The notes beneath the pieces are model-generated. The model was not told where the DNA came from, did no database searches, and saw only the letters and a list, made by a program, of their open reading frames with translations. Below, piece after piece: positions 1 to 64,000 of a stretch of DNA of 64,000 bases. Numbering within the stretch: position 1 is the first letter of the stretch; each line of letters starts with the position of its first letter. Source of the stretch: Deltaproteobacteria bacterium (lineage in GTDB: Bacteria; Myxococcota; Myxococcia; SLRQ01). The translations under genes and the position numbers were made by a program. The stretch lies in NCBI GenBank assembly GCA_029210625.1, contig JARGFU010000002.1:124001-188000 (forward strand), read 5' to 3'.

Positions 1-2
1 GG

Positions 3-524
3 GAGATCGTCTCGAACCTCCTCACCTTCGCCCGGCAGGGTGACACCCGGATGGAGCCCACCGAGATCAACCCCGTGATCCGCCGGGTGGTCTTCCTGCT
101 CAAGCACATGATGGACCTCGAGGAGGTCGAGCACCGGCTGGAGCTGGACCCCGAGGTGGGGGAGGTGCTGGTCGATCCCTCCCGCTTCGAGCAGGCCCTC
201 CTCGGCCTCTGCGTGAACGCCATCGACGCCATGTCCGGGGGCGGCGTCCTCACCCTGAGCTCGCGGCCCGAGCCGCCCTCGGGGGTGCGCATCGAGATCC
301 GGGACACGGGGGTGGGGATCCCCCAGGGGATCCTCGACCGGATCTTCGAGCCCTTCTTCACCACCAAGGATCACGGCGACGAGCGCGGGCTCGGCCTCGG
401 TCTGGCGGTGGTCTACGGGATCGTCCAGCGCCACGGCGGGACGATCGATGTCGAGAGCTCGGTGGGGCAGGGCACCCGCTTCGTGCTGGTCTTCCCCGGC
501 CGTCCCACCCCCGACCTGGAGTGA
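3..524 (+). CDS. Sensor histidine kinase, C-terminal part (5' end outside window)
   Basis: Autophosphorylating kinase of a two-component system. The reading frame is open from the window edge. The first residues (EIVSNLLTFARQG) look like the helix after the H-box of a dimerisation domain, so the phospho-accepting His lies upstream of the window. The HATPase domain follows, with an N box (NAIDAM), a G1 box (DTGVGIP), an F box (FEPFFTTK) and a G2 box (GLGLGLAVV). An internal ATG at 51 is not the start, because conserved sequence precedes it. A receiver-domain gene begins 3 bases after its stop, so the two are very likely cotranscribed cognate partners. The kinase type (NtrB-like, soluble or membrane) cannot be decided from this fragment. 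Confidence 0.9.
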   Translation, partial: EIVSNLLTFARQGDTRMEPTEINPVIRRVVFLLKHMMDLEEVEHRLELDPEVGEVLVDPSRFEQALLGLCVNAIDAMSGGGVLTLSSRPEPPSGVRIEIRDTGVGIPQGILDRIFEPFFTTKDHGDERGLGLGLAVVYGIVQRHGGTIDVESSVGQGTRFVLVFPGRPTPDLE

Positions 525-527
525 GCC

Positions 528-1811
528 ATGGAAGATCCGATCCGGCTGCTGGTCGTCGATGACGAGGCGCACGTCTGCATCTCCCTGGAGGGCTGGTTCC
601 TGGAGGAGGGCTACGCCGTGAGCACGGCGCGCTCGGGGCTCGAGGGCCTCGAGGTCGCCGCCCGGGAGCAGCCGCAGATCATCCTGGTCGACTTCAAGAT
701 GCCGCAGATGGACGGCCTCACCTTCCTCACCCGCGTCCTGGAGGTGCTGCCGAACGCGACGGTCGTGCTGATGACCGCCTTCGGCTCGGTGGACAGCGCC
801 GTGCAGGCGCTCAAGGAGGGGGCCTACGACTACATCCTCAAGCCCTTCGATCCCGAGCAGCTCTCGCGCCTGGTGGCCAAGGCGGCGGCTCGCTACGCCA
901 CGCCGACCGCGGCGCGTGCGGTGGAGGAGCGCCTCGAGGCCGCCTTGCCCCCGGTGATCGCGGCCGAGGGCGGGGAGATGGCGCAGGTGCTCGAGCAGCT
1001 CGAGCGGGTCGCCGGCTCCCGGGCCTCGATCCTCCTGCGGGGGGAGAGCGGCACCGGCCGGCGGCTGCTGGCCCGGCGGATCCACGCCCACAGCCCCCGG
1101 CGCTTCGGCCCCTTCGTCACCGTGGACTGCTCCTCGGTCTCGGCGACCGACGTCGGCTGTGATCTCTTCGGTGACGGCGAGGGGCGGCAGGGCGGGATGG
1201 AGCTGGCGCGAGAGGGGACCCTCTACCTCGCCTCCCTCGACCGGATGATGCCGCGGATCCAGATCGAGCTCCTGCGCCGCCTCGAGGCGGCGCGGGAGGC
1301 TCCTTCCGAGCTGCGGCTGATCAGCGCCACCGAGGGCGACCTCGAGCTCGAGGTCGCGTCCGGGCGCTTCCGGCGGGATCTCTTCCTGCGGGCGGCCGTC
1401 TTCACCGTGGACCTGCCGCCCCTGCGCGAGCGGCCGGAGGACCTGCCCCTCCTGGCCCGGCACTTCCTCGCCGGGCTCGGAGAGGGGCGCGCCCGGCCCG
1501 TCGAGAGGATCAGCGAGGCCGCCCTCGAGCTCCTGCTCCACCACTCCTGGCCGGGCAACGTCCGAGAGCTGCAGCAGGTCATCGAGGCCGCGGTGCTCCG
1601 CTGCGAGGGCGCCGAGCTGAAGGCCGAGCACCTGCAGCTCGCCGATCCCCTCGCCACCCGGGACCTGCGCCTCGCCACGGCGGAGGCGCGGCACCTGCGC
1701 CGCGTGATGCTGCTCTGCGGGCACGACGTGGATCGGGCCGCGCGGGAGCTGGGGCTGGAGCTGCCCGCGCTGCTCGAGAAGCTTCACCATCACGGCATCG
1801 CGCAGCGGTGA
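528..1811 (+). CDS. NtrC-like response regulator with a degenerate sigma-54 activator domain
   Basis: The receiver domain is intact: acidic pair D11/D12, phospho-acceptor D55 in ILVDFKMP, and K105 in ILKPF. The following region aligns with the sigma-54 AAA+ domain but has lost its working parts. Walker A reads GESGTGRR, with R178 for the invariant Lys. The GAFTGA sigma-54 contact loop near residue 220 is absent (GRQGGM). Walker B reads TLYLASLD, with Ala-Ser in place of Asp-Glu. The late AAA segment (LPPLRERPEDLPLLARHF, WPGNVREL) is preserved. The C-terminus resembles a weak Fis-type HTH. It probably cannot hydrolyse ATP or open sigma-54 promoters, and may act as an antagonist, a scaffold or a simple DNA-binding regulator. 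It overlaps the next gene by 4 bases (GTGA). Confidence 0.88.
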   Translation: MEDPIRLLVVDDEAHVCISLEGWFLEEGYAVSTARSGLEGLEVAAREQPQIILVDFKMPQMDGLTFLTRVLEVLPNATVVLMTAFGSVDSAVQALKEGAYDYILKPFDPEQLSRLVAKAAARYATPTAARAVEERLEAALPPVIAAEGGEMAQVLEQLERVAGSRASILLRGESGTGRRLLARRIHAHSPRRFGPFVTVDCSSVSATDVGCDLFGDGEGRQGGMELAREGTLYLASLDRMMPRIQIELLRRLEAAREAPSELRLISATEGDLELEVASGRFRRDLFLRAAVFTVDLPPLRERPEDLPLLARHFLAGLGEGRARPVERISEAALELLLHHSWPGNVRELQQVIEAAVLRCEGAELKAEHLQLADPLATRDLRLATAEARHLRRVMLLCGHDVDRAARELGLELPALLEKLHHHGIAQR

Positions 1812-2322
1812 GGATCGACCTCACCCTCATCGGGCGCGTTCCCCGGGAGGCCGCCGAGGAGGTGCTCGCGCGCCTGCCGCCCCCCTGGGTGGCGGGCAAG
1901 ATCGTCCCCTCCCGGCTGGTGCCCGACGACTTCCTCGATCCCGGGCGGGGGCAGGTGGACGCCGGCCAGCTCCTCGAGGCCCTCCCTCCCTCGCGGGCGG
2001 GGGTGCTGGTCGCCCTGACCCACCAGGACCTCTTCCTGCCGGTCATGGCCCACGTCTGCGGGCTCGCCCCCCTCGACGGGGCGCGGGCCGTCGTCTCGAT
2101 CGCCCGCCTCGATCCCGGCGCCCGGGAGGGCCGGCGGCGGGAGAAGCTCCTGCGGCGCCGGATGCTGGTCGAGGTCGTCCACGAGGCCGGCCACGCCCGG
2201 GGGCTGGTGCACTGCCCCGTCCCGGCTTGCGCGATGCACGCCTCGCTCACCCCCGAGCTGATGGATCTGAAGAGCCCGCGCTACTGCCCGAGCTGCCTGG
2301 CCGGCCTGCGGCCGGGGGAGCC

Positions 2323-2350
<28 letters not shown>
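1808..2350 (+). CDS. Archaemetzincin-type zinc metallopeptidase (M54 family)
   Basis: A 180-residue predicted zinc aminopeptidase. The family signature HEXXHXXGX3CX4CXM...CXXC is visible as H125-E126-H129-G132, then C136, C141, M143, C160 and C163. The histidines bind the catalytic zinc and the cysteines a structural zinc. The M-to-C spacing is 16 residues against the usual 17. No signal peptide is seen, so it is probably cytoplasmic. The GTG start overlaps the stop of the degenerate NtrC gene, which suggests translational coupling and one operon with the kinase and regulator. The last 28 bases overlap tail-to-tail with the regulator on the other strand. Substrates of bacterial archaemetzincins are poorly known. 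Confidence 0.82.
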
Positions 2351-3651
<1,301 letters not shown>

Positions 3652-3689
3652 GAGGAGACCTCCTCTGCCCCCACCCTAGGAACGCCGCC

Positions 3690-5658
3690 CTAGAAGTCGA
3701 CCACGCCGTTGATGTGGGTGGCCGGATCGTCGGGGAGGAAGCCCGTGAAGGGGTGGCAGCCCGAGCAGTCGGTGCCCGGGACCACCGGGTGGACCCCGCC
3801 GGGGGGCACCGCGTGGCAGGCGCCGCAGACGTCCTGGCTGCCGTCGACCTGGGTCCAGATCGGCGTCGGCACGGTGCCCCCGGGGATCAGGGTCTGGCCG
3901 TGGCAGTAGTTGGAGCAGGTGGCGCCATCCCAGGCGGGGACGGCCCCGTCCGCGTTCGCCAGCGGACCCCAGGTCAGCTCCGCGGGCAGGTCGGTGTCCA
4001 TGTGGCCCGGGTCGCCCTCGGCTGTGGGCAGCACGTGGCAGGCGTCGCAGGGGATGTTCGCCCGCCAGTTGGTGGGGGCGCCGTGGCGCTGGTGCGCGCC
4101 GACCCCGGTCGCGGTGGTGAGGGCGTTGCCGGAGGTGTCCATCGGCGGCGCGATGTTGCTCGGCGAGCCGTGGCAGGTGTTGCACTGGAGCGGCACGCGC
4201 TGCACCACGCCGTCGATGTGCTGGGCCGGCGCCGAGAAGGTGAGGCCGGGAGCGGCGTCCGGGTGGCAGCTCTCGCAGTCGGCCCGCCGCACGTGGGGGA
4301 AGGCGGGGGGCAGGCCGTGGCAGGTGCCGCAGGCAGCCTGGCTGCCGTCGACGGTGGTCCAGGTGGGGGTGGTGAGGCTCCCGCCCGGAAGGAGGGTCTG
4401 GCCGTGGCAGTAGGTCTGGCAGGTCCCACCGCTCCACTGCGCCGCCGCCCCGTCGGCGGTGGCCACCGCGCCCCAGGTGAGCTCGGCCGGCAGCGGCGTG
4501 TCGTCGTGACCCGCCTCGGTCGGCGTCGAGGGCACGAGGTGGCAGTCGGCGCAGACCACCGCCCGGTGCCAGGTGCTGTCCCCCGCGAGGTGGCTCTGGT
4601 GGGCGCCCACCCCGGTGGCGCCGGGCAGGAGGTTGCCCAGGGTGTCGGCGGGGGGCGCGGCGCTTGCCGCCGAGCCGTGGCAGGCCGTGCAGCTGAAGGC
4701 GAGATCGACGACGCCGTCGACGTGGCGTGCGGGATCGTCGGGGATGGTCCCGGTGAAGGGGTGGCAGCCCGAGCAGTCGTCGGACGCCACCGCCGGGTGG
4801 ACGCCGCCGGTGGGGGGCAGGCCGTGGCAGGTGCCGCAGGCGGCCTGCGATCCGTCCACGGTCGACCAGCGCGGGGTCGTGAGGCTGCCTCCGGGGAGGA
4901 GGGTCTGGCCGTGGCAGTAGTTGGTGCAGGTGCCGGCGGAGTGGGTGGGCGTCGCGCCGTCGGCGCCGGGCAGCGCGCCCCAGGTCAGCTCGGCGGGGGG
5001 CAGGGTGTCGGCGTGGCCGGGATCGGAGAGGGCGGCGGGGACCACGTGGCAGTCCGGGCACTGCCCCTGCCGGTGCCAGGGGCTGGCGGCGAGGTGGCTC
5101 TGGTGGGCGCCGAGGTCGGGGGCGGCGTTCAGCGCCGAGCCGTGGCAGGCGTCGCAGGCCAGGGGGAGCAGATCCAGCGCGCCGTCCACGTGCCGGGCCG
5201 GCTCGGTGAAGCCCACGCCGGCGCCCATCGTGGGGTGGCAGCTCTCGCAGTCGCTGCGGGCCGGGTGGGGGAGGGAGGGCGGGACCGCGTGGCAGGTGCC
5301 GCAGGCCGCCTGGCTGCCGTCCACCGTGGTCCAGGTGGGGGTGGTCTCGCTGCCGCCCGCGCTCAGGGTCTGGCCGTGGCAGTAGTTGGAGCAGGCCCCG
5401 GCGGTGTAGCTCGCCGTCGCGCCCTCCGCCTGTGGCAGGGCCCCCCAGGTGAGCTCGGCGGGGAGCAGCGAGTCCATGTGCCCCGGCGCCGCCCCCGCCG
5501 TCCGGCTCGCCACCGTCGCTCCCCCCGTCGGGATCACCGCCGTCGGGGAGGCCGCCGTCCTCGGCGCCCGCGTCGGGCGGGCGCACTTCCTCCTGCCAGC
5601 CCTCGCAGCCTCCGGCCGCGAGGATCAGGCAGGCAGCGAGAGCGAGGGGGAGCAGCAC
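3690..5658 (-). CDS. Multihaem c-type cytochrome-like lipoprotein, apparent single-base frameshift
   Basis: The body (frame from about 5,500 down to 3,690) has about three and a half tandem repeats of 130-150 residues. Each has a CX3CH motif (CSNYCHGQTL), then CGTCH, CESCHP-type, CDACHG-type and CPDCH-type motifs, and an (L/P)PAELTWG segment. I count 4 CX3CH and 14 CXXCH sites, so many covalent haems are possible. The pattern is like the deltaproteobacterial CxxxxCH/CxxCH repeat family. The GTG at 5,658 opens a lipoprotein signal peptide ending near AAGGC and an Asp/Gly-rich linker, but that frame is offset by one base from the repeats. The switch falls in G-rich DNA at about 5,481-5,500. An extracellular electron-transfer role is inference. 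Confidence 0.75.
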
Positions 5659-5690
5659 CTCTCCAACCTACGCGAATCCTCGGGACGGAG

Positions 5691-6332
5691 TCAGTCCCCC
5701 GGGCCGGTGAACCATCCCTCCGGGATCGTGCCGGCGAAGCAGGAGATCGTCCGGGGCTGCCAGGGCGCCGAGACCTTCGCCCGGCGGGGGTTGCCGGGAT
5801 CGCCCTCGGCCAGCCCCTCGGTGGGGGACCAGTGCGGGGCCTCACCGGCGCGCAGGCCGTGGAGCCCGCTCTGCCAGAGGTGGATGACGAAGGTGTGGCC
5901 CGCGGCGCGGCCGCCGAAGAAGTCGGTGAAGGCGCGGGCGAAGTCCTGGCCGGGGAGGGCGCCGAAGGTCTCGCAGGTGCGGAACCACCAGAGGGCGTCC
6001 CCGGTGAGGCGCTCGCGCACCGCCTCGAGGTGCGGGCGCAGGCGGTGCCCCGCCGCGAGGCTGCCGCGATCGAGGAGCTCGCTCCCCACCCGGGCGTCGC
6101 CCCAGCGGCCGTGCCCCCAGAACTGGATCTCGGCGAGGGGCCGCTCCGCTTCGTGGGTCGCCAGGAAGCGCAGGCCCTCCTCCCAGCTCTCGATCCCCCT
6201 CCAGGCGTCGAGGCGGGCGAGGCCACCGTAGAGCCGGCCGCCCGCCGACCAGGTGTGGGAGAGGCCGGGCAGCCCCGGCCGGCCGCGGCAGGTGCGGTCG
6301 AAGATCATCAGGCGCAAGGGGCGAGGCGTCAC
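5691..6332 (-). CDS. Uncharacterised protein with HG...TC pattern (caspase/CHAT-like fold possible)
   Basis: 213 residues, no signal peptide or membrane segment. I do not recognise a named family with certainty. Two spaced motifs, IQFWGHGRWGD (about residues 69-79) and WWFRTCETFG (about 115-124), recall the catalytic His-Gly and Cys segments of caspase-like, CHAT and DUF4347 domains, where a beta strand ends in HG and a later strand ends in C. A late segment (TFVIHLWQSGLHGLRAG) would fit the active-site entrance. This is pattern resemblance only. It is transcribed on the same strand as the downstream multihaem gene, 32 bases away, and divergently from the cupin lipoprotein at 6,391. Confidence 0.7.
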   Translation of the reverse strand: MTPRPLRLMIFDRTCRGRPGLPGLSHTWSAGGRLYGGLARLDAWRGIESWEEGLRFLATHEAERPLAEIQFWGHGRWGDARVGSELLDRGSLAAGHRLRPHLEAVRERLTGDALWWFRTCETFGALPGQDFARAFTDFFGGRAAGHTFVIHLWQSGLHGLRAGEAPHWSPTEGLAEGDPGNPRRAKVSAPWQPRTISCFAGTIPEGWFTGPGD

Positions 6333-6390
6333 CTCTGCCAGGCTACCCCAGCGCTTGCGGGGCCGGGGGCGCGGGCTTTGCGTGAGGCGG

Positions 6391-6888
6391 ATGCGAACCC
6401 CCCCTGCGGTCCTCGTCCTCGCGTCCTCTCTCTCCCTCCTCGCCGGCTGCGCCGCGCCGCAGATCGGGGTGATGCACTTCGCCGAAGGTCAGGTGCAGCA
6501 CGCCATCCACGCCGGGGACATCGCCTGGAAGCCCTGCCCTCCGGGCCTGCCCGAGGGCTGCGGCATGGCCGTCCTCGAGGGCGACCCCCGGGGCGAGGGC
6601 CTCTTCACCGCCCGCTTCCGTGGTGACGGCAGCAACACCGCCGTCGTCCCCGCCCACTGGCACCCCAAGGACGAGCGGGTGACCATCCTCGAGGGCAAGG
6701 CCTACGTCGCCTTCGGCGAGGGCGCCACCCGCGAGGACGCCACCGAGTTCGGCCCCGGCGACTACTACGTGAACAAGCGCCACGCCATCCACACCGTCTG
6801 GATCGACGGCGACTGCGTCCTGCAGATCACCGGCCTCGGCCCCTGGAAGGCCGTGCCCATCAGCCAGCAGGCGCCTCCGACTCCCTAG
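6391..6888 (+). CDS. Cupin-domain lipoprotein
   Basis: 165 residues. The chosen ATG opens a clean lipoprotein signal (MRTPPAVLVLASSLSLLAGC) with lipobox LAGC; upstream in-frame Mets would give a charged, non-signal N-terminus. The mature part carries a cupin_2-like barrel: AHWHPKDERVTILEGKAYVAFGE, then FGPGDYYVNKRHAIHTVW, including the two metal-site His of HWH and the later H of KRHAIH. Related proteins are metal-binding and of uncertain enzymatic role. It converges on the lipoprotein at 6,885-7,514, the stop codons overlapping. Confidence 0.82.
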   Translation: MRTPPAVLVLASSLSLLAGCAAPQIGVMHFAEGQVQHAIHAGDIAWKPCPPGLPEGCGMAVLEGDPRGEGLFTARFRGDGSNTAVVPAHWHPKDERVTILEGKAYVAFGEGATREDATEFGPGDYYVNKRHAIHTVWIDGDCVLQITGLGPWKAVPISQQAPPTP

Positions 6889-7514
6889 GGGGACTCGAAG
6901 CTCTCCACGTCCCGGGTCCACCGCTCGACCGGCCCGGGGGCGGGTGGACCGGGCTGGAGCAGGGGCTCGGCGCTCAAAGGCCGCACCGGCTCCTCCGGCT
7001 CGGGCTCGTCGAAGCAGTGGCCCGGCAGGGGCGCGGCCCCCTCGAGGCTCTCCTCGAGCGGCGCCAGGGCGACCCGGCCGAAGTCCATCCTGTCCCGGTC
7101 GGGAGGAGGCGCGCCAGGGGGCCAGTCGCGGGGATGGTGGGAGCAGACCACCGAGCGCAGCGCGTACGCCGGGTGGTGGAAGCGCAGGGTCTTCATCGGC
7201 GGGAAGTGCTCGGCGATGAGCACGTGCACCCACTGGCGCTCGTAGGTCGGCGGCGTGTCGAAGCGCCCCTCGGCGTCGCTGCGCAGCGCCCGGCCCCCGG
7301 ACCAGGCGGTCTCCTCCACCACGACCCCCTCGATCGGCTCCCCCGAGCGGGCGTCCAGCACGGAGCCATGCAGTCCCATCGAGGTCCGCACCTGCATGGG
7401 GCAGATGCAGCAGCCCGTCGCCGAGACCGCGAGGAGAAGGAGCAGCACCGCGCTGGTCAAGACCCGGATCACCCCCCGAGTCCGCCACGAGCGTGTCTTG
7501 CAGGCAAGCTGCAT
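6885..7514 (-). CDS. Lipoprotein with carboxypeptidase-regulatory-like domain
   Basis: About 209 residues from the ATG at 7,514 (a GTG about 45 bases downstream, just before the hydrophobic stretch, is an alternative start). The signal peptide is VLTSAVLLLLLAVSATGC with lipobox ATGC. The next segment (GLHGSVLDARSGEPIEGVVVEE, SDAEGRFDTP) is the typical beta-sandwich of carboxypeptidase-regulatory or CNA-B-like domains. A Pro/Glu-rich tail follows. It is probably an outer-membrane or periplasmic lipoprotein of unknown role. It is the last chromosomal gene before the mobile element. In the uninserted chromosome its promoter would have lain just downstream of tRNA-Arg. Confidence 0.72.
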   Translation of the reverse strand: MQLACKTRSWRTRGVIRVLTSAVLLLLLAVSATGCCICPMQVRTSMGLHGSVLDARSGEPIEGVVVEETAWSGGRALRSDAEGRFDTPPTYERQWVHVLIAEHFPPMKTLRFHHPAYALRSVVCSHHPRDWPPGAPPPDRDRMDFGRVALAPLEESLEGAAPLPGHCFDEPEPEEPVRPLSAEPLLQPGPPAPGPVERWTRDVESFESP

Positions 7515-7674
7515 GCGCGATTCAGAGGGGCCTGTCGCGCGCCCGGAGGGTTCGACTCCGCACGGCGCGAAGCGCCGCCTACCGGCAGAGGGCGGAGAAG
7601 CCGCCTTTCCATGCGGAGCGAGTCCCGATGCCGAGGGAGATGCCTGGGAACCCGTCGATCCTGGAAGTACATCT

Positions 7675-7721
7675 GCGCGCCCGGAGGGACTCGAACCCCC
7701 GACCCTCGGATCCGAAGTCCG
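7675..7721 (+). repeat. attL: 47-bp direct repeat, displaced tRNA-Arg 3' half
   Basis: Identical to 28,448-28,494. It begins gcgcgcccggaggg and ends ccgaagtccg. It covers the anticodon arm, variable loop, T arm and acceptor 3' strand of tRNA-Arg on the minus strand. This is the original chromosomal 3' half, cut off from its 5' half by integration. The flank beyond it (t at 7,674, c at 7,673) means this ancestral copy reads CAG, not CCA, after the discriminator. Confidence 0.95.
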
Positions 7722-7876
7722 GTTCCAGTGGTGCAACGTCTTGGAATTGCTGTCCTGAGTGTGCCGAACGATGCAGGAGATTGCACGGGAATGCAGGGGG
7801 TTCTGGTGAGCCCCCGGCACAGGCAACCGGCACAGACGGTACCGTGAGGCGGAAGAGCGGGGGAGGGCGCAAGTGA
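7722..7876 (+). other. Alternative integrase 3' end used only in the circular form
   Basis: This looks intergenic in the integrated state (7,515-7,872 contains no gene apart from attL). Joining attR to attL by excision places it directly after integrase codon 394. The frame stays open for 51 codons from 7,721 (GSSGATSWNCC, ending RRKSGGGRK) and stops at TGA 7,874-7,876, overlapping the GTG start of the next gene as GTGA. It also holds the left arm-type repeat. Nothing else is seen in 7,515-7,674. Confidence 0.7.
7815..7835 (+). promoter_or_regulatory. Left arm-type integrase-binding repeat (putative)
   Basis: Two copies of CGGCACAG with 13-bp periodicity (7,815-7,822 and 7,828-7,835), separated by GCAAC. 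The same arrangement, differing at two spacer bases, lies near the other end at 28,369-28,389. Matching repeats flanking the core on both arms are typical of tyrosine-integrase attP sites. Confidence 0.7.
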
Positions 7877-8160
7877 CGAGTGACACGCCAGCCCACACCT
7901 GCCACCGCTGCCAGGCTCCCCTCCCCCTCACCAAGGCGGGACGACCCCGCCAGGGCGCCAGGTTTTGCTGCACGGCCTGCCGCCAGACCCACCACACCAA
8001 GCGCCGTCGCCGAGCCCGTCAGCGCCTGCCAGAGGCCCTGGCCTCCCTCGACGCCAGCCTGCGGGAGGTCAGGGAGCTGCTGGCCGTCCTGGGGCAGCCT
8101 GGCGGTCTGGGGGAGGTGGAGGACGGGAAGACGTCCGGCGAGGGGCCTGTGGAGCGCTAG
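7873..8160 (+). CDS. Small Cys-rich zinc-finger-like protein
   Basis: 95 residues from GTG. A CHRC pair near residue 10 and a CCTAC segment near residue 32 could form one zinc-binding site. A basic stretch (HHTKRRRRARQR) and a predicted amphipathic helix (LASLDASLREVRELLAVL) follow. The start codon overlaps the stop of the extended integrase frame in the circular form, which argues that this is a real gene and part of an int operon before integration. Possible roles are a recombination directionality factor or a regulator. No family is recognised. Confidence 0.65.
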   Translation: MTSDTPAHTCHRCQAPLPLTKAGRPRQGARFCCTACRQTHHTKRRRRARQRLPEALASLDASLREVRELLAVLGQPGGLGEVEDGKTSGEGPVER

Positions 8161-8161
8161 G

Positions 8162-8177
8162 AGGCGTGCTGCACGCC
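8162..8177. repeat. Short inverted repeat after the zinc-finger gene
   Basis: GGCGTGC and GCACGCC separated by one base, just past the stop of the 7,873 gene. No T-tract follows, so terminator function is uncertain. It lies between convergent genes. Confidence 0.35.
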
Positions 8178-8280
8178 TTCGGAGCCCGGTTGGCTGTCGG
8201 CGGTCCACCAACAGGACCTGGACGGTAGACGGAGGGTAGACGACCTCAGGGCTCCAGCAGAAGAAGTTGCTCCCCTACCA

Positions 8281-9921
8281 CTAGGGCTCGCGCCCCCCCG
8301 CTGCCAGGTCACAGACCTCTCTGAGTATCTCGCGGGCTATTTCCGGAATCGCTTGCTCGTCGATCCTCTCTGCAAGGACAGCTGCCATTCGAGGCTTGCT
8401 GCCCTCTCCGACCTCCGCCTGGATCGACTCCATCAGTTCGCGCTGACCTGCTGACACCATCAACTCCTCAAACTCCGCTCCCCAGTACCTGAATCGGTCC
8501 AGGTACTGCTGCGGAGCGCCGCCTCCTTCTTGGTCGCGCTGACAGAGGTAGGGGATTTGGAGGCCCTCCAGAAACCTGATCCACGGAGCGTAGTTCGACT
8601 GCCCAGACACATCGATCACGCTCACACCTGCGGCATCCAGGTCCATGCCGATTCTAGGGGCGATACCGCAGAGGAAAGCTGTCTCTGTTGGGCCCTCTAC
8701 CAGAAGAGCCGCGCGCGCAAACGGAAGTTCTCGGTAGCGAGGATCGGCGAAGCGACGCTCGAACATGACTTGCTCCCCAGGCGTCTCCGGCACTAGGGCT
8801 CGGCAAATGCTGGACCCCTCGACGCTTGGAGCGATTCGATACAGGAAGCGCAAACTGGATTCCTCTATCAACCCAGGATCGTGCGTTATTAGAAGCACTT
8901 GGTTCCGCTCCGCTGCATCCCTGATGGTGCGACGCAAGCGACGCTGTGCCTGCGGATGCAGGTGCAAACCAGGCTCCTCAAGCACCAGCACTTTCCCTTC
9001 ATGGTGTGCCAGGTTGGCCAGAATCGTCAGCACCTCGACCACGCCCATGCCGATTCTCTGGTGAGGAATCGGCGTTTCGCTGCCAGCCCGATAGAACATC
9101 AGCTGGGCAGGGGTCCCCTGTGACCCCATGGTTTCAAACTGCAGATCGGGAAAGAAGTGCGAGAACTCTTTCTCCACCGCTTCTAGGCGCTGTCGCCCTG
9201 GGCGCAAACCATTTGCAAGGTTGTACAGAAGGGTGGCCAGGGCGCCCCCGTCGAGGGCATCCCGTACACCTTTCCCATCGTCAACAGCCACCGTTTCGGG
9301 GCGTTTTCGGATCTCCCCCAGCACCACAAACGCGTTCATGAGAACACCGTTCAGCCACTGTCGAGGATCTTGACCCAGAGCGAAGGCCCCACTGGAGGCC
9401 CTCAGGTCCTCAGCAGAATCCGTCCGACGAAAGGCCTTCGCGAGGTGTACGGTATCTGCAACCGCTTCTCCCCCGTTGAACCGGATGGCCGTTCGACCCA
9501 AGTATACGTGGTACCCGTCACTATGGCGTATCCTGATCTCCGACTCATTGGTCTTGGGCGGGAAGACGGCTTCACCACAGAACATCCCCGAGAACTTTGA
9601 GCTAATCTCCTCGGCCAACGGCCGGCCAGACTTGCGCTCCACCGCCGCAACCTGCCTCCACATCTCCATGCGGATCGTGCTGTCATCCTCTTCGTCGAAC
9701 TCGATCTCCACCAGAACCTCTGCTTCTCGGTCTGGACGGAATCGCTCCGCCTGTGGAGGCAGGTATTGGCTGGTCCTCGTAGCCGCCTGCAGAGCCGCGA
9801 TGATAGATGATTTTCCAGCGTTGTTTTCGCCGAGGATCTGCGTCAAACCCGCAGAAAGCTCGATCTCCTGCCTCTCCCGGTAGCACCGGTAGTTGTCAAA
9901 AATGATCTTGCGGACCCTCAT
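8281..9921 (-). CDS. OLD-family ATPase/TOPRIM nuclease
   Basis: 546 residues. The N-terminal ABC-type ATPase has Walker A GENNAGKSS (about residues 32-40) and Walker B VLVLEEPGLHLHP (about 313-325), followed by LLITHD. The C-terminal TOPRIM-like domain begins AALLVEGPTETAFL and continues VIDVSG...IPYLCQRDQEG. The family DxD metal motif appears as QRDQ, so only one of the two aspartates is obvious and catalytic competence is uncertain. OLD proteins act in phage exclusion, alone or with a UvrD-like partner (Gabija). It lies 78 bases downstream of hsdS on the same strand and is probably the last gene of the restriction operon. Confidence 0.85.
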   Translation of the reverse strand: MRVRKIIFDNYRCYRERQEIELSAGLTQILGENNAGKSSIIAALQAATRTSQYLPPQAERFRPDREAEVLVEIEFDEEDDSTIRMEMWRQVAAVERKSGRPLAEEISSKFSGMFCGEAVFPPKTNESEIRIRHSDGYHVYLGRTAIRFNGGEAVADTVHLAKAFRRTDSAEDLRASSGAFALGQDPRQWLNGVLMNAFVVLGEIRKRPETVAVDDGKGVRDALDGGALATLLYNLANGLRPGRQRLEAVEKEFSHFFPDLQFETMGSQGTPAQLMFYRAGSETPIPHQRIGMGVVEVLTILANLAHHEGKVLVLEEPGLHLHPQAQRRLRRTIRDAAERNQVLLITHDPGLIEESSLRFLYRIAPSVEGSSICRALVPETPGEQVMFERRFADPRYRELPFARAALLVEGPTETAFLCGIAPRIGMDLDAAGVSVIDVSGQSNYAPWIRFLEGLQIPYLCQRDQEGGGAPQQYLDRFRYWGAEFEELMVSAGQRELMESIQAEVGEGSKPRMAAVLAERIDEQAIPEIAREILREVCDLAAGGREP

Positions 9922-9999
9922 TCGTCTCCTCCACGACCAGCCCTAGGTCCCAACGAAATCCTTCAAGGGCGGCAATTCGGCTGCGGCCAACTGGGTGAG

Positions 10000-12099
10000 C
10001 TACTGCCTCCCATTTCGCACTCTCCGTGCATCAAACCTTTCGACCTCGCCACGACGAATGGCGGAGTTGAGTGCACTCTTGAGAGCCTTCTGCGACGGTT
10101 GCGAAAGCCGAGCGAAGCCGAGGTGCTCGACCACCAGGCGGAAGACCTCTTCGCGCTCGTAGAGGCGCCCCTTGGACATCGCCGAGCCGATGGCTTTCCG
10201 CAGCACCTCTGGCTCCATGTCCGACAGCCGGGCCGCCGACAGGAAGTAGACGCCGTCTTCGCTCTCCAGGATTCCTCGACGGACGGCGGCACGAACGTGG
10301 CCGGATAGGGCCTTCTTGATGTTCTTGCCCAGGCGCAGGTAGCCGAGCGCATTGGCCAGGTCCCGCAGCAGATCGTCCCGCTCATGCCCTGCGCGGGTCG
10401 CGATCTTTCGGATGAGCGCCATCGCTGCGGCCTGGGTCAGCTCCTCAGGCGCCTGCTCAGGCGCCTTCGATGTCTTGGGCTTCCGCCTCGCAGTAGCCTT
10501 GCCCTTCTTCGGCTGGTCGGCGAAAGGCTCGGCTCGTGGCTCGGCCTTCGAGTTGCGCTTGCGCCGAGCATTCTTCTTCGGCGCCTGCGCCTCTCGCTCG
10601 GCCCTGATTCGTTCCAGCAGCACGCTGGCGGGCTCGTCGTTCGGGTCCTGGGGGACGAGTTCACCACGGAAGGCCTTAGCGAGAGTCGCCTGCTGGAGGT
10701 TTTCCAAGTCCCTATTGAGAGAGGCAGATCGCTCTTCTGCTATCTCAATGAACTCAAGCATGTCGTTGAGTTTCGTGACGAGCACTCGCTGTTCGGCGAT
10801 TGGAGCCAAAGGCATCGCGAGACGCTTGATCTTTCCCTGGAAGAGGTTGCTCTGCGCCGTCTGAGTCTTCGCTCGGTCCATCTGCGATTGGAGCACCGGT
10901 GCCCGAAAAGCCAGCGACTCGAAGTGGTCATCAACGAGAACCGGTCGAACTACAGCAACGCTCCGAACGAGCGAGAACCGTAGACCTTCGTCGACGGTGC
11001 AGGATCTACCCACAGTGCCCGAACAGGAAAGAAGAACGTCGCCTTTCTGAACCCTTAGACGCTTCGAAAGGAGGCGATGAGTCTCCTGCGAGATGTAATC
11101 TACTTTCGCGAGGCTCAAGTGCCCGTTTCGGACATTCCTGGCGGAGAGCAGAAACACGCCGCTTCCGGTTCGCTTCGGGGTGGCGTGTTCACCGTCAGTC
11201 ACGAAATCGCTGGTCTCCTCAACGCTTGCCCAGCACCACCCGTCCGGCAGCTCAGGCAGCCCCTCTCTATCGACGGGCTCCGGCTCCCGGTACTTCTTGG
11301 CTGCCTTGGCTCGTTCCTTCTCCAGCACGGCCGAATCGTCATCATCGGACCAGGGCTTCCGGGCGCTCCTTGCCTTGGCTTCGGCCTTGGCGCGGGCCTT
11401 CTCGGCGGCGTCTTCGATCCAGCGGGTGCGGCGCTCGGTGCGGATGCGCTTGAGCAGCTCGGAGGCAGGCTCGACGTCGGGGTTCTGGGCGCGCCAGGCC
11501 TTCGTCAGGTCGCCGCGAAAGGCTGCGGCCAGGACCGACTGGCGGAATTTCTCCAGCAGCGGCGGGATGGCGTCGAGTGCCTCTTTGGCGGCCTCGGAGC
11601 GAATCTGTAGGGACTCGATCTTGGCGACGATGCGCTTCTGCTCGTTGAGGGGGGCGACTGGCACCAACTTCGTTGCGAGCGCCTTCTGATTAATCTTCGG
11701 CAGGACTGTACGGCCCTGGCTCCTTGAGACCTGGGCGGTGAACATTGACGAAATCAACCACTGATGGAGAAACACCGCTTCGATGTAGCCCCTAACCGGG
11801 TACATGTCGGCGCTGCACAGACCCTCGAAGTTCGCCAGGACCGCCTTGGCCAGATAGGGCCGGATCTTCGAGTAGAGGATCTGCCCGGCGTGAAACCTGT
11901 GCTTCGGGCTGGTTACGCCATCCTCAGCAACCGTTCGGTAGGGCAAAAGCCTGCCAGTGCCCGACTCGATGTGGTTCGGCGCAATATGCGGCTTCTCCGG
12001 ATGGCCGGAAGGATCAACCAGATCGGACTCCACCGCCGCCACATCCGCGAATGCTGCCCAGTTCCACGACCCAGGTAGAGAGTGGTGCTCATCGCTCAT
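10000..12099 (-). CDS. hsdS: Type I restriction specificity subunit HsdS with extra C-terminal domain
   Basis: 699 residues, against about 400-600 for usual HsdS. Two half-subunits are visible: TRD1 (about 1-145) with conserved helix PLNEQKRIVAKIESL, and TRD2 (about 300-440) with PIAEQRVLVTKLNDM. Each half ends in a matching segment (AAFRGDLTKAWRAQNPDVEPAS and AFRGELVPQDPNDEPAS). It selects the DNA target for HsdM and HsdR. Residues about 515-565 form a Lys/Arg/Ala/Pro linker. The last about 135 residues hold a domain with three helix-plus-wing-like segments (VRAAVRRGILES, IGSAMSKGRLYE, LNSAIRRGEVER) that is not part of standard HsdS. The ATG overlaps the hsdM stop (ATGA). Confidence 0.93.
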   Translation of the reverse strand: MSDEHHSLPGSWNWAAFADVAAVESDLVDPSGHPEKPHIAPNHIESGTGRLLPYRTVAEDGVTSPKHRFHAGQILYSKIRPYLAKAVLANFEGLCSADMYPVRGYIEAVFLHQWLISSMFTAQVSRSQGRTVLPKINQKALATKLVPVAPLNEQKRIVAKIESLQIRSEAAKEALDAIPPLLEKFRQSVLAAAFRGDLTKAWRAQNPDVEPASELLKRIRTERRTRWIEDAAEKARAKAEAKARSARKPWSDDDDSAVLEKERAKAAKKYREPEPVDREGLPELPDGWCWASVEETSDFVTDGEHATPKRTGSGVFLLSARNVRNGHLSLAKVDYISQETHRLLSKRLRVQKGDVLLSCSGTVGRSCTVDEGLRFSLVRSVAVVRPVLVDDHFESLAFRAPVLQSQMDRAKTQTAQSNLFQGKIKRLAMPLAPIAEQRVLVTKLNDMLEFIEIAEERSASLNRDLENLQQATLAKAFRGELVPQDPNDEPASVLLERIRAEREAQAPKKNARRKRNSKAEPRAEPFADQPKKGKATARRKPKTSKAPEQAPEELTQAAAMALIRKIATRAGHERDDLLRDLANALGYLRLGKNIKKALSGHVRAAVRRGILESEDGVYFLSAARLSDMEPEVLRKAIGSAMSKGRLYEREEVFRLVVEHLGFARLSQPSQKALKSALNSAIRRGEVERFDARRVRNGRQ

Positions 12100-13550
12100 T
12101 CAGCGACCTCAGCCGTGACTCCATTCCCATTCGGATCGAGCATCTCCATGAGCGCCTGCATCTCCTCGGTCGCGGTCTGCAGGTGCACGAGGATCTCGGC
12201 GGCGACCTCGTCGGGCTCGGGCAGGTCCTCGGCCCGATCTACCGACTCGTCCCGCAGCCAGGTGATATCGAGATTGTCGCCGCGCTTGGCGATGAACTCC
12301 CGGTCGAACTTCCGGAAGCGCCCTTCCTCGCCCTCGTCTTTGCGCTTCGAGCCGCCATTCGGGTCCTTGCCGTAGGCATCGACGAAGGGCTGCAGGTGCT
12401 CCCTCGTGAAGGGCGTGCGCTTGCCGAAGGAGGGCATGTTCGCGCGCAGGTCGTAGATCCACACCGCCTTGGTGTTGCCGGTGTCCTTCTTCTCGCCCCG
12501 CTGAAGGAAGAGCACGTTGGTCTTCACACCCTGGGCGTAGAAGATGCCGGTCGGTAGCCGCAGGATCGTGTGCAGGTTGCACTTGTCCATCAGGTCCGAG
12601 CGGATCTGCTGGCCGGTCTTGTCCTCGAAGAGCACGTTGTCCGGAAGCACCACGGCGGCCCGGCCGCCCGGCTTCAGGTTCCGATAGATGTGCTGCAGGA
12701 ATGCCAGCTGTTTGTTGCTGGTCGGGAAGGTGAAGTCGTCCCGGGTGGGCTTGCCGCCGCCCTTCTTGGTGCCAAAGGGAGGGTTCGTCAGGATGACGTC
12801 CGACCTCGGTACGCCGGAGCCGAGGGGAGAGAGCGAGTCCCCGAGCAGGATGTCGCAGTCGATGTCGTGCAGCAGCGCGTTCATCAGCGCGAGACGCTGC
12901 GTGTCGGGGACTAGCTCGATGGCGTAGTAAGCCTCCTTGCGCTGGAAGACCTGCTCGGCCTCCGAGAGGTCGAAGAGATCGTCCGTGGCCGCCTTGACGT
13001 GCCGGTCGGCGGCGATGATGAAGCCCAGGGTTCCGGCCGCCGGGTCCGAGACTCTCTCGCTCGCCTGGGGCTTGATGATGTCCACCATCGCCTCGATGAG
13101 CGGCCGGGGCGTGAAGTACTGGCCCGCCCCGGACTTCTTCTCGTTCGCGTTTTTTTCCAGCAGACCCTCGTAGAGGTCGCCGAGGCCCTCCTGGCGGGCG
13201 CTGTACCAGTCGAGAGAGTCGATGCTGCTGACGAGCTTGGCGAGGTTTCGCGGCTGGCGCAGGGAGGTGTTGGCGTTCGCGTAGATCGCCTGGATCTTGC
13301 CGCTCACCTCCGTGCCCAGGTGGATGAGCAGCTCACGGTAGAAGGTCAGCTGCTCGGTGCCGTCCTTCGAGATCAGGTCACTCCAACGCCAGCCCTTGGG
13401 CAGGCTCTTCTCGGTGCCCGTCTCCTGGGCCATCTTGAGGAAGAGCAGGTAGGTCAGTTCGGTGACGTACTCGTGGTAGGTGATGCCGTCGTCGCGCAGC
13501 ACATGGCAGAGATTCCAGAGCTTCGCGACGATGTCGTGCGTGTTGGTCAT
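12096..13550 (-). CDS. hsdM: Type I DNA methyltransferase subunit HsdM
   Basis: 484 residues, starting MTNTHDIVAKLWNLCHVL. The ATG at 13,550 overlaps the hsdR stop (ATGA), so it is preferred to an ATG five codons upstream. The N-terminal helical bundle is followed by an N6-adenine methyltransferase domain: AdoMet-binding DPAAGTLGFII and catalytic ILTNPPFG (the NPPF motif). It protects host DNA and is required for target recognition by the complex. The C-terminus is acidic. Operon order is hsdR-hsdM-hsdS, all with 4-base overlaps. Confidence 0.96.
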   Translation of the reverse strand: MTNTHDIVAKLWNLCHVLRDDGITYHEYVTELTYLLFLKMAQETGTEKSLPKGWRWSDLISKDGTEQLTFYRELLIHLGTEVSGKIQAIYANANTSLRQPRNLAKLVSSIDSLDWYSARQEGLGDLYEGLLEKNANEKKSGAGQYFTPRPLIEAMVDIIKPQASERVSDPAAGTLGFIIAADRHVKAATDDLFDLSEAEQVFQRKEAYYAIELVPDTQRLALMNALLHDIDCDILLGDSLSPLGSGVPRSDVILTNPPFGTKKGGGKPTRDDFTFPTSNKQLAFLQHIYRNLKPGGRAAVVLPDNVLFEDKTGQQIRSDLMDKCNLHTILRLPTGIFYAQGVKTNVLFLQRGEKKDTGNTKAVWIYDLRANMPSFGKRTPFTREHLQPFVDAYGKDPNGGSKRKDEGEEGRFRKFDREFIAKRGDNLDITWLRDESVDRAEDLPEPDEVAAEILVHLQTATEEMQALMEMLDPNGNGVTAEVAE

Positions 13551-16500
13551 GCTGCGTCTTTCCAAACTTCTTCCTGGAGGTCGCCGAGCAGCTGCTCGAG
13601 TTTTCCTCCGAACACCTTGTTCATGCGGGCGAAGCCGCCCTGGGCCTTGAACTGGCCCCGGTCGAGGGCCTCACGGTCCACGATGGTCTCGACCTTCAGT
13701 TGCTTGCCGATGCGTTCCAGCCACTTCTTCTGTGGCGGCGTCCACTGCTGCATCGCCATGATCTTCTGCAGGGCCCGGTCCACCCGCTGCTCGTAGGGCA
13801 CCAGAGGTGAGCCAATGGCCTGCTGCCGGATGAAGCCGATGATCGAAGCCGCGATGTCTTGGTTCTTCACCTGTGAGTACGCTGTCCGCAGCTTCGTCTC
13901 GCTGTAGCCAGCCTCGTCGAGCTTGAGCTTCAGCTCGCGCAGCTGCTGCCGGGTGAGGTCGCGAGGCCGCTGGGTGACGACCTTCAGCGCCTCGATGGCG
14001 TTCGCGTTCTCCTCGATGTAGGCCCGGAAGCCATCGAGGTAGTCCTCCGGCTTCGCGTTGCCTTCGCCGTAGCCTCGCCCCGTCTCGATCAGCTCGTCAT
14101 CGTGGTCGGAGTAGAGGACGTTCCGTCCGCTGCTGGTCTTGAACTTGTCGAGGAAGGCCGCGACACCTTGGTGCTCCTCGAAAAAGGCCACGACCTCGGC
14201 CACATCGCCGGTCTGGAGCAGCTTGCTCACCTCCGCCGGATCGGCGCCCGCCAGCGTCTCGAAGGACTCCAGGTGCTTGCCCTTGATGCGGCCCTTCTTG
14301 GCCTGGAGCTTGGCGGTGATCTCGTCGATCACGCCCTTCTTGTGCCCCTCGTCCTCGACCGTCACCAGCTCCTCGACCAGCTGCTCGAAGGTGATGTGCG
14401 GACGGGTCACCACCGGCTTCATCGAGGTGTAGGGCTCCAGCGCCGAATACAGGTCCACGGCGTCGTAGATGCGGAAGACCTCCTTGCCGATGTCGGGGCA
14501 CAGCCGGGTCGCTCGCCCCATCATCTGCTCGTAGAGAATGCGGCTCTTCACCCGCCGGATGAACACGAGGTTCGTGATCTCGGGGACGTCGATGCCGGTG
14601 GTCAGGAGGTCCACGGTCACGGCGACCTTGGGCAGCCGCTCGTTCTTGTAGCGGCGGATCTTGTCCAGGGGCTTGTCCGCCGCCCCGGTGATCTTCTGTA
14701 CCGCGTCGTCCTCGACCTCGCCGTAGGCCTCGGTGAAGGCCTCCTTGAGCAGGTCCACCACCATGTCCGCGTGGGCGTCTGTAGCGCAGAAGATCATGGT
14801 CTTTCCGTCGAGCGACGGGTCGATCTGCTCGGCCAGGACCTCGCAGACGACCCGGTTGAAGCTCTCGGTGACGACCTTCGTGTTGAAGCCCTCGACCTCG
14901 ATGTCGATCTCATCGGGGGTGTTGAACATCTGCAGCTGGCCCGAGGCCGTGTTGTAGACGCCGACCTCCTCACCGGTCTTCCAGTGGATGCCCTCCTGGC
15001 CGAGCTTCGTGACGATGCGGATGGGCGGCTCGTGGTCCACGAGGTAGCCATCGATCACCGCCTGCCGGTAGCCGTACTCGAAGATGGGCTTGCCGAAGAT
15101 CTCGGTCGTGTGCAGGGCTGGCGTGGCGGTGAGCCCGATGCGGATCGAGTCGAAGTGGTCGAGCACCCTGCGGTACTTGCTGATGTACTCGGCCTCCGAG
15201 CGGAACTCGATCTCCGAGTCCGACATCTCCCGGTCGAGGTTGTAGCCCCGGTGGCACTCGTCCACGACGATGCAGTCGTACCAGTCCACCGGCACTGCCT
15301 CAGCGTCGTCCGAGGCGTACATCAGCCGCTTCACCATGCCCTGCACGGTGGCGACGTGGAGACGGGTGTCGGGCTCGGGCTTCAGGTCACCCAGCCCCTT
15401 CACGTCGTAGATCTCGGTGAGGCTCTGGAGGTTCTCCAGGCGCACGTCCTTGAAGGCATTCTCGGCCTGCTCCCCGAGGGCCGAACGATCCACGAGGAAG
15501 AGCACGCGGCGGAAGCGCCCGGCCTTCAGCAGCCGGTAGATGAGGCAGAGCGCCGTCCGGGTCTTGCCCGTGCCGGTTGCCATCGCGACCAGCATGTCCT
15601 GCTGGCCCTTCGCGATGGCCTGCTCGACGCTCGCCAGGGCGTCGTGCTGGTAGTCGCGGAGCGGCAGGTAGTCGGAGGGCTCGGTCTTCAGCTTGTCGTC
15701 GGCCTTCCCGTGGTCCTGGCCGAGCAGGTCGATGAGACCCTGCGGCGTGTACCAGCCTTCGAGTGGGCGAGGATGGTTCGTGGAGCGCCGGGCATCGAGG
15801 TACCAGATCCCGCTCTTCGTCTTGAGTTGCCGGAGGAAAGGCCGTCCGTTCGTGGCGAAGAGGAAGGGGATGACGTAGTCGCCCCAGGGCGAGCCCTCGG
15901 GCACATGCTCCTCGGTGGCCTTGTAGTCGCGGCTGTAGCGCTTCGCCTGCTCGATGGCGCCCGCCACGTCCTTGCGCTTGCGCTTGGCCTCGACCACAGC
16001 CACGGGGGTCAGGCCCACGAAAAGCACGTAGTCGGCGGGACCGGAGGCCGTCGGCCACTCGGCAATCGCCATGTTGCGACCCTTCGCCGGGCGGGCGCCT
16101 GCCTTGTAGGCAAGTGCGACGGTGTCGGCCTCCCAGCCTGCCTCTCGCAGCTGCTCGTCGATGAGCAGCCGGGTCTCGGACTCATCGAGATCGAGGTCGT
16201 CAGCGGCCTCCTGGGCCTGCTGGATGGCCGCCTGCACCGTCGCCCTGGGGGCAGCGGCGGTCTCGGCCTGGAGGGCCTCCATCTGCTGCGCGTGCTCGGC
16301 GTGCATCGCCGTGGCCCGCCCCTCGGCCTCGCCCGCAAGCTCAAGGGCGGCGGCGGCCTCTTCATAGGCAAACCGGGCGCGCTCCTCGGCCTCGACTCGC
16401 AGCTTCGCCTCCTGCGCAGCCGTCGCCTTCAACTTCGCGAGCTTCGCCTGCTGCTCGACCTCGCGCTGGCGCATCTCGGCAAGCTCGGCCTTCAGTGCGT

Positions 16501-16969
16501 TTCCGGCCTGGACCGGGTCGGGCGGCGGCACGAAGGGCCCCGACTTGAAGGCCTTGCTCTTGAACGCCCGCTGGAACCACACGCCGAGGCGCCAGGCCAG
16601 GCGTAGCTGGTGCAGAGCCTCCCGCTGTGTGCCCTCGACGTCGTGCACGGCCCGATTCCCGGCCTTTCGCAGCGAGTGGAAGAGGTCGCCGACCTCATGG
16701 TCTGTCACGCCGGAGTCTCGCAGCCGTCGCAGGAGGTCGATCTGCGCCTCCTCCGACGACGTGTAGATGCCTGTGCGTGCTGCGGCCTCACGAGCGAGCA
16801 CCTCGCCGAGTTGCCGAAGCTTGATCAGGGCGACGCCAGGGTCCTCGAAGACGTAGCGCTCAGCACGGGCTCCTAGCTCGGCGAGCAGCGGATCGACGGC
16901 CGCAAGATGGCCGAAGTTCGGCGACGCCTTCGCTCCGGTCCCCGGTGCTTTGCCGCCCTGCCCCGCCAT
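13547..16969 (-). CDS. hsdR: Type I restriction endonuclease subunit HsdR (EcoEI-like)
   Basis: 1,140 residues. The first about 110 residues resemble a DUF4145-type helical domain. A coiled coil rich in Ala, Glu and Gln follows to about residue 260. The nuclease domain shows ADYVLFVGLTPVAVVEAKRK, the D...EAK active site. The SF2 motor has motif I MATGTGKTRTA, motif II VVDECHRGY, motif III GLTATPA and motif VI MMGRATRLCPD. The end matches the EcoEI-type R-subunit C-terminal domain. It translocates and cuts unmodified DNA with HsdM2-HsdS. It is the first gene of the leftward defence operon, divergent from the HTH gene at 17,180. Confidence 0.96.
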   Translation of the reverse strand: MAGQGGKAPGTGAKASPNFGHLAAVDPLLAELGARAERYVFEDPGVALIKLRQLGEVLAREAAARTGIYTSSEEAQIDLLRRLRDSGVTDHEVGDLFHSLRKAGNRAVHDVEGTQREALHQLRLAWRLGVWFQRAFKSKAFKSGPFVPPPDPVQAGNALKAELAEMRQREVEQQAKLAKLKATAAQEAKLRVEAEERARFAYEEAAAALELAGEAEGRATAMHAEHAQQMEALQAETAAAPRATVQAAIQQAQEAADDLDLDESETRLLIDEQLREAGWEADTVALAYKAGARPAKGRNMAIAEWPTASGPADYVLFVGLTPVAVVEAKRKRKDVAGAIEQAKRYSRDYKATEEHVPEGSPWGDYVIPFLFATNGRPFLRQLKTKSGIWYLDARRSTNHPRPLEGWYTPQGLIDLLGQDHGKADDKLKTEPSDYLPLRDYQHDALASVEQAIAKGQQDMLVAMATGTGKTRTALCLIYRLLKAGRFRRVLFLVDRSALGEQAENAFKDVRLENLQSLTEIYDVKGLGDLKPEPDTRLHVATVQGMVKRLMYASDDAEAVPVDWYDCIVVDECHRGYNLDREMSDSEIEFRSEAEYISKYRRVLDHFDSIRIGLTATPALHTTEIFGKPIFEYGYRQAVIDGYLVDHEPPIRIVTKLGQEGIHWKTGEEVGVYNTASGQLQMFNTPDEIDIEVEGFNTKVVTESFNRVVCEVLAEQIDPSLDGKTMIFCATDAHADMVVDLLKEAFTEAYGEVEDDAVQKITGAADKPLDKIRRYKNERLPKVAVTVDLLTTGIDVPEITNLVFIRRVKSRILYEQMMGRATRLCPDIGKEVFRIYDAVDLYSALEPYTSMKPVVTRPHITFEQLVEELVTVEDEGHKKGVIDEITAKLQAKKGRIKGKHLESFETLAGADPAEVSKLLQTGDVAEVVAFFEEHQGVAAFLDKFKTSSGRNVLYSDHDDELIETGRGYGEGNAKPEDYLDGFRAYIEENANAIEALKVVTQRPRDLTRQQLRELKLKLDEAGYSETKLRTAYSQVKNQDIAASIIGFIRQQAIGSPLVPYEQRVDRALQKIMAMQQWTPPQKKWLERIGKQLKVETIVDREALDRGQFKAQGGFARMNKVFGGKLEQLLGDLQEEVWKDAA

Positions 16970-17123
16970 GATGCTCCCCGATTCCCGCGTGTGGATCGTC
17001 AGCCCGAAGACCCAAGGTATTCGTCAAAAGCCCGGGGGGAAACCCCACCAACGCGCTCGATCGCGGCCGAATGTCAGTTCAGGACAGAGGCGAGGTGCCA
17101 GGACCATGAGCGGGCAGCCTGCC

Positions 17124-17139
17124 GTCAGTTAGTCGGCCA
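17124..17139 (+). repeat. GTCAGTTAGT motif, copy 1
   Basis: GTCAGTTAGT followed by CGGCCA, 41 bases upstream of the HTH gene at 17,180 and in the divergent region with hsdR. A second copy (GTCAGTTAGT then GGCCA) is at 17,936-17,950. Two near-identical sites before two genes suggest a shared operator or promoter element. Confidence 0.45.
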
Positions 17140-17179
17140 CCACCTTGGTGATATGTGGCCCGCCCCTCATCCTCAGGGC

Positions 17180-17833
17180 ATGAGCATGCACTCGCGTTCC
17201 GAGGCCGCCGACCTGCTCGGCATCTCCGTGTCCAAGCTTCGCCGCCTACAGGCAGATGGCGACATCGAGTCCGAGGTCGATGACAGCGGCCGACACCACT
17301 TCGACCTCGACGACCTGCGTGAGCTAGCCGACGAGCGCGGCTTTGACTTCGCCGAGCCCGACGAGGAAGACGACGACGACGAGCCCGAGGTGCTCTCGCC
17401 GCCCAGCCCGACCCTCGAGCCACAGCCAGCACCCGTGGCCGGTGACCTAGCCGCCCGGGCCTTCAGGCTCTTCCAGGACGGAGCACCGCCAGTCGAGGTT
17501 GTGATCGCGCTGGAGATCACACCAGAGACCGCTGAGGCCCTGCAGGACGCCTGGGTCCGTATGACCGCGCGGGAGTTGCCGGTGTTGGGAGCCGAGGTGC
17601 GCCTGGCGGAAGTCGAGGACGACGTGGCCGGGCAGGCCGCGCAGCTGCGGGCCCTGGCGAGCGCTGTGGCCGATGTGCGGCGCGACCTGGAGGCGGTTCG
17701 GGCCGCTGCCTCGACCAGACGGGCTGGGTCTCATCCTCTGGGGCCGTGCCAGTGCGGTCGGGGCCTGGTCGTGCCCGCGAAGGTGGCCGTTTGCAGCGGC
17801 TGCCACGGGAGCTACTTGATGCCAGGCAGCTGA
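17180..17833 (+). CDS. MerR-type HTH protein with C-terminal zinc ribbon-like motif
   Basis: 217 residues from ATG 17,180 (MSMHSRSEAADLLG); longer in-frame starts overlap the hsdR promoter region and give no homologous-looking sequence. The N-terminus is a helix-turn-helix of the MerR/excisionase type (SRSEAADLLGISVSKLRRLQADGDI) with a wing-like segment. A very acidic linker (EPDEEDDDDEPE) follows, then a helical region, and a C-terminal CQC...CSGC cluster that could bind zinc. Divergent from hsdR, it could regulate the restriction operon, which is a common arrangement to delay restriction after entry. This role is inference. Confidence 0.75.
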   Translation: MSMHSRSEAADLLGISVSKLRRLQADGDIESEVDDSGRHHFDLDDLRELADERGFDFAEPDEEDDDDEPEVLSPPSPTLEPQPAPVAGDLAARAFRLFQDGAPPVEVVIALEITPETAEALQDAWVRMTARELPVLGAEVRLAEVEDDVAGQAAQLRALASAVADVRRDLEAVRAAASTRRAGSHPLGPCQCGRGLVVPAKVAVCSGCHGSYLMPGS

Positions 17834-17875
17834 CCTGCCGCCAAGCCTGTCGCGACAGCCGTCCGGCAGGGGCTC

Positions 17876-17901
17876 AGTCACCCCCCCTAAGGGGGGTGAC
17901 T
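17876..17901. terminator. Perfect 11-bp stem-loop between HTH gene and next ORF
   Basis: AGTCACCCCCC and GGGGGGTGACT with loop CTAA. There is no T-tract, so it may be a Rho-assisted terminator, a protein site or an mRNA structure. A smaller perfect palindrome, CTGTCGCGACAG, sits about 30 bases before it. Confidence 0.5.
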
Positions 17902-17935
17902 GCCACTCATCCGACAGGTGGCTGCCGGGGGTCTT

Positions 17936-17950
17936 GTCAGTTAGTGGCCA
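17936..17950 (+). repeat. GTCAGTTAGT motif, copy 2
   Basis: Same ten bases as at 17,124, followed by GGCCA, 65 bases before the ATG at 18,015. It is a candidate shared operator. Confidence 0.45.
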
Positions 17951-18014
17951 GATCGCTGGACCGATCCAGATCTGCAGCCGACCATGGAGGTACCTCTCGA
18001 TCGAAAGGAAACCC

Positions 18015-18191
18015 ATGCCCAAGACCCTCGAAGAGATCTACGCGGATCTGATGAACTACAGCCAGGAGCGTGTCGCCTCCTGCGAGACCACGCCCGGCGA
18101 CGCCTGCGAGGCCGCCCGCCTGGAGGCCGAACGCCTCGCCCAGGCGGCTGCCGTCCTGCACCCGATCCCCACGAACAACGAGGGCGAGTAG
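18015..18191 (+). CDS. Small acidic helical protein, unknown
   Basis: 58 residues. The ATG is preceded by a good ribosome-binding site (GAAAGGAAA at about 18,003-18,011). The sequence (MPKTLEEIYADLMNYSQERV...) predicts two helices and contains two Cys (SCETTPGDAC). No recognised family. It precedes the serine recombinase by 71 bases on the same strand and may be cotranscribed with it. Confidence 0.6.
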   Translation: MPKTLEEIYADLMNYSQERVASCETTPGDACEAARLEAERLAQAAAVLHPIPTNNEGE

Positions 18192-18262
18192 TTGCGCCCT
18201 CGGGGGGCCGGGGGCGCCAGGCTTCATCGCCAGCTGCAGCCCCCGGCCCCTTCTCCTCCGTC

Positions 18263-18901
18263 ATGCCTCGCCCGGTCCCCTTCAACGTCCCGCGTGACGA
18301 AGCGCAGCGCGTCTGCGCCGTGTACCTACGGGTGAGTACGGGCGAACAGAAGCTCTCACACCAGCTGCGCGAGCTTCGGCACGAGGCATTCCGCCGCCGC
18401 TGGCGCATCACTCACATCTACCGCGAGCGCCGAAGCGCAGCGAAGGCACGGCCCGCCTGGGAAGACCTCCGCGAGGATGCCAGGCGCCGCAAGTTTGGCG
18501 CGGTCCTTGTCTGGGCAATGGATCGCTGGGCCAGAGGCGGCGTCGCCGAGACCCTCACCAGCATCGAGGAGCTTGACCGTAGCAACGTCCGCTTCGCCTC
18601 GCTGCGAGAACCTTGGGCGGACACCGACTCGCCCGTGCGCGACCTCCTGCTCGCCGTCTTCGGGTGGGTGGCCCAGCAGGAGCGCCGGAGGATCTCGGAG
18701 CGCACCCGCGCCGGTCTCGATGCTGCCCGGCGCCGTGGCGTCCGCCTCGGCCGCCGACCCAAGGACGTAGACGCCGAGTTGATCGACCAGGTCGTCGCCG
18801 GGCACACCTCGGTGCGCAAGGCCGCCGCCGAGGCCGGGGTCTCGCGCGATGCCATCCGGCGCCGTGTCCGAGAGGTCCAGGCCGTCGCGCAGGCGCAATA
18901 G
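18263..18901 (+). CDS. Serine recombinase (resolvase/invertase family)
   Basis: 212 residues. The catalytic domain has the nucleophile Ser in VYLRVSTGEQ, then a conserved VWAMDRWARGG segment (normally LDRxxR) and RISERTRAGLDAARRRGVRLGRRP, which is the E-helix to HTH junction. The C-terminal HTH is TSVRKAAAEAGVSRDAIRRRVREV. The size fits small resolvases and invertases, not large phage integrases. In this element, which already has a tyrosine integrase, it could resolve multimers, flip a segment, or be a remnant of an inner mobile unit. No obvious inverted pair of sites was identified by eye. Confidence 0.9.
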   Translation: MPRPVPFNVPRDEAQRVCAVYLRVSTGEQKLSHQLRELRHEAFRRRWRITHIYRERRSAAKARPAWEDLREDARRRKFGAVLVWAMDRWARGGVAETLTSIEELDRSNVRFASLREPWADTDSPVRDLLLAVFGWVAQQERRRISERTRAGLDAARRRGVRLGRRPKDVDAELIDQVVAGHTSVRKAAAEAGVSRDAIRRRVREVQAVAQAQ

Positions 18902-19042
18902 ACCCCCTGGCGGGAATGCGACTGCGGCTGACCCCAGTGGATGGCGCCTACGAGAGCGCTACGGGTACCAAGGAGCGGCCGCCTGGCCCTGTCGGGATAC
19001 TTCCGATTTGCCGCCCACTCCATTGGGCAAGAATAGAGGAGA

Positions 19043-19111
19043 CGGCCCGCGAGGGAGTCGAACCCTCTTCCTCAGCCTAGCTATGGCCGGGACCTGTCCA
19101 CCGGGCGGGCC
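19043..19111 (-). tRNA. tRNA-like gene inside the element (anticodon AGC by position)
   Basis: On the minus strand: a perfect 7-bp acceptor stem (GGCCCGC with GCGGGCC), a 5-bp anticodon stem (CGGCC with GGCTG, one G-U) around loop ATAGCTA, a 5-nt variable loop, and a canonical T arm (GAGGG, TTCGACT, CCCTC). The D arm is abnormal: about 13 bases with at most 2-3 pairs, and position 8 is not U. U33 placement gives anticodon AGC (Ala), unusual in bacteria. No CCA is encoded. Apart from this, 18,902-19,252 shows nothing. It may be a divergent element-borne tRNA or a decaying one. Confidence 0.5.
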
Positions 19112-19252
19112 GCCCCTCCCGACCGAGGCCGGTTGGGCCGTCCCTCCTCGTTCACAGCAGACCGCCTCCAACGACAGACTAGCCACAGGAAACCGCGAGT
19201 CAATACTTCCGCATTGCGCACACTCTGCAGTCGGCAACCTAGGTGGGCTCCC

Positions 19253-20767
19253 CTACGGCCTCTCCAATCCGATCTCGTCTTCGATCATCGCCAGGTTCGA
19301 CGTCACTTCCTCCATCGTCCCGTCTAGATCATGCGCCTGTTGCAACAACTCCCGCGCCTCTCCAAGACGCCCATCCATCCTGTGCCGAAGCGCCTTCAGG
19401 TTAAGGACAGCTGCACGCTGCTTCGGGGTGAGATCCGCTGCGAGGATCGCCCTCACCTCGCTGTCTACCATCTGAAATTCGCCAGCGCGGAACAACAGAC
19501 AGGAATAGTAGATGCGAAGATCCATCCCGCCAGCGACCAGCTTTCCACGCTCGATGCTCTCACCCGCCGTAACTCGAAATATCGGGGCAACGGACTCCGC
19601 CGTGAATAGCGGTTGTTCCATCCTTACTGCGGCCACCTTAACCCCGTAAGCGACCAGCTCGATCTCCATGCCGTCTACAACATGAAGGTCACTCCCCTCG
19701 TCGATATCGAGCCCGTACATCAGCAGCACCTGATGAAGGAGGTGCTGACTGTTGTGTCTCCTGGCCATCTCCATTTGCCCAATTTCCGAACCATGCGCAT
19801 TCGCGGCCCTATAGATAGACCGCGCCTCCTCCTCGAACAGCAGGTGGTTTGCGGCGCGCGGAGACACCCTAGCAAGGCGCCTGAAAAGCCGCCCCAACTT
19901 TTCATCAGGGTCGCAATGAAAGTGGGCGCTCACTAAGTTCATGAGATGGCGCTCGGTACCGCGCGCGAAGTAGTCAGATAGAAGGAGAGGCTTCTCCTTT
20001 CCCGCACTTAGCATTCGGTCACAAATCGTGAGAAACGCCAGTTCGGTTTCGGCAAGACTCGCGGAGCCGCCTGATAGATCTAGCAGACCTCTCCGCGCCA
20101 GTTCTTCTGCCGTGGCGTCTACTTCTTCCTTTTCAGACGACAAATTCTCGGCAAGCTCACCGAGCCCTACAACGCCGCCATTCAGCATCGCGTATAGCAG
20201 CGCATCGCCGGCCTCTGGAATGGCCGAAAACGACGTGCCCTGCCCCTGCAGCAGCTTGTGCACCTCACCGGAGTGAATAAGCGAAGCCAGGTCATTCTCG
20301 ATTCGTTCCCCGAGATTCCTCGCGCTGGTGAACTCCTGAAATAGGCTAGTGCCGGACACAGAAGCACGAAACTCAAGCACAGCCGCGAGCTGCTCGTCTG
20401 GGTCTTCGACCTCGCTGTTTGGAAGCCGCTTGAAGTAGAGCTTGATTGCCGGCCCTCCCCCACCGTCAAACCTCTCCTTCGCAATCCCATACTCCTCGGC
20501 CGTTCCCGATGCCGCTACTCCGTTTGGTGTTCCAAACCGACGCCCCATTAGACCGATAAAGACATCGGCTTGCTCCACGGCCGGGTTGATCAACTCCTGG
20601 GTTCGCTCTGCCGTGCCAGCAGGTAGATCTTCCCACCCAATCGGCTCGAACAGCACATCATTTGCGGTCGCCAGGAGCTCGTTGATGCGACGCACCGCCC
20701 GCTTTGCTGCCCGCCTCTCTGAATGCAGATCGCCCGGTGAGGCGATGAAGACCTTGATCACTTGCAT
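19253..20767 (-). CDS. DUF4062 (TIR-like) protein with winged-helix and TPR-like C-terminus
   Basis: 504 residues. The N-terminal about 115 residues match the DUF4062 pattern: KVFIASPGDLHSERRAAKRAV, then QADVFIGLMGRRFGTP and SGTAEEYGIAKERF, the last with a conserved Glu pair in the position where TIR-like enzymes place the catalytic Glu. A possible winged helix (ENLSSEKEEVDATAEELARRGLL) is near residue 215. The C-terminus has a TPR-like helix pair (VLNLKALRHRMDGRLGEARELLQQAHDLD). DUF4062 occurs in prokaryotic conflict systems, and NAD-cleaving activity is only inference. It follows the second DUF4062 gene by 26 bases on the same strand, so they form a pair. Lower GC than flanks. Confidence 0.85.
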   Translation of the reverse strand: MQVIKVFIASPGDLHSERRAAKRAVRRINELLATANDVLFEPIGWEDLPAGTAERTQELINPAVEQADVFIGLMGRRFGTPNGVAASGTAEEYGIAKERFDGGGGPAIKLYFKRLPNSEVEDPDEQLAAVLEFRASVSGTSLFQEFTSARNLGERIENDLASLIHSGEVHKLLQGQGTSFSAIPEAGDALLYAMLNGGVVGLGELAENLSSEKEEVDATAEELARRGLLDLSGGSASLAETELAFLTICDRMLSAGKEKPLLLSDYFARGTERHLMNLVSAHFHCDPDEKLGRLFRRLARVSPRAANHLLFEEEARSIYRAANAHGSEIGQMEMARRHNSQHLLHQVLLMYGLDIDEGSDLHVVDGMEIELVAYGVKVAAVRMEQPLFTAESVAPIFRVTAGESIERGKLVAGGMDLRIYYSCLLFRAGEFQMVDSEVRAILAADLTPKQRAAVLNLKALRHRMDGRLGEARELLQQAHDLDGTMEEVTSNLAMIEDEIGLERP

Positions 20768-20793
20768 CCGTTCCCAACCTCCCGGTACGTGCC

Positions 20794-21831
20794 CTAGGCG
20801 TAGAGGACCATGTCGGCAGCCTGAAATAGCTTCAATCCCTCTTTCCCGTGCCGCGCCGCCAATGAGGAGGCATACATCGCCAACGCTCCAGCGATCGCCC
20901 CATCGTCGTCGTCCTCAAACCCGATCCAAGCCAAAACAACTTCAGAGTATTCGTCGGCCTCATATCCTCCAACAACGCCAAATGACGCGAGCCGTTTGAA
21001 TACCCTAGTCCCACGGCCCCTGCTCCACGCCCACATCTTTAGCGTTTCTTCATCCATTTCGACGCGCTCCCCGTTCAGTGCGCCGTAGCGACCAAACACC
21101 CAAAGCGCCTTCACTAGCTCCTGCTTGCTTGTTGCTTCTGACTCAATGATCCGAGAGAGCAGCCCATGCAACTTCTTCAAGCCCTCAGTGACCCACGCCT
21201 CTTCCTTCGGCTCAGCCTTGATCTCATCTGGAAGCGACAGGAGCTTTCCTGGAAAAGGAATGACATCGCCCATCTCTTCGCTAGAGCCTCCCGACGGGTT
21301 CTTGGCTCTGACGATTCCCTCCGAGAAGAGATATACAATATGCGCAAACTGGGCAGTAAGTTCATGGCAAACATCTCCTCCGTTCTCGAACGGCCATATC
21401 CAGTTCGACTCGGAGGCAGAATGCACAAGGTCAATGAAATCAAAGACCCGCACATCCTCAACCATGCTCGACACGTTTGCCTTTGCGCTGTCGCGGTAGA
21501 TCTTCTTTGCTGTTTGAACTTCTTTTTTTACGAAGGTGAATATTGGAATTCTCCGTCTAGCTGCTCTCGTGTACTCCTCGTTCGTAATTGAGTTCTCGTT
21601 CCCAATATAGGTGCCGCCCCTTCGGCCACCGATGATCAAGACTAGGTAGTCGGACCGGTCAACCTCATCGAGGCATGCGTTGTGGGAATGTGAAACCGGA
21701 GCCACACCAAATCCCGGGTGATCGGAGGCCACAACATCCATCCCGAGATCTTCTAGATGGCGCCGAACCACATCTCGAACCTCTGACAAATCGAAGCAAG
21801 TCGAACTCAGGAAGATCCTCGGCTTTGTCAC
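20794..21831 (-). CDS. Second DUF4062 (TIR-like) protein
   Basis: 345 residues. It begins PRIFLSSTCFDLSEVRDVVRRHLEDLGMDVV, the classic DUF4062 first strand and helix, then RSDYLVLIIGGRRGGTYIGNENSITNEEYTRA with the conserved Glu pair. It belongs to a different DUF4062 subtype from its neighbour (SST-type here, ASPGD-type there). Residues about 160-345 are unrecognised and mostly helical, with no membrane segment. It is the upstream gene of the two-gene unit. Base composition is visibly lower in GC than the element ends, which suggests separate acquisition. It is probably one half of a defence or toxin module; partner roles are unknown. Confidence 0.85.
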   Translation of the reverse strand: MTKPRIFLSSTCFDLSEVRDVVRRHLEDLGMDVVASDHPGFGVAPVSHSHNACLDEVDRSDYLVLIIGGRRGGTYIGNENSITNEEYTRAARRRIPIFTFVKKEVQTAKKIYRDSAKANVSSMVEDVRVFDFIDLVHSASESNWIWPFENGGDVCHELTAQFAHIVYLFSEGIVRAKNPSGGSSEEMGDVIPFPGKLLSLPDEIKAEPKEEAWVTEGLKKLHGLLSRIIESEATSKQELVKALWVFGRYGALNGERVEMDEETLKMWAWSRGRGTRVFKRLASFGVVGGYEADEYSEVVLAWIGFEDDDDGAIAGALAMYASSLAARHGKEGLKLFQAADMVLYA

Positions 21832-21904
21832 GGGGTGAGTTTCTCCATAGATGCGCCGTAAGCAAGCAAGGCACGTCCGCCCGGCGCGCAGACGCTCGCA
21901 GTTG

Positions 21905-22909
21905 TCATTTCCGCCCGTCGGAACCGAGCCTCTCCGAAAGCAGTCGCAGAATCAACTCCTCCTGGTGCACACAGACGATAACTTCTCGACCGTCCAGTCT
22001 CTGAAGACGGTGGCGTAGGATCGCCTTTCTGTCGGGAGGCGCGAGTCGCTCGCATATCTCGCACAGGTATTCGTATGGCTCCGCGGCGGCAGACCGTGGC
22101 GACTCGGGTTCGCCTGGTGGCCTCCAACCCGTTTCGCAAGTGGCCGAAAAACCAAGTGGATCGAAATCGCCTCGCAGCAATCGGCCTACGGTCTCTCCAC
22201 TGTCTTCAAGCTCGTTGCCTGCGACCTCGGCAACGCTCGCGCGCCGGATAGAGGCCTGTTTCGCACGACTGTACGCCTCTGCCGCGACTCGCAACGCCGC
22301 AAGCACCCTCCCGCCCGCTCCCTCTTGCACAACCTCTATTTCGCCCGAGGCACCCATGGCCTCTGCAGTTGCGGCCAGGCGCTCCGCCTCAAGTTCTGAC
22401 TCGCGAAGGCCATCCACTCTTGCGGTCTTCTTCTGGACGCTGCGCGACACTCGCCGGCAAACCTCGGCCTCTGCCCCGAGCAACTGTTGCTCCGCGAAGA
22501 TCGACTCGACCTCGCCGCGACGATCGGTCGGCCCGTCAAAGGGCGCGCCGACGTCAACCAGATCTGCACCCGCGAGAGCCTCCGAGGCCACACCCAGTGC
22601 GCGAAGGAGCCCTTCGGCACCGCTCTCCTGCCGGAGCTTGTTCCACACCCACGACCAGCCCTTTGACCTGAGCAGAGGGCCGAGGATCTGCTTCACCCAC
22701 CCAGGCAACTTCAAATAGACGCCAAGCCGGACTGCGTCCTCCTTGGACAGCTGCAACCGTCGCCCGTCAGCCCGTCTTCGGTACGCCTCACGGCGAAGGA
22801 TGTACGCCGAGAGGAACTGGCCAGAAGTTGCTGGCTTGCGCTTCCGCCCGGCTCCTTTCCTGGCGCCGCCGCGACCAGTCTTTGAATTTGTTCCACGGTC
22901 CCGAGGCAT
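21905..22909 (-). CDS. Uncharacterised protein with basic GGARKGAGRK N-terminus
   Basis: 334 residues from ATG 22,909; longer in-frame starts cross the divergent HTH gene. The N-terminus TGRGGARKGAGRKRKP is a basic motif common at the start of phage and plasmid DNA-associated proteins. The remainder is mostly helical and charged with no recognised catalytic motif. A late segment (YEYLCEICERLAPPDRKAILRHRLQRLDGREVIVCVHQEELILRLL) resembles no family I can name. It lies 73 bases upstream of the DUF4062 pair on the same strand, so it may be the first gene of that transcription unit. Confidence 0.65.
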   Translation of the reverse strand: MPRDRGTNSKTGRGGARKGAGRKRKPATSGQFLSAYILRREAYRRRADGRRLQLSKEDAVRLGVYLKLPGWVKQILGPLLRSKGWSWVWNKLRQESGAEGLLRALGVASEALAGADLVDVGAPFDGPTDRRGEVESIFAEQQLLGAEAEVCRRVSRSVQKKTARVDGLRESELEAERLAATAEAMGASGEIEVVQEGAGGRVLAALRVAAEAYSRAKQASIRRASVAEVAGNELEDSGETVGRLLRGDFDPLGFSATCETGWRPPGEPESPRSAAAEPYEYLCEICERLAPPDRKAILRHRLQRLDGREVIVCVHQEELILRLLSERLGSDGRK

Positions 22910-22927
22910 AGGCAGGAGGTGCGACTC

Positions 22928-23140
22928 ATGATTCGCAGCCACTTGCCCGATCCTAACACCTGGATGACGCCCGAGGAGGTCGCCGCAGCCGCAGGGATCT
23001 CCCTTGCCACACTGTGGCGGCGCGTCCGGGCTGGTCAGATTCAGCCGATCCATGCCCGTGGCCGGGCCTGGTTCACGAAGTCCGCTGCCGAGGCCCTGGT
23101 GGCCAAGGAGCAGTTCCGGCGGTCCGGCGCGTCGCGCTAG
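22928..23140 (+). CDS. AlpA/excisionase-like HTH regulator
   Basis: 70 residues. The ATG at 22,928 is preceded by AGGAGGTG at ideal spacing; a GTG 9 bases earlier overlaps that site and is rejected. WMTPEEVAAAAGISLATLWRRVRAGQIQPIHARGRAWFTKSAAEALV is a helix-turn-helix_17 domain of the AlpA/MerR type, which regulates integration and replication genes in P4-like satellites. It is the first gene of the rightward replication module and is divergent from the leftward unit containing the DUF4062 genes. Confidence 0.85.
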   Translation: MIRSHLPDPNTWMTPEEVAAAAGISLATLWRRVRAGQIQPIHARGRAWFTKSAAEALVAKEQFRRSGASR

Positions 23141-23204
23141 CTCGCCAAAACAAACGGCGCCCGGGTGCGATCCGAGCGCCGTGAACCCTCACATGGAGGA
23201 ACGT

Positions 23205-24866
23205 ATGTCTGTTTCGAACAATAGCACTGCCTGCACGAACGTGCAGCCCCTCGCATTCCTGGATGCCCTCTTCGAGGACCTCGACGGAGTCATCGAGGTG
23301 CGCATCCTCGGTGACTCCGCAGGTGCGGTTGTCCACCGCCGCTGGTTCGACAGCGCGGAAGACCTGGTAGAGGACCTGCCCGCGCTCACCGCGATGGCCG
23401 AGAGCGCCGGCGCCGGGATCTTCTTCGGCGTCCTGCCTCGCGGTGGTACCAACCAGAGTCGCGCCGAGCACGCCCTGCCCGGCCGTGTGGTGTGGGCCGA
23501 CCTCGACTTCGACAAGTACGAGGGTGGCGAGGAGGAGGCGCGTGTGCGTCTGCACCAAGTTCCCTACCATCCTGTCGCCCGTGTGCACTCTGGTCACGGC
23601 CTCCACGCCTACTGGCTTCTCAACGAGACTCGGTCGCCGGAAGAACTGGTCGCGTTCTCCCAGACGATCCGTCGCATCCTGGGCAGCGACGCCGTTGCCG
23701 ATGCGGCCCGCATCATGCGCCTGCCGGGCAGCGTGAACCGCAAGGATCCGGACAACCCCGTCGAGACGCACATCGAGATTTTCGAGTCGTACCAGCACTT
23801 CAATCCCGAGGAGTTCCGCGAGGCGCTGGAGGAGACCGCGCCCATGGCCTCCGAGCGGCCCCAGCACACCAGCTCTCCCCCGCCTCCGGTGGAATACGAT
23901 GACGAGCTCCCCGCCGAGGTCGCCCGGCTCATGGTCGAGGACAACAAGCTGCGCAACCTCTTCCGTGGTCGCGGCAAGACCGGGCGGGACCGGCAGGGCA
24001 ACCCGCTCGACGAGTCCAGCTCTGGCTACGACTTCAGCCTGGCTCTGCACCTCATCGAGGCCGGTATCACCGAGCCCCTGGCAATCGGGACGACCATCGC
24101 GTGTCGGCCCGACGGTGCGGCCTTGGCCAAGGGTGATCGCTACATCGCTCGGACCGTGGCCCGTGCTCTGGAGGCCGCCACCGCCGCCGAGGAGGACGAT
24201 GCGGACGTCGAGGTCGATGCCGTCACGATCTACGAGTCGGACCCGGTGGTCGTCCTGTTCGAGGTCGAGGGTCGGACCTTCGAGGTCAACGCGTCGCAGC
24301 TCGCCACTCCGACGAAGTTCCGGGAGCGCTTCATCAACGCGGTCCACCGTGTGCCGACCTTGCAGAAAGGGCACGCCTGGACCGAGTGGGTGAACAGCGT
24401 CCTCGAGAATGCCGAGCGCGTCGAGCAGCCGCCGGAGGCTTCGACCGAGGCGGCCTTGCGCGAGGCGGTCCAGGACTTCATCAGCGGCCTGCCTGATTCG
24501 GACGAGCCTACGGCCTTGGACTCGCGGATCTACAGCCAGGACCGCGAGCAGTTCATCAGCCTCAAGATCGTGTTGGACGGCGTCAAGGAGGACCACGACG
24601 TCACGCGCACTACGCTCGCCGCGACGATGCGCGGCCTCGGCCACACCGGTGGCCACCGGATCCGCGTGGAGGTCGAGGGTCAGCGCACCCGCCAGGTCCG
24701 CGCCTGGCGCCTGGCGCCTGGCAGCAATCGCTCCGAAGCGACGGAGTCGCCCGAGCCGGTGACCGATGCCGGTGAGGAGCAGGAGGCGCAGCCGGACGAG
24801 GAGCAGGCCGACCAGGACGACTCCGAGGCGACGCCGAGCGACGGCACGGAGGCCGGTGACGCCTAG
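23205..24866 (+). CDS. RepB-like primase of the archaeo-eukaryotic primase superfamily
   Basis: 553 residues from ATG 23,205, with GGAGG 8 bases upstream. The primase core shows VVWADLDFDKYEGG (DxD metal site, about residue 90), then VHSGHGLHAYWLL (sxH nucleotide motif, about 131) and ARIMRLPGSVNRKDP, the RLPG-N-K segment typical of plasmid and phage RepB/primpol proteins. A middle region and a C-terminal part (VLDGVKEDHDVTRTTLAATMRGLGHTGGHRIR) may be a winged helix. The tail is acidic. It should prime replication of the excised element, with the helicase encoded 187 bases downstream. Confidence 0.85.
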   Translation: MSVSNNSTACTNVQPLAFLDALFEDLDGVIEVRILGDSAGAVVHRRWFDSAEDLVEDLPALTAMAESAGAGIFFGVLPRGGTNQSRAEHALPGRVVWADLDFDKYEGGEEEARVRLHQVPYHPVARVHSGHGLHAYWLLNETRSPEELVAFSQTIRRILGSDAVADAARIMRLPGSVNRKDPDNPVETHIEIFESYQHFNPEEFREALEETAPMASERPQHTSSPPPPVEYDDELPAEVARLMVEDNKLRNLFRGRGKTGRDRQGNPLDESSSGYDFSLALHLIEAGITEPLAIGTTIACRPDGAALAKGDRYIARTVARALEAATAAEEDDADVEVDAVTIYESDPVVVLFEVEGRTFEVNASQLATPTKFRERFINAVHRVPTLQKGHAWTEWVNSVLENAERVEQPPEASTEAALREAVQDFISGLPDSDEPTALDSRIYSQDREQFISLKIVLDGVKEDHDVTRTTLAATMRGLGHTGGHRIRVEVEGQRTRQVRAWRLAPGSNRSEATESPEPVTDAGEEQEAQPDEEQADQDDSEATPSDGTEAGDA

Positions 24867-24913
24867 ACACGCGCGTACGGGTTTTTTCAGTGCACTTCTT
24901 CTTCACCAAAAAT

Positions 24914-24944
24914 CAGGTGTCACAGCGTCACAGTGTCACACCTG
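24914..24944. repeat. Iteron-like site between primase and helicase
   Basis: Three tandem 8-bp units GTCACAGC, GTCACAGT, GTCACACC (24,919-24,942), enclosed by the inverted repeat CAGGTGT / ACACCTG (24,914-24,920 and 24,938-24,944). Candidate replication origin or operator for the flanking genes. Confidence 0.5.
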
Positions 24945-25053
24945 GCAGCATCTGCCGCCGGGGGGCGCGCGTGTGTGGGGTGATCTTCTTGCAGTTCGAA
25001 GACCATCGTGTGCGCGTGTGTTCTCCGGCGGCGCCATCTTCGGAGACCTGCTG

Positions 25054-26652
25054 ATGCCCATGCCGGCCCACACTACGGTCTTTCTCGGACCCCCGGGCAC
25101 AGGGAAGACCACCCGCCTGGTCGCCGTCGTGGCTGACCTGCAGCGGCGAGGTGTGCCCCTGGCCAGGACCGCCTTCCTGACCTTCACGGTGGCGGCCGCG
25201 AAGGAGGCTGTCGACCGGCTCAACCTTTGCGCAGCCGAGGAGGAGCCTCCGCCCTGGTTCTGCACGATCCACGCTGCCGCGAAACGCATTCTGAAGGTGC
25301 TTCACCCGGCCATCATGGACGCGGAGCAGTGGCTGGAGTTCGGGCACCTGCACGGCTACGAATTCACGCCCGGCATCTGGAGCAAGCGAGGTGTCGTTGA
25401 GGGTGGCAGTCGCCGCATGACCCGCCACGACGAGCTTCGCTACGTCTACGGGTGGGGTCGGGCACGAGGCCTGAATCTGCGGCGCTGCCTCGCGATCTGC
25501 CCCACCGTTGTCGATCGCTTCGACGCGGCCGTCTTCGCGCAGCGGGTCGAGCGGTTCAAGGCTGACCGCGACCTCGTCGACTTCCACGACCTGCTCTTTG
25601 ATGTGCTCGCCTCCGGCACGCAGCTGCCCGTCACTGCTCTCATCATCGACGAGGCACAGGACCTGTCGCCCCTCCAGGCGCAGGTCGTCGAGCAGTGGGC
25701 CGCCTGCTGCGAGGAGGTCTACGTCGCCGGCGACGACGACCAGGCCATCTTCGGCTTCCAGGGCGGCGACGCCTCCTGGCTGCGCCGGTGTGCAGAGGGC
25801 GGCCACGTGGAGGTCCTTGGGCAGTCCCACCGTGTGCCCCACGCCGCCCACCAGATCGCTGGACAGATCATTCGCAGCAATCGCACACGCATCCCCAAGC
25901 GCTATGAGCCTACAGACTCGCCCGGGACTGTCGAGGTCATGACCCTGGATGAGGCCCTCGGCAGCCTAGACGGCCAGCAGCCCACGCTCGTGCTGGCCCG
26001 CAACTGGCTCTTCCTCCGTGGTGCCGCGAAGCAGCTCATCGAGGGCGATGTGCCGTTCATCGGCGAGGGCACTGACATCTGGCCGAACCCGTTGGCGAAG
26101 ACCGGTCTCCTGCAGGCTCTGCGCGCGGCGACCGCCATCGTCTCGGGTACTGCCGTCGCTGCGGCCGACCTCGCCGCGCTCTCGCGGTGGCTGAAGGTGC
26201 CTGGTGGCTCAGGGCCCGGCAAGCGCACCCTTGGCGTTGTCTCGCCCGAGCGCGCTGGCGAGCTTCTCGGCCCCGGGCGGGTGTGCCAGCTGCGCGAGCA
26301 CGGTCCTGCCGTGGTGGCACAGGGCCTGCCCGACCGCGAGTACGCATACATCGGTCGGATGGTTGCCAAGTACGGCGAAGTGCCCGAGCCGTGCATCCGT
26401 CTGACCACCATTCACCAGGCCAAAGGCCGCGAGGCCCCGACCGTGGTCGTGCTATCCGACATGACACGCGCGTCCCACGATGAGTTGCTCGACACCCGGC
26501 ACGGCGGCAACGAGGCCGAGAATCGCGTGGCCTACGTCGCTGTGACCCGGACCAGTGACCGGCTCGTAATCGTTCGGCCGACCACGAGACGCTACTACCC
26601 ATACCCGGGTCTGGGCGGTAGCGGCGTGCAGCTGGGTAGGGCCCTGCCGTGA
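25054..26652 (+). CDS. UvrD-like SF1A DNA helicase
   Basis: 532 residues from ATG 25,054 (MPMPAHTTVFLGPPGTGKTTRLV); the long frame upstream runs through the primase 3' end and the iteron site and is not credible. Motifs: Walker A GPPGTGKTT, Ia TFLTFTVAAAKEAVDRL, II IIDEAQDLSPLQ, III VAGDDDQAIFGFQGGD, IV GQSHRVP, V TTIHQAKGREAPTVVVLSD, VI AYVAVTRTSDRLVI. At 532 residues it is shorter than UvrD/PcrA, mainly in the 2B region. It probably unwinds the element's DNA during replication or mobilisation. An OLD-UvrD defence pairing (Gabija-like) is less likely because the OLD gene is 15 kb away. Confidence 0.9.
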   Translation: MPMPAHTTVFLGPPGTGKTTRLVAVVADLQRRGVPLARTAFLTFTVAAAKEAVDRLNLCAAEEEPPPWFCTIHAAAKRILKVLHPAIMDAEQWLEFGHLHGYEFTPGIWSKRGVVEGGSRRMTRHDELRYVYGWGRARGLNLRRCLAICPTVVDRFDAAVFAQRVERFKADRDLVDFHDLLFDVLASGTQLPVTALIIDEAQDLSPLQAQVVEQWAACCEEVYVAGDDDQAIFGFQGGDASWLRRCAEGGHVEVLGQSHRVPHAAHQIAGQIIRSNRTRIPKRYEPTDSPGTVEVMTLDEALGSLDGQQPTLVLARNWLFLRGAAKQLIEGDVPFIGEGTDIWPNPLAKTGLLQALRAATAIVSGTAVAAADLAALSRWLKVPGGSGPGKRTLGVVSPERAGELLGPGRVCQLREHGPAVVAQGLPDREYAYIGRMVAKYGEVPEPCIRLTTIHQAKGREAPTVVVLSDMTRASHDELLDTRHGGNEAENRVAYVAVTRTSDRLVIVRPTTRRYYPYPGLGGSGVQLGRALP

Positions 26653-26863
26653 CCTGGGTGGCTCAGAGCGGCCTGGAGCCCTGCGTGGCCAGCGTTCAGA
26701 CAGCCCCCCAGGATCAGTGGGCGTTCGGGCGCCGCCGGGGCCCCCAAGAGGGGATTCCGGCGCTCCGGTGCTGCCATGGCAGCGTGGACCCGCGCACCAG
26801 CAATGCCCGCCACCAGGCCCGGGTGGCCCGGTCCCGAGGGGCCGTTGTGGTTGGTAAGCGATC

Positions 26864-26880
26864 CGAGTACAGTCGAGTAC
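26864..26880 (+). promoter_or_regulatory. Paired CGAGTAC operator abutting the RHH gene start
   Basis: CGAGTAC at 26,864-26,870 and again at 26,874-26,880, one helical turn apart, ending at the ATG. It also contains a -10-like TACAGT (26,868-26,873). The arrangement fits autoregulation by the ribbon-helix-helix protein and possibly a leaderless mRNA. Confidence 0.5.
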
Positions 26881-27108
26881 ATGGCTACTACTGTCATGCT
26901 CACCCTTCGCGTCCCGCCCGAGGTGCGCGATGCGCTGGACGAGGTCGCTGCGGACGAGACCCGCAGCCGCTCTCAAGCTGCCCTCCTCATGCTCGTCGAC
27001 GCCCTGGTGGCTCGGGGCGCGATGAAGGCCGAGGAGGCCAGGGAGGCGCTGCGGCGCGGAGGGCCTCGTGGTGAGGGGCGCCGTGGCAAGAGGGGCGGCA
27101 AGTCGTGA
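26881..27108 (+). CDS. Ribbon-helix-helix (CopG/Arc-like) repressor
   Basis: 75 residues. MATTVMLTLRVPPEVRDALDEVAADETRSRSQAALLMLVDALV is an RHH fold: the strand VMLTLRVP binds the major groove and two helices dimerise. A basic Gly/Arg tail (RRGGPRGEGRRGKRGGK) follows. It starts directly after a tandem CGAGTAC repeat that is probably its own operator. There is no ribosome-binding site between operator and ATG. It likely controls the xis-int genes that begin 21 bases downstream or the replication module. Region 26,653-26,860 before it shows nothing else. Confidence 0.85.
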   Translation: MATTVMLTLRVPPEVRDALDEVAADETRSRSQAALLMLVDALVARGAMKAEEAREALRRGGPRGEGRRGKRGGKS

Positions 27109-27129
27109 CCTGGACCTGCGCAGCCGGGG

Positions 27130-27510
27130 GTGGCGATCTTGAAGGCGCACCCCGATCTGCTGACCCGCAAGGAAGCGGCGGACTACCTGGCCGTGAGCAA
27201 CTCGAAGCTCGCCCACGGATGGGGTCCACCACCGCTTCCGGGGTACGCGCGGCCCAAGATGTACTCGAAGGCGCACTGTGACGCCTTCATCGAGAGGCAG
27301 AAGGAGGAGGCATGGGCAGCAATAGCATCCGCGTCCACGGCGTCTACCTCTACCAGCGTGAAGGCTCGCGGTACTGGTGGGCGCGGTGGTGGGTCGACGG
27401 CGTCGAGTACCGGCGGAGCACGAAGTGCATCGATCAGGAAGCGGCTGCGGTCGAAGGTCGCCGACTCCGAGTCGAGTCCGAGCGGCCCCACGCTCGTCGT
27501 CGTGGACTAG
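27130..27510 (+). CDS. Excisionase-like HTH protein overlapping int
   Basis: 126 residues from GTG. Residues about 8-58 (HPDLLTRKEAADYLAVSNSKLAHGWG...MYSKAHCDAFIERQKEE) are a helix_turn_helix_17/Xis-like domain. The rest (ASASTASTSTS, then Gly/Ser-rich) is low complexity and encoded in a different frame over the first about 200 bases of int, so it may be a by-product of the lack of a stop codon. In the third frame a TAG occurs shortly after the int ATG, so a small indel could have removed the normal end. The HTH part is probably real and would direct excision. Confidence 0.6.
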   Translation: MAILKAHPDLLTRKEAADYLAVSNSKLAHGWGPPPLPGYARPKMYSKAHCDAFIERQKEEAWAAIASASTASTSTSVKARGTGGRGGGSTASSTGGARSASIRKRLRSKVADSESSPSGPTLVVVD

Positions 27511-28511
27511 GCCCGAGCCTGGAGGACGCAGCGGTCCACGACATCGCTCGAAGCGAAGCTCGGCAACACCATCCTGGCTACTCCAAGACGCTTGAGAGTC
27601 GCTGGGCAAAGATCATCGGGAAGCTCGGGGCGGGGACCGAGCTTGCCAGCCTCGATGGCGCCAAGCTCGATCGGTACGAGGAGCAGCGCCTCGCCGAGGG
27701 CATTCGCGGCCAGACCATCCGGCTGGAGATCGGCTGCTTGAAACGGGTGTGGCGCGCGCTGCTTCCGGGGACGCCCGAGCCGCGATGGCCGGTCGTTCGA
27801 CGGTCGCCCAAGGATTCTCGGCTTCGTGGCCACCTCCGGCCGCTGGAGGACGTGAAGGCTGTCCTAGCCAACCTCGATCCCTACATTCGTGATCGCGTGC
27901 TGGTCGGGCTTCTGACTGGCTTGCGTGACGGCGAACTCGCGCGACTGCGCTACGACTGGGTCGAGCCCGCGCCCCCCGGGATCGGGGTACCAGCCATCCT
28001 CCGACTCCCTGACGACGCCACGAAAGATCGAGACGAGCGAATCGTGGGGCTGCCCGGGGCCGCTCTGGCCGCCATCAAGCGCCGCATGGAGGCCGACCCT
28101 GGACAGCCCGGGGTCTTTCCGGTTCGCAGCCACAAGCGGGCGCTGGCCACAGCATCGAAGAACGCTGGACTCACCTACAAGCTCACCTGGCGCGACCTGA
28201 GGCACACTCACGCGACACTCGCCCTGGTCGCAGGCGGCGACGTGACGGCCGTCAGGGATGCGCTGGGGCACGGTTCGCTGGAGGTCACGGACCACTACCT
28301 TTCCTCTACGCCAGCGCGGGTCGCTCAAGCAGCAGCGGCCGTCGAGCTACTCTTGAACGAGGCCGAATCGGCACAGCAAACCGGCACAGCTGACGAAGAG
28401 ACCGACGACGAAAAGACGAAACCCCCCGACATCGCGGAGGGTTTCTGGCGCGCCCGGAGGGACTCGAACCCCCGACCCTCGGATCCGAAGTCCGATGCTC
28501 TATCCAGCTGA
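27312..28511 (+). CDS. int: Tyrosine integrase of the element
   Basis: 399 residues in the integrated state. The ATG follows AAGGAGGAGG. The N-terminus (YLYQREGSRYWWARWWVDGVEYRRSTKC) is an arm-binding-type domain. The catalytic domain has Arg I in TGLRDGELARLRYDW, box II WRDLRHTHATLAL (usually HxLRH; Arg at the first position), LGHGSLEVTDHYLSS with the nucleophile Tyr. Residues about 353-399 are encoded over the arm repeat, the tRNA terminator, the tRNA 3' end and the att core; DSNPRPSDPKS is simply read-through of tRNA DNA. In the circle the frame should extend by 51 codons into 7,721-7,873. It integrates the element into tRNA-Arg. Confidence 0.92.
   Translation: MGSNSIRVHGVYLYQREGSRYWWARWWVDGVEYRRSTKCIDQEAAAVEGRRLRVESERPHARRRGLGPSLEDAAVHDIARSEARQHHPGYSKTLESRWAKIIGKLGAGTELASLDGAKLDRYEEQRLAEGIRGQTIRLEIGCLKRVWRALLPGTPEPRWPVVRRSPKDSRLRGHLRPLEDVKAVLANLDPYIRDRVLVGLLTGLRDGELARLRYDWVEPAPPGIGVPAILRLPDDATKDRDERIVGLPGAALAAIKRRMEADPGQPGVFPVRSHKRALATASKNAGLTYKLTWRDLRHTHATLALVAGGDVTAVRDALGHGSLEVTDHYLSSTPARVAQAAAAVELLLNEAESAQQTGTADEETDDEKTKPPDIAEGFWRARRDSNPRPSDPKSDALSS
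28369..28389 (+). promoter_or_regulatory. Right arm-type integrase-binding repeat (putative), inside int
   Basis: CGGCACAG at 28,369-28,376 and 28,382-28,389, spacer CAAAC, 59 bases from the core. Same orientation and 13-bp periodicity as the left copy. It lies within the non-catalytic integrase C-terminus. Confidence 0.7.
28411..28444 (-). terminator. Rho-independent terminator of tRNA-Arg, carried by the element
   Basis: Read on the minus strand directly after the tRNA CCA: AAACCCTCC, loop GCGATGTC, GGGGGGTTT, then CGTCTTTT. 9-bp stem with one G-U. It overlaps integrase codons on the other strand. Confidence 0.75.
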
Positions 28512-28522
28512 GCCACAGGCGC
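28446..28522 (-). tRNA. tRNA-Arg(UCG), integration target
   Basis: Cloverleaf: acceptor GCGCCTG with CGGGCGC (one G-U), D arm GCTC/GAGC-type, anticodon stem TCGGA/TCCGA with loop CTTCGGA giving anticodon TCG, T arm GGGGG-TTCGAGT-CCCTC. The discriminator G is at 28,449, followed by an encoded CCA (28,448-28,446). The 3' half from the anticodon arm on is supplied by the element; the displaced chromosomal copy at attL lacks the encoded CCA. It reads CGA (and probably other CGN) codons. Confidence 0.95.
28448..28494 (+). repeat. attR: 47-bp direct repeat within tRNA-Arg
   Basis: Identical to 7,675-7,721. The boundary at 28,494/28,495 is where element-derived sequence meets the original tRNA 5' half. 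Confidence 0.95.
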
Positions 28523-28568
28523 GTGGCCGGGGACTATCTGCGAGGGCCGGGGAGGGGTCAAGCGGGGG

Positions 28569-29153
28569 TCAGCGATCCCGGGGCAGCAGCCAGGCCAGAC
28601 GCCGGATCGAAATCCCGAGGGCTGCCCAGAGGAGCGGCCCCCACAGCGGAAACGTGAAGAGGCTCGCTCCCTCGTAGCGGTAGAGCCCCGCCCGCAGCAG
28701 CATCGACTCGAGGAGGGCGTCGAGGAGGAGCAGCGCGCCGGCCAGGCGTAGATCGCCGAGCACCAGCCGGTCGCCGGGCTCTCGCTGGAAGACGAGGCGG
28801 AAGCCGAGGTAGGCGAGCACGATCAGGGTGAGCCAGCCCTCGGCGGTCGGCAGCAGCGCGGGCAGGAGCACCAGGGCCGCGACCGAGGTGCCCTCGCTGA
28901 TCAGCAGGTTCAGCGCCGGGGTGGCCGGGCGGGGGGCGTCTCCCTCCAGCCAGGGCAGGGTGGCCAGCAGGGCGACCAGCGCGAAGAAGTAGACCGGCGC
29001 GATCCAGGCCGGGAAGCGCACGCCCTCCGGCAGGCTCCAGACGCCGGCCTGCAGGTGCACCCACTCGAGGGCGGCCCCGCCGGAGGCGGCGAGGGCGGCG
29101 CCGATCACGAGAGCGCCGAGACTGGGTCGAGGGGCGTGACGCACGACCTCCAA
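28569..29153 (-). CDS. Integral membrane protein, unknown
   Basis: 194 residues with about five or six hydrophobic helices (LGALVIGAALAASGGAAL, PVYFFALVALLATLPWL, SVAALVLLPALLP, LTLIVLAYLGFRLVF, LAGALLLLDALLESMLL, LWGPLLWAALGISI). A loop near the end (RAGLYRYEGASLFTFPLWGPLLW) is conserved-looking and resembles carotenoid-cyclase or INSIG-like bacterial membrane families, but I cannot assign it. First chromosomal gene right of the element, reading toward tRNA-Arg and divergent from the ATP-grasp operon at 29,211. Confidence 0.72.
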   Translation of the reverse strand: MEVVRHAPRPSLGALVIGAALAASGGAALEWVHLQAGVWSLPEGVRFPAWIAPVYFFALVALLATLPWLEGDAPRPATPALNLLISEGTSVAALVLLPALLPTAEGWLTLIVLAYLGFRLVFQREPGDRLVLGDLRLAGALLLLDALLESMLLRAGLYRYEGASLFTFPLWGPLLWAALGISIRRLAWLLPRDR

Positions 29154-29193
29154 CCTAGTCCATTTTGGGATTCCGCCCGAGGGGGCCGGGTCC

Positions 29194-29199
29194 TATGCT
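29194..29199 (+). promoter_or_regulatory. -10-like TATGCT before ATP-grasp operon
   Basis: TATGCT ends 11 bases before the ATG at 29,211, so transcription would start at or just before the coding region. No good -35 is seen. The same hexamer recurs upstream of other genes in this window. Confidence 0.35.
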
Positions 29200-29210
29200 T
29201 CCCGCCGAGT

Positions 29211-30668
29211 ATGCAACGCATGGAGATCGAGGTCTTCTCGCCGGGCGAGTTCGATTCGGAGCGGCACTACTACCCCCGCACGCTCAACGCCCAGATCCAC
29301 CCGCAGGTCGCGGCCTTCCTGAAGATGTCGGTGGAGCGGGTGATCAGCCGCTACACCCACCTCCACCCGCGGGTGGACCCCGAGGCGCTGCGCAGGGTCC
29401 TCACCACCGAGCCGCGCCACCTGCGCTGGTCGGGCAGCGACATCTTCAACGTCTCCACCGAGGAGGGCGTGAAGCAGAAGCTCGTCATCGAGACGAACTC
29501 CTGCCCCTCGGGGCAGAAGTCCTTCCCTCTCCTCGAGGAGCACCACGAGGAGGGCGGCTACTGGCGCCTGCTCGAGCACACCTTCCTGCCCCTGGTCTCG
29601 GGCACCCTGCGCAAGGCGGACCGGGAAGGTACGGATGGCATCGTCGCGGTGCTCTTCGACAAGAACCGGATGGAGGCCTCGGGCTACGCCCAGGTGCTCG
29701 CCACCCTGATCGAGCGGCCGGTCCACCTGGTCCCGGCGCTCCTCTCCGACGAGGACCCGCCCCTCGTGGTGCGGGACCGCGAGCTCTACGTCCGGATGGA
29801 CGGCGCCGAGCGCAAGGTGCTCTGCGCGTTCCGCTACGTCACCCAGCGGCCCTGGACCCGCCTGCCCCTCGACCTGAAGACGCCCCTGCTCAACCCGGTG
29901 GTCGCCTGCCTGGCCGGCGGCCGGAACAAGACCACCGCGGCCAAGGCCTACGAGATGTTCAACAGCGAGTACCGGGGCACGGGGCTCGAGATCCTCACCC
30001 CCGAGTCCTTCACCAACGTGCGCAAGCAGGCCGTGCCGCTGCGGGTGGAGCAGCTCGGCGGGCGGGCGGTGGTGAAGGTGCCCTACCTCAACGCCGGCCA
30101 GGGCATCTTCACGATCGTCAACAAGGAGGAGCTCGACGCCTTCATGGCGGAGAACCACCCCTACGACGAGTTCATCGTGCAGCAGCTGGTGGGCAACCAC
30201 CGCTGGTCCTCGGAGGGACGCCGGGGAAAGGTCTTCAACATCGGCACCGTCCCCGACAAGAAGTCCCGGATCTACGTCTTCGATCTGCGCCTGATGGTGG
30301 GCTGGCAGGGCGAGTCCTTCGCGCCGATCGCCCTCTACGCCCGCCGCGCCCCGCGCCCGATGGAGGAGGAGCTGCACGCGGGAGAGGACTCCTGGTCGGT
30401 GCTGGGCACCAACCTCTCCATCCGCCTCGGCGCGGATCAGTGGGACACCGAGCCCGGCCGCCTGCTGATGATGGACCGGCGAGACTTCGCCCGCCTCGGC
30501 CTGGGGCTCGACGACCTGATCGACGCCTACGTCCAGGCGGTCTGCGCCAACCAGGCCATCGACACCCTCGCCCGGCGGCTGACGAAGCGCGGCGGGGGGC
30601 TGCGCCGGGAGCTCTTCCGCTCCCTCAACAACGATCAGGCGCTCCTCGACGAGATCGCCGCGGGATGA
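29211..30668 (+). CDS. ATP-grasp-like protein, first gene of a three-gene cluster
   Basis: 485 residues from ATG 29,211 (MQRMEIEVFSPGEFDSE); an ATG at 29,220 is possible. The central-to-late region has ATP-grasp features: RAVVKVPYLNAGQGIFTIVNKEEL, where the Lys and the Gly-rich loop bind ATP, then YDEFIVQQLVGNHRW and RIYVFDLRLMVGW. The N-terminus (HPQVAAFLKMSVERVISRYTHLHP, IETNSCPSGQKSFPLLEE) is unfamiliar. It is followed by an AspA-like deacylase (ATGA overlap) and a RimK-like ligase, so it probably forms an amide or peptide bond on a small molecule or peptide. Substrate unknown. Confidence 0.8.
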   Translation: MQRMEIEVFSPGEFDSERHYYPRTLNAQIHPQVAAFLKMSVERVISRYTHLHPRVDPEALRRVLTTEPRHLRWSGSDIFNVSTEEGVKQKLVIETNSCPSGQKSFPLLEEHHEEGGYWRLLEHTFLPLVSGTLRKADREGTDGIVAVLFDKNRMEASGYAQVLATLIERPVHLVPALLSDEDPPLVVRDRELYVRMDGAERKVLCAFRYVTQRPWTRLPLDLKTPLLNPVVACLAGGRNKTTAAKAYEMFNSEYRGTGLEILTPESFTNVRKQAVPLRVEQLGGRAVVKVPYLNAGQGIFTIVNKEELDAFMAENHPYDEFIVQQLVGNHRWSSEGRRGKVFNIGTVPDKKSRIYVFDLRLMVGWQGESFAPIALYARRAPRPMEEELHAGEDSWSVLGTNLSIRLGADQWDTEPGRLLMMDRRDFARLGLGLDDLIDAYVQAVCANQAIDTLARRLTKRGGGLRRELFRSLNNDQALLDEIAAG

Positions 30669-31687
30669 GCATGCAACCGATCACCCCCAAGCCCTCCCGC
30701 CGCTCCGAGCCGACCTACGAGCCCATCGACGTCGAGGCCTTCGAGCCCGGGACGCGCGCCGACCTGCGCCTGCCCCTCTACCGGGACGCGCTCGCCGCCG
30801 AGGTGAAGGCCCCCTTCGTGGTGGTGCGGGGCGCTCACCCCGGGCCGGTGGTCGGCCTCTGCGCGGCGGTCCACGGGGACGAGCTCAACGGCATCAACAT
30901 CATCCACCACGTCCTCGAGTCCGCCGACCCCACGCAGATCCACGGCACGCTCCTCTGCGCGCCGGTGGTGAACGTGCCCGCCTACAACGCCGGTCAGCGC
31001 CGCTTCCCCGACGACAACCAGGACCTCAACCACCGCTTCCCCGGGAAGCCCGCGGGCACCCCCTCCGAGCAGTACGCCCGGGCCTTCGTGCGGACCTTCC
31101 TCGGCCCCTGCGACTACCTCATCGATCTGCACACGGCCTCCGAGGGCCGGGTGAACTCCCTCTACGTCCGCGTCGATCTCCACAACAAGAAGGCGCGCCG
31201 GATGGCCCTGCTGATGGGGCCGGACATCATCCTCCACGGCCGCAGCGGCGACGGCACCCTGCGCAACGCGGCGCGGGTGCGGGGCATCCCGGCGATCACC
31301 GTCGAGGCCGGCAACCCCGCCGTCTTCCAGGGGAGGATGGCGATGGAGGGCGAGGAGGGCATCCGCGCGATCCTCGCCGACCTCGGCGTGCTGCGGGGCA
31401 AGGAGGCCTCGGTGGACGCGCCCCCCGTGATCTGCCGCGCCTCGCGCTGGCTGCGGATCCGGGTCGGCGGCCTCCTCGAGAACCGCTTCTCCCTGCGCGA
31501 GAAGGTGAAGCAGGGGCAGGTGCTGGCCGCGGTGCGCGACCCCTTCGGCCACACCATCGCGACCTACAAGGCGCCGGCCGCCGGCATCGTCATCGGCATG
31601 AGCCGCTCCCCGGTGGCGGTCCCCGGCACCCGCTTCTGCCACCTCGGCGAGATCGGAGAGCCGCCTCCCCCCAGGAAGAAGGGCTAG
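30665..31687 (+). CDS. Succinylglutamate desuccinylase/aspartoacylase (M14-like) zinc deacylase
   Basis: 340 residues. The zinc ligands are visible as VHGDEL (H and E), the family segment DLNHRFPG, and IDLHTA (H). A catalytic Glu is likely in ITVEAGNP. The C-terminal beta domain has the typical RASRWLRIRVGGLLENRFSLREKVKQGQVL and an APAAGIVIG turn. It should cleave an N-acyl amino acid or a related amide. It overlaps the ATP-grasp gene by 4 bases and is 3 bases before the RimK-like gene, so all three are tightly coupled. The combination suggests synthesis and trimming of an acylated amino acid or peptide, as in RimK-AspA pairs known elsewhere. Confidence 0.88.
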   Translation: MSMQPITPKPSRRSEPTYEPIDVEAFEPGTRADLRLPLYRDALAAEVKAPFVVVRGAHPGPVVGLCAAVHGDELNGINIIHHVLESADPTQIHGTLLCAPVVNVPAYNAGQRRFPDDNQDLNHRFPGKPAGTPSEQYARAFVRTFLGPCDYLIDLHTASEGRVNSLYVRVDLHNKKARRMALLMGPDIILHGRSGDGTLRNAARVRGIPAITVEAGNPAVFQGRMAMEGEEGIRAILADLGVLRGKEASVDAPPVICRASRWLRIRVGGLLENRFSLREKVKQGQVLAAVRDPFGHTIATYKAPAAGIVIGMSRSPVAVPGTRFCHLGEIGEPPPPRKKG

Positions 31688-31690
31688 GCC

Positions 31691-32584
31691 GTGCGCCTCT
31701 GGATCCTCTCCCACCTGCGGGACTCGCCGGGGGGCGCCTTCGCCGCCGCCGCGGCCCGCCGCCGGGGTCACGAGGTCGAGAGCTTCTGCACCGGTGACCT
31801 CGACCTCTACCTCGACGCCGAGGCGCCGCGCCTGCTGCGGGCGAAGGGGGGAGGGGAGCTGACCCTCCCCGAGGTCGCCTTCATCCGCATGGGGGGCTCC
31901 GCCCCGGAGGCCGCCTACGGGGTGCCCTGGGCCCTGCAGGTCGCGGGGGTGCCCTGCGTGAACACGGTGGCGACCAGCCGCACCTGCCGGGACAAGGCCC
32001 GCACCCTCACGGCCCTCTCCCTGGCCGGCGTGCCGATCCCCCGCACCGTGGTGCCCGGCGGGGAGGCGCGCTGGGAGGACTTCATCGCGCGCGTGCCCGG
32101 CCCGCCCTGGATCGTGAAGCCCGCGCTGGGCACCCAGGGGCTGGGGGTGGTGCTGGTCGAGAGCGAGGAGGCCCTCGAGGTCTCCCTCGCCGCCTACCGC
32201 GAGGCCGGCCTGCGAGTGATCGTGCAGGAGATGGTCGAGAGCTCCCGCGGCCGGGACGTGCGGGTGCTCGTCCTCGACGGCGAGGCGCGCCTCGCCATGC
32301 AGCGCAAGGCGGCGGGGGGCGACTTCCGCTCGAACCTCCACCAGGGCGGGACGGGCGAGCCCTTCGAGCTCACCCCCGAGATCCGGCGGGTGGCCGAGGC
32401 CGCGGCGCGCGCCGTGGGCGCGCAGGTGGCCGGCGTCGACGTGCTCTTCGGGCCCGAGGGGCCGCTGGTCTGCGAGGTCAACGGCTCGCCGGGCCTGCGG
32501 GGGATCGAGCGGGCCACCGGGGTCGAGGCCTCCGCGCTGGTCATCGAGGTGCTGGAGCGGGCGGCGGCGCGCTCTGCAGGCTGA
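31691..32584 (+). CDS. RimK-like ATP-grasp ligase
   Basis: 297 residues from GTG. ATP-grasp motifs: WIVKPALGTQGLGVVLVES (ATP-binding Lys and loop), VIVQEMVESSRGRDVRVLVLDG, and VAGVDVLFGPEGPLVCEVNGSPGLRGIE with metal-binding D, E and N. RimK-type enzymes add Glu or other amino acids to a carboxylate. It is the third gene of the ATP-grasp/deacylase operon. The end overlaps the convergent VIT-VWA gene by 44 bases. Ribosomal protein S6 modification is possible but the operon context favours a small-molecule or peptide substrate. Confidence 0.87.
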   Translation: MRLWILSHLRDSPGGAFAAAAARRRGHEVESFCTGDLDLYLDAEAPRLLRAKGGGELTLPEVAFIRMGGSAPEAAYGVPWALQVAGVPCVNTVATSRTCRDKARTLTALSLAGVPIPRTVVPGGEARWEDFIARVPGPPWIVKPALGTQGLGVVLVESEEALEVSLAAYREAGLRVIVQEMVESSRGRDVRVLVLDGEARLAMQRKAAGGDFRSNLHQGGTGEPFELTPEIRRVAEAAARAVGAQVAGVDVLFGPEGPLVCEVNGSPGLRGIERATGVEASALVIEVLERAAARSAG

Positions 32585-34592
32585 CGCTCCACCGGGCGCC
32601 CCGCGAGCGGAAGTCGCTCGAGAGCTCGAGCTCCCAGGCGGCCTCGATCAGGCAGGCGAGGGCCTTGCCCTCCTCCTCGCCGGAGGCCACCCCGCGCGGC
32701 GCCACCTCGACCACCTCGTCGAGGGTCGACTCCAGCGAGAGGGTCACCGGCCGCTCGCCGCCGCAGCCGCGCCAGGCGGGCTCGAGGCGCTCGCGCAGCC
32801 AGGCCACGTGGTCGAAGAAGACGCCCCCCATCGCGCAGCCCGCGCCGCCGATGCCCATGCCCCGGGCGCCGAAGCCGCCGAGGCCCATCCCGCCGTGCCA
32901 GTCGAGGCCCTCGGTGGAGGGGCGCACGCCGGGCTCGATGGCGAGGTAGGAGGTCACCGGTGAGACCGCGCCGCCGCGCATCGCCAGCACCATCATCTCC
33001 TCCTCGCCGAGCTCGTCGAGGAGCTCGGAGCCGAAGAAGAGGGCGGACCAGAGGTCGCCCGCCGGCTCGGTCGGCCGCACCATCCGCACCACCGGCTCGG
33101 TCCAGAGCAGGCCGCTCACCGAGAGGTAGGGCACCGCCCGGTCGGTGATCTCCAGGTGGGTGAAGCCCTCGCCCTCCTCGAGGCGGCCGTCGAGCTCGCC
33201 GGTGAGGCTCCCGCCTTCCTCCACCGCCGGCAGGCCGGGCGCGTGCACCTCGAAGAAGTCGAAGGCCACCGGCCGGGCCAGCTCCTCCCAGGTGTCGCGC
33301 AGGTCCAGCTCGTCCGCGGGGTCGGCGCTGGCCCGGGCGTCCCAGACCAGCCCGCCCGTCTCGCCCACCACCTCCGACCAGGCGTGGTCGTCGATCCGCC
33401 GGACGCCGCTGCCCTGCGGCTCGACGAGGCCGACGTGGACCAGCGCCTCGCTGCGGGGCAGGAGGGGGTGGGTGGACTGCGGCGTCACCGCCTCGCGGGT
33501 CAGCAGGTCGGTGAGCACCAGCACCCGCCGCTCGGCCCGGGCCGGCGCGGCGGCCAGCAGCTCGTCCGCCCGCTTCAGGGCGGCGTCGAGGTGGCTGCCG
33601 TTGCGGCGGAGGGGCTCGAGCTCGTCGAGCAGCCGGGCGGCGGCGGGGACGCCCACGAAGGAGGGGGCCCGGGCCGTCGGATCGCGCACCTCCCGGTCGA
33701 AGGTGAGCACCTTCACCCGGGCGTCGGGGAAGTGGGAGAGCCAGGCCCGGGCGGCGGCGGCCTGCGCGCGGACGGTCTCCTCGGAGAGCGAGCGGGAGTG
33801 ATCGAGGATCACCACCAGGTAGGCGCCGCGCGGGACGCGGGAGAGGCGCGGGGCCGCCGTGCTGCGCAGGTGGGTCACCCAGCGGCCGTGGCGGGTGCTG
33901 GCCACGGCCAGCTCGCTGTCGAGGCGGGGGACGTCCCGCGGCTCGAGGGAGAGCTCCACCGGGGCGTCGGTGTGGCCCTCGGTGAGCAGGAAGCGATCGT
34001 CGGTCTGCAGGGGCTGACCCTCGAGCTGCACCCGGTCGCCGGTCTCGGCCGCCCGGGCCGTGACGACCGCCGGCCGCCCGGCCAGGGTGAGGCCGGAGAG
34101 CTCGAGGCGGTAGCGGCCCTCCTCGTAGGGGGTCGGGAGCTCGAGCTCGTACTCGAAGGTGAGCTGCCCGTGGGCGGGCACCGGGAAGACCTGCAGGAGC
34201 AGGTTGCGCTGGTCGCGCCAGGAGAGGAGGGCGGGGTCCTTGGGGTAGGCCCCGCCGATGCCGGTGAGCTCGCGATACTTCTCGGCGGCGGCCTCCGCCT
34301 CCATCAGCTCACCCTCGAACCAGCGATCCTTGCCCTTCGTCCGCAGGGCCGTGGCCACCGCGCCCTCGGGCAGCTCCAGGCTCAGCAGGGCCTGATCGCT
34401 CTTGCCGCCGGGGTTCGCCACGGTGCGCCGCACCCGCAGGTGGGCGTGCCCCCGGTGGAGGGTCACCTCGATCCGGTGCGCCACCTCCGAGAGCTCGAAG
34501 CGCGAGCCCGAGAGCCGGTCGGCCGCGGCCCGGGAAGGAAGGAGAAGCAAGGGCCCGCAGAGGACCAGGAGAACCACCCGCCAGTGTCTCAT
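32541..34592 (-). CDS. VIT and von Willebrand A domain protein, exported
   Basis: 683 residues from ATG 34,592, which opens a signal peptide (MRHWRVVLLVLCGPLLLLPSRAAA). A VIT domain follows (about 25-210: VANPGGKSDQALLSLELPEGAVAT, EGELMEAEAAAEKYRELTG). The VWA domain begins RGAYLVVILDHSRSLSEE, a MIDAS-like DxSxS. Near residue 560 is a Gly/Met-rich segment (GGMGLGGFGARGMGIGGAG). The C-terminus has Cys pairs and a VTLSLESTLDEV beta segment, as in TonB-like or energy-transducing C-terminal domains of myxobacterial VIT proteins. Probably periplasmic or surface-associated. It follows the zinc-ribbon gene by 35 bases on the same strand. Confidence 0.85.
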   Translation of the reverse strand: MRHWRVVLLVLCGPLLLLPSRAAADRLSGSRFELSEVAHRIEVTLHRGHAHLRVRRTVANPGGKSDQALLSLELPEGAVATALRTKGKDRWFEGELMEAEAAAEKYRELTGIGGAYPKDPALLSWRDQRNLLLQVFPVPAHGQLTFEYELELPTPYEEGRYRLELSGLTLAGRPAVVTARAAETGDRVQLEGQPLQTDDRFLLTEGHTDAPVELSLEPRDVPRLDSELAVASTRHGRWVTHLRSTAAPRLSRVPRGAYLVVILDHSRSLSEETVRAQAAAARAWLSHFPDARVKVLTFDREVRDPTARAPSFVGVPAAARLLDELEPLRRNGSHLDAALKRADELLAAAPARAERRVLVLTDLLTREAVTPQSTHPLLPRSEALVHVGLVEPQGSGVRRIDDHAWSEVVGETGGLVWDARASADPADELDLRDTWEELARPVAFDFFEVHAPGLPAVEEGGSLTGELDGRLEEGEGFTHLEITDRAVPYLSVSGLLWTEPVVRMVRPTEPAGDLWSALFFGSELLDELGEEEMMVLAMRGGAVSPVTSYLAIEPGVRPSTEGLDWHGGMGLGGFGARGMGIGGAGCAMGGVFFDHVAWLRERLEPAWRGCGGERPVTLSLESTLDEVVEVAPRGVASGEEEGKALACLIEAAWELELSSDFRSRGARWSVSLQSAPPPAPAPR

Positions 34593-34627
34593 GGGGTCTT
34601 CGACCGCCAGAGCGTGGGGAGGTTCCG

Positions 34628-35218
34628 TCAGTAGAAGAGGTCGAGCAGGTGGATCAGGCCGTCCAGGATCGAGGGCCCCCCCTTGCTCCCCTCCGTCAGG
34701 CCGGTGGTCGTCGGGAGGTAGGGGTTGCCGCTGCCGTGCCGGCCCGGCATGAGGGGGACCGAGGTGGCGAAGTCCTGCCGCCCGTAGCACGAGCCGCAGG
34801 CCAGGCCGTTGGTGGTGGCGGTGAGCAGGTCCGGGCTGAAGACCTCCCCGCAGCCCACGCAGCGGGTGGTGTAGCGGCTCACCTGGCTCTGGGCCGCGCC
34901 GCTCTGGATCTTCTTGCGGGTGGCCGGCTCGAGCTCGCTGCTGTCGAGGTAGACGCCTCCGCAGCCGCCGCAGAGGTCCACCGGCACCACGCCGAGGTTG
35001 GCCGCGCCCATGGGGGTGTCCTCGCAGCGGGCGCACTGCCGCCCGAGCCCCCGGCCGCTGCCCGTGAGCGGCAGGGGGTGCTCGAGGATCAGCTCGATCT
35101 CCCCCCGATCGAAGTAGGTCCCGCCGCAGAAGAGGCAGTAGTCGACCTCGGCGGTCTCCAGCTGGAGGACCTGCATCAGGCTCTGGCAACCGGGGCAGAC
35201 GACGCGCTGGGTGCTCAT
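34628..35218 (-). CDS. TFIIB-type zinc-ribbon protein
   Basis: 196 residues from ATG 35,218. Three zinc-ribbon modules: CPGC...CLFCGG (about 9-33), CARC...CGGCGGVYLDSSELE (about 62-90), CVGC...CGSC (about 120-145). The CLFCGGTYFDRGEIE and CGGCGGVYLDSSELE pairs are the zf-TFIIB signature. It ends in a hydrophobic segment (SILDGLIHLLDLFY). Function of such bacterial proteins is not established. It is upstream of the VIT-VWA gene and divergent from the Cys-rich lipoprotein. Confidence 0.82.
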   Translation of the reverse strand: MSTQRVVCPGCQSLMQVLQLETAEVDYCLFCGGTYFDRGEIELILEHPLPLTGSGRGLGRQCARCEDTPMGAANLGVVPVDLCGGCGGVYLDSSELEPATRKKIQSGAAQSQVSRYTTRCVGCGEVFSPDLLTATTNGLACGSCYGRQDFATSVPLMPGRHGSGNPYLPTTTGLTEGSKGGPSILDGLIHLLDLFY

Positions 35219-35274
35219 CCCTCCTCTATAGCCCGGCCGGGAGGTCGGGAGGGCAAGACGCCCCTCCCTTGGGC

Positions 35275-35280
35275 TATGCT
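35275..35280 (+). promoter_or_regulatory. -10-like TATGCT before Cys-rich lipoprotein
   Basis: TATGCT 26 bases upstream of the ATG at 35,307; a GGGAGG ribosome site lies between. No clear -35 is seen. Confidence 0.4.
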
Positions 35281-35306
35281 GGTGATCGTCTGGGAGGACG
35301 TCTTCG

Positions 35307-38300
35307 ATGCGATACCTGCGCCTGCTGCCACTGCTCTTGCTTCTGCTCTCCGCCGCCTGCGGAGAGGACATCGTGCCCGAGTGCAAGTGCCGGGCGGACA
35401 CCACCTGCCAGGCCGGCCAGTACTGCGAGAACTGCGCCTGCCGCGACTTCTGCACCGACAACGCCGGCTGCCCCGTCGAGCAGCCCAACTGCAACGTCGC
35501 GACGGGGCGCTGCTTCGGGACCTGCGCCACCGACGCCGACTGCCTCGATCCCGATCTGCCCGTCTGCGATCCCACCAGCGGGCTCTGCCAGGGCGCCTGC
35601 CCGGCCACCGCCTGTCCGTCGGTGAAGCCGAACTGCGATCCCGCCACCGGGCGCTGCGGCGGCCCCTGCGTCACGGCGGCCGACTGCCCCGACCCGGCCT
35701 TCCCGGTCTGCGATCCCGACACCGGCCTCTGCCAGGGAGCCTGCCCGGGGGTGGCCTGCCCGGTCGCCCTGCCGATCTGCGATGCGGCCACCGGGGCCTG
35801 CCTGCCGCCCTGCACCGACAACGCGGGCTGCCCGGACGCGGCCCAGCCCAACTGCGATCCGACCCCGGGCTCCTGCTACGACGCGTGCACCACCCAGGCG
35901 GGCTGCCCCCTGCCGGCCGTCCCGAACTGCCAGAGCTCGGACGGCGTCTGCCAGGCGCCCTGCGCCACCGCGGCCGACTGCCCCGACGCCGCCTGGCCGG
36001 TCTGCGATCCCGGCTCCGGGATCTGCCAGGGCGCCTGCCCGGCGACCGCCTGCCCCGCGGCGCTGCCGATCTGCGATCCCGCGAGCGGCGCGTGCCTGCC
36101 GCCCTGCACCGACAACACCGGGTGCCCCGACGCGACCGAGCCGAACTGCGATCCGACGCCGGGCGCCTGCTACGCCGCCTGCACCGATCAGGCGGGCTGC
36201 CCCCTGACGGCGGCGCCGAACTGCCAGACCTCGGACGGCGTCTGCCAGGGGCCCTGCGCCACGGCGGCCGACTGCCCGGACAGCACCTGGCCGGTCTGCG
36301 ATCCGGCGACGGGGATCTGCCAGGGCGCCTGCCCGGCCGCCGCCTGCCCCGCGGCCCTGCCGGTCTGCAACCCGGCCACCGGCGCCTGCCTGCCGCCCTG
36401 CACCGACAACACCGGCTGCCCCGACGCCGCGGCGCCGAACTGCGATCCGACCCCGGGCACCTGCTACGGCGCCTGCGCCACCAACGCCGACTGCGTCCTC
36501 CCGGCGGCGCCGAACTGCGACAGCAGCAACGGCGTCTGCGGCGCCCCCTGCGCCACGGCGGCGGACTGCCCGGCCAACGCCCCGGTCTGTGATCCGACGA
36601 GCGGCCTGTGCCAGGGCGCCTGCCCGGCCACCGCCTGCCCGGCGGCGCTGCCGGTCTGCAACCCGACCACCGGCGCCTGCCTGCCGCCCTGCACCGACAA
36701 CACGGGCTGCCCCGACGCCGCGGCGCCGAACTGCGATCCGACCCTTGGCACCTGCTACGTCGCCTGCACCGACAACGCCGGCTGCCCCCTGGCCGCCGCG
36801 CCCAACTGCGACAGCAGCAACGGCGTCTGCGGCCCGCCCTGCGCCACCTCCGCCGACTGCCCGGCCAACCTGCCGGTCTGCGATCCGAGCTCCGGCATCT
36901 GCCAGGGGTCCTGCCCCGGCACCGCCTGTCCGGTGAGCATGCCCGTCTGCGATCCCTCCACCGGGGCCTGCCAGCTCCCCTGCTCGGACAACAGCGGCTG
37001 CCCGGATCCGGTGAACCCCAACTGCGGCTCCGCCGGCACCTGCTTCCCGGCCTGCACCGCCCACGCCGACTGCACCAACGCCAGCTACCCCAACTGCCAG
37101 CTCGATCCGGCCCTGGCCAACCAGGGGCACTGCCTCCTGCCCTGCGCCCAGAACAGCGACTGCGCCGGCACGGCCTACCCCAACTGCGACGTGCCCGCCG
37201 GCGGCGTCTGCATCCCGCCCTGCACCACCAACGCCGACTGCCCCGGGGCGCTGCTCTGCGAGCTCGCCACCGGCCTCTGCGTGGATCCCCAGTGCGCCAT
37301 CGACAGCGACTGCAACCCGCCGACCGAGGTCTGCGAGGGCGGGTGGTGCGTGCCCGGCTGCAGCGCCCACACCGACTGCGCCGCCAGCGACCGCTGCCGC
37401 CTGCGCAGCGCGCCCCTCTACCACTGCGAGCCGAGGGACTGCACCACCGACGCCGAGTGCAGCCCGCCGATGACGGTCTGCGACACCGACGGCCTCGTGC
37501 AGCCGGCCGGCGGCGGCTACTGCGACCCGGGCTGCGCCGACGACTACGACTGCCCGGTCGGCTACGTCTGCAACGCCGGCACCGGCGCCTGCAGCCCCGG
37601 CAACTACGGCGACGTCGGCCAACCCTGCCCCTCGGGCAACTGCGCCAACTGCGCCTCGGGCCGGGGCATCGACGACGGCACCGGCAGCGTGGTCTGCACC
37701 GCCTACTGCTGCGAGCAGCGCTCCTGCCCCGCCGACTACGCCTGCCGGCCGGTGGATGCGGGGGGCGTCAACATGTACGTCGACGTCTGCGCGCCCCTCG
37801 AGGCGGGCAACGGCAATCGTCGCAAGGGGGCGACCTGCAGCGTGGCCACCGACTGCCGCTCGAACGTCTGCCTCGGCACCCAGTGCGAGGAGACCTGCTG
37901 CGAGGACTCCACCTGCGACGTCGGCCGCCACTGCGGCGCCCGGGGCGCGCAGGTCACCTCCTGCTCCATCGGCACGCCCGCCACCGATCTCGGCGGCCAG
38001 GGCTGCCTGGTGCCCGTCGGCTCGCCCACCCGGGTCTGCAACAGCCGGATGTGCTTCGGGCGCTTCCAGCCCGACACCGCCTGCACCGACGTCTCCCAGT
38101 GCACCGATCAGGCCTACGACTACTACTGTGGGCCCTTCCAGGGCGATCCGACCATCAACGACTGCGTCTACGACTACTGCACCGCCCACTGCTGCACGAC
38201 CGCCGACTGCGGCGGGGCCATCGACGGTGAGCGCTACTTCTGCGGGAAGCGGCAGTTCGGCAGCGCCGGCGAGGTCAACGTCTGCCTGCTGACCACCACC

Positions 38301-38489
38301 ACCGGCACCAAGGTCGAGGGCGAGGCCTGCGCCGGAGCGGGCGAGTGCCTCTCGAACTACTGCAACGGGGTCTGCCGCGAGCGCTGCTGCACGGACGCCG
38401 ACTGCACCAACGGCACCTACCCCCGCTGCGGGGTCGAGCTGCTGCCCTCGGGGCAGGGGTCGCGCTACGTGAACGTCTGTGTACCCTGA
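35307..38489 (+). CDS. Giant Cys-rich repeat lipoprotein
   Basis: 1,060 residues. The lipoprotein signal is MRYLRLLPLLLLLLSAAC. The body has about seven or more repeats of Cys-rich modules, each with C(T/A)DNxGCPxxxxPNCD, then GxCxxxC, CATAADCPxxxPVCD, and GxCQGACPATACPxxxPxCD. Spacing is about 14-20 residues between PxCD points, with a higher-order unit of about 85 residues. The repeats are also strong at DNA level, which suggests recent expansion. After residue about 700 the repeats diverge and end in CCTDADCTNGTYPRC. It is probably a disulfide-rich surface protein. Ligand unknown. Confidence 0.85.
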   Translation: MRYLRLLPLLLLLLSAACGEDIVPECKCRADTTCQAGQYCENCACRDFCTDNAGCPVEQPNCNVATGRCFGTCATDADCLDPDLPVCDPTSGLCQGACPATACPSVKPNCDPATGRCGGPCVTAADCPDPAFPVCDPDTGLCQGACPGVACPVALPICDAATGACLPPCTDNAGCPDAAQPNCDPTPGSCYDACTTQAGCPLPAVPNCQSSDGVCQAPCATAADCPDAAWPVCDPGSGICQGACPATACPAALPICDPASGACLPPCTDNTGCPDATEPNCDPTPGACYAACTDQAGCPLTAAPNCQTSDGVCQGPCATAADCPDSTWPVCDPATGICQGACPAAACPAALPVCNPATGACLPPCTDNTGCPDAAAPNCDPTPGTCYGACATNADCVLPAAPNCDSSNGVCGAPCATAADCPANAPVCDPTSGLCQGACPATACPAALPVCNPTTGACLPPCTDNTGCPDAAAPNCDPTLGTCYVACTDNAGCPLAAAPNCDSSNGVCGPPCATSADCPANLPVCDPSSGICQGSCPGTACPVSMPVCDPSTGACQLPCSDNSGCPDPVNPNCGSAGTCFPACTAHADCTNASYPNCQLDPALANQGHCLLPCAQNSDCAGTAYPNCDVPAGGVCIPPCTTNADCPGALLCELATGLCVDPQCAIDSDCNPPTEVCEGGWCVPGCSAHTDCAASDRCRLRSAPLYHCEPRDCTTDAECSPPMTVCDTDGLVQPAGGGYCDPGCADDYDCPVGYVCNAGTGACSPGNYGDVGQPCPSGNCANCASGRGIDDGTGSVVCTAYCCEQRSCPADYACRPVDAGGVNMYVDVCAPLEAGNGNRRKGATCSVATDCRSNVCLGTQCEETCCEDSTCDVGRHCGARGAQVTSCSIGTPATDLGGQGCLVPVGSPTRVCNSRMCFGRFQPDTACTDVSQCTDQAYDYYCGPFQGDPTINDCVYDYCTAHCCTTADCGGAIDGERYFCGKRQFGSAGEVNVCLLTTTTGTKVEGEACAGAGECLSNYCNGVCRERCCTDADCTNGTYPRCGVELLPSGQGSRYVNVCVP

Positions 38490-38490
38490 T

Positions 38491-38573
38491 GGGCTGTGAG
38501 CTTCGAGCTTTGAGCCTCGGGCTCGGTAGGCCCGGAATCCCACCTGATTCTCGCTAGTTGCTCGTAGCTCACA
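38491..38573. repeat. Imperfect AGCT-rich inverted repeat
   Basis: GCTGTGAGCT (38,491-38,500) is the exact reverse complement of AGCTCACAGC (38,564-38,573). Between and after them are several GAGCT and TAGCTC variants, resembling a dispersed REP-like repeat after the lipoprotein gene. Possible mRNA 3' hairpin. Confidence 0.4.
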
Positions 38574-38601
38574 GCTCGTAGCTCGCAGCCCGAAACGGCC
38601 C

Positions 38602-38630
38602 GCTTGACGGCCGCGCTCACAGCGCCTACG
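38602..38630 (+). promoter_or_regulatory. Possible promoter of tRNA-Leu
   Basis: TTGACG (38,602-38,607), 17-base spacer, TACGTA (38,625-38,630), 26 bases before the tRNA 5' end. The -10 is poor. Confidence 0.4.
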
Positions 38631-38656
38631 TACCCGGACTTCGTACGTAAATTCAG

Positions 38657-38739
38657 GCGAGCGTGGCGGAACTGGTAGACGCGCCAGATTTAGGATCTGG
38701 TGACTTGACGTCGTGTGGGTTCGAGTCCCTCCGCTCGCA
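38657..38739 (+). tRNA. tRNA-Leu(UAG)
   Basis: Class II tRNA: acceptor GCGAGCG with CGCTCGC, D arm TGGCGGAACTGGTAGACGC, anticodon stem CCAGA/TCTGG with loop TTTAGGA giving TAG, long variable arm (TGACTTGACGTCGTG), T arm with GGTTCGAGTCC. Discriminator A; no CCA encoded. It reads CUA/CUG-type Leu codons. Confidence 0.96.
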
Positions 38740-38772
38740 CAATAGGTCCCTCGAGACAGGGGAAGACGAGAG

Positions 38773-40140
38773 ATGACGGCAGCAGAGACTGGATCCCAGA
38801 TGAAGATCACCGTGGAGGAGCTCTCCCCCATCCTGCGCAAGGTCGAGGTGGAGGTGCCGGTGAGCACCGTCGACAAGGCCCTGGACGCGGCCTACCGGGC
38901 CGTGGGCAAGCGGGCCCGGATCAAGGGCTTCCGGCCCGGGAAGGTGCCCCGGCGGGTCCTCGAGCGCTACTACGGCCACGACGTGGCCCACGAGGTCGCC
39001 GAGCAGCTGGTCCGCGACACCTGGCCCGAGGCCGTCGAGCACGAGAAGCTCGAGCCGGTCGCGACCCCCGAGGTCGAGGAGCCGGGCCACGTGACGAAGG
39101 GCGCGCCCTGGACCTACGTGGCCAAGGTCGAGGTCCTGCCGCCGATCAAGGTGACCGCCTACCAGGGGCTCTCCGGTGAGACCCTGAAGGTCGAGGTCGC
39201 CGACACCGAGATCGACGGCGAGATCGACCGCCTGCGCGAGGCCATGGCCCAGCTGGTGCCGGTCGAGGACCGCGAGGAGGTCCAGGAGGGCGACTACGTC
39301 GCCGCCGACGTCGAGGCCACCCTCGAGGGGGAGGCCTTCCCCCAGGGCAGCGGCGAGGAGATCGTCTTCGAGGTCGCCGAGGGTGAGGTCACCCGCGGAC
39401 GCCTCCCCGAGGCCGCCGGCCGCAAGGTGGGCGAGGTCGTGGAGCTCGACCGGGACTTCGAGGAGGACCACCCGGCCGAGGCCGTGCAGGGCAAGAGCGC
39501 CCACTTCGCCATCACCCTCAAGCAGATCCGCAAGAAGGAGATGCCGGCGGCGGACGACGAGCTGGCCAAGGACCTGGGCGAGGATGGGGTCGACTCCCTC
39601 CTGGCGCTCCGGGGCCACATCCGCCAGCGCCTCCTCGACCAGCGCAAGAGCGCGGCCGAGCGGCGCCTGAAGGACAGCCTGGTCAAGGATCTGGTCGAGA
39701 AGAACCCCCTCGACGTGCCGGCCAGCCTGGTCGACCGCACCGCCGAGGCCATGATCCGGCCCTACCTGAGCCAGATGATGCAGGCCGGGATGGACCCCAA
39801 GGCCCTCGCCGCCAACCTGGACCTCACCAGCATGCTGGCCGAGGCCCGGCCGAGCGCCGAGCTGGCCGTGAAGGGCTCCCTGCTCCTGCGGGCGGTCGCC
39901 GACGCGGAGAAGCTCGAGGTGTCCGACGAGGACATCGAGACGCACTTCGAGGAGCTCTCCAAGAGCAGCGGCCAGCCGGTGGACAAGGTGAAGGCCGCCT
40001 TCGACAAGGATCCCGACGAGCGCCGCTCCCTGGAGCGCCGCCTGGTGGAGGACAAGGCCCTGGCGTTCATCGAGGAGAAGGCCAAGATCTCCGAGGTGGA
40101 AGTCGGGAAGGAAACCGGCGAAGCTGCCGTTTCCGAGTAA
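38773..40140 (+). CDS. tig: Trigger factor chaperone / peptidyl-prolyl isomerase
   Basis: 455 residues. The ribosome-binding domain has the signature [17 protein letters not shown] (about residues 55-71). The FKBP-like domain is about 165-260 ([19 protein letters not shown], ...). The C-terminal helical arms follow. It binds nascent chains at the ribosome exit. The ATG at 38,773 adds nine residues before [11 protein letters not shown] 38,800 is an alternative, closer to the usual family start. It begins the tig-clpP-clpX-lon cluster, 33 bases after tRNA-Leu. Confidence 0.95.
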
Positions 40141-40163
40141 ACCAACTCCCCGAGGAAGCGATC

Positions 40164-40784
<621 letters not shown>

Positions 40785-40800
40785 AGAGTCAGGAGGACTC

Positions 40801-42039
40801 GTGGCCGAGAAGCGAGAAGGGCAGAGCCTGTGTTGCTCCTTCTGCGGGAAGTCGCAGAAGGAGGTGAAGAAGCTCATCGCCGGCCCGACGGTCTACATCT
40901 GCGACGAGTGCATCGGCCTCTGCAACGACATCATCGCGGAGGAGATGGACCGCGAGGAGCAGGTCGACGGGAAGCTGCGCATCCCCCGGCCCTCCGAGAT
41001 CAAGGCGGTCCTCGACGAGTACGTCATCGGCCAGGAGCGGGCCAAGAAGGTGATGTCCGTCGCGGTGCACAACCACTACAAGCGGATCGAGAGCTCGGTG
41101 GAGCTCGACGACGTCGAGCTGCAGAAGAGCAACATCCTGCTCATCGGGCCCACCGGCTGCGGCAAGACCCTGATCGCCCAGACCCTCGCCCGCCTCCTCA
41201 ACGTCCCCTTCACCATCGCCGACGCCACGACCCTCACCGAGGCGGGCTACGTCGGTGAGGACGTCGAGAACATCATCGTCAACCTGCTCCAGGCGGCCGA
41301 TCACGACATCGAGCGCGCCCAGCGCGGCATCGTCTACATCGACGAGATCGACAAGATCGCCCGCAAGTCCGAGAACCCCTCGATCACCCGGGACGTCTCG
41401 GGCGAGGGCGTGCAGCAGGCCCTGCTGAAGATCATCGAGGGCACCGTGGCCAACGTGCCCCCGAAGGGCGGCCGCAAGCACCCCCAGCAGGAGTTCCTGC
41501 AGGTCGACACCACCAACATCCTCTTCATCTGTGGCGGCGCCTTCACCGGCCTCGAGGAGATCATCGACCGGCGCAAGGGCGAGTTCTCCATGGGCTTCGG
41601 GAAGAAGGTCACGGTGAAGGGCGAGCGGAACGCCGGCGACATCCTCAAGGAGGTGCAGCCGGAGGACCTGCTCAAGTTCGGCCTCATCCCCGAGTTCATC
41701 GGGCGCCTCCCGGTGGTCGCGACCATGGAGGAGCTCTCCGCCGACATGCTGGTGGAGATCCTCACCGTGCCGCGCAACGCGCTGGTGAAGCAGTACCGGC
41801 GCCTGATGGAGCTCGACGGCGTCCAGCTGAAGTTCACCGACGAGGCCCTCCGGGCGGTCGCCGAGGAGGCGATCACCAACAAGGCGGGCGCGCGGGGGCT
41901 GCGGGCCGTGCTCGAGCGCGCCATGCTGGACGTGATGTACGACATCCCCAGCAACCGGCGGATCCGCGAGGTCGTGATCAACGAGGACGTGATCCGCAAG
42001 CGGGAAGAGCCGCTGCTCCTCTACGGCGACGCCGCCTGA
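40801..42039 (+). CDS. clpX: ATP-dependent Clp protease ATP-binding subunit ClpX
   Basis: 412 residues from GTG, with AGGAGG upstream. The zinc-binding domain uses C12, C15, C34 and C37. The AAA+ domain has Walker A GPTGCGKT, Walker [14 protein letters not shown], and sensor/Arg-finger regions ([22 protein letters not shown]). It unfolds tagged proteins and feeds them to ClpP. Cotranscribed with clpP and probably lon. Confidence 0.97.
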
Positions 42040-42080
42040 CCCGGCTCCGAGTCGTCTCTCCCTGAAGCAAAAGAGAAGTC

Positions 42081-44489
<2,409 letters not shown>

Positions 44490-44516
44490 AGCAGCGGGCG
44501 CGCGAGAGCGAAGGGA

Positions 44517-44554
44517 GGCCCCCCTCCGCCCTGGTGGGCGGGGTGGGGCCTTTT
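44517..44554 (+). terminator. Rho-independent terminator after lon
   Basis: Stem GGCCCCCCTCCGCCC with GGGCGGGGTGGGGCC (one mismatch), loop TGGT-type, followed by TTTT. It closes the tig-clpP-clpX-lon unit. Confidence 0.82.
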
Positions 44555-44602
44555 CCGCTAAGCTGCGCCCCCGTTGTTCTGGATCCCCGATAGGAGGACG
44601 CG

Positions 44603-46783
44603 ATGCGTTGGGCCACCCTGGCGATGGCGGTGCTGATGGCGAGCTGTGCGACGAAGGGGGCCAAGGCCCCGGAGAACGACCCCACCGCGGTGGCGGCTCC
44701 GAAGTACGACTACCCGGCGGCCCGCCGGAGCGACGTGAAGGACACCTACCACGGCGTCGAGGTGGCGGACCCCTATCGCTGGCTGGAGGATCCGGACAGC
44801 GAGGAGAGCCGCGCCTGGATCGACGCCGAGAACGCCATCACCTTCGGCTTCCTCGAGAAGGTCGGCGCGCGCGACGCCATCCGCGAGCGCGCCCGGGCGC
44901 TCTGGGACTACGAGAAGTTCGGCGTGCCGGTGGAGGAGGGCGGGCGGCTCTTCTACGAGTACAACCCGGGCCTGCTCAACCAGGAGCAGATCTTCGTGAA
45001 GGACTCGGCCGACGCCGAGGCCCGACTCCTCCTCGATCCCAACACCCTCTCGGCGGACGGCACCGTGGCCGTCTCGGCCTGGTCGGTCAGCCGGGACGGT
45101 GAGCACCTGGCCTACGCGCTCTCCTCCTCGGGCTCGGACTGGAAGACCTGGAAGGTGCGCAAGGTCGACGACGGGACCGACCTCCCGGACGAGGTGAAGT
45201 GGAGCAAGTTCTCCGGCGCCGCCTGGGCGGCGGACGGCTCGGGCTTCTACTACGGCGCCTACGACGCGCCGAAGAGCGAGGAGGAGGAGAAGCAGGGGGC
45301 CAACTTCTTCCAGAAGCTCTACTTCCACACCCTGGGCAAGCCCCAGTCCGAGGACCGCCTGGTCTACGAGCGCAAGGACCACAAGGAGTGGGGCTTCGAC
45401 GCCCAGGTGACCGAGGACGGCACGACCCTGGTGATCCACGTCTGGAAGGGCACCGCGCCCGAGAACCAGCTCTTCACCCTCGACCTGAAGGACGCCAGGG
45501 CCGAGGTCATCGAGCGCCTCTCGGGCTTCGACGCCCTCTACCACTTCATCGGCAAGGCCGGCTCGACCGTCTTCCTTCGCACCACGAAGGACGCGCCCCG
45601 GGCGCGGATCATGGCCTTCGACCTCTCCGCCAGCGAGGTGAAGCTCACCGAGGTCGTCCCCCAGCGCGAGGAGCCGCTGGAGTCGGTCGCCCACATCGGC
45701 GGCCGGCTGGTGGCCACCTACCTCTCGGACGCCAAGCACAGCCTGCGCCTCTTCGAGCCAGCGGGCCTCGGGGCGGCGAAGGATCTGGGCGAGCTGGCCC
45801 TGCCGGTGCCCGGCACCCTCACGCCGCCCCAGGGGCACGCGGACGCGCCCACGGGCTACTTCGCCTTCACCTCCTTCACCTACCCGACGACCGTCTTCCG
45901 CCTCGACGTCGCCAAGGCCAGCCTGGAGATCTTCCGGCAGCCCGAGGTCGACTTCGACCCGGGCGCCTTCGAGACCAGGCAGGTCTTCGTGAAGAGCAAG
46001 GACGGCACCAAGGTGCCCGCCTTCATCACCCACAAGAAGGGGCTCGCGCTCGACGGCGCGCGGCCGACCTACCTCTACGGCTACGGTGGCTTCAACGTCT
46101 CCCTGACCCCCTACTACTCGACCTCGAACCTGGTCTGGATGGAGATGGGAGGCGTCTACGTCTCCACCAACCTGCGGGGCGGCGGAGAGTACGGGGAGGC
46201 CTGGCACCAGGCGGGCATCCTCGAGCGCAAGCAGAACGTCTTCGACGACTTCCACGCCATCGCCGAGTGGCTGAAGGCCAACGGCTACACCCGCACCGAC
46301 CGCCTCGCCATCGGCGGCGGCTCGAACGGCGGGCTGCTGGTGGGCGCCTCGATCACCCAGCACCCCGAGAGCTTCGGCGCCGCCATCGCCGCGGTGGGCG
46401 TGATGGACATGCTGCGCTACCACACCTGGACCATCGGCTGGGCCTGGGCCAGCGACTACGGCACCAGCGAGGACGCGAAGGTCTTCCCGGCGCTGCTGGC
46501 CTACTCCCCCCTGCACAACGTGAAGGAGGGGACCCACTACCCGCCGACCCTGATCACCACCGCCGATCACGACGACCGGGTGGTCCCGGCGCACAGCTTC
46601 AAGTTCGCGGCCGCCCTGCAGCACGCCCAGGCGGGACCGGCGCCGGTGCTGATCCGGATCGAGACCAAGGCCGGCCACGGGGCGGGCAAGCCCACCGAGA
46701 AGATCCTCGACGAGGTGGCGGACCGCTGGGCCTTCCTCCACGCCACCCTCGGCGGCCTGGAGGCGCCGGCCCCGGTCGAGTGA
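44603..46783 (+). CDS. Prolyl oligopeptidase family serine peptidase (S9A), lipoprotein
   Basis: 726 residues. The N-terminus MRWATLAMAVLMASCATKG is a lipoprotein signal with lipobox MASC. Then YPAARRSDVKDTYHGVEVADPYRWLEDPDSEE is the S9A start. A beta-propeller occupies about residues 100-440. The hydrolase domain has nucleophile Ser574 in GGGSNGGLL, Asp in ADHDDRVVP (about 655-658) and His692 in GHGAGK. It cleaves short peptides after Pro, probably in the periplasm. Preceded by a good AGGAGG site and a TAAGCT -10-like element at 44,559. Confidence 0.95.
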   Translation: MRWATLAMAVLMASCATKGAKAPENDPTAVAAPKYDYPAARRSDVKDTYHGVEVADPYRWLEDPDSEESRAWIDAENAITFGFLEKVGARDAIRERARALWDYEKFGVPVEEGGRLFYEYNPGLLNQEQIFVKDSADAEARLLLDPNTLSADGTVAVSAWSVSRDGEHLAYALSSSGSDWKTWKVRKVDDGTDLPDEVKWSKFSGAAWAADGSGFYYGAYDAPKSEEEEKQGANFFQKLYFHTLGKPQSEDRLVYERKDHKEWGFDAQVTEDGTTLVIHVWKGTAPENQLFTLDLKDARAEVIERLSGFDALYHFIGKAGSTVFLRTTKDAPRARIMAFDLSASEVKLTEVVPQREEPLESVAHIGGRLVATYLSDAKHSLRLFEPAGLGAAKDLGELALPVPGTLTPPQGHADAPTGYFAFTSFTYPTTVFRLDVAKASLEIFRQPEVDFDPGAFETRQVFVKSKDGTKVPAFITHKKGLALDGARPTYLYGYGGFNVSLTPYYSTSNLVWMEMGGVYVSTNLRGGGEYGEAWHQAGILERKQNVFDDFHAIAEWLKANGYTRTDRLAIGGGSNGGLLVGASITQHPESFGAAIAAVGVMDMLRYHTWTIGWAWASDYGTSEDAKVFPALLAYSPLHNVKEGTHYPPTLITTADHDDRVVPAHSFKFAAALQHAQAGPAPVLIRIETKAGHGAGKPTEKILDEVADRWAFLHATLGGLEAPAPVE

Positions 46784-46788
46784 GTGGA

Positions 46789-46835
46789 GCGATCAGATCC
46801 TGAACGGATCTGGGCTCCGTCCACGATCTGATCGC
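46789..46835. repeat. 11-bp inverted repeat after prolyl oligopeptidase
   Basis: GCGATCAGATC (46,789-46,799) and GATCTGATCGC (46,825-46,835), with an internal pair GGATCTGG...CCGTCC-like segment in the 25-base loop. No T-tract. It could be a terminator or a binding site. A near-palindrome around GAATTC (46,862-46,881) follows. Confidence 0.5.
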
Positions 46836-46973
46836 CTGCCGCAGCGCGGCATTGGAAAAAGGCCAATGAATTCAAAGGCCTGATCCCGGAGGGTGAGGCC
46901 CGATCCGGCCTCGATCCTGGCACGAAGGATGCTCATGGGGCTCCCCGAGATGACTCGAAACGGGAGACCCGAG

Positions 46974-48746
46974 ATGCTTCGCAACCACGCCACCGCGCTC
47001 TTCGCCACCCTCCTCCTCACCGCCGCCTGCGGTGGGGGCACCTACGCCACCGGGCAGGGCAGCGGCAGCCAGTACGCCACCGGGAAGGCCGACGCCTACG
47101 GCACCTGCGAGACCGGGCGGGCCCTCGACTTCGTGAACGCCGCGAGCACCACCGACGAGACCCTCCAGAACCTCGGCGCCCGCAGCCGCGCCCGCAAGAA
47201 CATCCTCGCCCACCGGAACGGCCCCGACGGCGTGCTCGGCTCCAGCGACGACGATCTCTTCGACTCCCTCGCCGAGCTCGACGCCATCCCCTACGTCGGC
47301 CCCGTGACCCTCGACGCCATCGTCGCCCACGCCCTCGAGACCGGCGCCCCCTGCGTCGCCTCCAGCACCGGCACCGTCGAGGTCGTCTTCTCGCCCCAGC
47401 CCTGGCACCTCTCCCACCTCGCCCGGGTCGTGGAGCGGATCGAGGCCGCCGACCAGACCATCGACGTGGCGATGTACAGCCTCTCCGACGGCACCGTCTT
47501 CCAGGCCCTCGAGGACGCGGCCCGCCGCGGCGTCTCCATCCGCCTCCTCTACGAGGGCGCCTCCGAGGACCGCAAGGGCCCGGCCGGCACCCGCTCGGCC
47601 CGCCTCGAGGACGCCGGCATCGACGTGCGCTGGATCAACAAGATCATGCACCACAAGTTCGCCATCTTCGACGGCCCCCGGCGGGATCCCGCGAAGGCCT
47701 CCACCGCCAAGGTGGTCTCCGGCAGCGGCAACTGGTCCTACTCGGCCGGCACGAAGTACGACGAGAACACCCTCTTCATCGACGGCAACACCGAGCTGAC
47801 CCTGCGCCTGCAGGCCGAGTTCGACCACCTCTGGAACAACTCCCGGGACCTGGCCTGGAACACCTCCCTCGAGACCGAGTTCGGCGCCGCCGTCGACGCC
47901 GAGGCCATCGCCGCCGCCGACACCCCGGCCGTGGACGCCGCCTTCACCTCGGCCAACTTCCGCACCTCCATCTCCTCCCGCTACGGCGCGACCTTCAGCG
48001 TGAACCGGGGCGAGAACGAGATCGCCGACCGCCTGGTGGCCCTGATCGAGGGCGCCCAGCGGCAGATCCTCATCGCCTCCGGCCACCTGCGCTCGCGCCC
48101 CGTCGCCGAGGCCCTCATCGCGAAGCACAAGGCCGACCCGAGCGTCGAGATCCGCGTGCTCCTCGACAACCAGGAGTACCTCTCGGTCTCGACCCACGAG
48201 AACCAGGTGCGCGACCTCGAGGCCTGCCTGGCCGGCGCCACCACCGATACCCAGACCGCCGCCTGCCTCGATCGCGGCTTCCTCTTCGGCTACCAGGTCC
48301 ACGCCGAGGGCATCGACGTCCGCTTCAAGGCCTACGCCTACCGCTGGCACTACAGCTACGCGGTCCAGATGCACCACAAGTTCATGGTGGTGGACGGCCA
48401 GACCCTGGTGACCGGCTCCTACAACCTCTCGGACAACGCCGAGCACAACACGATGGAGAACATGCTCTTCTTCGACGTGCGGACCTACCCCGAGCTGGTC
48501 GAGGCCTACGTGCTGAACTTCGAGCAGATCTGGAACCTCGGCCGCTCCGAGGGGCTCTTCGCCTCCCGGATGGACGAGATCGAGAACGGCACCGGCAGCC
48601 GCATCGACATCGTCTTCGAGCCGATGACCCTCGACTGGCAGCAGGTCACCGACCTGAAGGGCGCGCTGCGCGACCACTGCAGCGACATCAACGACACCGA
48701 CTTCCGGGCGCACCCCGAGAACCACCGGACCTGCACCCGCAACTGA
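46974..48746 (+). CDS. Phospholipase D-like lipoprotein with two HKD motifs and N-terminal helix-hairpin-helix
   Basis: 590 residues from ATG 46,974, opening MLRNHATALFATLLLTAAC, lipobox LTAAC. An N-terminal segment (LAELDAIPYVGPVTLDAIVAHAL) looks like a helix-hairpin-helix. Two PLD half-domains follow: HHKFAIFDG ... SGSGNWSYS, and HHKFMVVDG ... TGSYNLSDNAEHNTMENMLFF. The first has an insertion. PLD enzymes hydrolyse phosphodiesters of lipids or DNA via a His intermediate. Export plus an HhH-like segment leaves nuclease or phospholipase open. Confidence 0.88.
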   Translation: MLRNHATALFATLLLTAACGGGTYATGQGSGSQYATGKADAYGTCETGRALDFVNAASTTDETLQNLGARSRARKNILAHRNGPDGVLGSSDDDLFDSLAELDAIPYVGPVTLDAIVAHALETGAPCVASSTGTVEVVFSPQPWHLSHLARVVERIEAADQTIDVAMYSLSDGTVFQALEDAARRGVSIRLLYEGASEDRKGPAGTRSARLEDAGIDVRWINKIMHHKFAIFDGPRRDPAKASTAKVVSGSGNWSYSAGTKYDENTLFIDGNTELTLRLQAEFDHLWNNSRDLAWNTSLETEFGAAVDAEAIAAADTPAVDAAFTSANFRTSISSRYGATFSVNRGENEIADRLVALIEGAQRQILIASGHLRSRPVAEALIAKHKADPSVEIRVLLDNQEYLSVSTHENQVRDLEACLAGATTDTQTAACLDRGFLFGYQVHAEGIDVRFKAYAYRWHYSYAVQMHHKFMVVDGQTLVTGSYNLSDNAEHNTMENMLFFDVRTYPELVEAYVLNFEQIWNLGRSEGLFASRMDEIENGTGSRIDIVFEPMTLDWQQVTDLKGALRDHCSDINDTDFRAHPENHRTCTRN

Positions 48747-48771
48747 TCTCGACTCTCTCTCCCGATTCGAG

Positions 48772-48805
48772 GCGCCCGGTTGGCTCGAGCCGACCGGGCG
48801 CTTTG
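48772..48805 (+). terminator. Rho-independent terminator after PLD gene
   Basis: GCGCCCGGT paired with ACCGGGCGC, with an inner GGCTCGAGCC palindrome, followed by TTTG. Strong stem. Confidence 0.78.
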
Positions 48806-48839
48806 TTATCCGCGCGAGGGTGGAGTAAAGGAGCCTGCC

Positions 48840-50015
48840 ATGAAGGGCGGCCGACACTTCTTTGCCACCTGCGCCAAGGGCGCGGAGGGGCTCCTGCGAG
48901 ATGAGCTGCTCGCCCTCGGGCTGCGCGGCGTGAAGGGAGAGCGGGGTGGCGCCCGCTTCACGCTCACCCTCGAGGACGGACTGCGGGCGACCCTCCGCAC
49001 CCGGATCGCCGAGCGGGTCCTGCTGGAGATCGGCCGGGGACCCGCGGGCAGCGCCGAGGAGCTCTACGAGAGCGCCCGCGCCATCGAGTGGGAGGAGGAG
49101 ATGACCGTGAAGCGGACCTTCGCGGTCCGTGCCACCGGCCGCGCGCCCGGGCTGGACCACTCCCGCTTCATCGCCTTGAAGGTGAAGGACGCCATCGTCG
49201 ATCGCTTCCGCGATCGCGAGGGGCAGCGGCCGAGCGTGGAGACCCGGCATCCCGACTTGCAGATCGCGGTGCACCTGCGCCAGGAGGAGGCGACCTTCTT
49301 CCTCGACGTGGCGGGGGTGCCGCTGCACCGCCGGGGCTGGCGGCGGGAGAAGGGTGAGGCGCCCCTGAAGGAGACCCTGGCCGCCGCCCTCCTGGCCTGG
49401 GACGGCCTCGACGCCGAGCGCCCCCTGGTCGATCCCCTCTGCGGCTCGGGGACCATCGTCATCGAGGCCGCGCAGATCCTCTCGGGCCGCCCGCCGGGGG
49501 TGGGGCGCCCCTTCTCGGCCACCCGCTGGGTGAGCTCGGGACGGACGGCCCAGTCGGTGCTCGACCGGATGCTGGCCGAGGTCGAGAAGCAGGCGCCGCC
49601 CGACCTGCCCCGGATCATCGGCCGCGATCACGACGGCAAGGTCCTGGAGGTCGCCCGCCGCAACGCCGAGCGGGCCGGGGTGTTGCCCCTCATCGACTTC
49701 CAGCGGGCGGACGCCCGGCGCCTGGGCGATCTGCCCGCCGACGCTCGCCTCGTGACGAACCCGCCCTACGGTCAGCGCCTGGGCAAGGCCCGGCTGCAGC
49801 TGGAGGGCTTCGTCCGCACCTTCGGTGAGGCCTGGGCCGCGGCCTCGGATCCGCCGCCTCCCCTGACGGTGATGGCCGGGATGCATGGCTTCGCCAAGCA
49901 CTTCGGCGCCCGCGCCCACCGCCGGCACACCCTCTTCAACGGGCCCCTGGAGTGCCTGCTGCTCCACTTCGGTCCGCCCGCCCTGCGCGCCAGGCCCGGA
50001 GCCGAGGAGGCATGA
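48840..50015 (+). CDS. RlmL-type 23S rRNA guanine-N2 methyltransferase with THUMP domain
   Basis: 391 residues from ATG 48,840, preceded by AAAGGAG; the in-frame upstream ATG lies in the terminator. The N-terminus MKGGRHFFATCAKGAEGLLRDEL is typical of RlmL. A THUMP region spans about 45-155. The Rossmann methyltransferase has DPLCGSGTIVIEAA and catalytic TNPPYGQRL. It likely makes m2G2445 in 23S rRNA. E. coli fuses this to an RlmK domain (702 residues); here only the RlmL half is present. It overlaps the dipeptidase gene by 4 bases. Confidence 0.9.
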   Translation: MKGGRHFFATCAKGAEGLLRDELLALGLRGVKGERGGARFTLTLEDGLRATLRTRIAERVLLEIGRGPAGSAEELYESARAIEWEEEMTVKRTFAVRATGRAPGLDHSRFIALKVKDAIVDRFRDREGQRPSVETRHPDLQIAVHLRQEEATFFLDVAGVPLHRRGWRREKGEAPLKETLAAALLAWDGLDAERPLVDPLCGSGTIVIEAAQILSGRPPGVGRPFSATRWVSSGRTAQSVLDRMLAEVEKQAPPDLPRIIGRDHDGKVLEVARRNAERAGVLPLIDFQRADARRLGDLPADARLVTNPPYGQRLGKARLQLEGFVRTFGEAWAAASDPPPPLTVMAGMHGFAKHFGARAHRRHTLFNGPLECLLLHFGPPALRARPGAEEA

Positions 50016-51067
50016 GCCGCGAGGCGCCCGAGCGCCCGATCACCGAGGGAGCCGCGCTCTCCCGGCGCGCCCGCGAACTCTGCGAGGTGGCCGAGCTCAT
50101 CGACCTCCACCTCGACACCCTGATCTGGCAGCGGATCTTCGGCTACGACCCGCTCCTGCGCCACGAGGGCTACCTCGGCGGCCGCCTCCTGGGTCACGCC
50201 GATCTGCCGCGCCTGCTCGAGGGAGGGGTGAAGGGCGCCCACTGGTCCATCACCACCAACCCCCTGCGCCGGCAGACCGGGCGCAGCCAGGCGTTGCTGC
50301 GCAACCTCCGGGGGCTGCGCGACCTGGTCGAGCGCAGCGAGGGGGCGCTGCAGATCGCCGGCAGCCTCGGCGCCTACCGCGAGGCCCGGGCCGCGGGCGC
50401 CCACGTGGTCCTCCCGGCGATCCAGGGGGGCAACGCGCTCGCGCCGGCGCCGAGGAGCGCGGCCCTGCCCGATCCCGATCTGATCCGCGTCACCCTCGTC
50501 CACCTGACGAGCTCGTGGATCGGCTCCACCTCTTCGCCCCTGCGGCTGCGGCCGGGGGCCGGCCTGAGCGAGGCGGGCAAGGAGCTGGTCCGCCGCCTCG
50601 ACGCCCACCGGGTGCTGGTGGACCTGGCGCACATCCACCCGCGGGGCTTCTGGGACGCCGTCGACGTGCACGACCCCTCGCTGCCGCTGATCTGCACCCA
50701 CACCGGCGTGAGCGGCGTGACCCCGCACTGGCGCAACCTCGACGATCGTCAGCTGGAGGCCATCGCCGCCACCGGCGGGGTGATCGGCGTGATCTTCCAG
50801 GAGACCTTCCTGGAGAGCCCCGGCGGCGCGCAGGACGCGAACATGGTGGTCGATCACCTCGACCACATCATCTCGGTCTGCGGCGAGGACCACGCCGCCA
50901 TCGGCACCGATCACGACGGCCTGGTCACCCCGCCCCGGGGGCTGCGCTCGGCCTCCGGCTGGCCCCGCCTGGTCGAGACCATGCTGGTGCGCGGCTACTC
51001 CGAGGCGCGGATCCGCAAGATCCTCGGAGAGAACTTCCTCCGGGTCTTCGGTGCCATCCGGCCCTAG
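50012..51067 (+). CDS. Membrane dipeptidase family (M19) zinc dipeptidase
   Basis: 351 residues from ATG 50,012, overlapping the previous stop; GAGGAGG upstream. The zinc-site motif DLHLDTL (HxD) is at about residue 30. Later motifs: PAIQGGNAL (Glu replaced by Gln versus the usual ExG), VDLAHIHPRGFWDAV (His), ICTHTGVSGV (His), and AIGTDHDGL (DxD/HDG). The family hydrolyses dipeptides, often with D-residues. No signal peptide, so probably cytoplasmic. The Gln in place of the bridging Glu makes activity uncertain. Confidence 0.87.
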   Translation: MSREAPERPITEGAALSRRARELCEVAELIDLHLDTLIWQRIFGYDPLLRHEGYLGGRLLGHADLPRLLEGGVKGAHWSITTNPLRRQTGRSQALLRNLRGLRDLVERSEGALQIAGSLGAYREARAAGAHVVLPAIQGGNALAPAPRSAALPDPDLIRVTLVHLTSSWIGSTSSPLRLRPGAGLSEAGKELVRRLDAHRVLVDLAHIHPRGFWDAVDVHDPSLPLICTHTGVSGVTPHWRNLDDRQLEAIAATGGVIGVIFQETFLESPGGAQDANMVVDHLDHIISVCGEDHAAIGTDHDGLVTPPRGLRSASGWPRLVETMLVRGYSEARIRKILGENFLRVFGAIRP

Positions 51068-51076
51068 GACCGGGCC

Positions 51077-52378
51077 CTACTCCAGCGCGTCGATCTCGAA
51101 GTAGGTCTTCAGGGCGGCGATCATCTGCGGGTGGTCGGCGCTGCCGCCCAGCTCGCGGATGGAGTGCATCGAGAGCAGCGGGTTGCCCACGTCCACGGTG
51201 CGCAGGCCGAGGCGGGCCGCCGAGATCGGGCCGATGGTCGAGCCGCAGGGCAGGTCGGCGCGCATGGCGAACTCCTGGCAGGGCACCCCGGCCGCGCCGC
51301 AGAGGCGGCGGAAGATGGCGCCGCTCTCGGCGTCGGTGGCGTAGCGCTGGTTGGCGTTGGTCTTCAGGCAGGGGCCGCCGCCGAGCAGGGGCTGGTGCCG
51401 GCCGTCGTGCTTCCCGGGGTGGGCCGGGTGGAGGGCGTGGGCCATGTCGGCGCTGATCAGGAAGCTGCGGGCGATGGTGCGGGCGCGGCGCTCGGCGTCG
51501 CCGCCGCAGAGGCGGGTGAAGACCGACTCGATCATCGGCGAGCCGGCGCCGCGGTGGGTCTGGCTGCCGATCTCCTCGTGGTCGAAGAGGACCGCCACCC
51601 GGGTGCTCGCGTGCTCGGCCGGCGCCGCGAGGAGCGCGGTGAGGGTCGCGTGGCACATGGAGAGGTTGTCCTGGCGGGGCGCCGCGATCATCGCCTGGTC
51701 GAGGCCGATGAAGGCCGAGGGCGAGAGGTCGAAGAGGCAGAGGTCGTGCCCGCGGATCTGCTCGGGCTTCACCTTCAGGGCGTCGGCCAGCAGCTGCCGG
51801 AGGAAGACCTCGGGGTCGTCCTTGCTCTCCCAGGGCCCGAGGTGGGGCACGAGGTGATCGTGCTTGTCGAGCTTCAGGCCGCTCTCGTTCACCTCGCGGC
51901 CGAGGTGGATGGCGAGGGTGGAGACCCGGCTCGCCGGCGACGCCAGCCGCACCAGGCGGCGGTCGAGGCGGCCGGCGTCCTCGACGGTCACCCGGCCGGC
52001 GAGGCCGAGATCCCGGTCCGCCCAGGTGGCGACGATGGCGCCGCCGTAGACCTCGACGTCCAGGAGGAGCTGCTTCCCGCCGCTCTTGGCCAGCCGGGGC
52101 TTGGGCCGCAGGTTGGGGGAGTCGGTGTGGGCGCCGGTGAGGCGCACCCCGACCTCCTCGGGGGGCCTCGTCCCGACCCGCAGGGCGAGGAGGGCGCCGT
52201 CGCCGCGGGTGATCACGTAGGCGCCGCCCGGCGCCAGCTTCCAGGCCTCGGCCTCGTCGAGGTGGGTGAAGCCCGCCGCCTCGCAGCGGCGCAGGGCCTC
52301 GGCGGTGGCGTGGAAGGGGCTCGGGCTCGCGTCGATGAAGGAGAGGAGGTCGCGGCTCTCGGCAGGGGGCTGGCTCAT
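51077..52378 (-). CDS. apeB: M18 family aminopeptidase
   Basis: 433 residues from ATG 52,378, preceded by CTGGAGGGG. Metal and catalytic motifs: TGAHTDSPNLRPKP (His, Asp), FDHEEIGS (Glu-Glu), SADMAHALHPAHPGKHD, and a late GGSADHPQM. It starts DLLSFIDASPSPFHA, as in ApeB/DNPEP. Probable tetrahedral cytoplasmic aminopeptidase preferring acidic or broad N-terminal residues. It converges on the dipeptidase gene with a 9-base gap. Confidence 0.94.
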   Translation of the reverse strand: MSQPPAESRDLLSFIDASPSPFHATAEALRRCEAAGFTHLDEAEAWKLAPGGAYVITRGDGALLALRVGTRPPEEVGVRLTGAHTDSPNLRPKPRLAKSGGKQLLLDVEVYGGAIVATWADRDLGLAGRVTVEDAGRLDRRLVRLASPASRVSTLAIHLGREVNESGLKLDKHDHLVPHLGPWESKDDPEVFLRQLLADALKVKPEQIRGHDLCLFDLSPSAFIGLDQAMIAAPRQDNLSMCHATLTALLAAPAEHASTRVAVLFDHEEIGSQTHRGAGSPMIESVFTRLCGGDAERRARTIARSFLISADMAHALHPAHPGKHDGRHQPLLGGGPCLKTNANQRYATDAESGAIFRRLCGAAGVPCQEFAMRADLPCGSTIGPISAARLGLRTVDVGNPLLSMHSIRELGGSADHPQMIAALKTYFEIDALE

Positions 52379-52419
52379 CCCCTCCAGGTAACAATTCGCC
52401 AGCCTCGGGTCGAGTGCCG

Positions 52420-52425
52420 TATGAT
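52420..52425 (+). promoter_or_regulatory. -10-like TATGAT before lipoprotein gene
   Basis: TATGAT with a GGGAGG ribosome site before the ATG at 52,447. It lies in the divergent region with the M18 peptidase gene. Confidence 0.4.
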
Positions 52426-52446
52426 CTCGGGCGGGAGGCACTGGCG

Positions 52447-53394
52447 ATGAAGCTACCTGGCACCCTTTCGCTCCTCGCCCTCGCGGGCATCCTCATGACC
52501 ACCGGCTGCGACTGCGGCGGGGCTGGCGCCGGCGGCGTCGATGGCGCCGTGGACGCCGACGGGGGCCTCGACGGAGGCCTCGACGGGAGCTGGGCCGGCG
52601 ACGGCGGCTGGGGCGGGGACGGCGGTGGCGGCGCCTGCGTCCCCGTGATCTGCCAGGGCGGCACGCCCTACGCCTGCGCCAACTGCCTCGACGACGACAA
52701 CGACGGGCTCATCGACTTCTACGATCCCGACTGCCTCGGCCCCTGCGACAACAACGAGGAGGGCTTCGCCACCGAGATCCCCGGCGGCCACAGCCCCGGC
52801 TGCGGACGGGAGTGCTACTTCGACAAGGACAACGGCGGCGGCAACGACAACTGCGCCTGGTCCACCGAGTGCGATCCCCTGGCGCCCGAGGCCAACCTCG
52901 GCTGCGACTACGACCCCACCATGGTCGGCGGGAAGGACTGCGAGGATCCCCAGGTGCAGCTCTGCCACGACGTGTGCGAGCCCTTCACCCCCAACGGCTG
53001 CGACTGCTTCGGTTGCTGCGAGCTGCCGGCCGGCTCGGGCCTCTTCGTCTTCATCGGGACGGGCGTCTCCACCGGCGCGCCGACCTGCGTGCTCGACGAC
53101 GTGATGGATCCGGCGGCCTGCGCCCCCTGCACCCCGATGGCGGATTGCCAGAAGGGCTGCGGCCGCTGCCAGCTCTGCATCGGCAAGACCGAGGTGCCCG
53201 AGGACTGCTTCGTGCCCTCCACCGACGGTGGCTTCCCCGACGGTGGCGGCGCCGACGGCGGCGCGGGCGACGGCGGGGTGGTGAACCCCGATCAGTGCCC
53301 CGGGGGCGAGCAGCCCTGCGGCCTCGCCGGCCAGGCGCCCTGCCCGGAGAGCTACTACTGCGTCACCGGCTGCTGCCAGCTGGTCATTCCCTAG
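52447..53394 (+). CDS. Cys-rich lipoprotein with Asp-Gly linker
   Basis: 315 residues from ATG 52,447. Signal MKLPGTLSLLALAGILMTTGC with lipobox MTTGC. An Asp/Gly-rich linker (about 25-75) is followed by a Cys-rich body with about 30 Cys, including DDDNDGLIDFYDPDCLGPC, which resembles a calcium-binding thrombospondin type-3-like repeat (D-x-D-x-DG). A second Asp/Gly linker precedes the final CPESYYCVTGCCQ module. Surface protein of unknown role; the style matches other lipoproteins in this window. Confidence 0.85.
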   Translation: MKLPGTLSLLALAGILMTTGCDCGGAGAGGVDGAVDADGGLDGGLDGSWAGDGGWGGDGGGGACVPVICQGGTPYACANCLDDDNDGLIDFYDPDCLGPCDNNEEGFATEIPGGHSPGCGRECYFDKDNGGGNDNCAWSTECDPLAPEANLGCDYDPTMVGGKDCEDPQVQLCHDVCEPFTPNGCDCFGCCELPAGSGLFVFIGTGVSTGAPTCVLDDVMDPAACAPCTPMADCQKGCGRCQLCIGKTEVPEDCFVPSTDGGFPDGGGADGGAGDGGVVNPDQCPGGEQPCGLAGQAPCPESYYCVTGCCQLVIP

Positions 53395-53416
53395 GCCGAA
53401 AGCCGCCCAGGGAGGG

Positions 53417-53422
53417 TAGGAT
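53417..53422 (+). promoter_or_regulatory. -10-like TAGGAT abutting aguA start
   Basis: TAGGAT ends 8 bases before the GTG at 53,431, consistent with a leaderless transcript. Confidence 0.4.
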
Positions 53423-53430
53423 GGGCGGCC

Positions 53431-54434
<1,004 letters not shown>

Positions 54435-54438
<4 letters not shown>

Positions 54439-55286
54439 GCTCGAAGTCGAACGTCACCGTCGCCGTGATCCAGGCCCCCTTCGCCGACGCCCTCGAGGTG
54501 AACGTGGAGCGCGCCGAGGGCCTGGTGCGCCAGGCCGCGGGGGAGGGCGCAGAGGTCATCCTCCTGCCCGAGCTCTTCGAGGGCCCCTACTTCCCCCGGG
54601 AGGAGAAGGGCGCCTTCTTCGAGTGGGCCCGCCCGGTCGAGGGGCACCCCACGCTGGAGCGGATGAGCCAGCTCGCGGCCGAGCTCGAGGTGGTGCTGCC
54701 GATCTCCTTCTTCGAGCGGGACGGCAACGCCTACTACAACAGCCTCGTCGTCCTCGACGCCGACGGCACCTCCCTGGGGCTCTACCGAAAGAGCCACATC
54801 CCCGAGGGCCCCGGCTATCAGGAGAAGTTCTACTTCCGCCCCGGCGACACCGGCTTCAAGGTCTGGGAGACCCGCCACGCCGCCCTCGGCGTGGGGATCT
54901 GCTGGGACCAGTGGTTCCCCGAGGCGGCGCGGGCGATGGCGCTCGCGGGCGCCGAGGTCCTGCTCTATCCCACCGCCATCGGCTCCGAGCCCGCCGAGCC
55001 CGAGCTCGACACCCGGGACGCCTGGCAGCGGGTGATGCAGGGCCACGCCATCGCGAACCTCACCCCGGTGGCCGCCGCCAACCGGGTGGGGGACGAGGAG
55101 GGGCAGGTCTTCTACGGCTCCTCCTTCCTCACCGACGGACTGGGGGAGATCCGCGAGGTCCTCGACCGGGAGGAGACCGGCGTGGCGCTACGCGAGTACG
55201 ACCTCGCGGCCCTCCGCGCTCAGCGCGCCTCCTGGGGCTTCTTCCGCGATCGCCGGCCCGACCTCTATGGCCGGATCGTGGGGTGA
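54435..55286 (+). CDS. aguB: N-carbamoylputrescine amidase
   Basis: 283 residues. Nitrilase superfamily triad: Glu in LLPELFEGPYF, Lys in YRKSHIPEGPGYQEKFYF, and Cys156 in GVGICWDQWFPE. The GPGYQEKFYFRPGDTGFKVW segment is characteristic of AguB. It hydrolyses N-carbamoylputrescine to putrescine, CO2 and ammonia. Coupled to aguA by an ATGA overlap. It ends 4 bases from the convergent Cys-rich lipoprotein. Confidence 0.96.
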
Positions 55287-55290
55287 GCGG

Positions 55291-57309
55291 TCAGGGGCAG
55301 GTGTAGATGCAGTTGAGGCCGCTGCCGCCGCTGGCGGCGTCGTCGCAGATCATGCCGGTGCCGAAGAGGACGCAGTCGGTGTCCTGCTGGCAGAAGGGGA
55401 AGAAGGGCGGCTCGTAGCAGCCCCTCCGGCCCGAGGCCAGGGTCTGGCAGGTGGTCCCCGCGGGGCAGACCACGCAGGTGCCGTTGTCGCAGACCGGGGC
55501 CGAGCCGGGGCAGTGGCTGTTGCTCAGGCAGGACACGCAGGTGGGGCCGCTGGTGTCGCAGTAGGGCGTGGCGCCACCGCAGTGGAAGTTGTCGGTGCAC
55601 CGGACGCAGGAGCCGTTGTCGCAGGCCGGCGTGGCGCCGCCGCAGTCGCCGTCGTTGCGGCAGGAGACGCAGCTGCCGGTGGCGTCGCAGACCGGGGTCG
55701 CCGGCGGGCAGTCGGCCGCGGAGGTGCACTCGGCGCAGGTCCCGGTGGAGCGATTGCAGCGCTGGCCCGCGCAGTGGGCGTCGGAGCCGCACTCGGCGCA
55801 GAGGGCGGGGCTGACCCAGGTGTTGCAGTGACCGCGGCCCCAGGCCGAGGGGCAGTCGGCGTCGTTGGAGCAGGTGATCTCGAGGCCCGCGTCGTCGCAG
55901 GTCATGCCGAAGAGCCCGTCGGGGATGGACTCCCCGGGGACACAGCAGAAGTAGGAGAAGGAGCTGCCGAGCATCCCGTTGCCCAGGCCGCAGAACTCTC
56001 CGGCGCCGCAGCAGGGGCCCGCCGGGGTCGAGCCGCAGGGGGTCTCGTCGAGGCAGGCGCCGCCGCCGGTGAAGCCCAGCAGGCTGCACTCCATGTCCCC
56101 GGTGCAGGAGGCCCCGTCGGTGCAGGAGGCCAGGCGGTTGCCGGCGTTGTAGGTCAGGCAGGCCTGGTTCGGGTCGATGCAGGTCGAGCCGCTGCAGACC
56201 TGGCCCCCGGGGCAGGGGCGGTTGCAGGCGCCGCAGTGGGAGGCGTCGCTGGAGGTGTCCACGCAGGCGGTGCCGGTGCAGTCCTGCTGCCCCGCCGGGC
56301 AGACGCAGGTGTGGGTCGAGGTCTGGCAGGTCTGGTCGAGGCGGCACTGATCGTCGCTACCGCAGCCCGGCATGCAGACGCCGTTGGTGGTGTCGCACCA
56401 GGTGAAGCCGGTGCAGCCGTCGGTGCGGCAGTCCGGCGGTGGCTCGCAGACGCCGCTCACGCAGACCTCGCCGGTGGGGCAGGGGCGGTTGCAGCCGTTG
56501 CAGTGGTCCCGGTTGGAGAGGGTGTCGACGCACACGTCGTTGCAGAGGGTCTCGCTGCCCGGGCACTGGCAGTCACCGCCGATGCAGCTGGCGCGGCTGT
56601 CGCAGGTCCGCTCACAGATGCCGCAGTTGAAGGGGTCCGAGAGGATGTCGACGCAGGCCCCGTTGCAGATCAGGGTGCCCCCGGGGCACTCGCAGAGGCC
56701 GCTCTGGCAGGAGGCGGTGGCCGGGCAGACCGTGTCGCAGTCGCCGCAGAACTCGGGGTTGGTCTGGGTGTCGACGCAGGCGAGGCCGCAGCGCTCGGTG
56801 CCCGGGACGCAGTCGCAGGCGTGCACCGAGAGATCGCAGTACTCGCCCGGCGGGCAGTGGCCGTTCTGGCTGCAGCCAGGCATGCACAGGCCGGTCGCCT
56901 CGTCGCAGTAGGTGACGCCGATGCAGGGCTCCTGGCGGCAGTCGGCGCCGGTCTCGCAGTTGCCGCCGACGCAGACCTCGCCGACCGCGCAGGTGTTGGT
57001 GCAGGTGCCGCAGGTGCGCGGGTCGTCCAGGACGTTCACGCAGACGCCGCCGCAGAGATCCCAGCCCGCGGCGCAGCCAGTGCCGCCGCCGTCGGTGGTG
57101 CCGCCGTCGGGGCTGCCGCAGTCGCAGTCGGCGTAGCTGCCGTCGTCCTGGCAGGTGCGCGTGCCGGCGCTGTCGTCCGCGCAGACGCAGGCGATCTTCT
57201 TGCCCGGCTCGCAGTCGTCACCGGAGCCGCGGAAGCAGCCGGTGGAGAGCAGCGCGGGCAGGGCGACGAAGAGGGCGGCGAGGGACCAGCGGTGGTGCGT
57301 GCGAGACAT
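55291..57309 (-). CDS. Cys-rich repeat lipoprotein
   Basis: 672 residues from ATG 57,309, with GGAGGGGAAG upstream. Signal ...LAALFVALPALLSTGC. The body has about eight Cys-rich modules of about 40 residues of the type CGGVCVNVLDDPRTCGTCTNTC, CNGACVDILSDPFNCGICERTC, CNDVCVDTLSNRDHCNGCNRPC, each with CxxxCVDT...NCGxCxxxC. This is the common myxobacterial stigma/tryptophan-free Cys-rich lipoprotein repeat. A short Gly/Asp linker follows the signal. Later modules are shorter (CxxDxDCxxxTPxCD). Likely surface-exposed. Function unknown. Confidence 0.86.
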   Translation of the reverse strand: MSRTHHRWSLAALFVALPALLSTGCFRGSGDDCEPGKKIACVCADDSAGTRTCQDDGSYADCDCGSPDGGTTDGGGTGCAAGWDLCGGVCVNVLDDPRTCGTCTNTCAVGEVCVGGNCETGADCRQEPCIGVTYCDEATGLCMPGCSQNGHCPPGEYCDLSVHACDCVPGTERCGLACVDTQTNPEFCGDCDTVCPATASCQSGLCECPGGTLICNGACVDILSDPFNCGICERTCDSRASCIGGDCQCPGSETLCNDVCVDTLSNRDHCNGCNRPCPTGEVCVSGVCEPPPDCRTDGCTGFTWCDTTNGVCMPGCGSDDQCRLDQTCQTSTHTCVCPAGQQDCTGTACVDTSSDASHCGACNRPCPGGQVCSGSTCIDPNQACLTYNAGNRLASCTDGASCTGDMECSLLGFTGGGACLDETPCGSTPAGPCCGAGEFCGLGNGMLGSSFSYFCCVPGESIPDGLFGMTCDDAGLEITCSNDADCPSAWGRGHCNTWVSPALCAECGSDAHCAGQRCNRSTGTCAECTSAADCPPATPVCDATGSCVSCRNDGDCGGATPACDNGSCVRCTDNFHCGGATPYCDTSGPTCVSCLSNSHCPGSAPVCDNGTCVVCPAGTTCQTLASGRRGCYEPPFFPFCQQDTDCVLFGTGMICDDAASGGSGLNCIYTCP

Positions 57310-57357
57310 CTTCCCCTCCAGGAAGGCCAGAAACCTCAAGTCTAGCAGCCCGGAGGG

Positions 57358-58140
57358 TCACCCCTCCAGGGCGACCTTCCAGCGGGCGAGCAGGGTCCCG
57401 TGGAGGGGCTCGCGGGCGACCAGCCCGGTCCCCTCGCCGAGGTCCTGGGTGCCCCGGGCCGTGGTGAAGACCGCGCCGGCCTCCCGGGCCAGGATCGGGA
57501 AGGGCCCCAGATCCCAGGGCTGGACCCCGGCCTCCAGCCAGGCATCGGCGTGGCCGTCCAGGAAGAAGGCGAAGCTCGCCAGGTCTCCCGGGCAGCGAAC
57601 GCAGGCGGCCTCGGCGATGAGCTCCCGGACGGCGGCGCCGCCGGGATCGGCCAGGAGGGGGCGCAGCTCGCCCACCACCAGCGTCGCCCGCTCGAGGGGC
57701 GGCGGGGCGGCCAGGGCGATCCGCTCGTCCCCCCGCCAGGCGCCCATCCCCTCCGCGGCCCAGTAGTGGCGCCCCCGGACCGCGAGCGCCATCCCCCCGG
57801 CCCGCACCACCCCCGCCTCGGCGGCGGCGATCAGCGGACCCCAGGACTCGCCGCCGCGGACGAAGCCGCGGGTCCCGTCGATGGGATCGATGGTCCAGGC
57901 CCAGCCCCCGCCGGCGTGCTCGCCGGTCTCCTCACCCAGGATGGCGTCTCCCGGGAAGGCCCCCTGGATCACCTCCAGGGCGGCGGCCTCGGCGGCGCGG
58001 TCGGCGGCGGTGACGGGGGAGCCGTCCGACTTCGTCTCGGCCTCCCGGGCTGCGGCGAGGCGCTCCAGGGCGGCCCCGGCGGCGGCCTCGAGGGCGGCGC
58101 GGAGGACCTCGGCGACCTTCTCGATGGTGCGTTCGGACAT
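57358..58140 (-). CDS. Inositol monophosphatase family phosphatase (HisN-like)
   Basis: 260 residues. Metal-binding motifs: GEETGEH (Glu-Glu), DPIDGTRGFVRG (D-x-I-D-G-T), and late WDLGPFPILAREAGA (W-D). The substrate segment matches histidinol-phosphatase or 3'-phosphoadenosine phosphatase subgroups of the family more than pure IMPases. Cytoplasmic. Divergent from the exported 58,211 gene. Histidinol-phosphatase is a reasonable guess without his genes nearby. Confidence 0.88.
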   Translation of the reverse strand: MSERTIEKVAEVLRAALEAAAGAALERLAAAREAETKSDGSPVTAADRAAEAAALEVIQGAFPGDAILGEETGEHAGGGWAWTIDPIDGTRGFVRGGESWGPLIAAAEAGVVRAGGMALAVRGRHYWAAEGMGAWRGDERIALAAPPPLERATLVVGELRPLLADPGGAAVRELIAEAACVRCPGDLASFAFFLDGHADAWLEAGVQPWDLGPFPILAREAGAVFTTARGTQDLGEGTGLVAREPLHGTLLARWKVALEG

Positions 58141-58210
58141 GCGCGGCAGTCTACCCGCGGGGGTGAATTAGGGGGTTGTAGACCCGGTTCAGGGTCCCTA
58201 ACTTTCGATC

Positions 58211-58810
58211 ATGATGTTCAGGGGGCAGAAGACGAGGCGCGGGATCGGGACCGGGGCGATCCTCTCGGTGGTGCTCTTGCTCGGGCTCCCGGCCGACGCC
58301 CGGGCGCTCGGTCCGGACGAGGCCTCCGAGCTCGCCGGCTGGGTCCAGGCCTTCGCGGCGAGCTTCCGCTTCACCGGCGGTGACCGGGAGGACGCCGCCC
58401 GCCTGGAGGCGATCGACGAGTGCGTCGACGAGATGCTCTTCGTGGCGCGGCCCTTCGCGCGCTCGCGCCTGCGCTCGGCCACCGTCATCAGCAAGGAGAT
58501 CGCCTTCGACGTGAGCGAGGCGGTCCTGGCGATCCGCGACGCCGGGGAGCGGCCCCTGCTCGTGCCCCTCGAGGGCAAGCCGGTCCAGCACGTCAGCAAG
58601 GCGGGTGACGAGCTCGAGACCACCCTGAAGCGCGACGGGCGCAAGCTGGTCCTGCGGACCCTCAACGAGCGCGGCGGAGAGGAGCGGGTGCTCACCCTCT
58701 CGCCCGACGGGAAGAAGCTCACCATCGAGGTCACCATCTTCGCCGATCCCCTCCCGCTCCCGATCCGCTACCAGCTCTCCTACCGGCGGCTCACACCCCC
58801 GGCGCGCTAG
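58211..58810 (+). CDS. Exported protein, unknown
   Basis: 199 residues. Signal peptide MMFRGQKTRRGIGTGAILSVVLLLGLPADARA. The mature part is beta-rich (LVPLEGKPVQHVSKAGDELETTLKRDGRKLVLRTLNERGGEERVLTLSPDGKKLTIEVTIFADPLPLPIRYQLSYRR), similar in pattern to small periplasmic proteins with a DUF-type lipocalin-like fold; no family is recognised. It precedes the cyclase-domain gene by 24 bases. Confidence 0.78.
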   Translation: MMFRGQKTRRGIGTGAILSVVLLLGLPADARALGPDEASELAGWVQAFAASFRFTGGDREDAARLEAIDECVDEMLFVARPFARSRLRSATVISKEIAFDVSEAVLAIRDAGERPLLVPLEGKPVQHVSKAGDELETTLKRDGRKLVLRTLNERGGEERVLTLSPDGKKLTIEVTIFADPLPLPIRYQLSYRRLTPPAR

Positions 58811-58822
58811 CCCGATCTTCGC

Positions 58823-58828
58823 TATGCT
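58823..58828 (+). promoter_or_regulatory. -10-like TATGCT abutting the cyclase-domain gene
   Basis: TATGCT ends 6 bases before the GTG at 58,835, so the mRNA would be leaderless if used. Confidence 0.4.
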
Positions 58829-58834
58829 CGGCGG

Positions 58835-61339
58835 GTGACGCCGAGGGAGAGCCAGGCGGACTCGCAGCTGGAGCGGGCCCGCGCCAGCGCTTGCCGGGAG
58901 ATCGCCCGGCAGGCCCACGTCTTCGGGACCCAGCCCGCGAGCCTGCTCGCCCCCCAGGCCAGCGGCGCCCGGCATCGCCTGGGGGTCACCGAGATCGACG
59001 CCCGCTTCCCCTTCGCGCTCGGCGGCGGCTGGCGCCGGGTCTGGGAGCAGGCGCTGGCCGAGCTCGCCTACCTCTACGTGGCGCGCAACCGCGACGTCCT
59101 GGAGGAGGGGGCCTACGACCGGATGATGCTCCGGCAGGAGAGCGTCATGCCCGACCTGCCCCCGGTGATGCTCGCGCCACCGGCGGGGGTCAGCCAGGCG
59201 GCCCTGCGCGAGTGCATGGCGGCCAGCGCCGCGATCCTTCCCGGCCTCGACGCCGGCCTCCTGGTCGCCTGGTGGGGCAGCCAGGGGAGGGGGCGCCCCC
59301 TGCTCACGGAGTGGAGCCGCCTGATGGCGCGGGCGGCCGCCGAGATGCGCTCGACGGGCGGCGCGGAGGACACCGTGGTCCTGGTGCAGTGGATGTGCCG
59401 CTTCGGCTTCGCCCTCGTCCCCCGGGCCGTCTCCGGCCAGGGGCTCGACGGCGCCGTCGCCCAGGAGGTGCAGGCCGCCCTGGCGACGGCCCTGCACCTC
59501 TCCCACCGGGTCGTGCTCGCCGGCACCGCCGAGAAGATGGGCGAGGCCCTCGAGAGCCGGAAGCAGGCGCTCGCGCGCTGGCGGGCCCTGGTCGCCCCCG
59601 AGCTCGCCCTCCAGGCCGCCACCGCCCGCCCGGGTCACGCCCACTTCCACGCCTTCACCGGCGAGGCCCGGCCCCTGATCCCCGACACGCTCGCCCGGAT
59701 CGCCGCCCTCGGTGAGGGGCAGGCCACGGCCGACCTGATCGCGCTGCTCTCGGGGGACCGGGCGTTGAAGGAGGCCGCGCTGCAGCGGATCAGCCGGCAC
59801 CGGCTGGTGCGGGCGTGCACCGACGCGCTCGTCTGCAGCCTCGAGCCGGGCGGCGGCGCCCTGCGGCGGGCCGTGCTCCAGCTGCGGCGCCGGCCCGAGA
59901 AGCTCCTGCCCATCGTCGAGGATCGCAAGGCGCGGGGGGAGTGGGTGAAACAGCTCGAGGCCGGCGCGAAGGCCCTCGAGCGGCGCGAGGCGCAGGAGGC
60001 GGTGCTCGCGCTGGCCCGGGCGCTGAAGAAGGCGCGCGCGGATCGGCCGCCGCCGGTGGAGGGTGAGGACGATCCCCTGCGCGAGGCGGCCGGGGCGATG
60101 ATCCTGCACGCCGGGGGGCTCGAGGCCGCCCGCGCCGCGGCGGGCGCGGTGAAGCGCCTCGATCAGCGCAGCGGCTCGGAGAGCGATCGCAGCCTGCGGG
60201 AGGAGCACGCCGCCGGCCAGCTCTACCTCGTCGAGCTCGGCGAGGCGCCCATCCTCGATCACACCGCCGAGGCCGCACCGGTGGGGCACCTCTTCACCGA
60301 CATGAAGGACTTCACCCGGCGCACCTCGGATCTGAAGGAGGCGGTCACCGCCGAGTTCCTGCGCACGGCCTTCTACGGACCCATCCTGGGGATCGCGCGG
60401 GAGTACTTCGCCGGCCTCACCCAGCTCTCGGACCGGGGCGGCGTCTACCTCAACAACCTCCTGGGCGACGCCGTCTCGCTCTCCGGGGACGTGCAGTCCC
60501 TGGTGGCCATCGCCCGGCGGATCCGCGAGCACCTGCGGGCCTACGAGGCCGACATCCAGAAGCGGCTGGGGGCCTACGACGAGGCCACCCGCTCGAAGGC
60601 CGAGCTGGCGGCCGGCACCTTCATCGCCCACGGCGCGCCCCCCTCGGTGGTGACCTTCGACGACGAGCTCTGGGGTGGGGTGCGGGTCTCGATCGCGGAG
60701 AAGATCAACGAGTCCGCCCGGGGCTGCGCGCGCACCGCCGCGGTCCACACGGCCATCACCGCCGAGCTGACCTTCCTCCAGCGCGTGCACCAGAAGCCCG
60801 GGCTGGTGCTGCCCTTCCAGGTCTACGTGCGGCGGCCCGACTCGCTGCCCCTCGACCCCGCCCAGGCCCTGGCGCTCGCCCGGGCCCGGGAGAGGGGGGA
60901 CCGGGAGCGCTACCTCGAGATCTACCGGATCGCCGCCGAGCGGCAGGCCGACGCCGCCCTCACCGGCGGTGACGAGGAGGACGCCCTCGAGGCCTCGGTG
61001 GGCGCGCTCTACAACGCCGGAGAGGCCATCAGCGGCGAGGCCCTGCAGGCCTACCGGGAGCAGGTCGGCGCCACCGGCGCGATCAGCGAGGCGCGGATCG
61101 AGGTGCGCCACCTGGAGAAGGCGCTCCTCGATCGCTTCGCCTTCCTCGAGCCCGAGCTGCGCCTCTGTCTGATCCTCGATCGGCAGGGCCGACCCTCGCT
61201 CTTCCGCCACGCCGGCCGGGTGCGCTTCAAGGGCCTCGAGGCCGGCCCGCCCACCGAGATCTGGGAGCTCGTCGATCTGCAGAGCGCGGCGGGACAGGCC
61301 CTCTGGGGCTCGCCCCGCGTGCGCAAGCTGCTGGGCTGA
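58835..61339 (+). CDS. Large protein with divergent class III cyclase-like domain
   Basis: 834 residues from GTG, no signal peptide. The first about 450 residues are helical and unfamiliar. From about residue 488 the sequence follows a class III nucleotidyl cyclase: GHLFTDMKDFTRRTSDL (metal Asp of the FxDxxxFT motif), YLNNLLGDAVSLSGDVQSL (GDA segment with the second Asp), and a GVRVSIAEKINESARG segment like the late Arg/Asn catalytic strand. Some catalytic positions differ from canonical cyclases, so activity and product (cAMP or cGMP) are uncertain. The C-terminus is unrecognised. It is followed by argC. Confidence 0.75.
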   Translation: MTPRESQADSQLERARASACREIARQAHVFGTQPASLLAPQASGARHRLGVTEIDARFPFALGGGWRRVWEQALAELAYLYVARNRDVLEEGAYDRMMLRQESVMPDLPPVMLAPPAGVSQAALRECMAASAAILPGLDAGLLVAWWGSQGRGRPLLTEWSRLMARAAAEMRSTGGAEDTVVLVQWMCRFGFALVPRAVSGQGLDGAVAQEVQAALATALHLSHRVVLAGTAEKMGEALESRKQALARWRALVAPELALQAATARPGHAHFHAFTGEARPLIPDTLARIAALGEGQATADLIALLSGDRALKEAALQRISRHRLVRACTDALVCSLEPGGGALRRAVLQLRRRPEKLLPIVEDRKARGEWVKQLEAGAKALERREAQEAVLALARALKKARADRPPPVEGEDDPLREAAGAMILHAGGLEAARAAAGAVKRLDQRSGSESDRSLREEHAAGQLYLVELGEAPILDHTAEAAPVGHLFTDMKDFTRRTSDLKEAVTAEFLRTAFYGPILGIAREYFAGLTQLSDRGGVYLNNLLGDAVSLSGDVQSLVAIARRIREHLRAYEADIQKRLGAYDEATRSKAELAAGTFIAHGAPPSVVTFDDELWGGVRVSIAEKINESARGCARTAAVHTAITAELTFLQRVHQKPGLVLPFQVYVRRPDSLPLDPAQALALARARERGDRERYLEIYRIAAERQADAALTGGDEEDALEASVGALYNAGEAISGEALQAYREQVGATGAISEARIEVRHLEKALLDRFAFLEPELRLCLILDRQGRPSLFRHAGRVRFKGLEAGPPTEIWELVDLQSAAGQALWGSPRVRKLLG

Positions 61340-61424
61340 GGGCGCGAAGGCGCCTGCCCCCGGGAGGGGGAATGCGGTAGCCTCCCCGCCGCCGCGGGAT
61401 CCTTTTCACGAGAGGAGCCACACG

Positions 61425-62486
61425 ATGGGAAAGACGCGCGTCTCGGTGATCGGAGGGGCCGGCTACGGCGCCGCCGAGCTCCTGCGCCACCTCCTCGTCC
61501 GCGAGGACGTCGAGGTGCTGCGCATCGCCTCCAAGGACTACGTCGGCGAGCGGGTCGACAAGGTGCACCGCACCCTCGTCGGCTTCGCCGGGGATCGGAT
61601 CCTCGAGGACCTGCCCCCCGAGGTGGCGGCCGAGGGCGCCGATCTCGTCTTCCTGGGGATGCCCCACAAGATCACGGCCCAGGTGGCGATGCCGCTCCTC
61701 GATCTGGATCTGCGCATCGTCGATCTCTCGGGCGACTTCCGCCTGCGCTCGCTCACCGACTACAGCCGGGACTACCACCCCGACCACCCCTGCCCCGAGC
61801 GGCTGGGGACCTTCGTCTACGGCCTGCCCGAGCTGCACCGCGAGGCGATCAAGGGCGCGAAGCACGTGGCGAGCCCCGGCTGCTTCGCCACCTGCATCGC
61901 CGTGGGCCTGCTCCCGCTCGCGAAGGAGGGGCTGCTGAAGGACCTCGCCGTGCGCACCGTGGCGATGACCGGCTCCTCGGGCTCGGGCGTGCGCCCCTCC
62001 GAGGGCACCCACCACCCCGTGCGCTCCCGCAACCTCAAGCCCTACAAGGTGCTCCAGCACCAGCACCGCTCGGAGATCCTCCAGACCCTCGGTGACGCCG
62101 GAGCCAGCGGCGTGAGCCTCGACTTCGTGCCGGTGAGCGCGCCGCTGGGGCGGGGCATCCTGGCCATCTCGCAGCTCGACCTGCCCGAGGGCCACGACGC
62201 CGCGAGCCTGCAGGCCGTCTACGAGAAGCACCTCGGGGACGAGCCCCTGGTGCGGGTGCGGCCGGCGGGCGCGGTGCCCGAGGTGGCGGCCGTGGCCGGC
62301 AGCGCCTACCTCGAGGTGGGCCTCGCGGTTCGGCACGACGAGGAGACCGGCCGGGCCACCCTCTGCTGCATGAGCGCCATCGACAACCTGATCAAGGGCG
62401 GCGCCGGGCAGGCCATCCAGAGCTTCAACCTGATGGTCGGCGCCCCCGAGGGGCTGGGGCTGGCCGCCCCCGGGCTCTGGCCGTGA
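61425..62486 (+). CDS. argC: N-acetyl-gamma-glutamyl-phosphate reductase
   Basis: 353 residues. Rossmann start VSVIGGAGYGAAELLRHL. Catalytic Cys153 in SPGCFATC. Also VDLSGDFRLR and a HHPVRSRNLKPYK segment. It reduces N-acetylglutamyl phosphate in arginine synthesis, third step. GAGAGGAGCC precedes the ATG. Overlaps argB by 4 bases. Only argC and argB are in this window. Confidence 0.96.
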   Translation: MGKTRVSVIGGAGYGAAELLRHLLVREDVEVLRIASKDYVGERVDKVHRTLVGFAGDRILEDLPPEVAAEGADLVFLGMPHKITAQVAMPLLDLDLRIVDLSGDFRLRSLTDYSRDYHPDHPCPERLGTFVYGLPELHREAIKGAKHVASPGCFATCIAVGLLPLAKEGLLKDLAVRTVAMTGSSGSGVRPSEGTHHPVRSRNLKPYKVLQHQHRSEILQTLGDAGASGVSLDFVPVSAPLGRGILAISQLDLPEGHDAASLQAVYEKHLGDEPLVRVRPAGAVPEVAAVAGSAYLEVGLAVRHDEETGRATLCCMSAIDNLIKGGAGQAIQSFNLMVGAPEGLGLAAPGLWP

Positions 62487-63307
62487 GCCTGCGCCCGGTC
62501 GTGGTGAAGGTCGGGGGGGATCTCCTCCTCGAGGCGGAGGACCGGCGGGCGCTGGCCGCCAACGTCCGCGCCCTGCGCGAGGCCGGCCACCCGGTGGTGA
62601 TCCTCCACGGGGGCGGTCCGCAGGTTTCGCGCCTGCAGGAGCGCCTCGGCCTGCCGGAGAACAAGGTCGCCGGCCGGCGGATCACCTCCCCGGAGGATCT
62701 GGTCGCCGTGCAGCAGGCCCTCTGCGGCGAGGTGAACGTCGCGGTGGTCACCGCGCTCCTCGCCGGGGGGGTCGAGGCCTTCGGCCTCCACGGCGCCTCC
62801 GGGCGGACCATCGAGGCCCGGCGCCGCCCGCCGCGGATCATCTCCGGGGGAGGGGAGGCGCCCATCGACTTCGGCGAGGTCGGCGACGTGGCGGCCATCC
62901 ACACCCGGGGTCTGAACGCGCTCCTCGAGGCGGGCTTCGTCCCGGTGATCGCCACCCTCGGCGTGAGCGCGGCCGGCGAGGCCTTCAACATCAACGCCGA
63001 CACCACCAGCGTGAAGCTCGCGCCGGCGCTCGGGGCCCGGGCCCTGCTGATGGCCACCCGGGTCGGCGGCGTCTTCCGGGACCTCGGAGATCCCTCGAGC
63101 CGGCTCGCCGCCCTCGACGAGGCCGAGGCCCGGCGCTTGATCGCCGAGGGCGTGATCTCGGGTGGGATGATCCCGAAGGTGGAGGAGGCGATGACCGTCT
63201 TCGAGACCGGCGTGGAGATCATCGCCGTGGTGGGCGTCGATCCCGACGACGCCTTCCTCCGGGTCCTGGAGGACGAGCCCACCGTGGGGACGGCCATCCG
63301 GCCCTGA
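62483..63307 (+). CDS. argB: Acetylglutamate kinase
   Basis: 274 residues from GTG, overlapping the argC stop. Amino-acid-kinase fold: VVKVGGDLL, ILHGGGPQVS, GRRITSPEDL, INADTTSVKLAPALGARALLMATRVGG, and GGMIPKVEEAM. It phosphorylates N-acetylglutamate, second step of arginine synthesis. Coupled to argC. Confidence 0.96.
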   Translation: MSLRPVVVKVGGDLLLEAEDRRALAANVRALREAGHPVVILHGGGPQVSRLQERLGLPENKVAGRRITSPEDLVAVQQALCGEVNVAVVTALLAGGVEAFGLHGASGRTIEARRRPPRIISGGGEAPIDFGEVGDVAAIHTRGLNALLEAGFVPVIATLGVSAAGEAFNINADTTSVKLAPALGARALLMATRVGGVFRDLGDPSSRLAALDEAEARRLIAEGVISGGMIPKVEEAMTVFETGVEIIAVVGVDPDDAFLRVLEDEPTVGTAIRP

Positions 63308-63330
63308 ACCCGCGGTGCCCTGGAGAGGCC

Positions 63331-63354
63331 GTGCACGTGTACGTGTACGTGTAC
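63331..63354. repeat. Short tandem repeat (GTGYAC)x4
   Basis: GTGCAC followed by three GTGTAC units, between the convergent argB and acyltransferase genes. Palindromic hexamers; possible simple-sequence variation or a small hairpin. Confidence 0.7.
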
Positions 63355-63364
63355 GGCGCTCGCG

Positions 63365-64000
63365 TCAGTCGGCCACCGATGGCTCGACGGCACCGAGGCC
63401 CGCCGCCACCTCGGCCACCGGCATCGCCACCGGCGTGATCGCCGGATCCAGCGCGGCCGCGCCCGCGGTCACGCCGGTCTCGTCCCGCAGCCTCACCGGC
63501 CCGAAGAGCTCGGGGTGCAGGCCCCGCTTGTCGCCGTAGTAGGCGCGGAAGCGATCCATGTCGGCCTTCACGTCGCCGGTGAGCTCGAGGGTGGGGCCGA
63601 AGCCGCCCTCCTTGCGGGCGTAGTCGAGCACCCCGCAGGCCACCGGCACGCCGGCCGCCCGGGCGATGTGGTAGAAGCCCGACTTCCAGTGCTCGCGGCG
63701 GGAGCGGGTGCCCTCGGGCGAGATGGCCAGGATCATCCGCTCCGAGTCCCGGATGAGCGAGGCGATGTACTCCACGGTGTCGTTGCGCGCGCGCCGGTCC
63801 ACCGGGATGCCGCCCAGCTTGCGGAAGAACCAGCCGAAGGGCCCCTTGAAGATGGTGTGCTTGCCCATCCAGCGGACCTTCATCCCGAAGAAGAAGCCGA
63901 AGAGGAGCATCACCGGGAGATCCCAGTTGGTGGTGTGGGGCGCCGCGATCAGGACGTAGCGGTCCGGGGTGGGCACCTCACCGGTGGGCTTCCAGCCCGC
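63365..64000 (-). CDS. PlsC-like acyltransferase, 5' end outside window
   Basis: At least 211 residues; the frame is open to the window edge (GWKPTGEVPTPDRYVL). Acyltransferase motifs: APHTTNWDLPV (HX4D), GGIPVDRRARN, SPEGTRSRREHWKSG (EGTR), and PVACGVLDYARKEGG. It looks like a 1-acylglycerol-3-phosphate acyltransferase-family enzyme, or related lyso-lipid acylase, at the cytoplasmic face of the inner membrane. An internal GTG at 63,976 is not the start. Convergent with argB. Confidence 0.88.
   Translation of the reverse strand, partial: AGWKPTGEVPTPDRYVLIAAPHTTNWDLPVMLLFGFFFGMKVRWMGKHTIFKGPFGWFFRKLGGIPVDRRARNDTVEYIASLIRDSERMILAISPEGTRSRREHWKSGFYHIARAAGVPVACGVLDYARKEGGFGPTLELTGDVKADMDRFRAYYGDKRGLHPELFGPVRLRDETGVTAGAAALDPAITPVAMPVAEVAAGLGAVEPSVAD

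Follow-up and report, generated by a model that had tools for sequence, protein, structure and literature searches.

The locus described here raises the question of whether the insertion of a mobile element into a tRNA gene can change the C-terminus of its own integrase and, in the same step, uncouple the integrase gene from the gene that follows it in the circular form. The coordinates given below are those of the window, that is, the whole stretch of 64,000 nucleotides that was analysed. We observed that a perfect 47-bp direct repeat (7675–7721 and 28448–28494) forms both ends of the element. The first copy, the attL core, is a displaced 3′ fragment of tRNA-Arg(TCG). The second copy, the attR core, lies within the complete tRNA-Arg(TCG) gene (28446–28522, minus strand), which is the target gene reconstituted by the element, and also within the frame of the integrase gene, int (27312–28511, plus strand), encoding a tyrosine recombinase (PF00589, E = 1.5e-12). 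The PF00589 domain, the end repeats, the tRNA restored at one end and the arm-type sites described below are the features of a tRNA element of the tyrosine-integrase type. As part of the overall explanation that we prefer, it is probable that this is an integrative element of ∼20.8 kb in tRNA-Arg, whose attP falls within the 3′ portion of the int that it carries. When an empty target site was looked for in the sole family relative, the matches were confined to the tRNA and its edges and are uninformative, and a tblastx comparison of the flanks returned low-complexity noise alone.

The interior of the element has defence-like cargo on the minus strand (8281–16969). It consists of the R (13547–16969), M (12096–13565) and S (10000–12099) genes of a type I restriction-modification system and, beside them, a gene for an OLD/GajA-like ATPase (8281–9921). 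A gene for a UvrD-type helicase with GajB-like matches (24766–26652) is on the opposite strand to the GajA-like gene and distant from it. Of two adjacent minus-strand genes (19253–21831), the one at 19253–20767 matches the PADLOC candidate PDC-S60 over the first 165 residues. Also inside the element, a gene for a serine recombinase with an HTH (PF00239; 17984–19115) adjoins a call resembling tRNA-Ala(AGC); this region may represent a scar or another mobile element.

In the integrated form, the int frame runs from ATG 27312 to TGA 28509–28511 and comprises 399 codons. Its stop codon is inside the reconstituted tRNA-Arg, and the last residues are encoded by the antisense tRNA. The catalytic domain corresponds to residues 180–334 of the 399 and remains intact after integration. 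If the element is joined at the repeat (28494 to 7722), the frame is kept across the predicted circular junction (...GTCCG followed directly by GTTCCAGTGG...) and int becomes 445 codons long, ending with TGA at 7874–7876. An example of a tail peptide in this frame is SGSSGATSWNCCPECAER. We recomputed the frame arithmetic of the original prediction, and the two lengths, the point of joining, the stop codon and its GTGA context all agreed with it. Its figure of 51 further codons holds when the codon split by the junction is counted, while only 50 lie wholly beyond the junction. The frames across the 47-bp repeat also bear out the claim that integration alters the Int C-terminus. The predicted exchange would be that of a 51-codon tail for 5 host-templated codons.

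Two other features are present around int. An ORF on the plus strand (27130–27510) overlaps the start of int in the same way as uoi, the excisionase gene, does in phage Mx8; it is without a Pfam match and may encode a directionality factor. A terminator-like hairpin for the tRNA (28418–28445, minus strand), supplied by the element, is inside int. Such a hairpin in the int frame directly before the core is seen both in the window and in Mx8 (L041, ∼6405–6440).

The segment into which the int frame extends in the circle (7722–7876, plus strand) is also the P′ arm of attP. A tandem pair, CGGCACAG-GCAAC-CGGCACAG, having a 13-bp spacing, resides in this tail (7815–7835, plus strand; 93 bp from the core), and a second pair of the same spacing, CGGCACAG-CAAAC-CGGCACAG, is on the int side, inside the int coding sequence (28369–28389, plus strand; 58 bp from the core). 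When as many as 2 mismatches are tolerated, the 21-bp pattern CGGCACAG-N5-CGGCACAG occurs at these two places only in the 6.1-Mb genome, one on each side of the core. From this layout, the pairs are most simply interpreted as the arm-type integrase sites of attP. As both pairs are in the extended int frame, the 3′ part of int and attP would be the same DNA. A search for the arm pair in IMG/VR gave two matches, neither with a matching int nearby, and we took these as chance.

The tail leads to a gene for a 95-residue zinc-finger protein (7873–8160, plus strand), and, as was predicted, the int frame of the circular form ends on the start of this gene, the stop and the GTG overlapping as GTGA. 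The zinc-finger frame, followed from its preceding stop (7807) to the first CxxC cysteine, has no start codon other than GTG 7873. As there is no alternative start to choose, the 4-nt overlap is firm. The two genes are co-directional and are adjacent in the circle only. In the circle, int would read through the attP core and the P′ arm, with its stop fused to the zinc-finger start, so that the two genes could be co-transcribed and translationally coupled. Integration would leave the zinc-finger gene at the end of the element opposite int, separated from the int transcript. The claim that integration also removes the second protein is unsupported, because the gene retains its own ribosome-binding site, a purine-rich GGGGGAGGG located 6–7 nt upstream of GTG 7873, which stays with it after integration. 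We also noted a palindrome-like GCGTGCTGCACGCC near the zinc-finger gene in three genomes (8164–8177 in the window, ∼1430–1445 in L032 and ∼190–202 in L048).

Adjacency of the co-directional int and zinc-finger genes in the circle alone would also be expected if the switch operated via transcription. In such a case, the circular junction would bring the zinc-finger gene under the int promoter, comparable with elements in which a new transcription unit arises on circularization, and the change to the Int tail would be incidental; given the ribosome-binding site of the zinc-finger gene, transcription could suffice. However, a plain promoter swap needs neither an open frame nor a GTGA overlap, and we regard this explanation as somewhat unlikely. 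A scan of 7400–8300 revealed no sigma-70-like site.

According to a paper of 2016, an att site located within the integrase gene that serves it was known from very few integrative elements (PMC4701971). In Mx8, attP is inside int, and integration makes a new 3′ end of int that changes its specificity (PMC6070905); 112 residues are swapped for 13, giving a less active integrase (PMC4701971). This int/attP switch was published in 1996 and 1999 (Tojo 1996; Magrini 1999; as cited in PMC6070905 and PMC4701971). The integrases of both Mx8 and SSV extend across attP (PMC4383910). In the phage record of Mx8 (AF396866), we found that int is a single frame across the site, and arm-like repeats are present on both sides of the core. 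Like Mx8, the window element has the tyrosine integrase of a myxobacterial element, an attP core within the int coding sequence and 3′ of the catalytic domain, a target at the 3′ end of a tRNA gene (tRNA-Arg) and a C-terminal tail that would be replaced. Unlike Mx8, its Int is outside the Mx8 clade (23% over 57 residues, E = 0.013), and its tail is non-homologous to that of Mx8, a WxxCxxC spacing being the sole resemblance. Also, the window int has a circular-form stop that overlaps the following gene, whereas 47 nt separate the end of the Mx8 int from p13.

Three other systems share parts of this arrangement. The streptococcal ICEs in rumA likewise have att inside the integrase gene, and their integration alters the length and the sequence of the integrase C-terminus, but they use a serine integrase and a protein-coding target, and the rumA protein is altered too (PMC4701971). 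The SSV-type archaeal suicidal integrases also have the target site inside the integrase gene and a tRNA target (PMC8371274). In these, integration splits and inactivates the integrase gene (PMC8371274), whereas in the window the catalytic part of int is not separated by integration and its domain stays intact. In mycobacteriophage BPs, attP is similarly in a coding gene whose protein has its C-terminus changed by integration; the altered gene is, however, that of the repressor, and the effect on immunity was tested (PMC4557955), while in the window the altered gene would be int. The principle is thus already known from phage Mx8 and is not new. Judged by the DNA sequence, the state-dependent C-terminus and adjacency in the window are real and match the known kind, Mx8.

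We surveyed 30 Mx8-type int loci from 195 genomes of the same phylum. The frame extends well beyond the catalytic domain in 26 of them. ARAGORN placed an antisense tRNA at the 3′ end of int in 18 loci, and the frame enters the tRNA in every one of these (18/18); two further Mx8-type int genes (G058:C56 and G067:C112) end short of the tRNA. In a different set of XerC-like Ints, seven have a tRNA close to the 3′ end of int, and in all seven the frame ends 16–90 nt short of it. Both att copies were found for 13 elements, and the joined int frame reopens in all 13, by 39–118 codons. In 10 of the 13 (9 without G007, whose ORF is doubtful), the stop is at −8 to +3 nt relative to the start of an ORF that follows, and six of these 10 junctions are ATGA or GTGA overlaps. 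Only one of the following ORFs has a Pfam match (DUF5681). The reality of these ORFs rests mostly on their length, and that of the zinc finger on homology.

The tails themselves are related at the protein level: identity is 61% over 111 codons for G024 and G015, 51% for G054 and G027, and 48% for the G028 pair, and the tails of G024 and G015 are 38–41% identical to that of Mx8. The dN/dS of the tails is <1 but exceeds that of the catalytic part; owing to saturation, little weight can be placed on it. Of the three frames that follow the core, that of int is the longest in 12 of 15 elements (the 13 Mx8-type ones, G159:C36 and the window element; P = 0.0003 against 1/3). Whether the extended frame is conserved among sibling elements had been set as a test beforehand, and it is conserved in Mx8-type and other elements. 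These data indicate that for Mx8-type integrases across the phylum an att inside int is the rule, the tails are conserved protein and the circular-form stop is often fused, as predicted from the joined frames, to the next start.

Neither the 195 genomes of the phylum nor IMG/VR yielded a close sibling of the window element. Close relatives of Int and of the zinc-finger protein were absent from the viral contigs, and in the genome contigs they were limited to the G159 record and one weak short match. The nearest relative of Int (32–34%) is that of G159:C36, an element in tRNA-Thr. Here, too, the int frame passes through the tRNA, and joining at the core GGCGACCTGCGGTTTACGAAACC adds 79 more codons; arm repeats (TTGCCAG...) are on both sides of the core, and no co-directional gene comes after the tail. 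The lack of close siblings is consistent with a defective remnant that no longer excises, which would have no circular form and for which the extended frame would be without consequence. Both 47-bp cores are perfect, and both arm pairs and the int frame are intact, which argues against this, and we consider a remnant improbable.

A different element, G028:C128, was reached via its zinc-finger homologue. It is a 9.3-kb element in tRNA-Lys, and its Int belongs to another clade than the window Int (43% to Mx8 Int, E = 8e-81). After joining, its int frame extends 80 codons beyond the 25-bp core, and its stop overlaps the start of the homologous zinc-finger gene, again as GTGA. A third zinc-finger homologue, in G089:C165, adjoins a fragment with a tRNA-Pro target core; the int of that element was not found. 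The homologues in G028:C128 and G089:C165 are both attP-proximal. For those in G074 and G139 no att site could be linked, and among phage and plasmid records no relative of the zinc finger was found. A 25-bp core, GAGTCGGGGAGACAGGATTTGAACC, from the 3′ end of tRNA-Pro is common to the int locus of G139:C309 (L073) and the zinc-finger end of the G089:C165 element (L032).

How much of this could arise by chance? In second-order Markov simulations of such GC-rich DNA, 51 open codons occurred with a probability of 0.39–0.52, and a fraction of 0.47 of random plus-strand positions in the element are open equally long. We therefore dropped the openness of the frame, at ∼0.5 by chance, as evidence. 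The G+C content at the three codon positions is 0.56/0.76/0.58 in the tail, compared with 0.74/0.51/0.77 in int and 0.75/0.59/0.86 in the zinc-finger gene, and is not coding-like in either half of the tail. The window tail has no significant homologue among the other tails or in the Mx8 tail. With these two properties, the tail is not supported as a selected 51-residue protein segment.

On these grounds, the extension could be a by-product. The catalytic domain would suffice, int would have lost its stop before attP, and the high G+C would leave the frame open through a non-coding attP arm until the zinc-finger start, with neither a selected tail nor a switch. Random frames that are open this long in about half of the trials, the codon-position G+C of the tail, its arm sites and its lack of a homologue all fit this. 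What it accounts for poorly is the exact GTGA on the only possible zinc-finger start, which is repeated in G028:C128, as well as the reopening of the Mx8-type joined frames and the conservation of their tails at the protein level. The chance that a fixed GTG meets an open, in-phase int frame and is followed by A is estimated as ∼3–5% (1/3 × 0.45 × 0.25). We find it unlikely that a by-product is the whole explanation. The window tail may be just an open linker through the attP arm, and the coupling to the zinc finger may be the part that is selected.

We therefore favour, as the probable explanation overall, an Mx8-like element with attP in int, a state-dependent Int tail and a coupling to the zinc-finger gene. 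The repeat, the frames, the overlap, the arm sites and the recurrence in siblings are present in the DNA. Excision, translation through attP, the coupling and any change in Int activity would be the steps by which they act. Beyond what was known from Mx8, the arrangement is seen with a different Int clade, has a stop that is predicted to be fused to the next gene, includes a zinc finger in two elements with unlike integrases and is widespread in the phylum.

A more specific reading, which we put forward tentatively as possible, is a state-locked two-part operon. Only the circle would allow int to be translated through attP and coupled to a conserved partner, the zinc-finger protein, which may be a factor for directionality or establishment. 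The arrangement would have arisen or been shuffled among at least two Int clades (those of the window and G028:C128), and integration would be the off-switch for both genes. If the working proposed here is true, integration would be a one-step, DNA-encoded switch that resets the type of the integrase together with the expression of the neighbouring gene; siblings are numerous and reside in different tRNA genes, which makes this switch testable.

Follow-up and report, generated by a model that had tools for sequence, protein, structure and literature searches.

Myxococcus phage Mx8 is the closest described precedent for the locus analysed here. A passage of PMC4701971, citing Magrini et al. (1999), reports that on integration of Mx8 the 112 C-terminal residues of its Int are replaced by 13, with lowered activity. 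One passage of the Islander paper (PMC4383910) states that the integrases of both Mx8 and SSV extend across attP. A different arrangement is found in ICEKp1, where, according to a passage of PMC13023037, int is read from the tRNA promoter once the terminator has been displaced. More broadly, convergent pairs of int and tRNA genes form a large known class, with 438 of 1273 counted in the relevant passage of PMC2951348.

The locus described here lies in a 64,000-nucleotide stretch of DNA, presumably from a myxobacterium, referred to as the window, whose numbering is used throughout. We conclude, with a probability of roughly 85%, that the stretch 28369–28494 holds the core and one of the arms of an Mx8-type attachment site, and that attP lies inside the tyrosine integrase gene of a 20.8-kb island. 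The integrated element occupies positions 7675–28494, as defined by an exact 47-bp repeat at each end and by its GC content, which is 0.645 compared to 0.723 in the remaining window. The core copy at the tRNA end (28448–28494) is identical at 47/47 positions to that at the far end (7675–7721), and the genome search found no other full-identity second copy. The core corresponds to positions 29–75 of a tRNA-Arg, and the far copy is the displaced native 3′ end of this tRNA. A regenerated tRNA gene and a displaced tRNA fragment thus flank the integrase gene, which is the hallmark of a tRNA-targeting island.

Close to each core copy is a pair of arm-type direct repeats on the plus strand, CGGCACAG-n5-CGGCACAG, located at 28369–28389 on the integrase side and at 7815–7835 at the far end. 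These are the two exact matches in the window, and 100 dinucleotide shuffles gave none. Judged by sequence, paired repeats flanking a core are what would be expected of arm-type integrase sites. A second match to the tRNA-Arg 3′ end, of 14 bp (GCGCGCCCGGAGGG), is found at 7537–7550, beyond the far end of the element and about 125 bp from the core there (E 0.12 by BLAST within the window); it could be either a chance match or the scar of an older insertion.

At its junction with the tRNA, the element has restored a tRNA-Arg(TCG) (28446–28522, minus strand), which is identified by ARAGORN and by Rfam with 66.3 bits. It is a hybrid gene: its upstream part is host DNA, preceded on the host side by a sigma-70-like promoter (28533–28561, minus strand), and its downstream part is element DNA. 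The encoded CCA is at 28446–28448 on the minus strand, and its last two bases fall beyond the 47-bp repeat, in the element. Read along the tRNA strand, the CCA is followed immediately by an 11-bp intrinsic terminator hairpin (28445–28418), which lies entirely within int and is followed by a U-rich tail at 28408–28417, GTCTTTTCGT. The hairpin has a predicted folding energy of −19.1 kcal/mol (z −2.87), and a terminator scan found one site where 0.3 would be expected in 401 bp. The crossover must fall inside the 47-bp identity, and the last two bases of the CCA and the terminator are outside it, on the integrase side; they are therefore element DNA.

In the host genome, terminator hairpins behind tRNAs are common, and CCA is encoded in 22 of the 35 tRNA genes examined (44 matches found). 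The hairpin also resembles the terminator of the host tRNA-Glu. This resemblance is the sole point in favour of reading the terminator and CCA as host sequence, which would put the element on the opposite flank of the repeat. That reading is contradicted by the geometry of the repeats, since the two core copies enclose the integrase, the arm repeats and the region of lower GC, and we consider it extremely improbable.

A preliminary description of this region had placed an arm-type repeat, the tRNA terminator, an encoded CCA, the tRNA 3′ half and the att core within the end of the integrase gene. All five are indeed inside the int frame, as ARAGORN and Rfam, the 47-bp repeat and the shuffles indicate. 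The 126 bp concerned are contained in int, but they make up 42 codons rather than the last 45, and the stop codon ends 17 nt beyond them. Similarly, the terminator is present as described, while its limits need to be moved from 28411–28444 to the hairpin and tail given above. The observation as a whole is thereby confirmed. Its interpretation, that the element repairs the tRNA with its own 3′ end and terminator, is also supported by the sequences at the two ends of the element: the terminator and the last two bases of the CCA are on the element side of the repeat, and the displaced end has neither an encoded CCA nor a recognisable terminator. Missing from that description were the location of attP inside int and the precedent of Mx8. 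The significant parts of the stack are the att repeat, the arm repeats and the hairpin beginning right after the CCA; an int frame that stays open into the tRNA is unsurprising on its own in GC-rich DNA.

The integrated form of the tyrosine integrase gene (27312–28511, plus strand; PF00589, E 1.5e-12) encodes 399 residues, and its 3′ end faces the tRNA-Arg gene in convergent orientation. Its TGA stop (28509–28511) sits within the tRNA 5′ half, so that host tRNA DNA supplies the stop and the last five codons, DALSS. A frame check places the att core within the coding frame. It also shows that the join 28494|7722, which would be formed in the excised circle, keeps the frame open for a further 51 codons (7722–7876, plus strand), ending in a TGA at 7874–7876. 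Because of this open join, attP lies inside int, and integration is predicted to alter the C-terminus of Int from the 445-residue circle form, with a 51-residue tail, to the 399-residue form ending in DALSS. In the circle form, the stop overlaps, as GTGA, the GTG start at 7873 of an ORF for a 95-residue Cys/His-rich protein (7873–8160, plus strand), which has only weak PHROG matches; the GTG is preceded by GGGGGAGGG. A further small ORF (27130–27510, plus strand; phrog_7338, of unknown function, E 9.7e-5) overlaps the start of int. It occupies the position of the Mx8 excisionase gene uoi and has an HTH-like sequence, which makes it a candidate for the same function.

Integrases usually have an HxxR motif, with His in first place. 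At the corresponding place in the segment encoded by 28150–28310 the sequence is WRDLRHT, which bears on whether the predicted integrase would be fully active. Scans of genome contigs and viral contigs revealed no close relatives of the integrase. When the tail peptide was searched against phages, the annotated entries among the matches listed were tRNA genes and not integrases, and the plasmid matches listed had no annotation at the matched position.

The resemblance to Mx8 is one of layout. In both elements attP lies inside a tyrosine integrase gene, the tRNA 3′ end with its CCA and terminator is on the strand opposite to int, the C-terminus of Int is shortened by integration (in the window, as predicted), and a small ORF overlaps the start of int. 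In the Mx8 record AF396866, the 3′ end of a tRNA-Asp with CCA and an opposite-strand terminator (z −5.60) are found inside int. The differences are that the window element targets tRNA-Arg rather than tRNA-Asp, that the tail swap is from 51 to 5 residues rather than from 112 to 13, and that no phage structural genes were recognised among the window ORFs examined. In addition, the circle-form stop overlaps the next start in the window, whereas in Mx8 it falls about 48 nt before p13. The two Int proteins are weakly similar, with a best local match of 57 residues (E 0.002 in a two-sequence set). By sequence, the window Int is thus not closely related to that of Mx8, and the island does not appear to belong to the Mx8 phage lineage by descent.

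The SSV-type integrases span attP (PMC4383910, in the passage concerned), as in the window. SSV-type elements are archaeal viruses, and their integration splits the integrase gene, unlike here. ICEKp1 and similar ICEs also integrate at a tRNA 3′ end, where they displace the native terminator and alter int expression; they differ in that the tRNA and int share one orientation, and the passage of PMC13023037 concerned describes no replacement terminator beside the tRNA.

Closer to Mx8 are two prophages of Mx8-like type, in genomes G024 (L146/L161) and G015 (L147/L162), presumably of Myxococcus. In both, a non-native terminator follows the tRNA-Asp at the int end, and the native terminator stands about 50 kb off, adjacent to the core copy at the opposite end. 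Their int genes overlap the tRNA-Asp by 70 and 41 nt respectively, and in both the int frame runs 126 codons beyond the far core, counted from the core. Five tRNA-Asp sites (L152–L156), called empty from their terminator and neighbouring tRNA-Val rather than from a full gene survey, all retain CCA and the native terminator. Comparison of the prophages with these five sites makes directly visible the replacement of a native terminator by one carried on attP. The prophages share with the window an int that reads into the tRNA and an element-side terminator directly behind it. They differ in their target, tRNA-Asp, in which the native CCA was already present.

The circle-form tails of Mx8 and the two prophages (L159/L161, L162, L145) are alike, and have in common a WxxCxxC motif near the end. 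Going by sequence, this could possibly be a small zinc-binding domain, which would be lost on integration. The window tail also contains WxxCxxC, which occurred in 32 of 20,000 shuffles. The window motif resembles that in the Mx8-like tails, but MAFFT did not align the two, and it is not taken here as a sign of homology.

The native end displaced by the window island differs from the empty tRNA-Asp sites, which have both CCA and a terminator. At 7675 it reads G73-C-A-G-A-T-G, continuing from G73 as CAGATGTAC, with no encoded CCA. No terminator-like site was found behind it in 7300–7900, and the displaced trailer folds more weakly than shuffled sequence (z +1.23). It is because this end lacks an encoded CCA and a recognisable terminator that both can be said to have been brought by the element. 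From the sequences, this looks like an addition, compared to the exchange seen in the Mx8-like cases. CCA is encoded by 11 of 22 further tRNA-Arg(TCG) genes examined in related genomes and missing from the other 11, and a terminator-like site is present within 60 nt of 6 of the 22. Seven have neither CCA nor a nearby terminator, and a native state without both is therefore ordinary.

It could be that the native tRNA once had both features and that the displaced end has since lost them by mutation, in which case the element would have exchanged rather than added them. The displaced end is no longer protected by selection, CCA is encoded in half of the other tRNA-Arg(TCG) genes, and the native sites of the Mx8-like cases have both features in five of five. 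However, the identity of the two core copies implies that little mutation has accrued there, seven of the 22 genes from relatives have neither feature, and the trailer folds worse than average. We therefore regard a past exchange as distinctly unlikely, and addition as the preferred reading.

Past the displaced tRNA end, at a distance of about 160 bp and with the same orientation, is a lipoprotein-like gene (6885–7515), which the island now separates from the tRNA-Arg gene. In the empty chromosome, transcription of the tRNA-Arg may have run on into this gene.

No uninserted relative of the tRNA-Arg locus was found in searches with the neighbouring gene in 145 genomes of the class and 195 of the phylum, or in stretches of a genome from the same family. 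The neighbouring gene (29055–30668) matched only itself in the class genomes. In the phylum set it had matches in four other genomes, none of which has a tRNA near the homologue. Two stretches of the same-family genome (G001, 85% complete) were inspected, and neither showed a tRNA-Arg(TCG).

A survey of 195 genomes took in every integrase locus with a match of E 1e-10 or lower, 53 loci with the window included. A convergent tRNA within 250 bp is found at 14 of these, and in 4 the tRNA is overlapped. The terminator is wholly inside int at three loci and partly inside at two. In one related family, integration recurs at tRNA-Gly(GCC) (L125–L139), with terminators behind the CCA that have the same fold but differ in sequence. 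Of these loci, L125, L134 and L139 resemble the window in that int reaches 22 or 105 nt into the tRNA and the terminator is directly behind the CCA, inside int. Covariation was analysed in nine of the 15 tRNA-Gly(GCC) loci, chosen for alignability; six (L127, L128, L136–L139) were excluded by eye as their hairpins do not align, and not all of the nine are inside a recognisable integrase. In the hairpins behind the CCA of these nine, both partners have changed in 6 of 10 pairs, compared to 2.7 pairs in shuffles, and 98.9% of cells are paired, against 78.8% in shuffles.

On the basis of these observations, we hypothesise that the integrase recombines the 47-bp core with the host tRNA, the crossover probably occurring in the anticodon loop. 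The terminator would then keep transcription of the tRNA from continuing antisense into int. Int may be less active in its shorter, integrated form, as it is reported to be in Mx8, and this would stabilise integration. The GTGA overlap could, in the circle, couple translation of int to that of the next gene. Taken together, it is possible, though we propose it only tentatively, that one crossover acts as a three-way switch, in which the tRNA-Arg gains CCA and a terminator, the Int tail goes from 51 to 5 residues, and the circle-only GTGA coupling is broken, so that the form of the protein and the layout of the operon would both tell the element whether it is inserted.

A simpler view is that this is an ordinary tRNA-targeting island, in which the att duplication repairs the tRNA, the int frame is open by chance, and the alternative tails have no function. 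Convergent pairs are common, both in the published count and in our survey, and stops are rare in GC-rich DNA. Moreover, the tails of the two Mx8-like prophages, with 22, 18 and 20 differences at the three codon positions over 86 codons, show no third-position excess, since the differences are spread evenly. Against this view, experiments described for Mx8 (in the passage of PMC4701971) link the same layout to a change in integrase activity, and the host of that phage presumably belongs to the same phylum; in addition, the GTGA overlap in the circle is preceded by a good Shine–Dalgarno sequence. An ordinary island with functionless tails is thus somewhat unlikely.

The cargo at 8281–16969 contains a full type I restriction–modification set (HsdS, HsdM and HsdR) and an OLD/GajA-like ATPase. 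The protein encoded at 19253–20767 matches the candidate defence model PDC-S60, in its N-terminal 165 residues only. A serine resolvase gene (17984–18901) is located beside a tRNA-Ala(AGC) called by ARAGORN at 19043–19115; this call lacks support from Rfam at the gathering threshold and has no second copy in the genome.

The arrangement itself is already known from Mx8, and the GTGA coupling and the addition of CCA and terminator are a possible twist on it. If our preferred reading of an Mx8-type attachment site is correct, a way of regulating the integrase that has so far been tied to a phage would be extended to an island that targets another tRNA. The recipient of this layout would be an island with restriction–modification and defence-like genes. 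It also raises the question of whether the level or processing of tRNA-Arg is changed by the CCA and terminator added on insertion. Finally, the keeping of a tRNA terminator inside integrase coding DNA is a repeated layout, found with at least three tRNA targets in related bacteria, and one family with this layout, at tRNA-Gly(GCC), shows a signal of paired changes.
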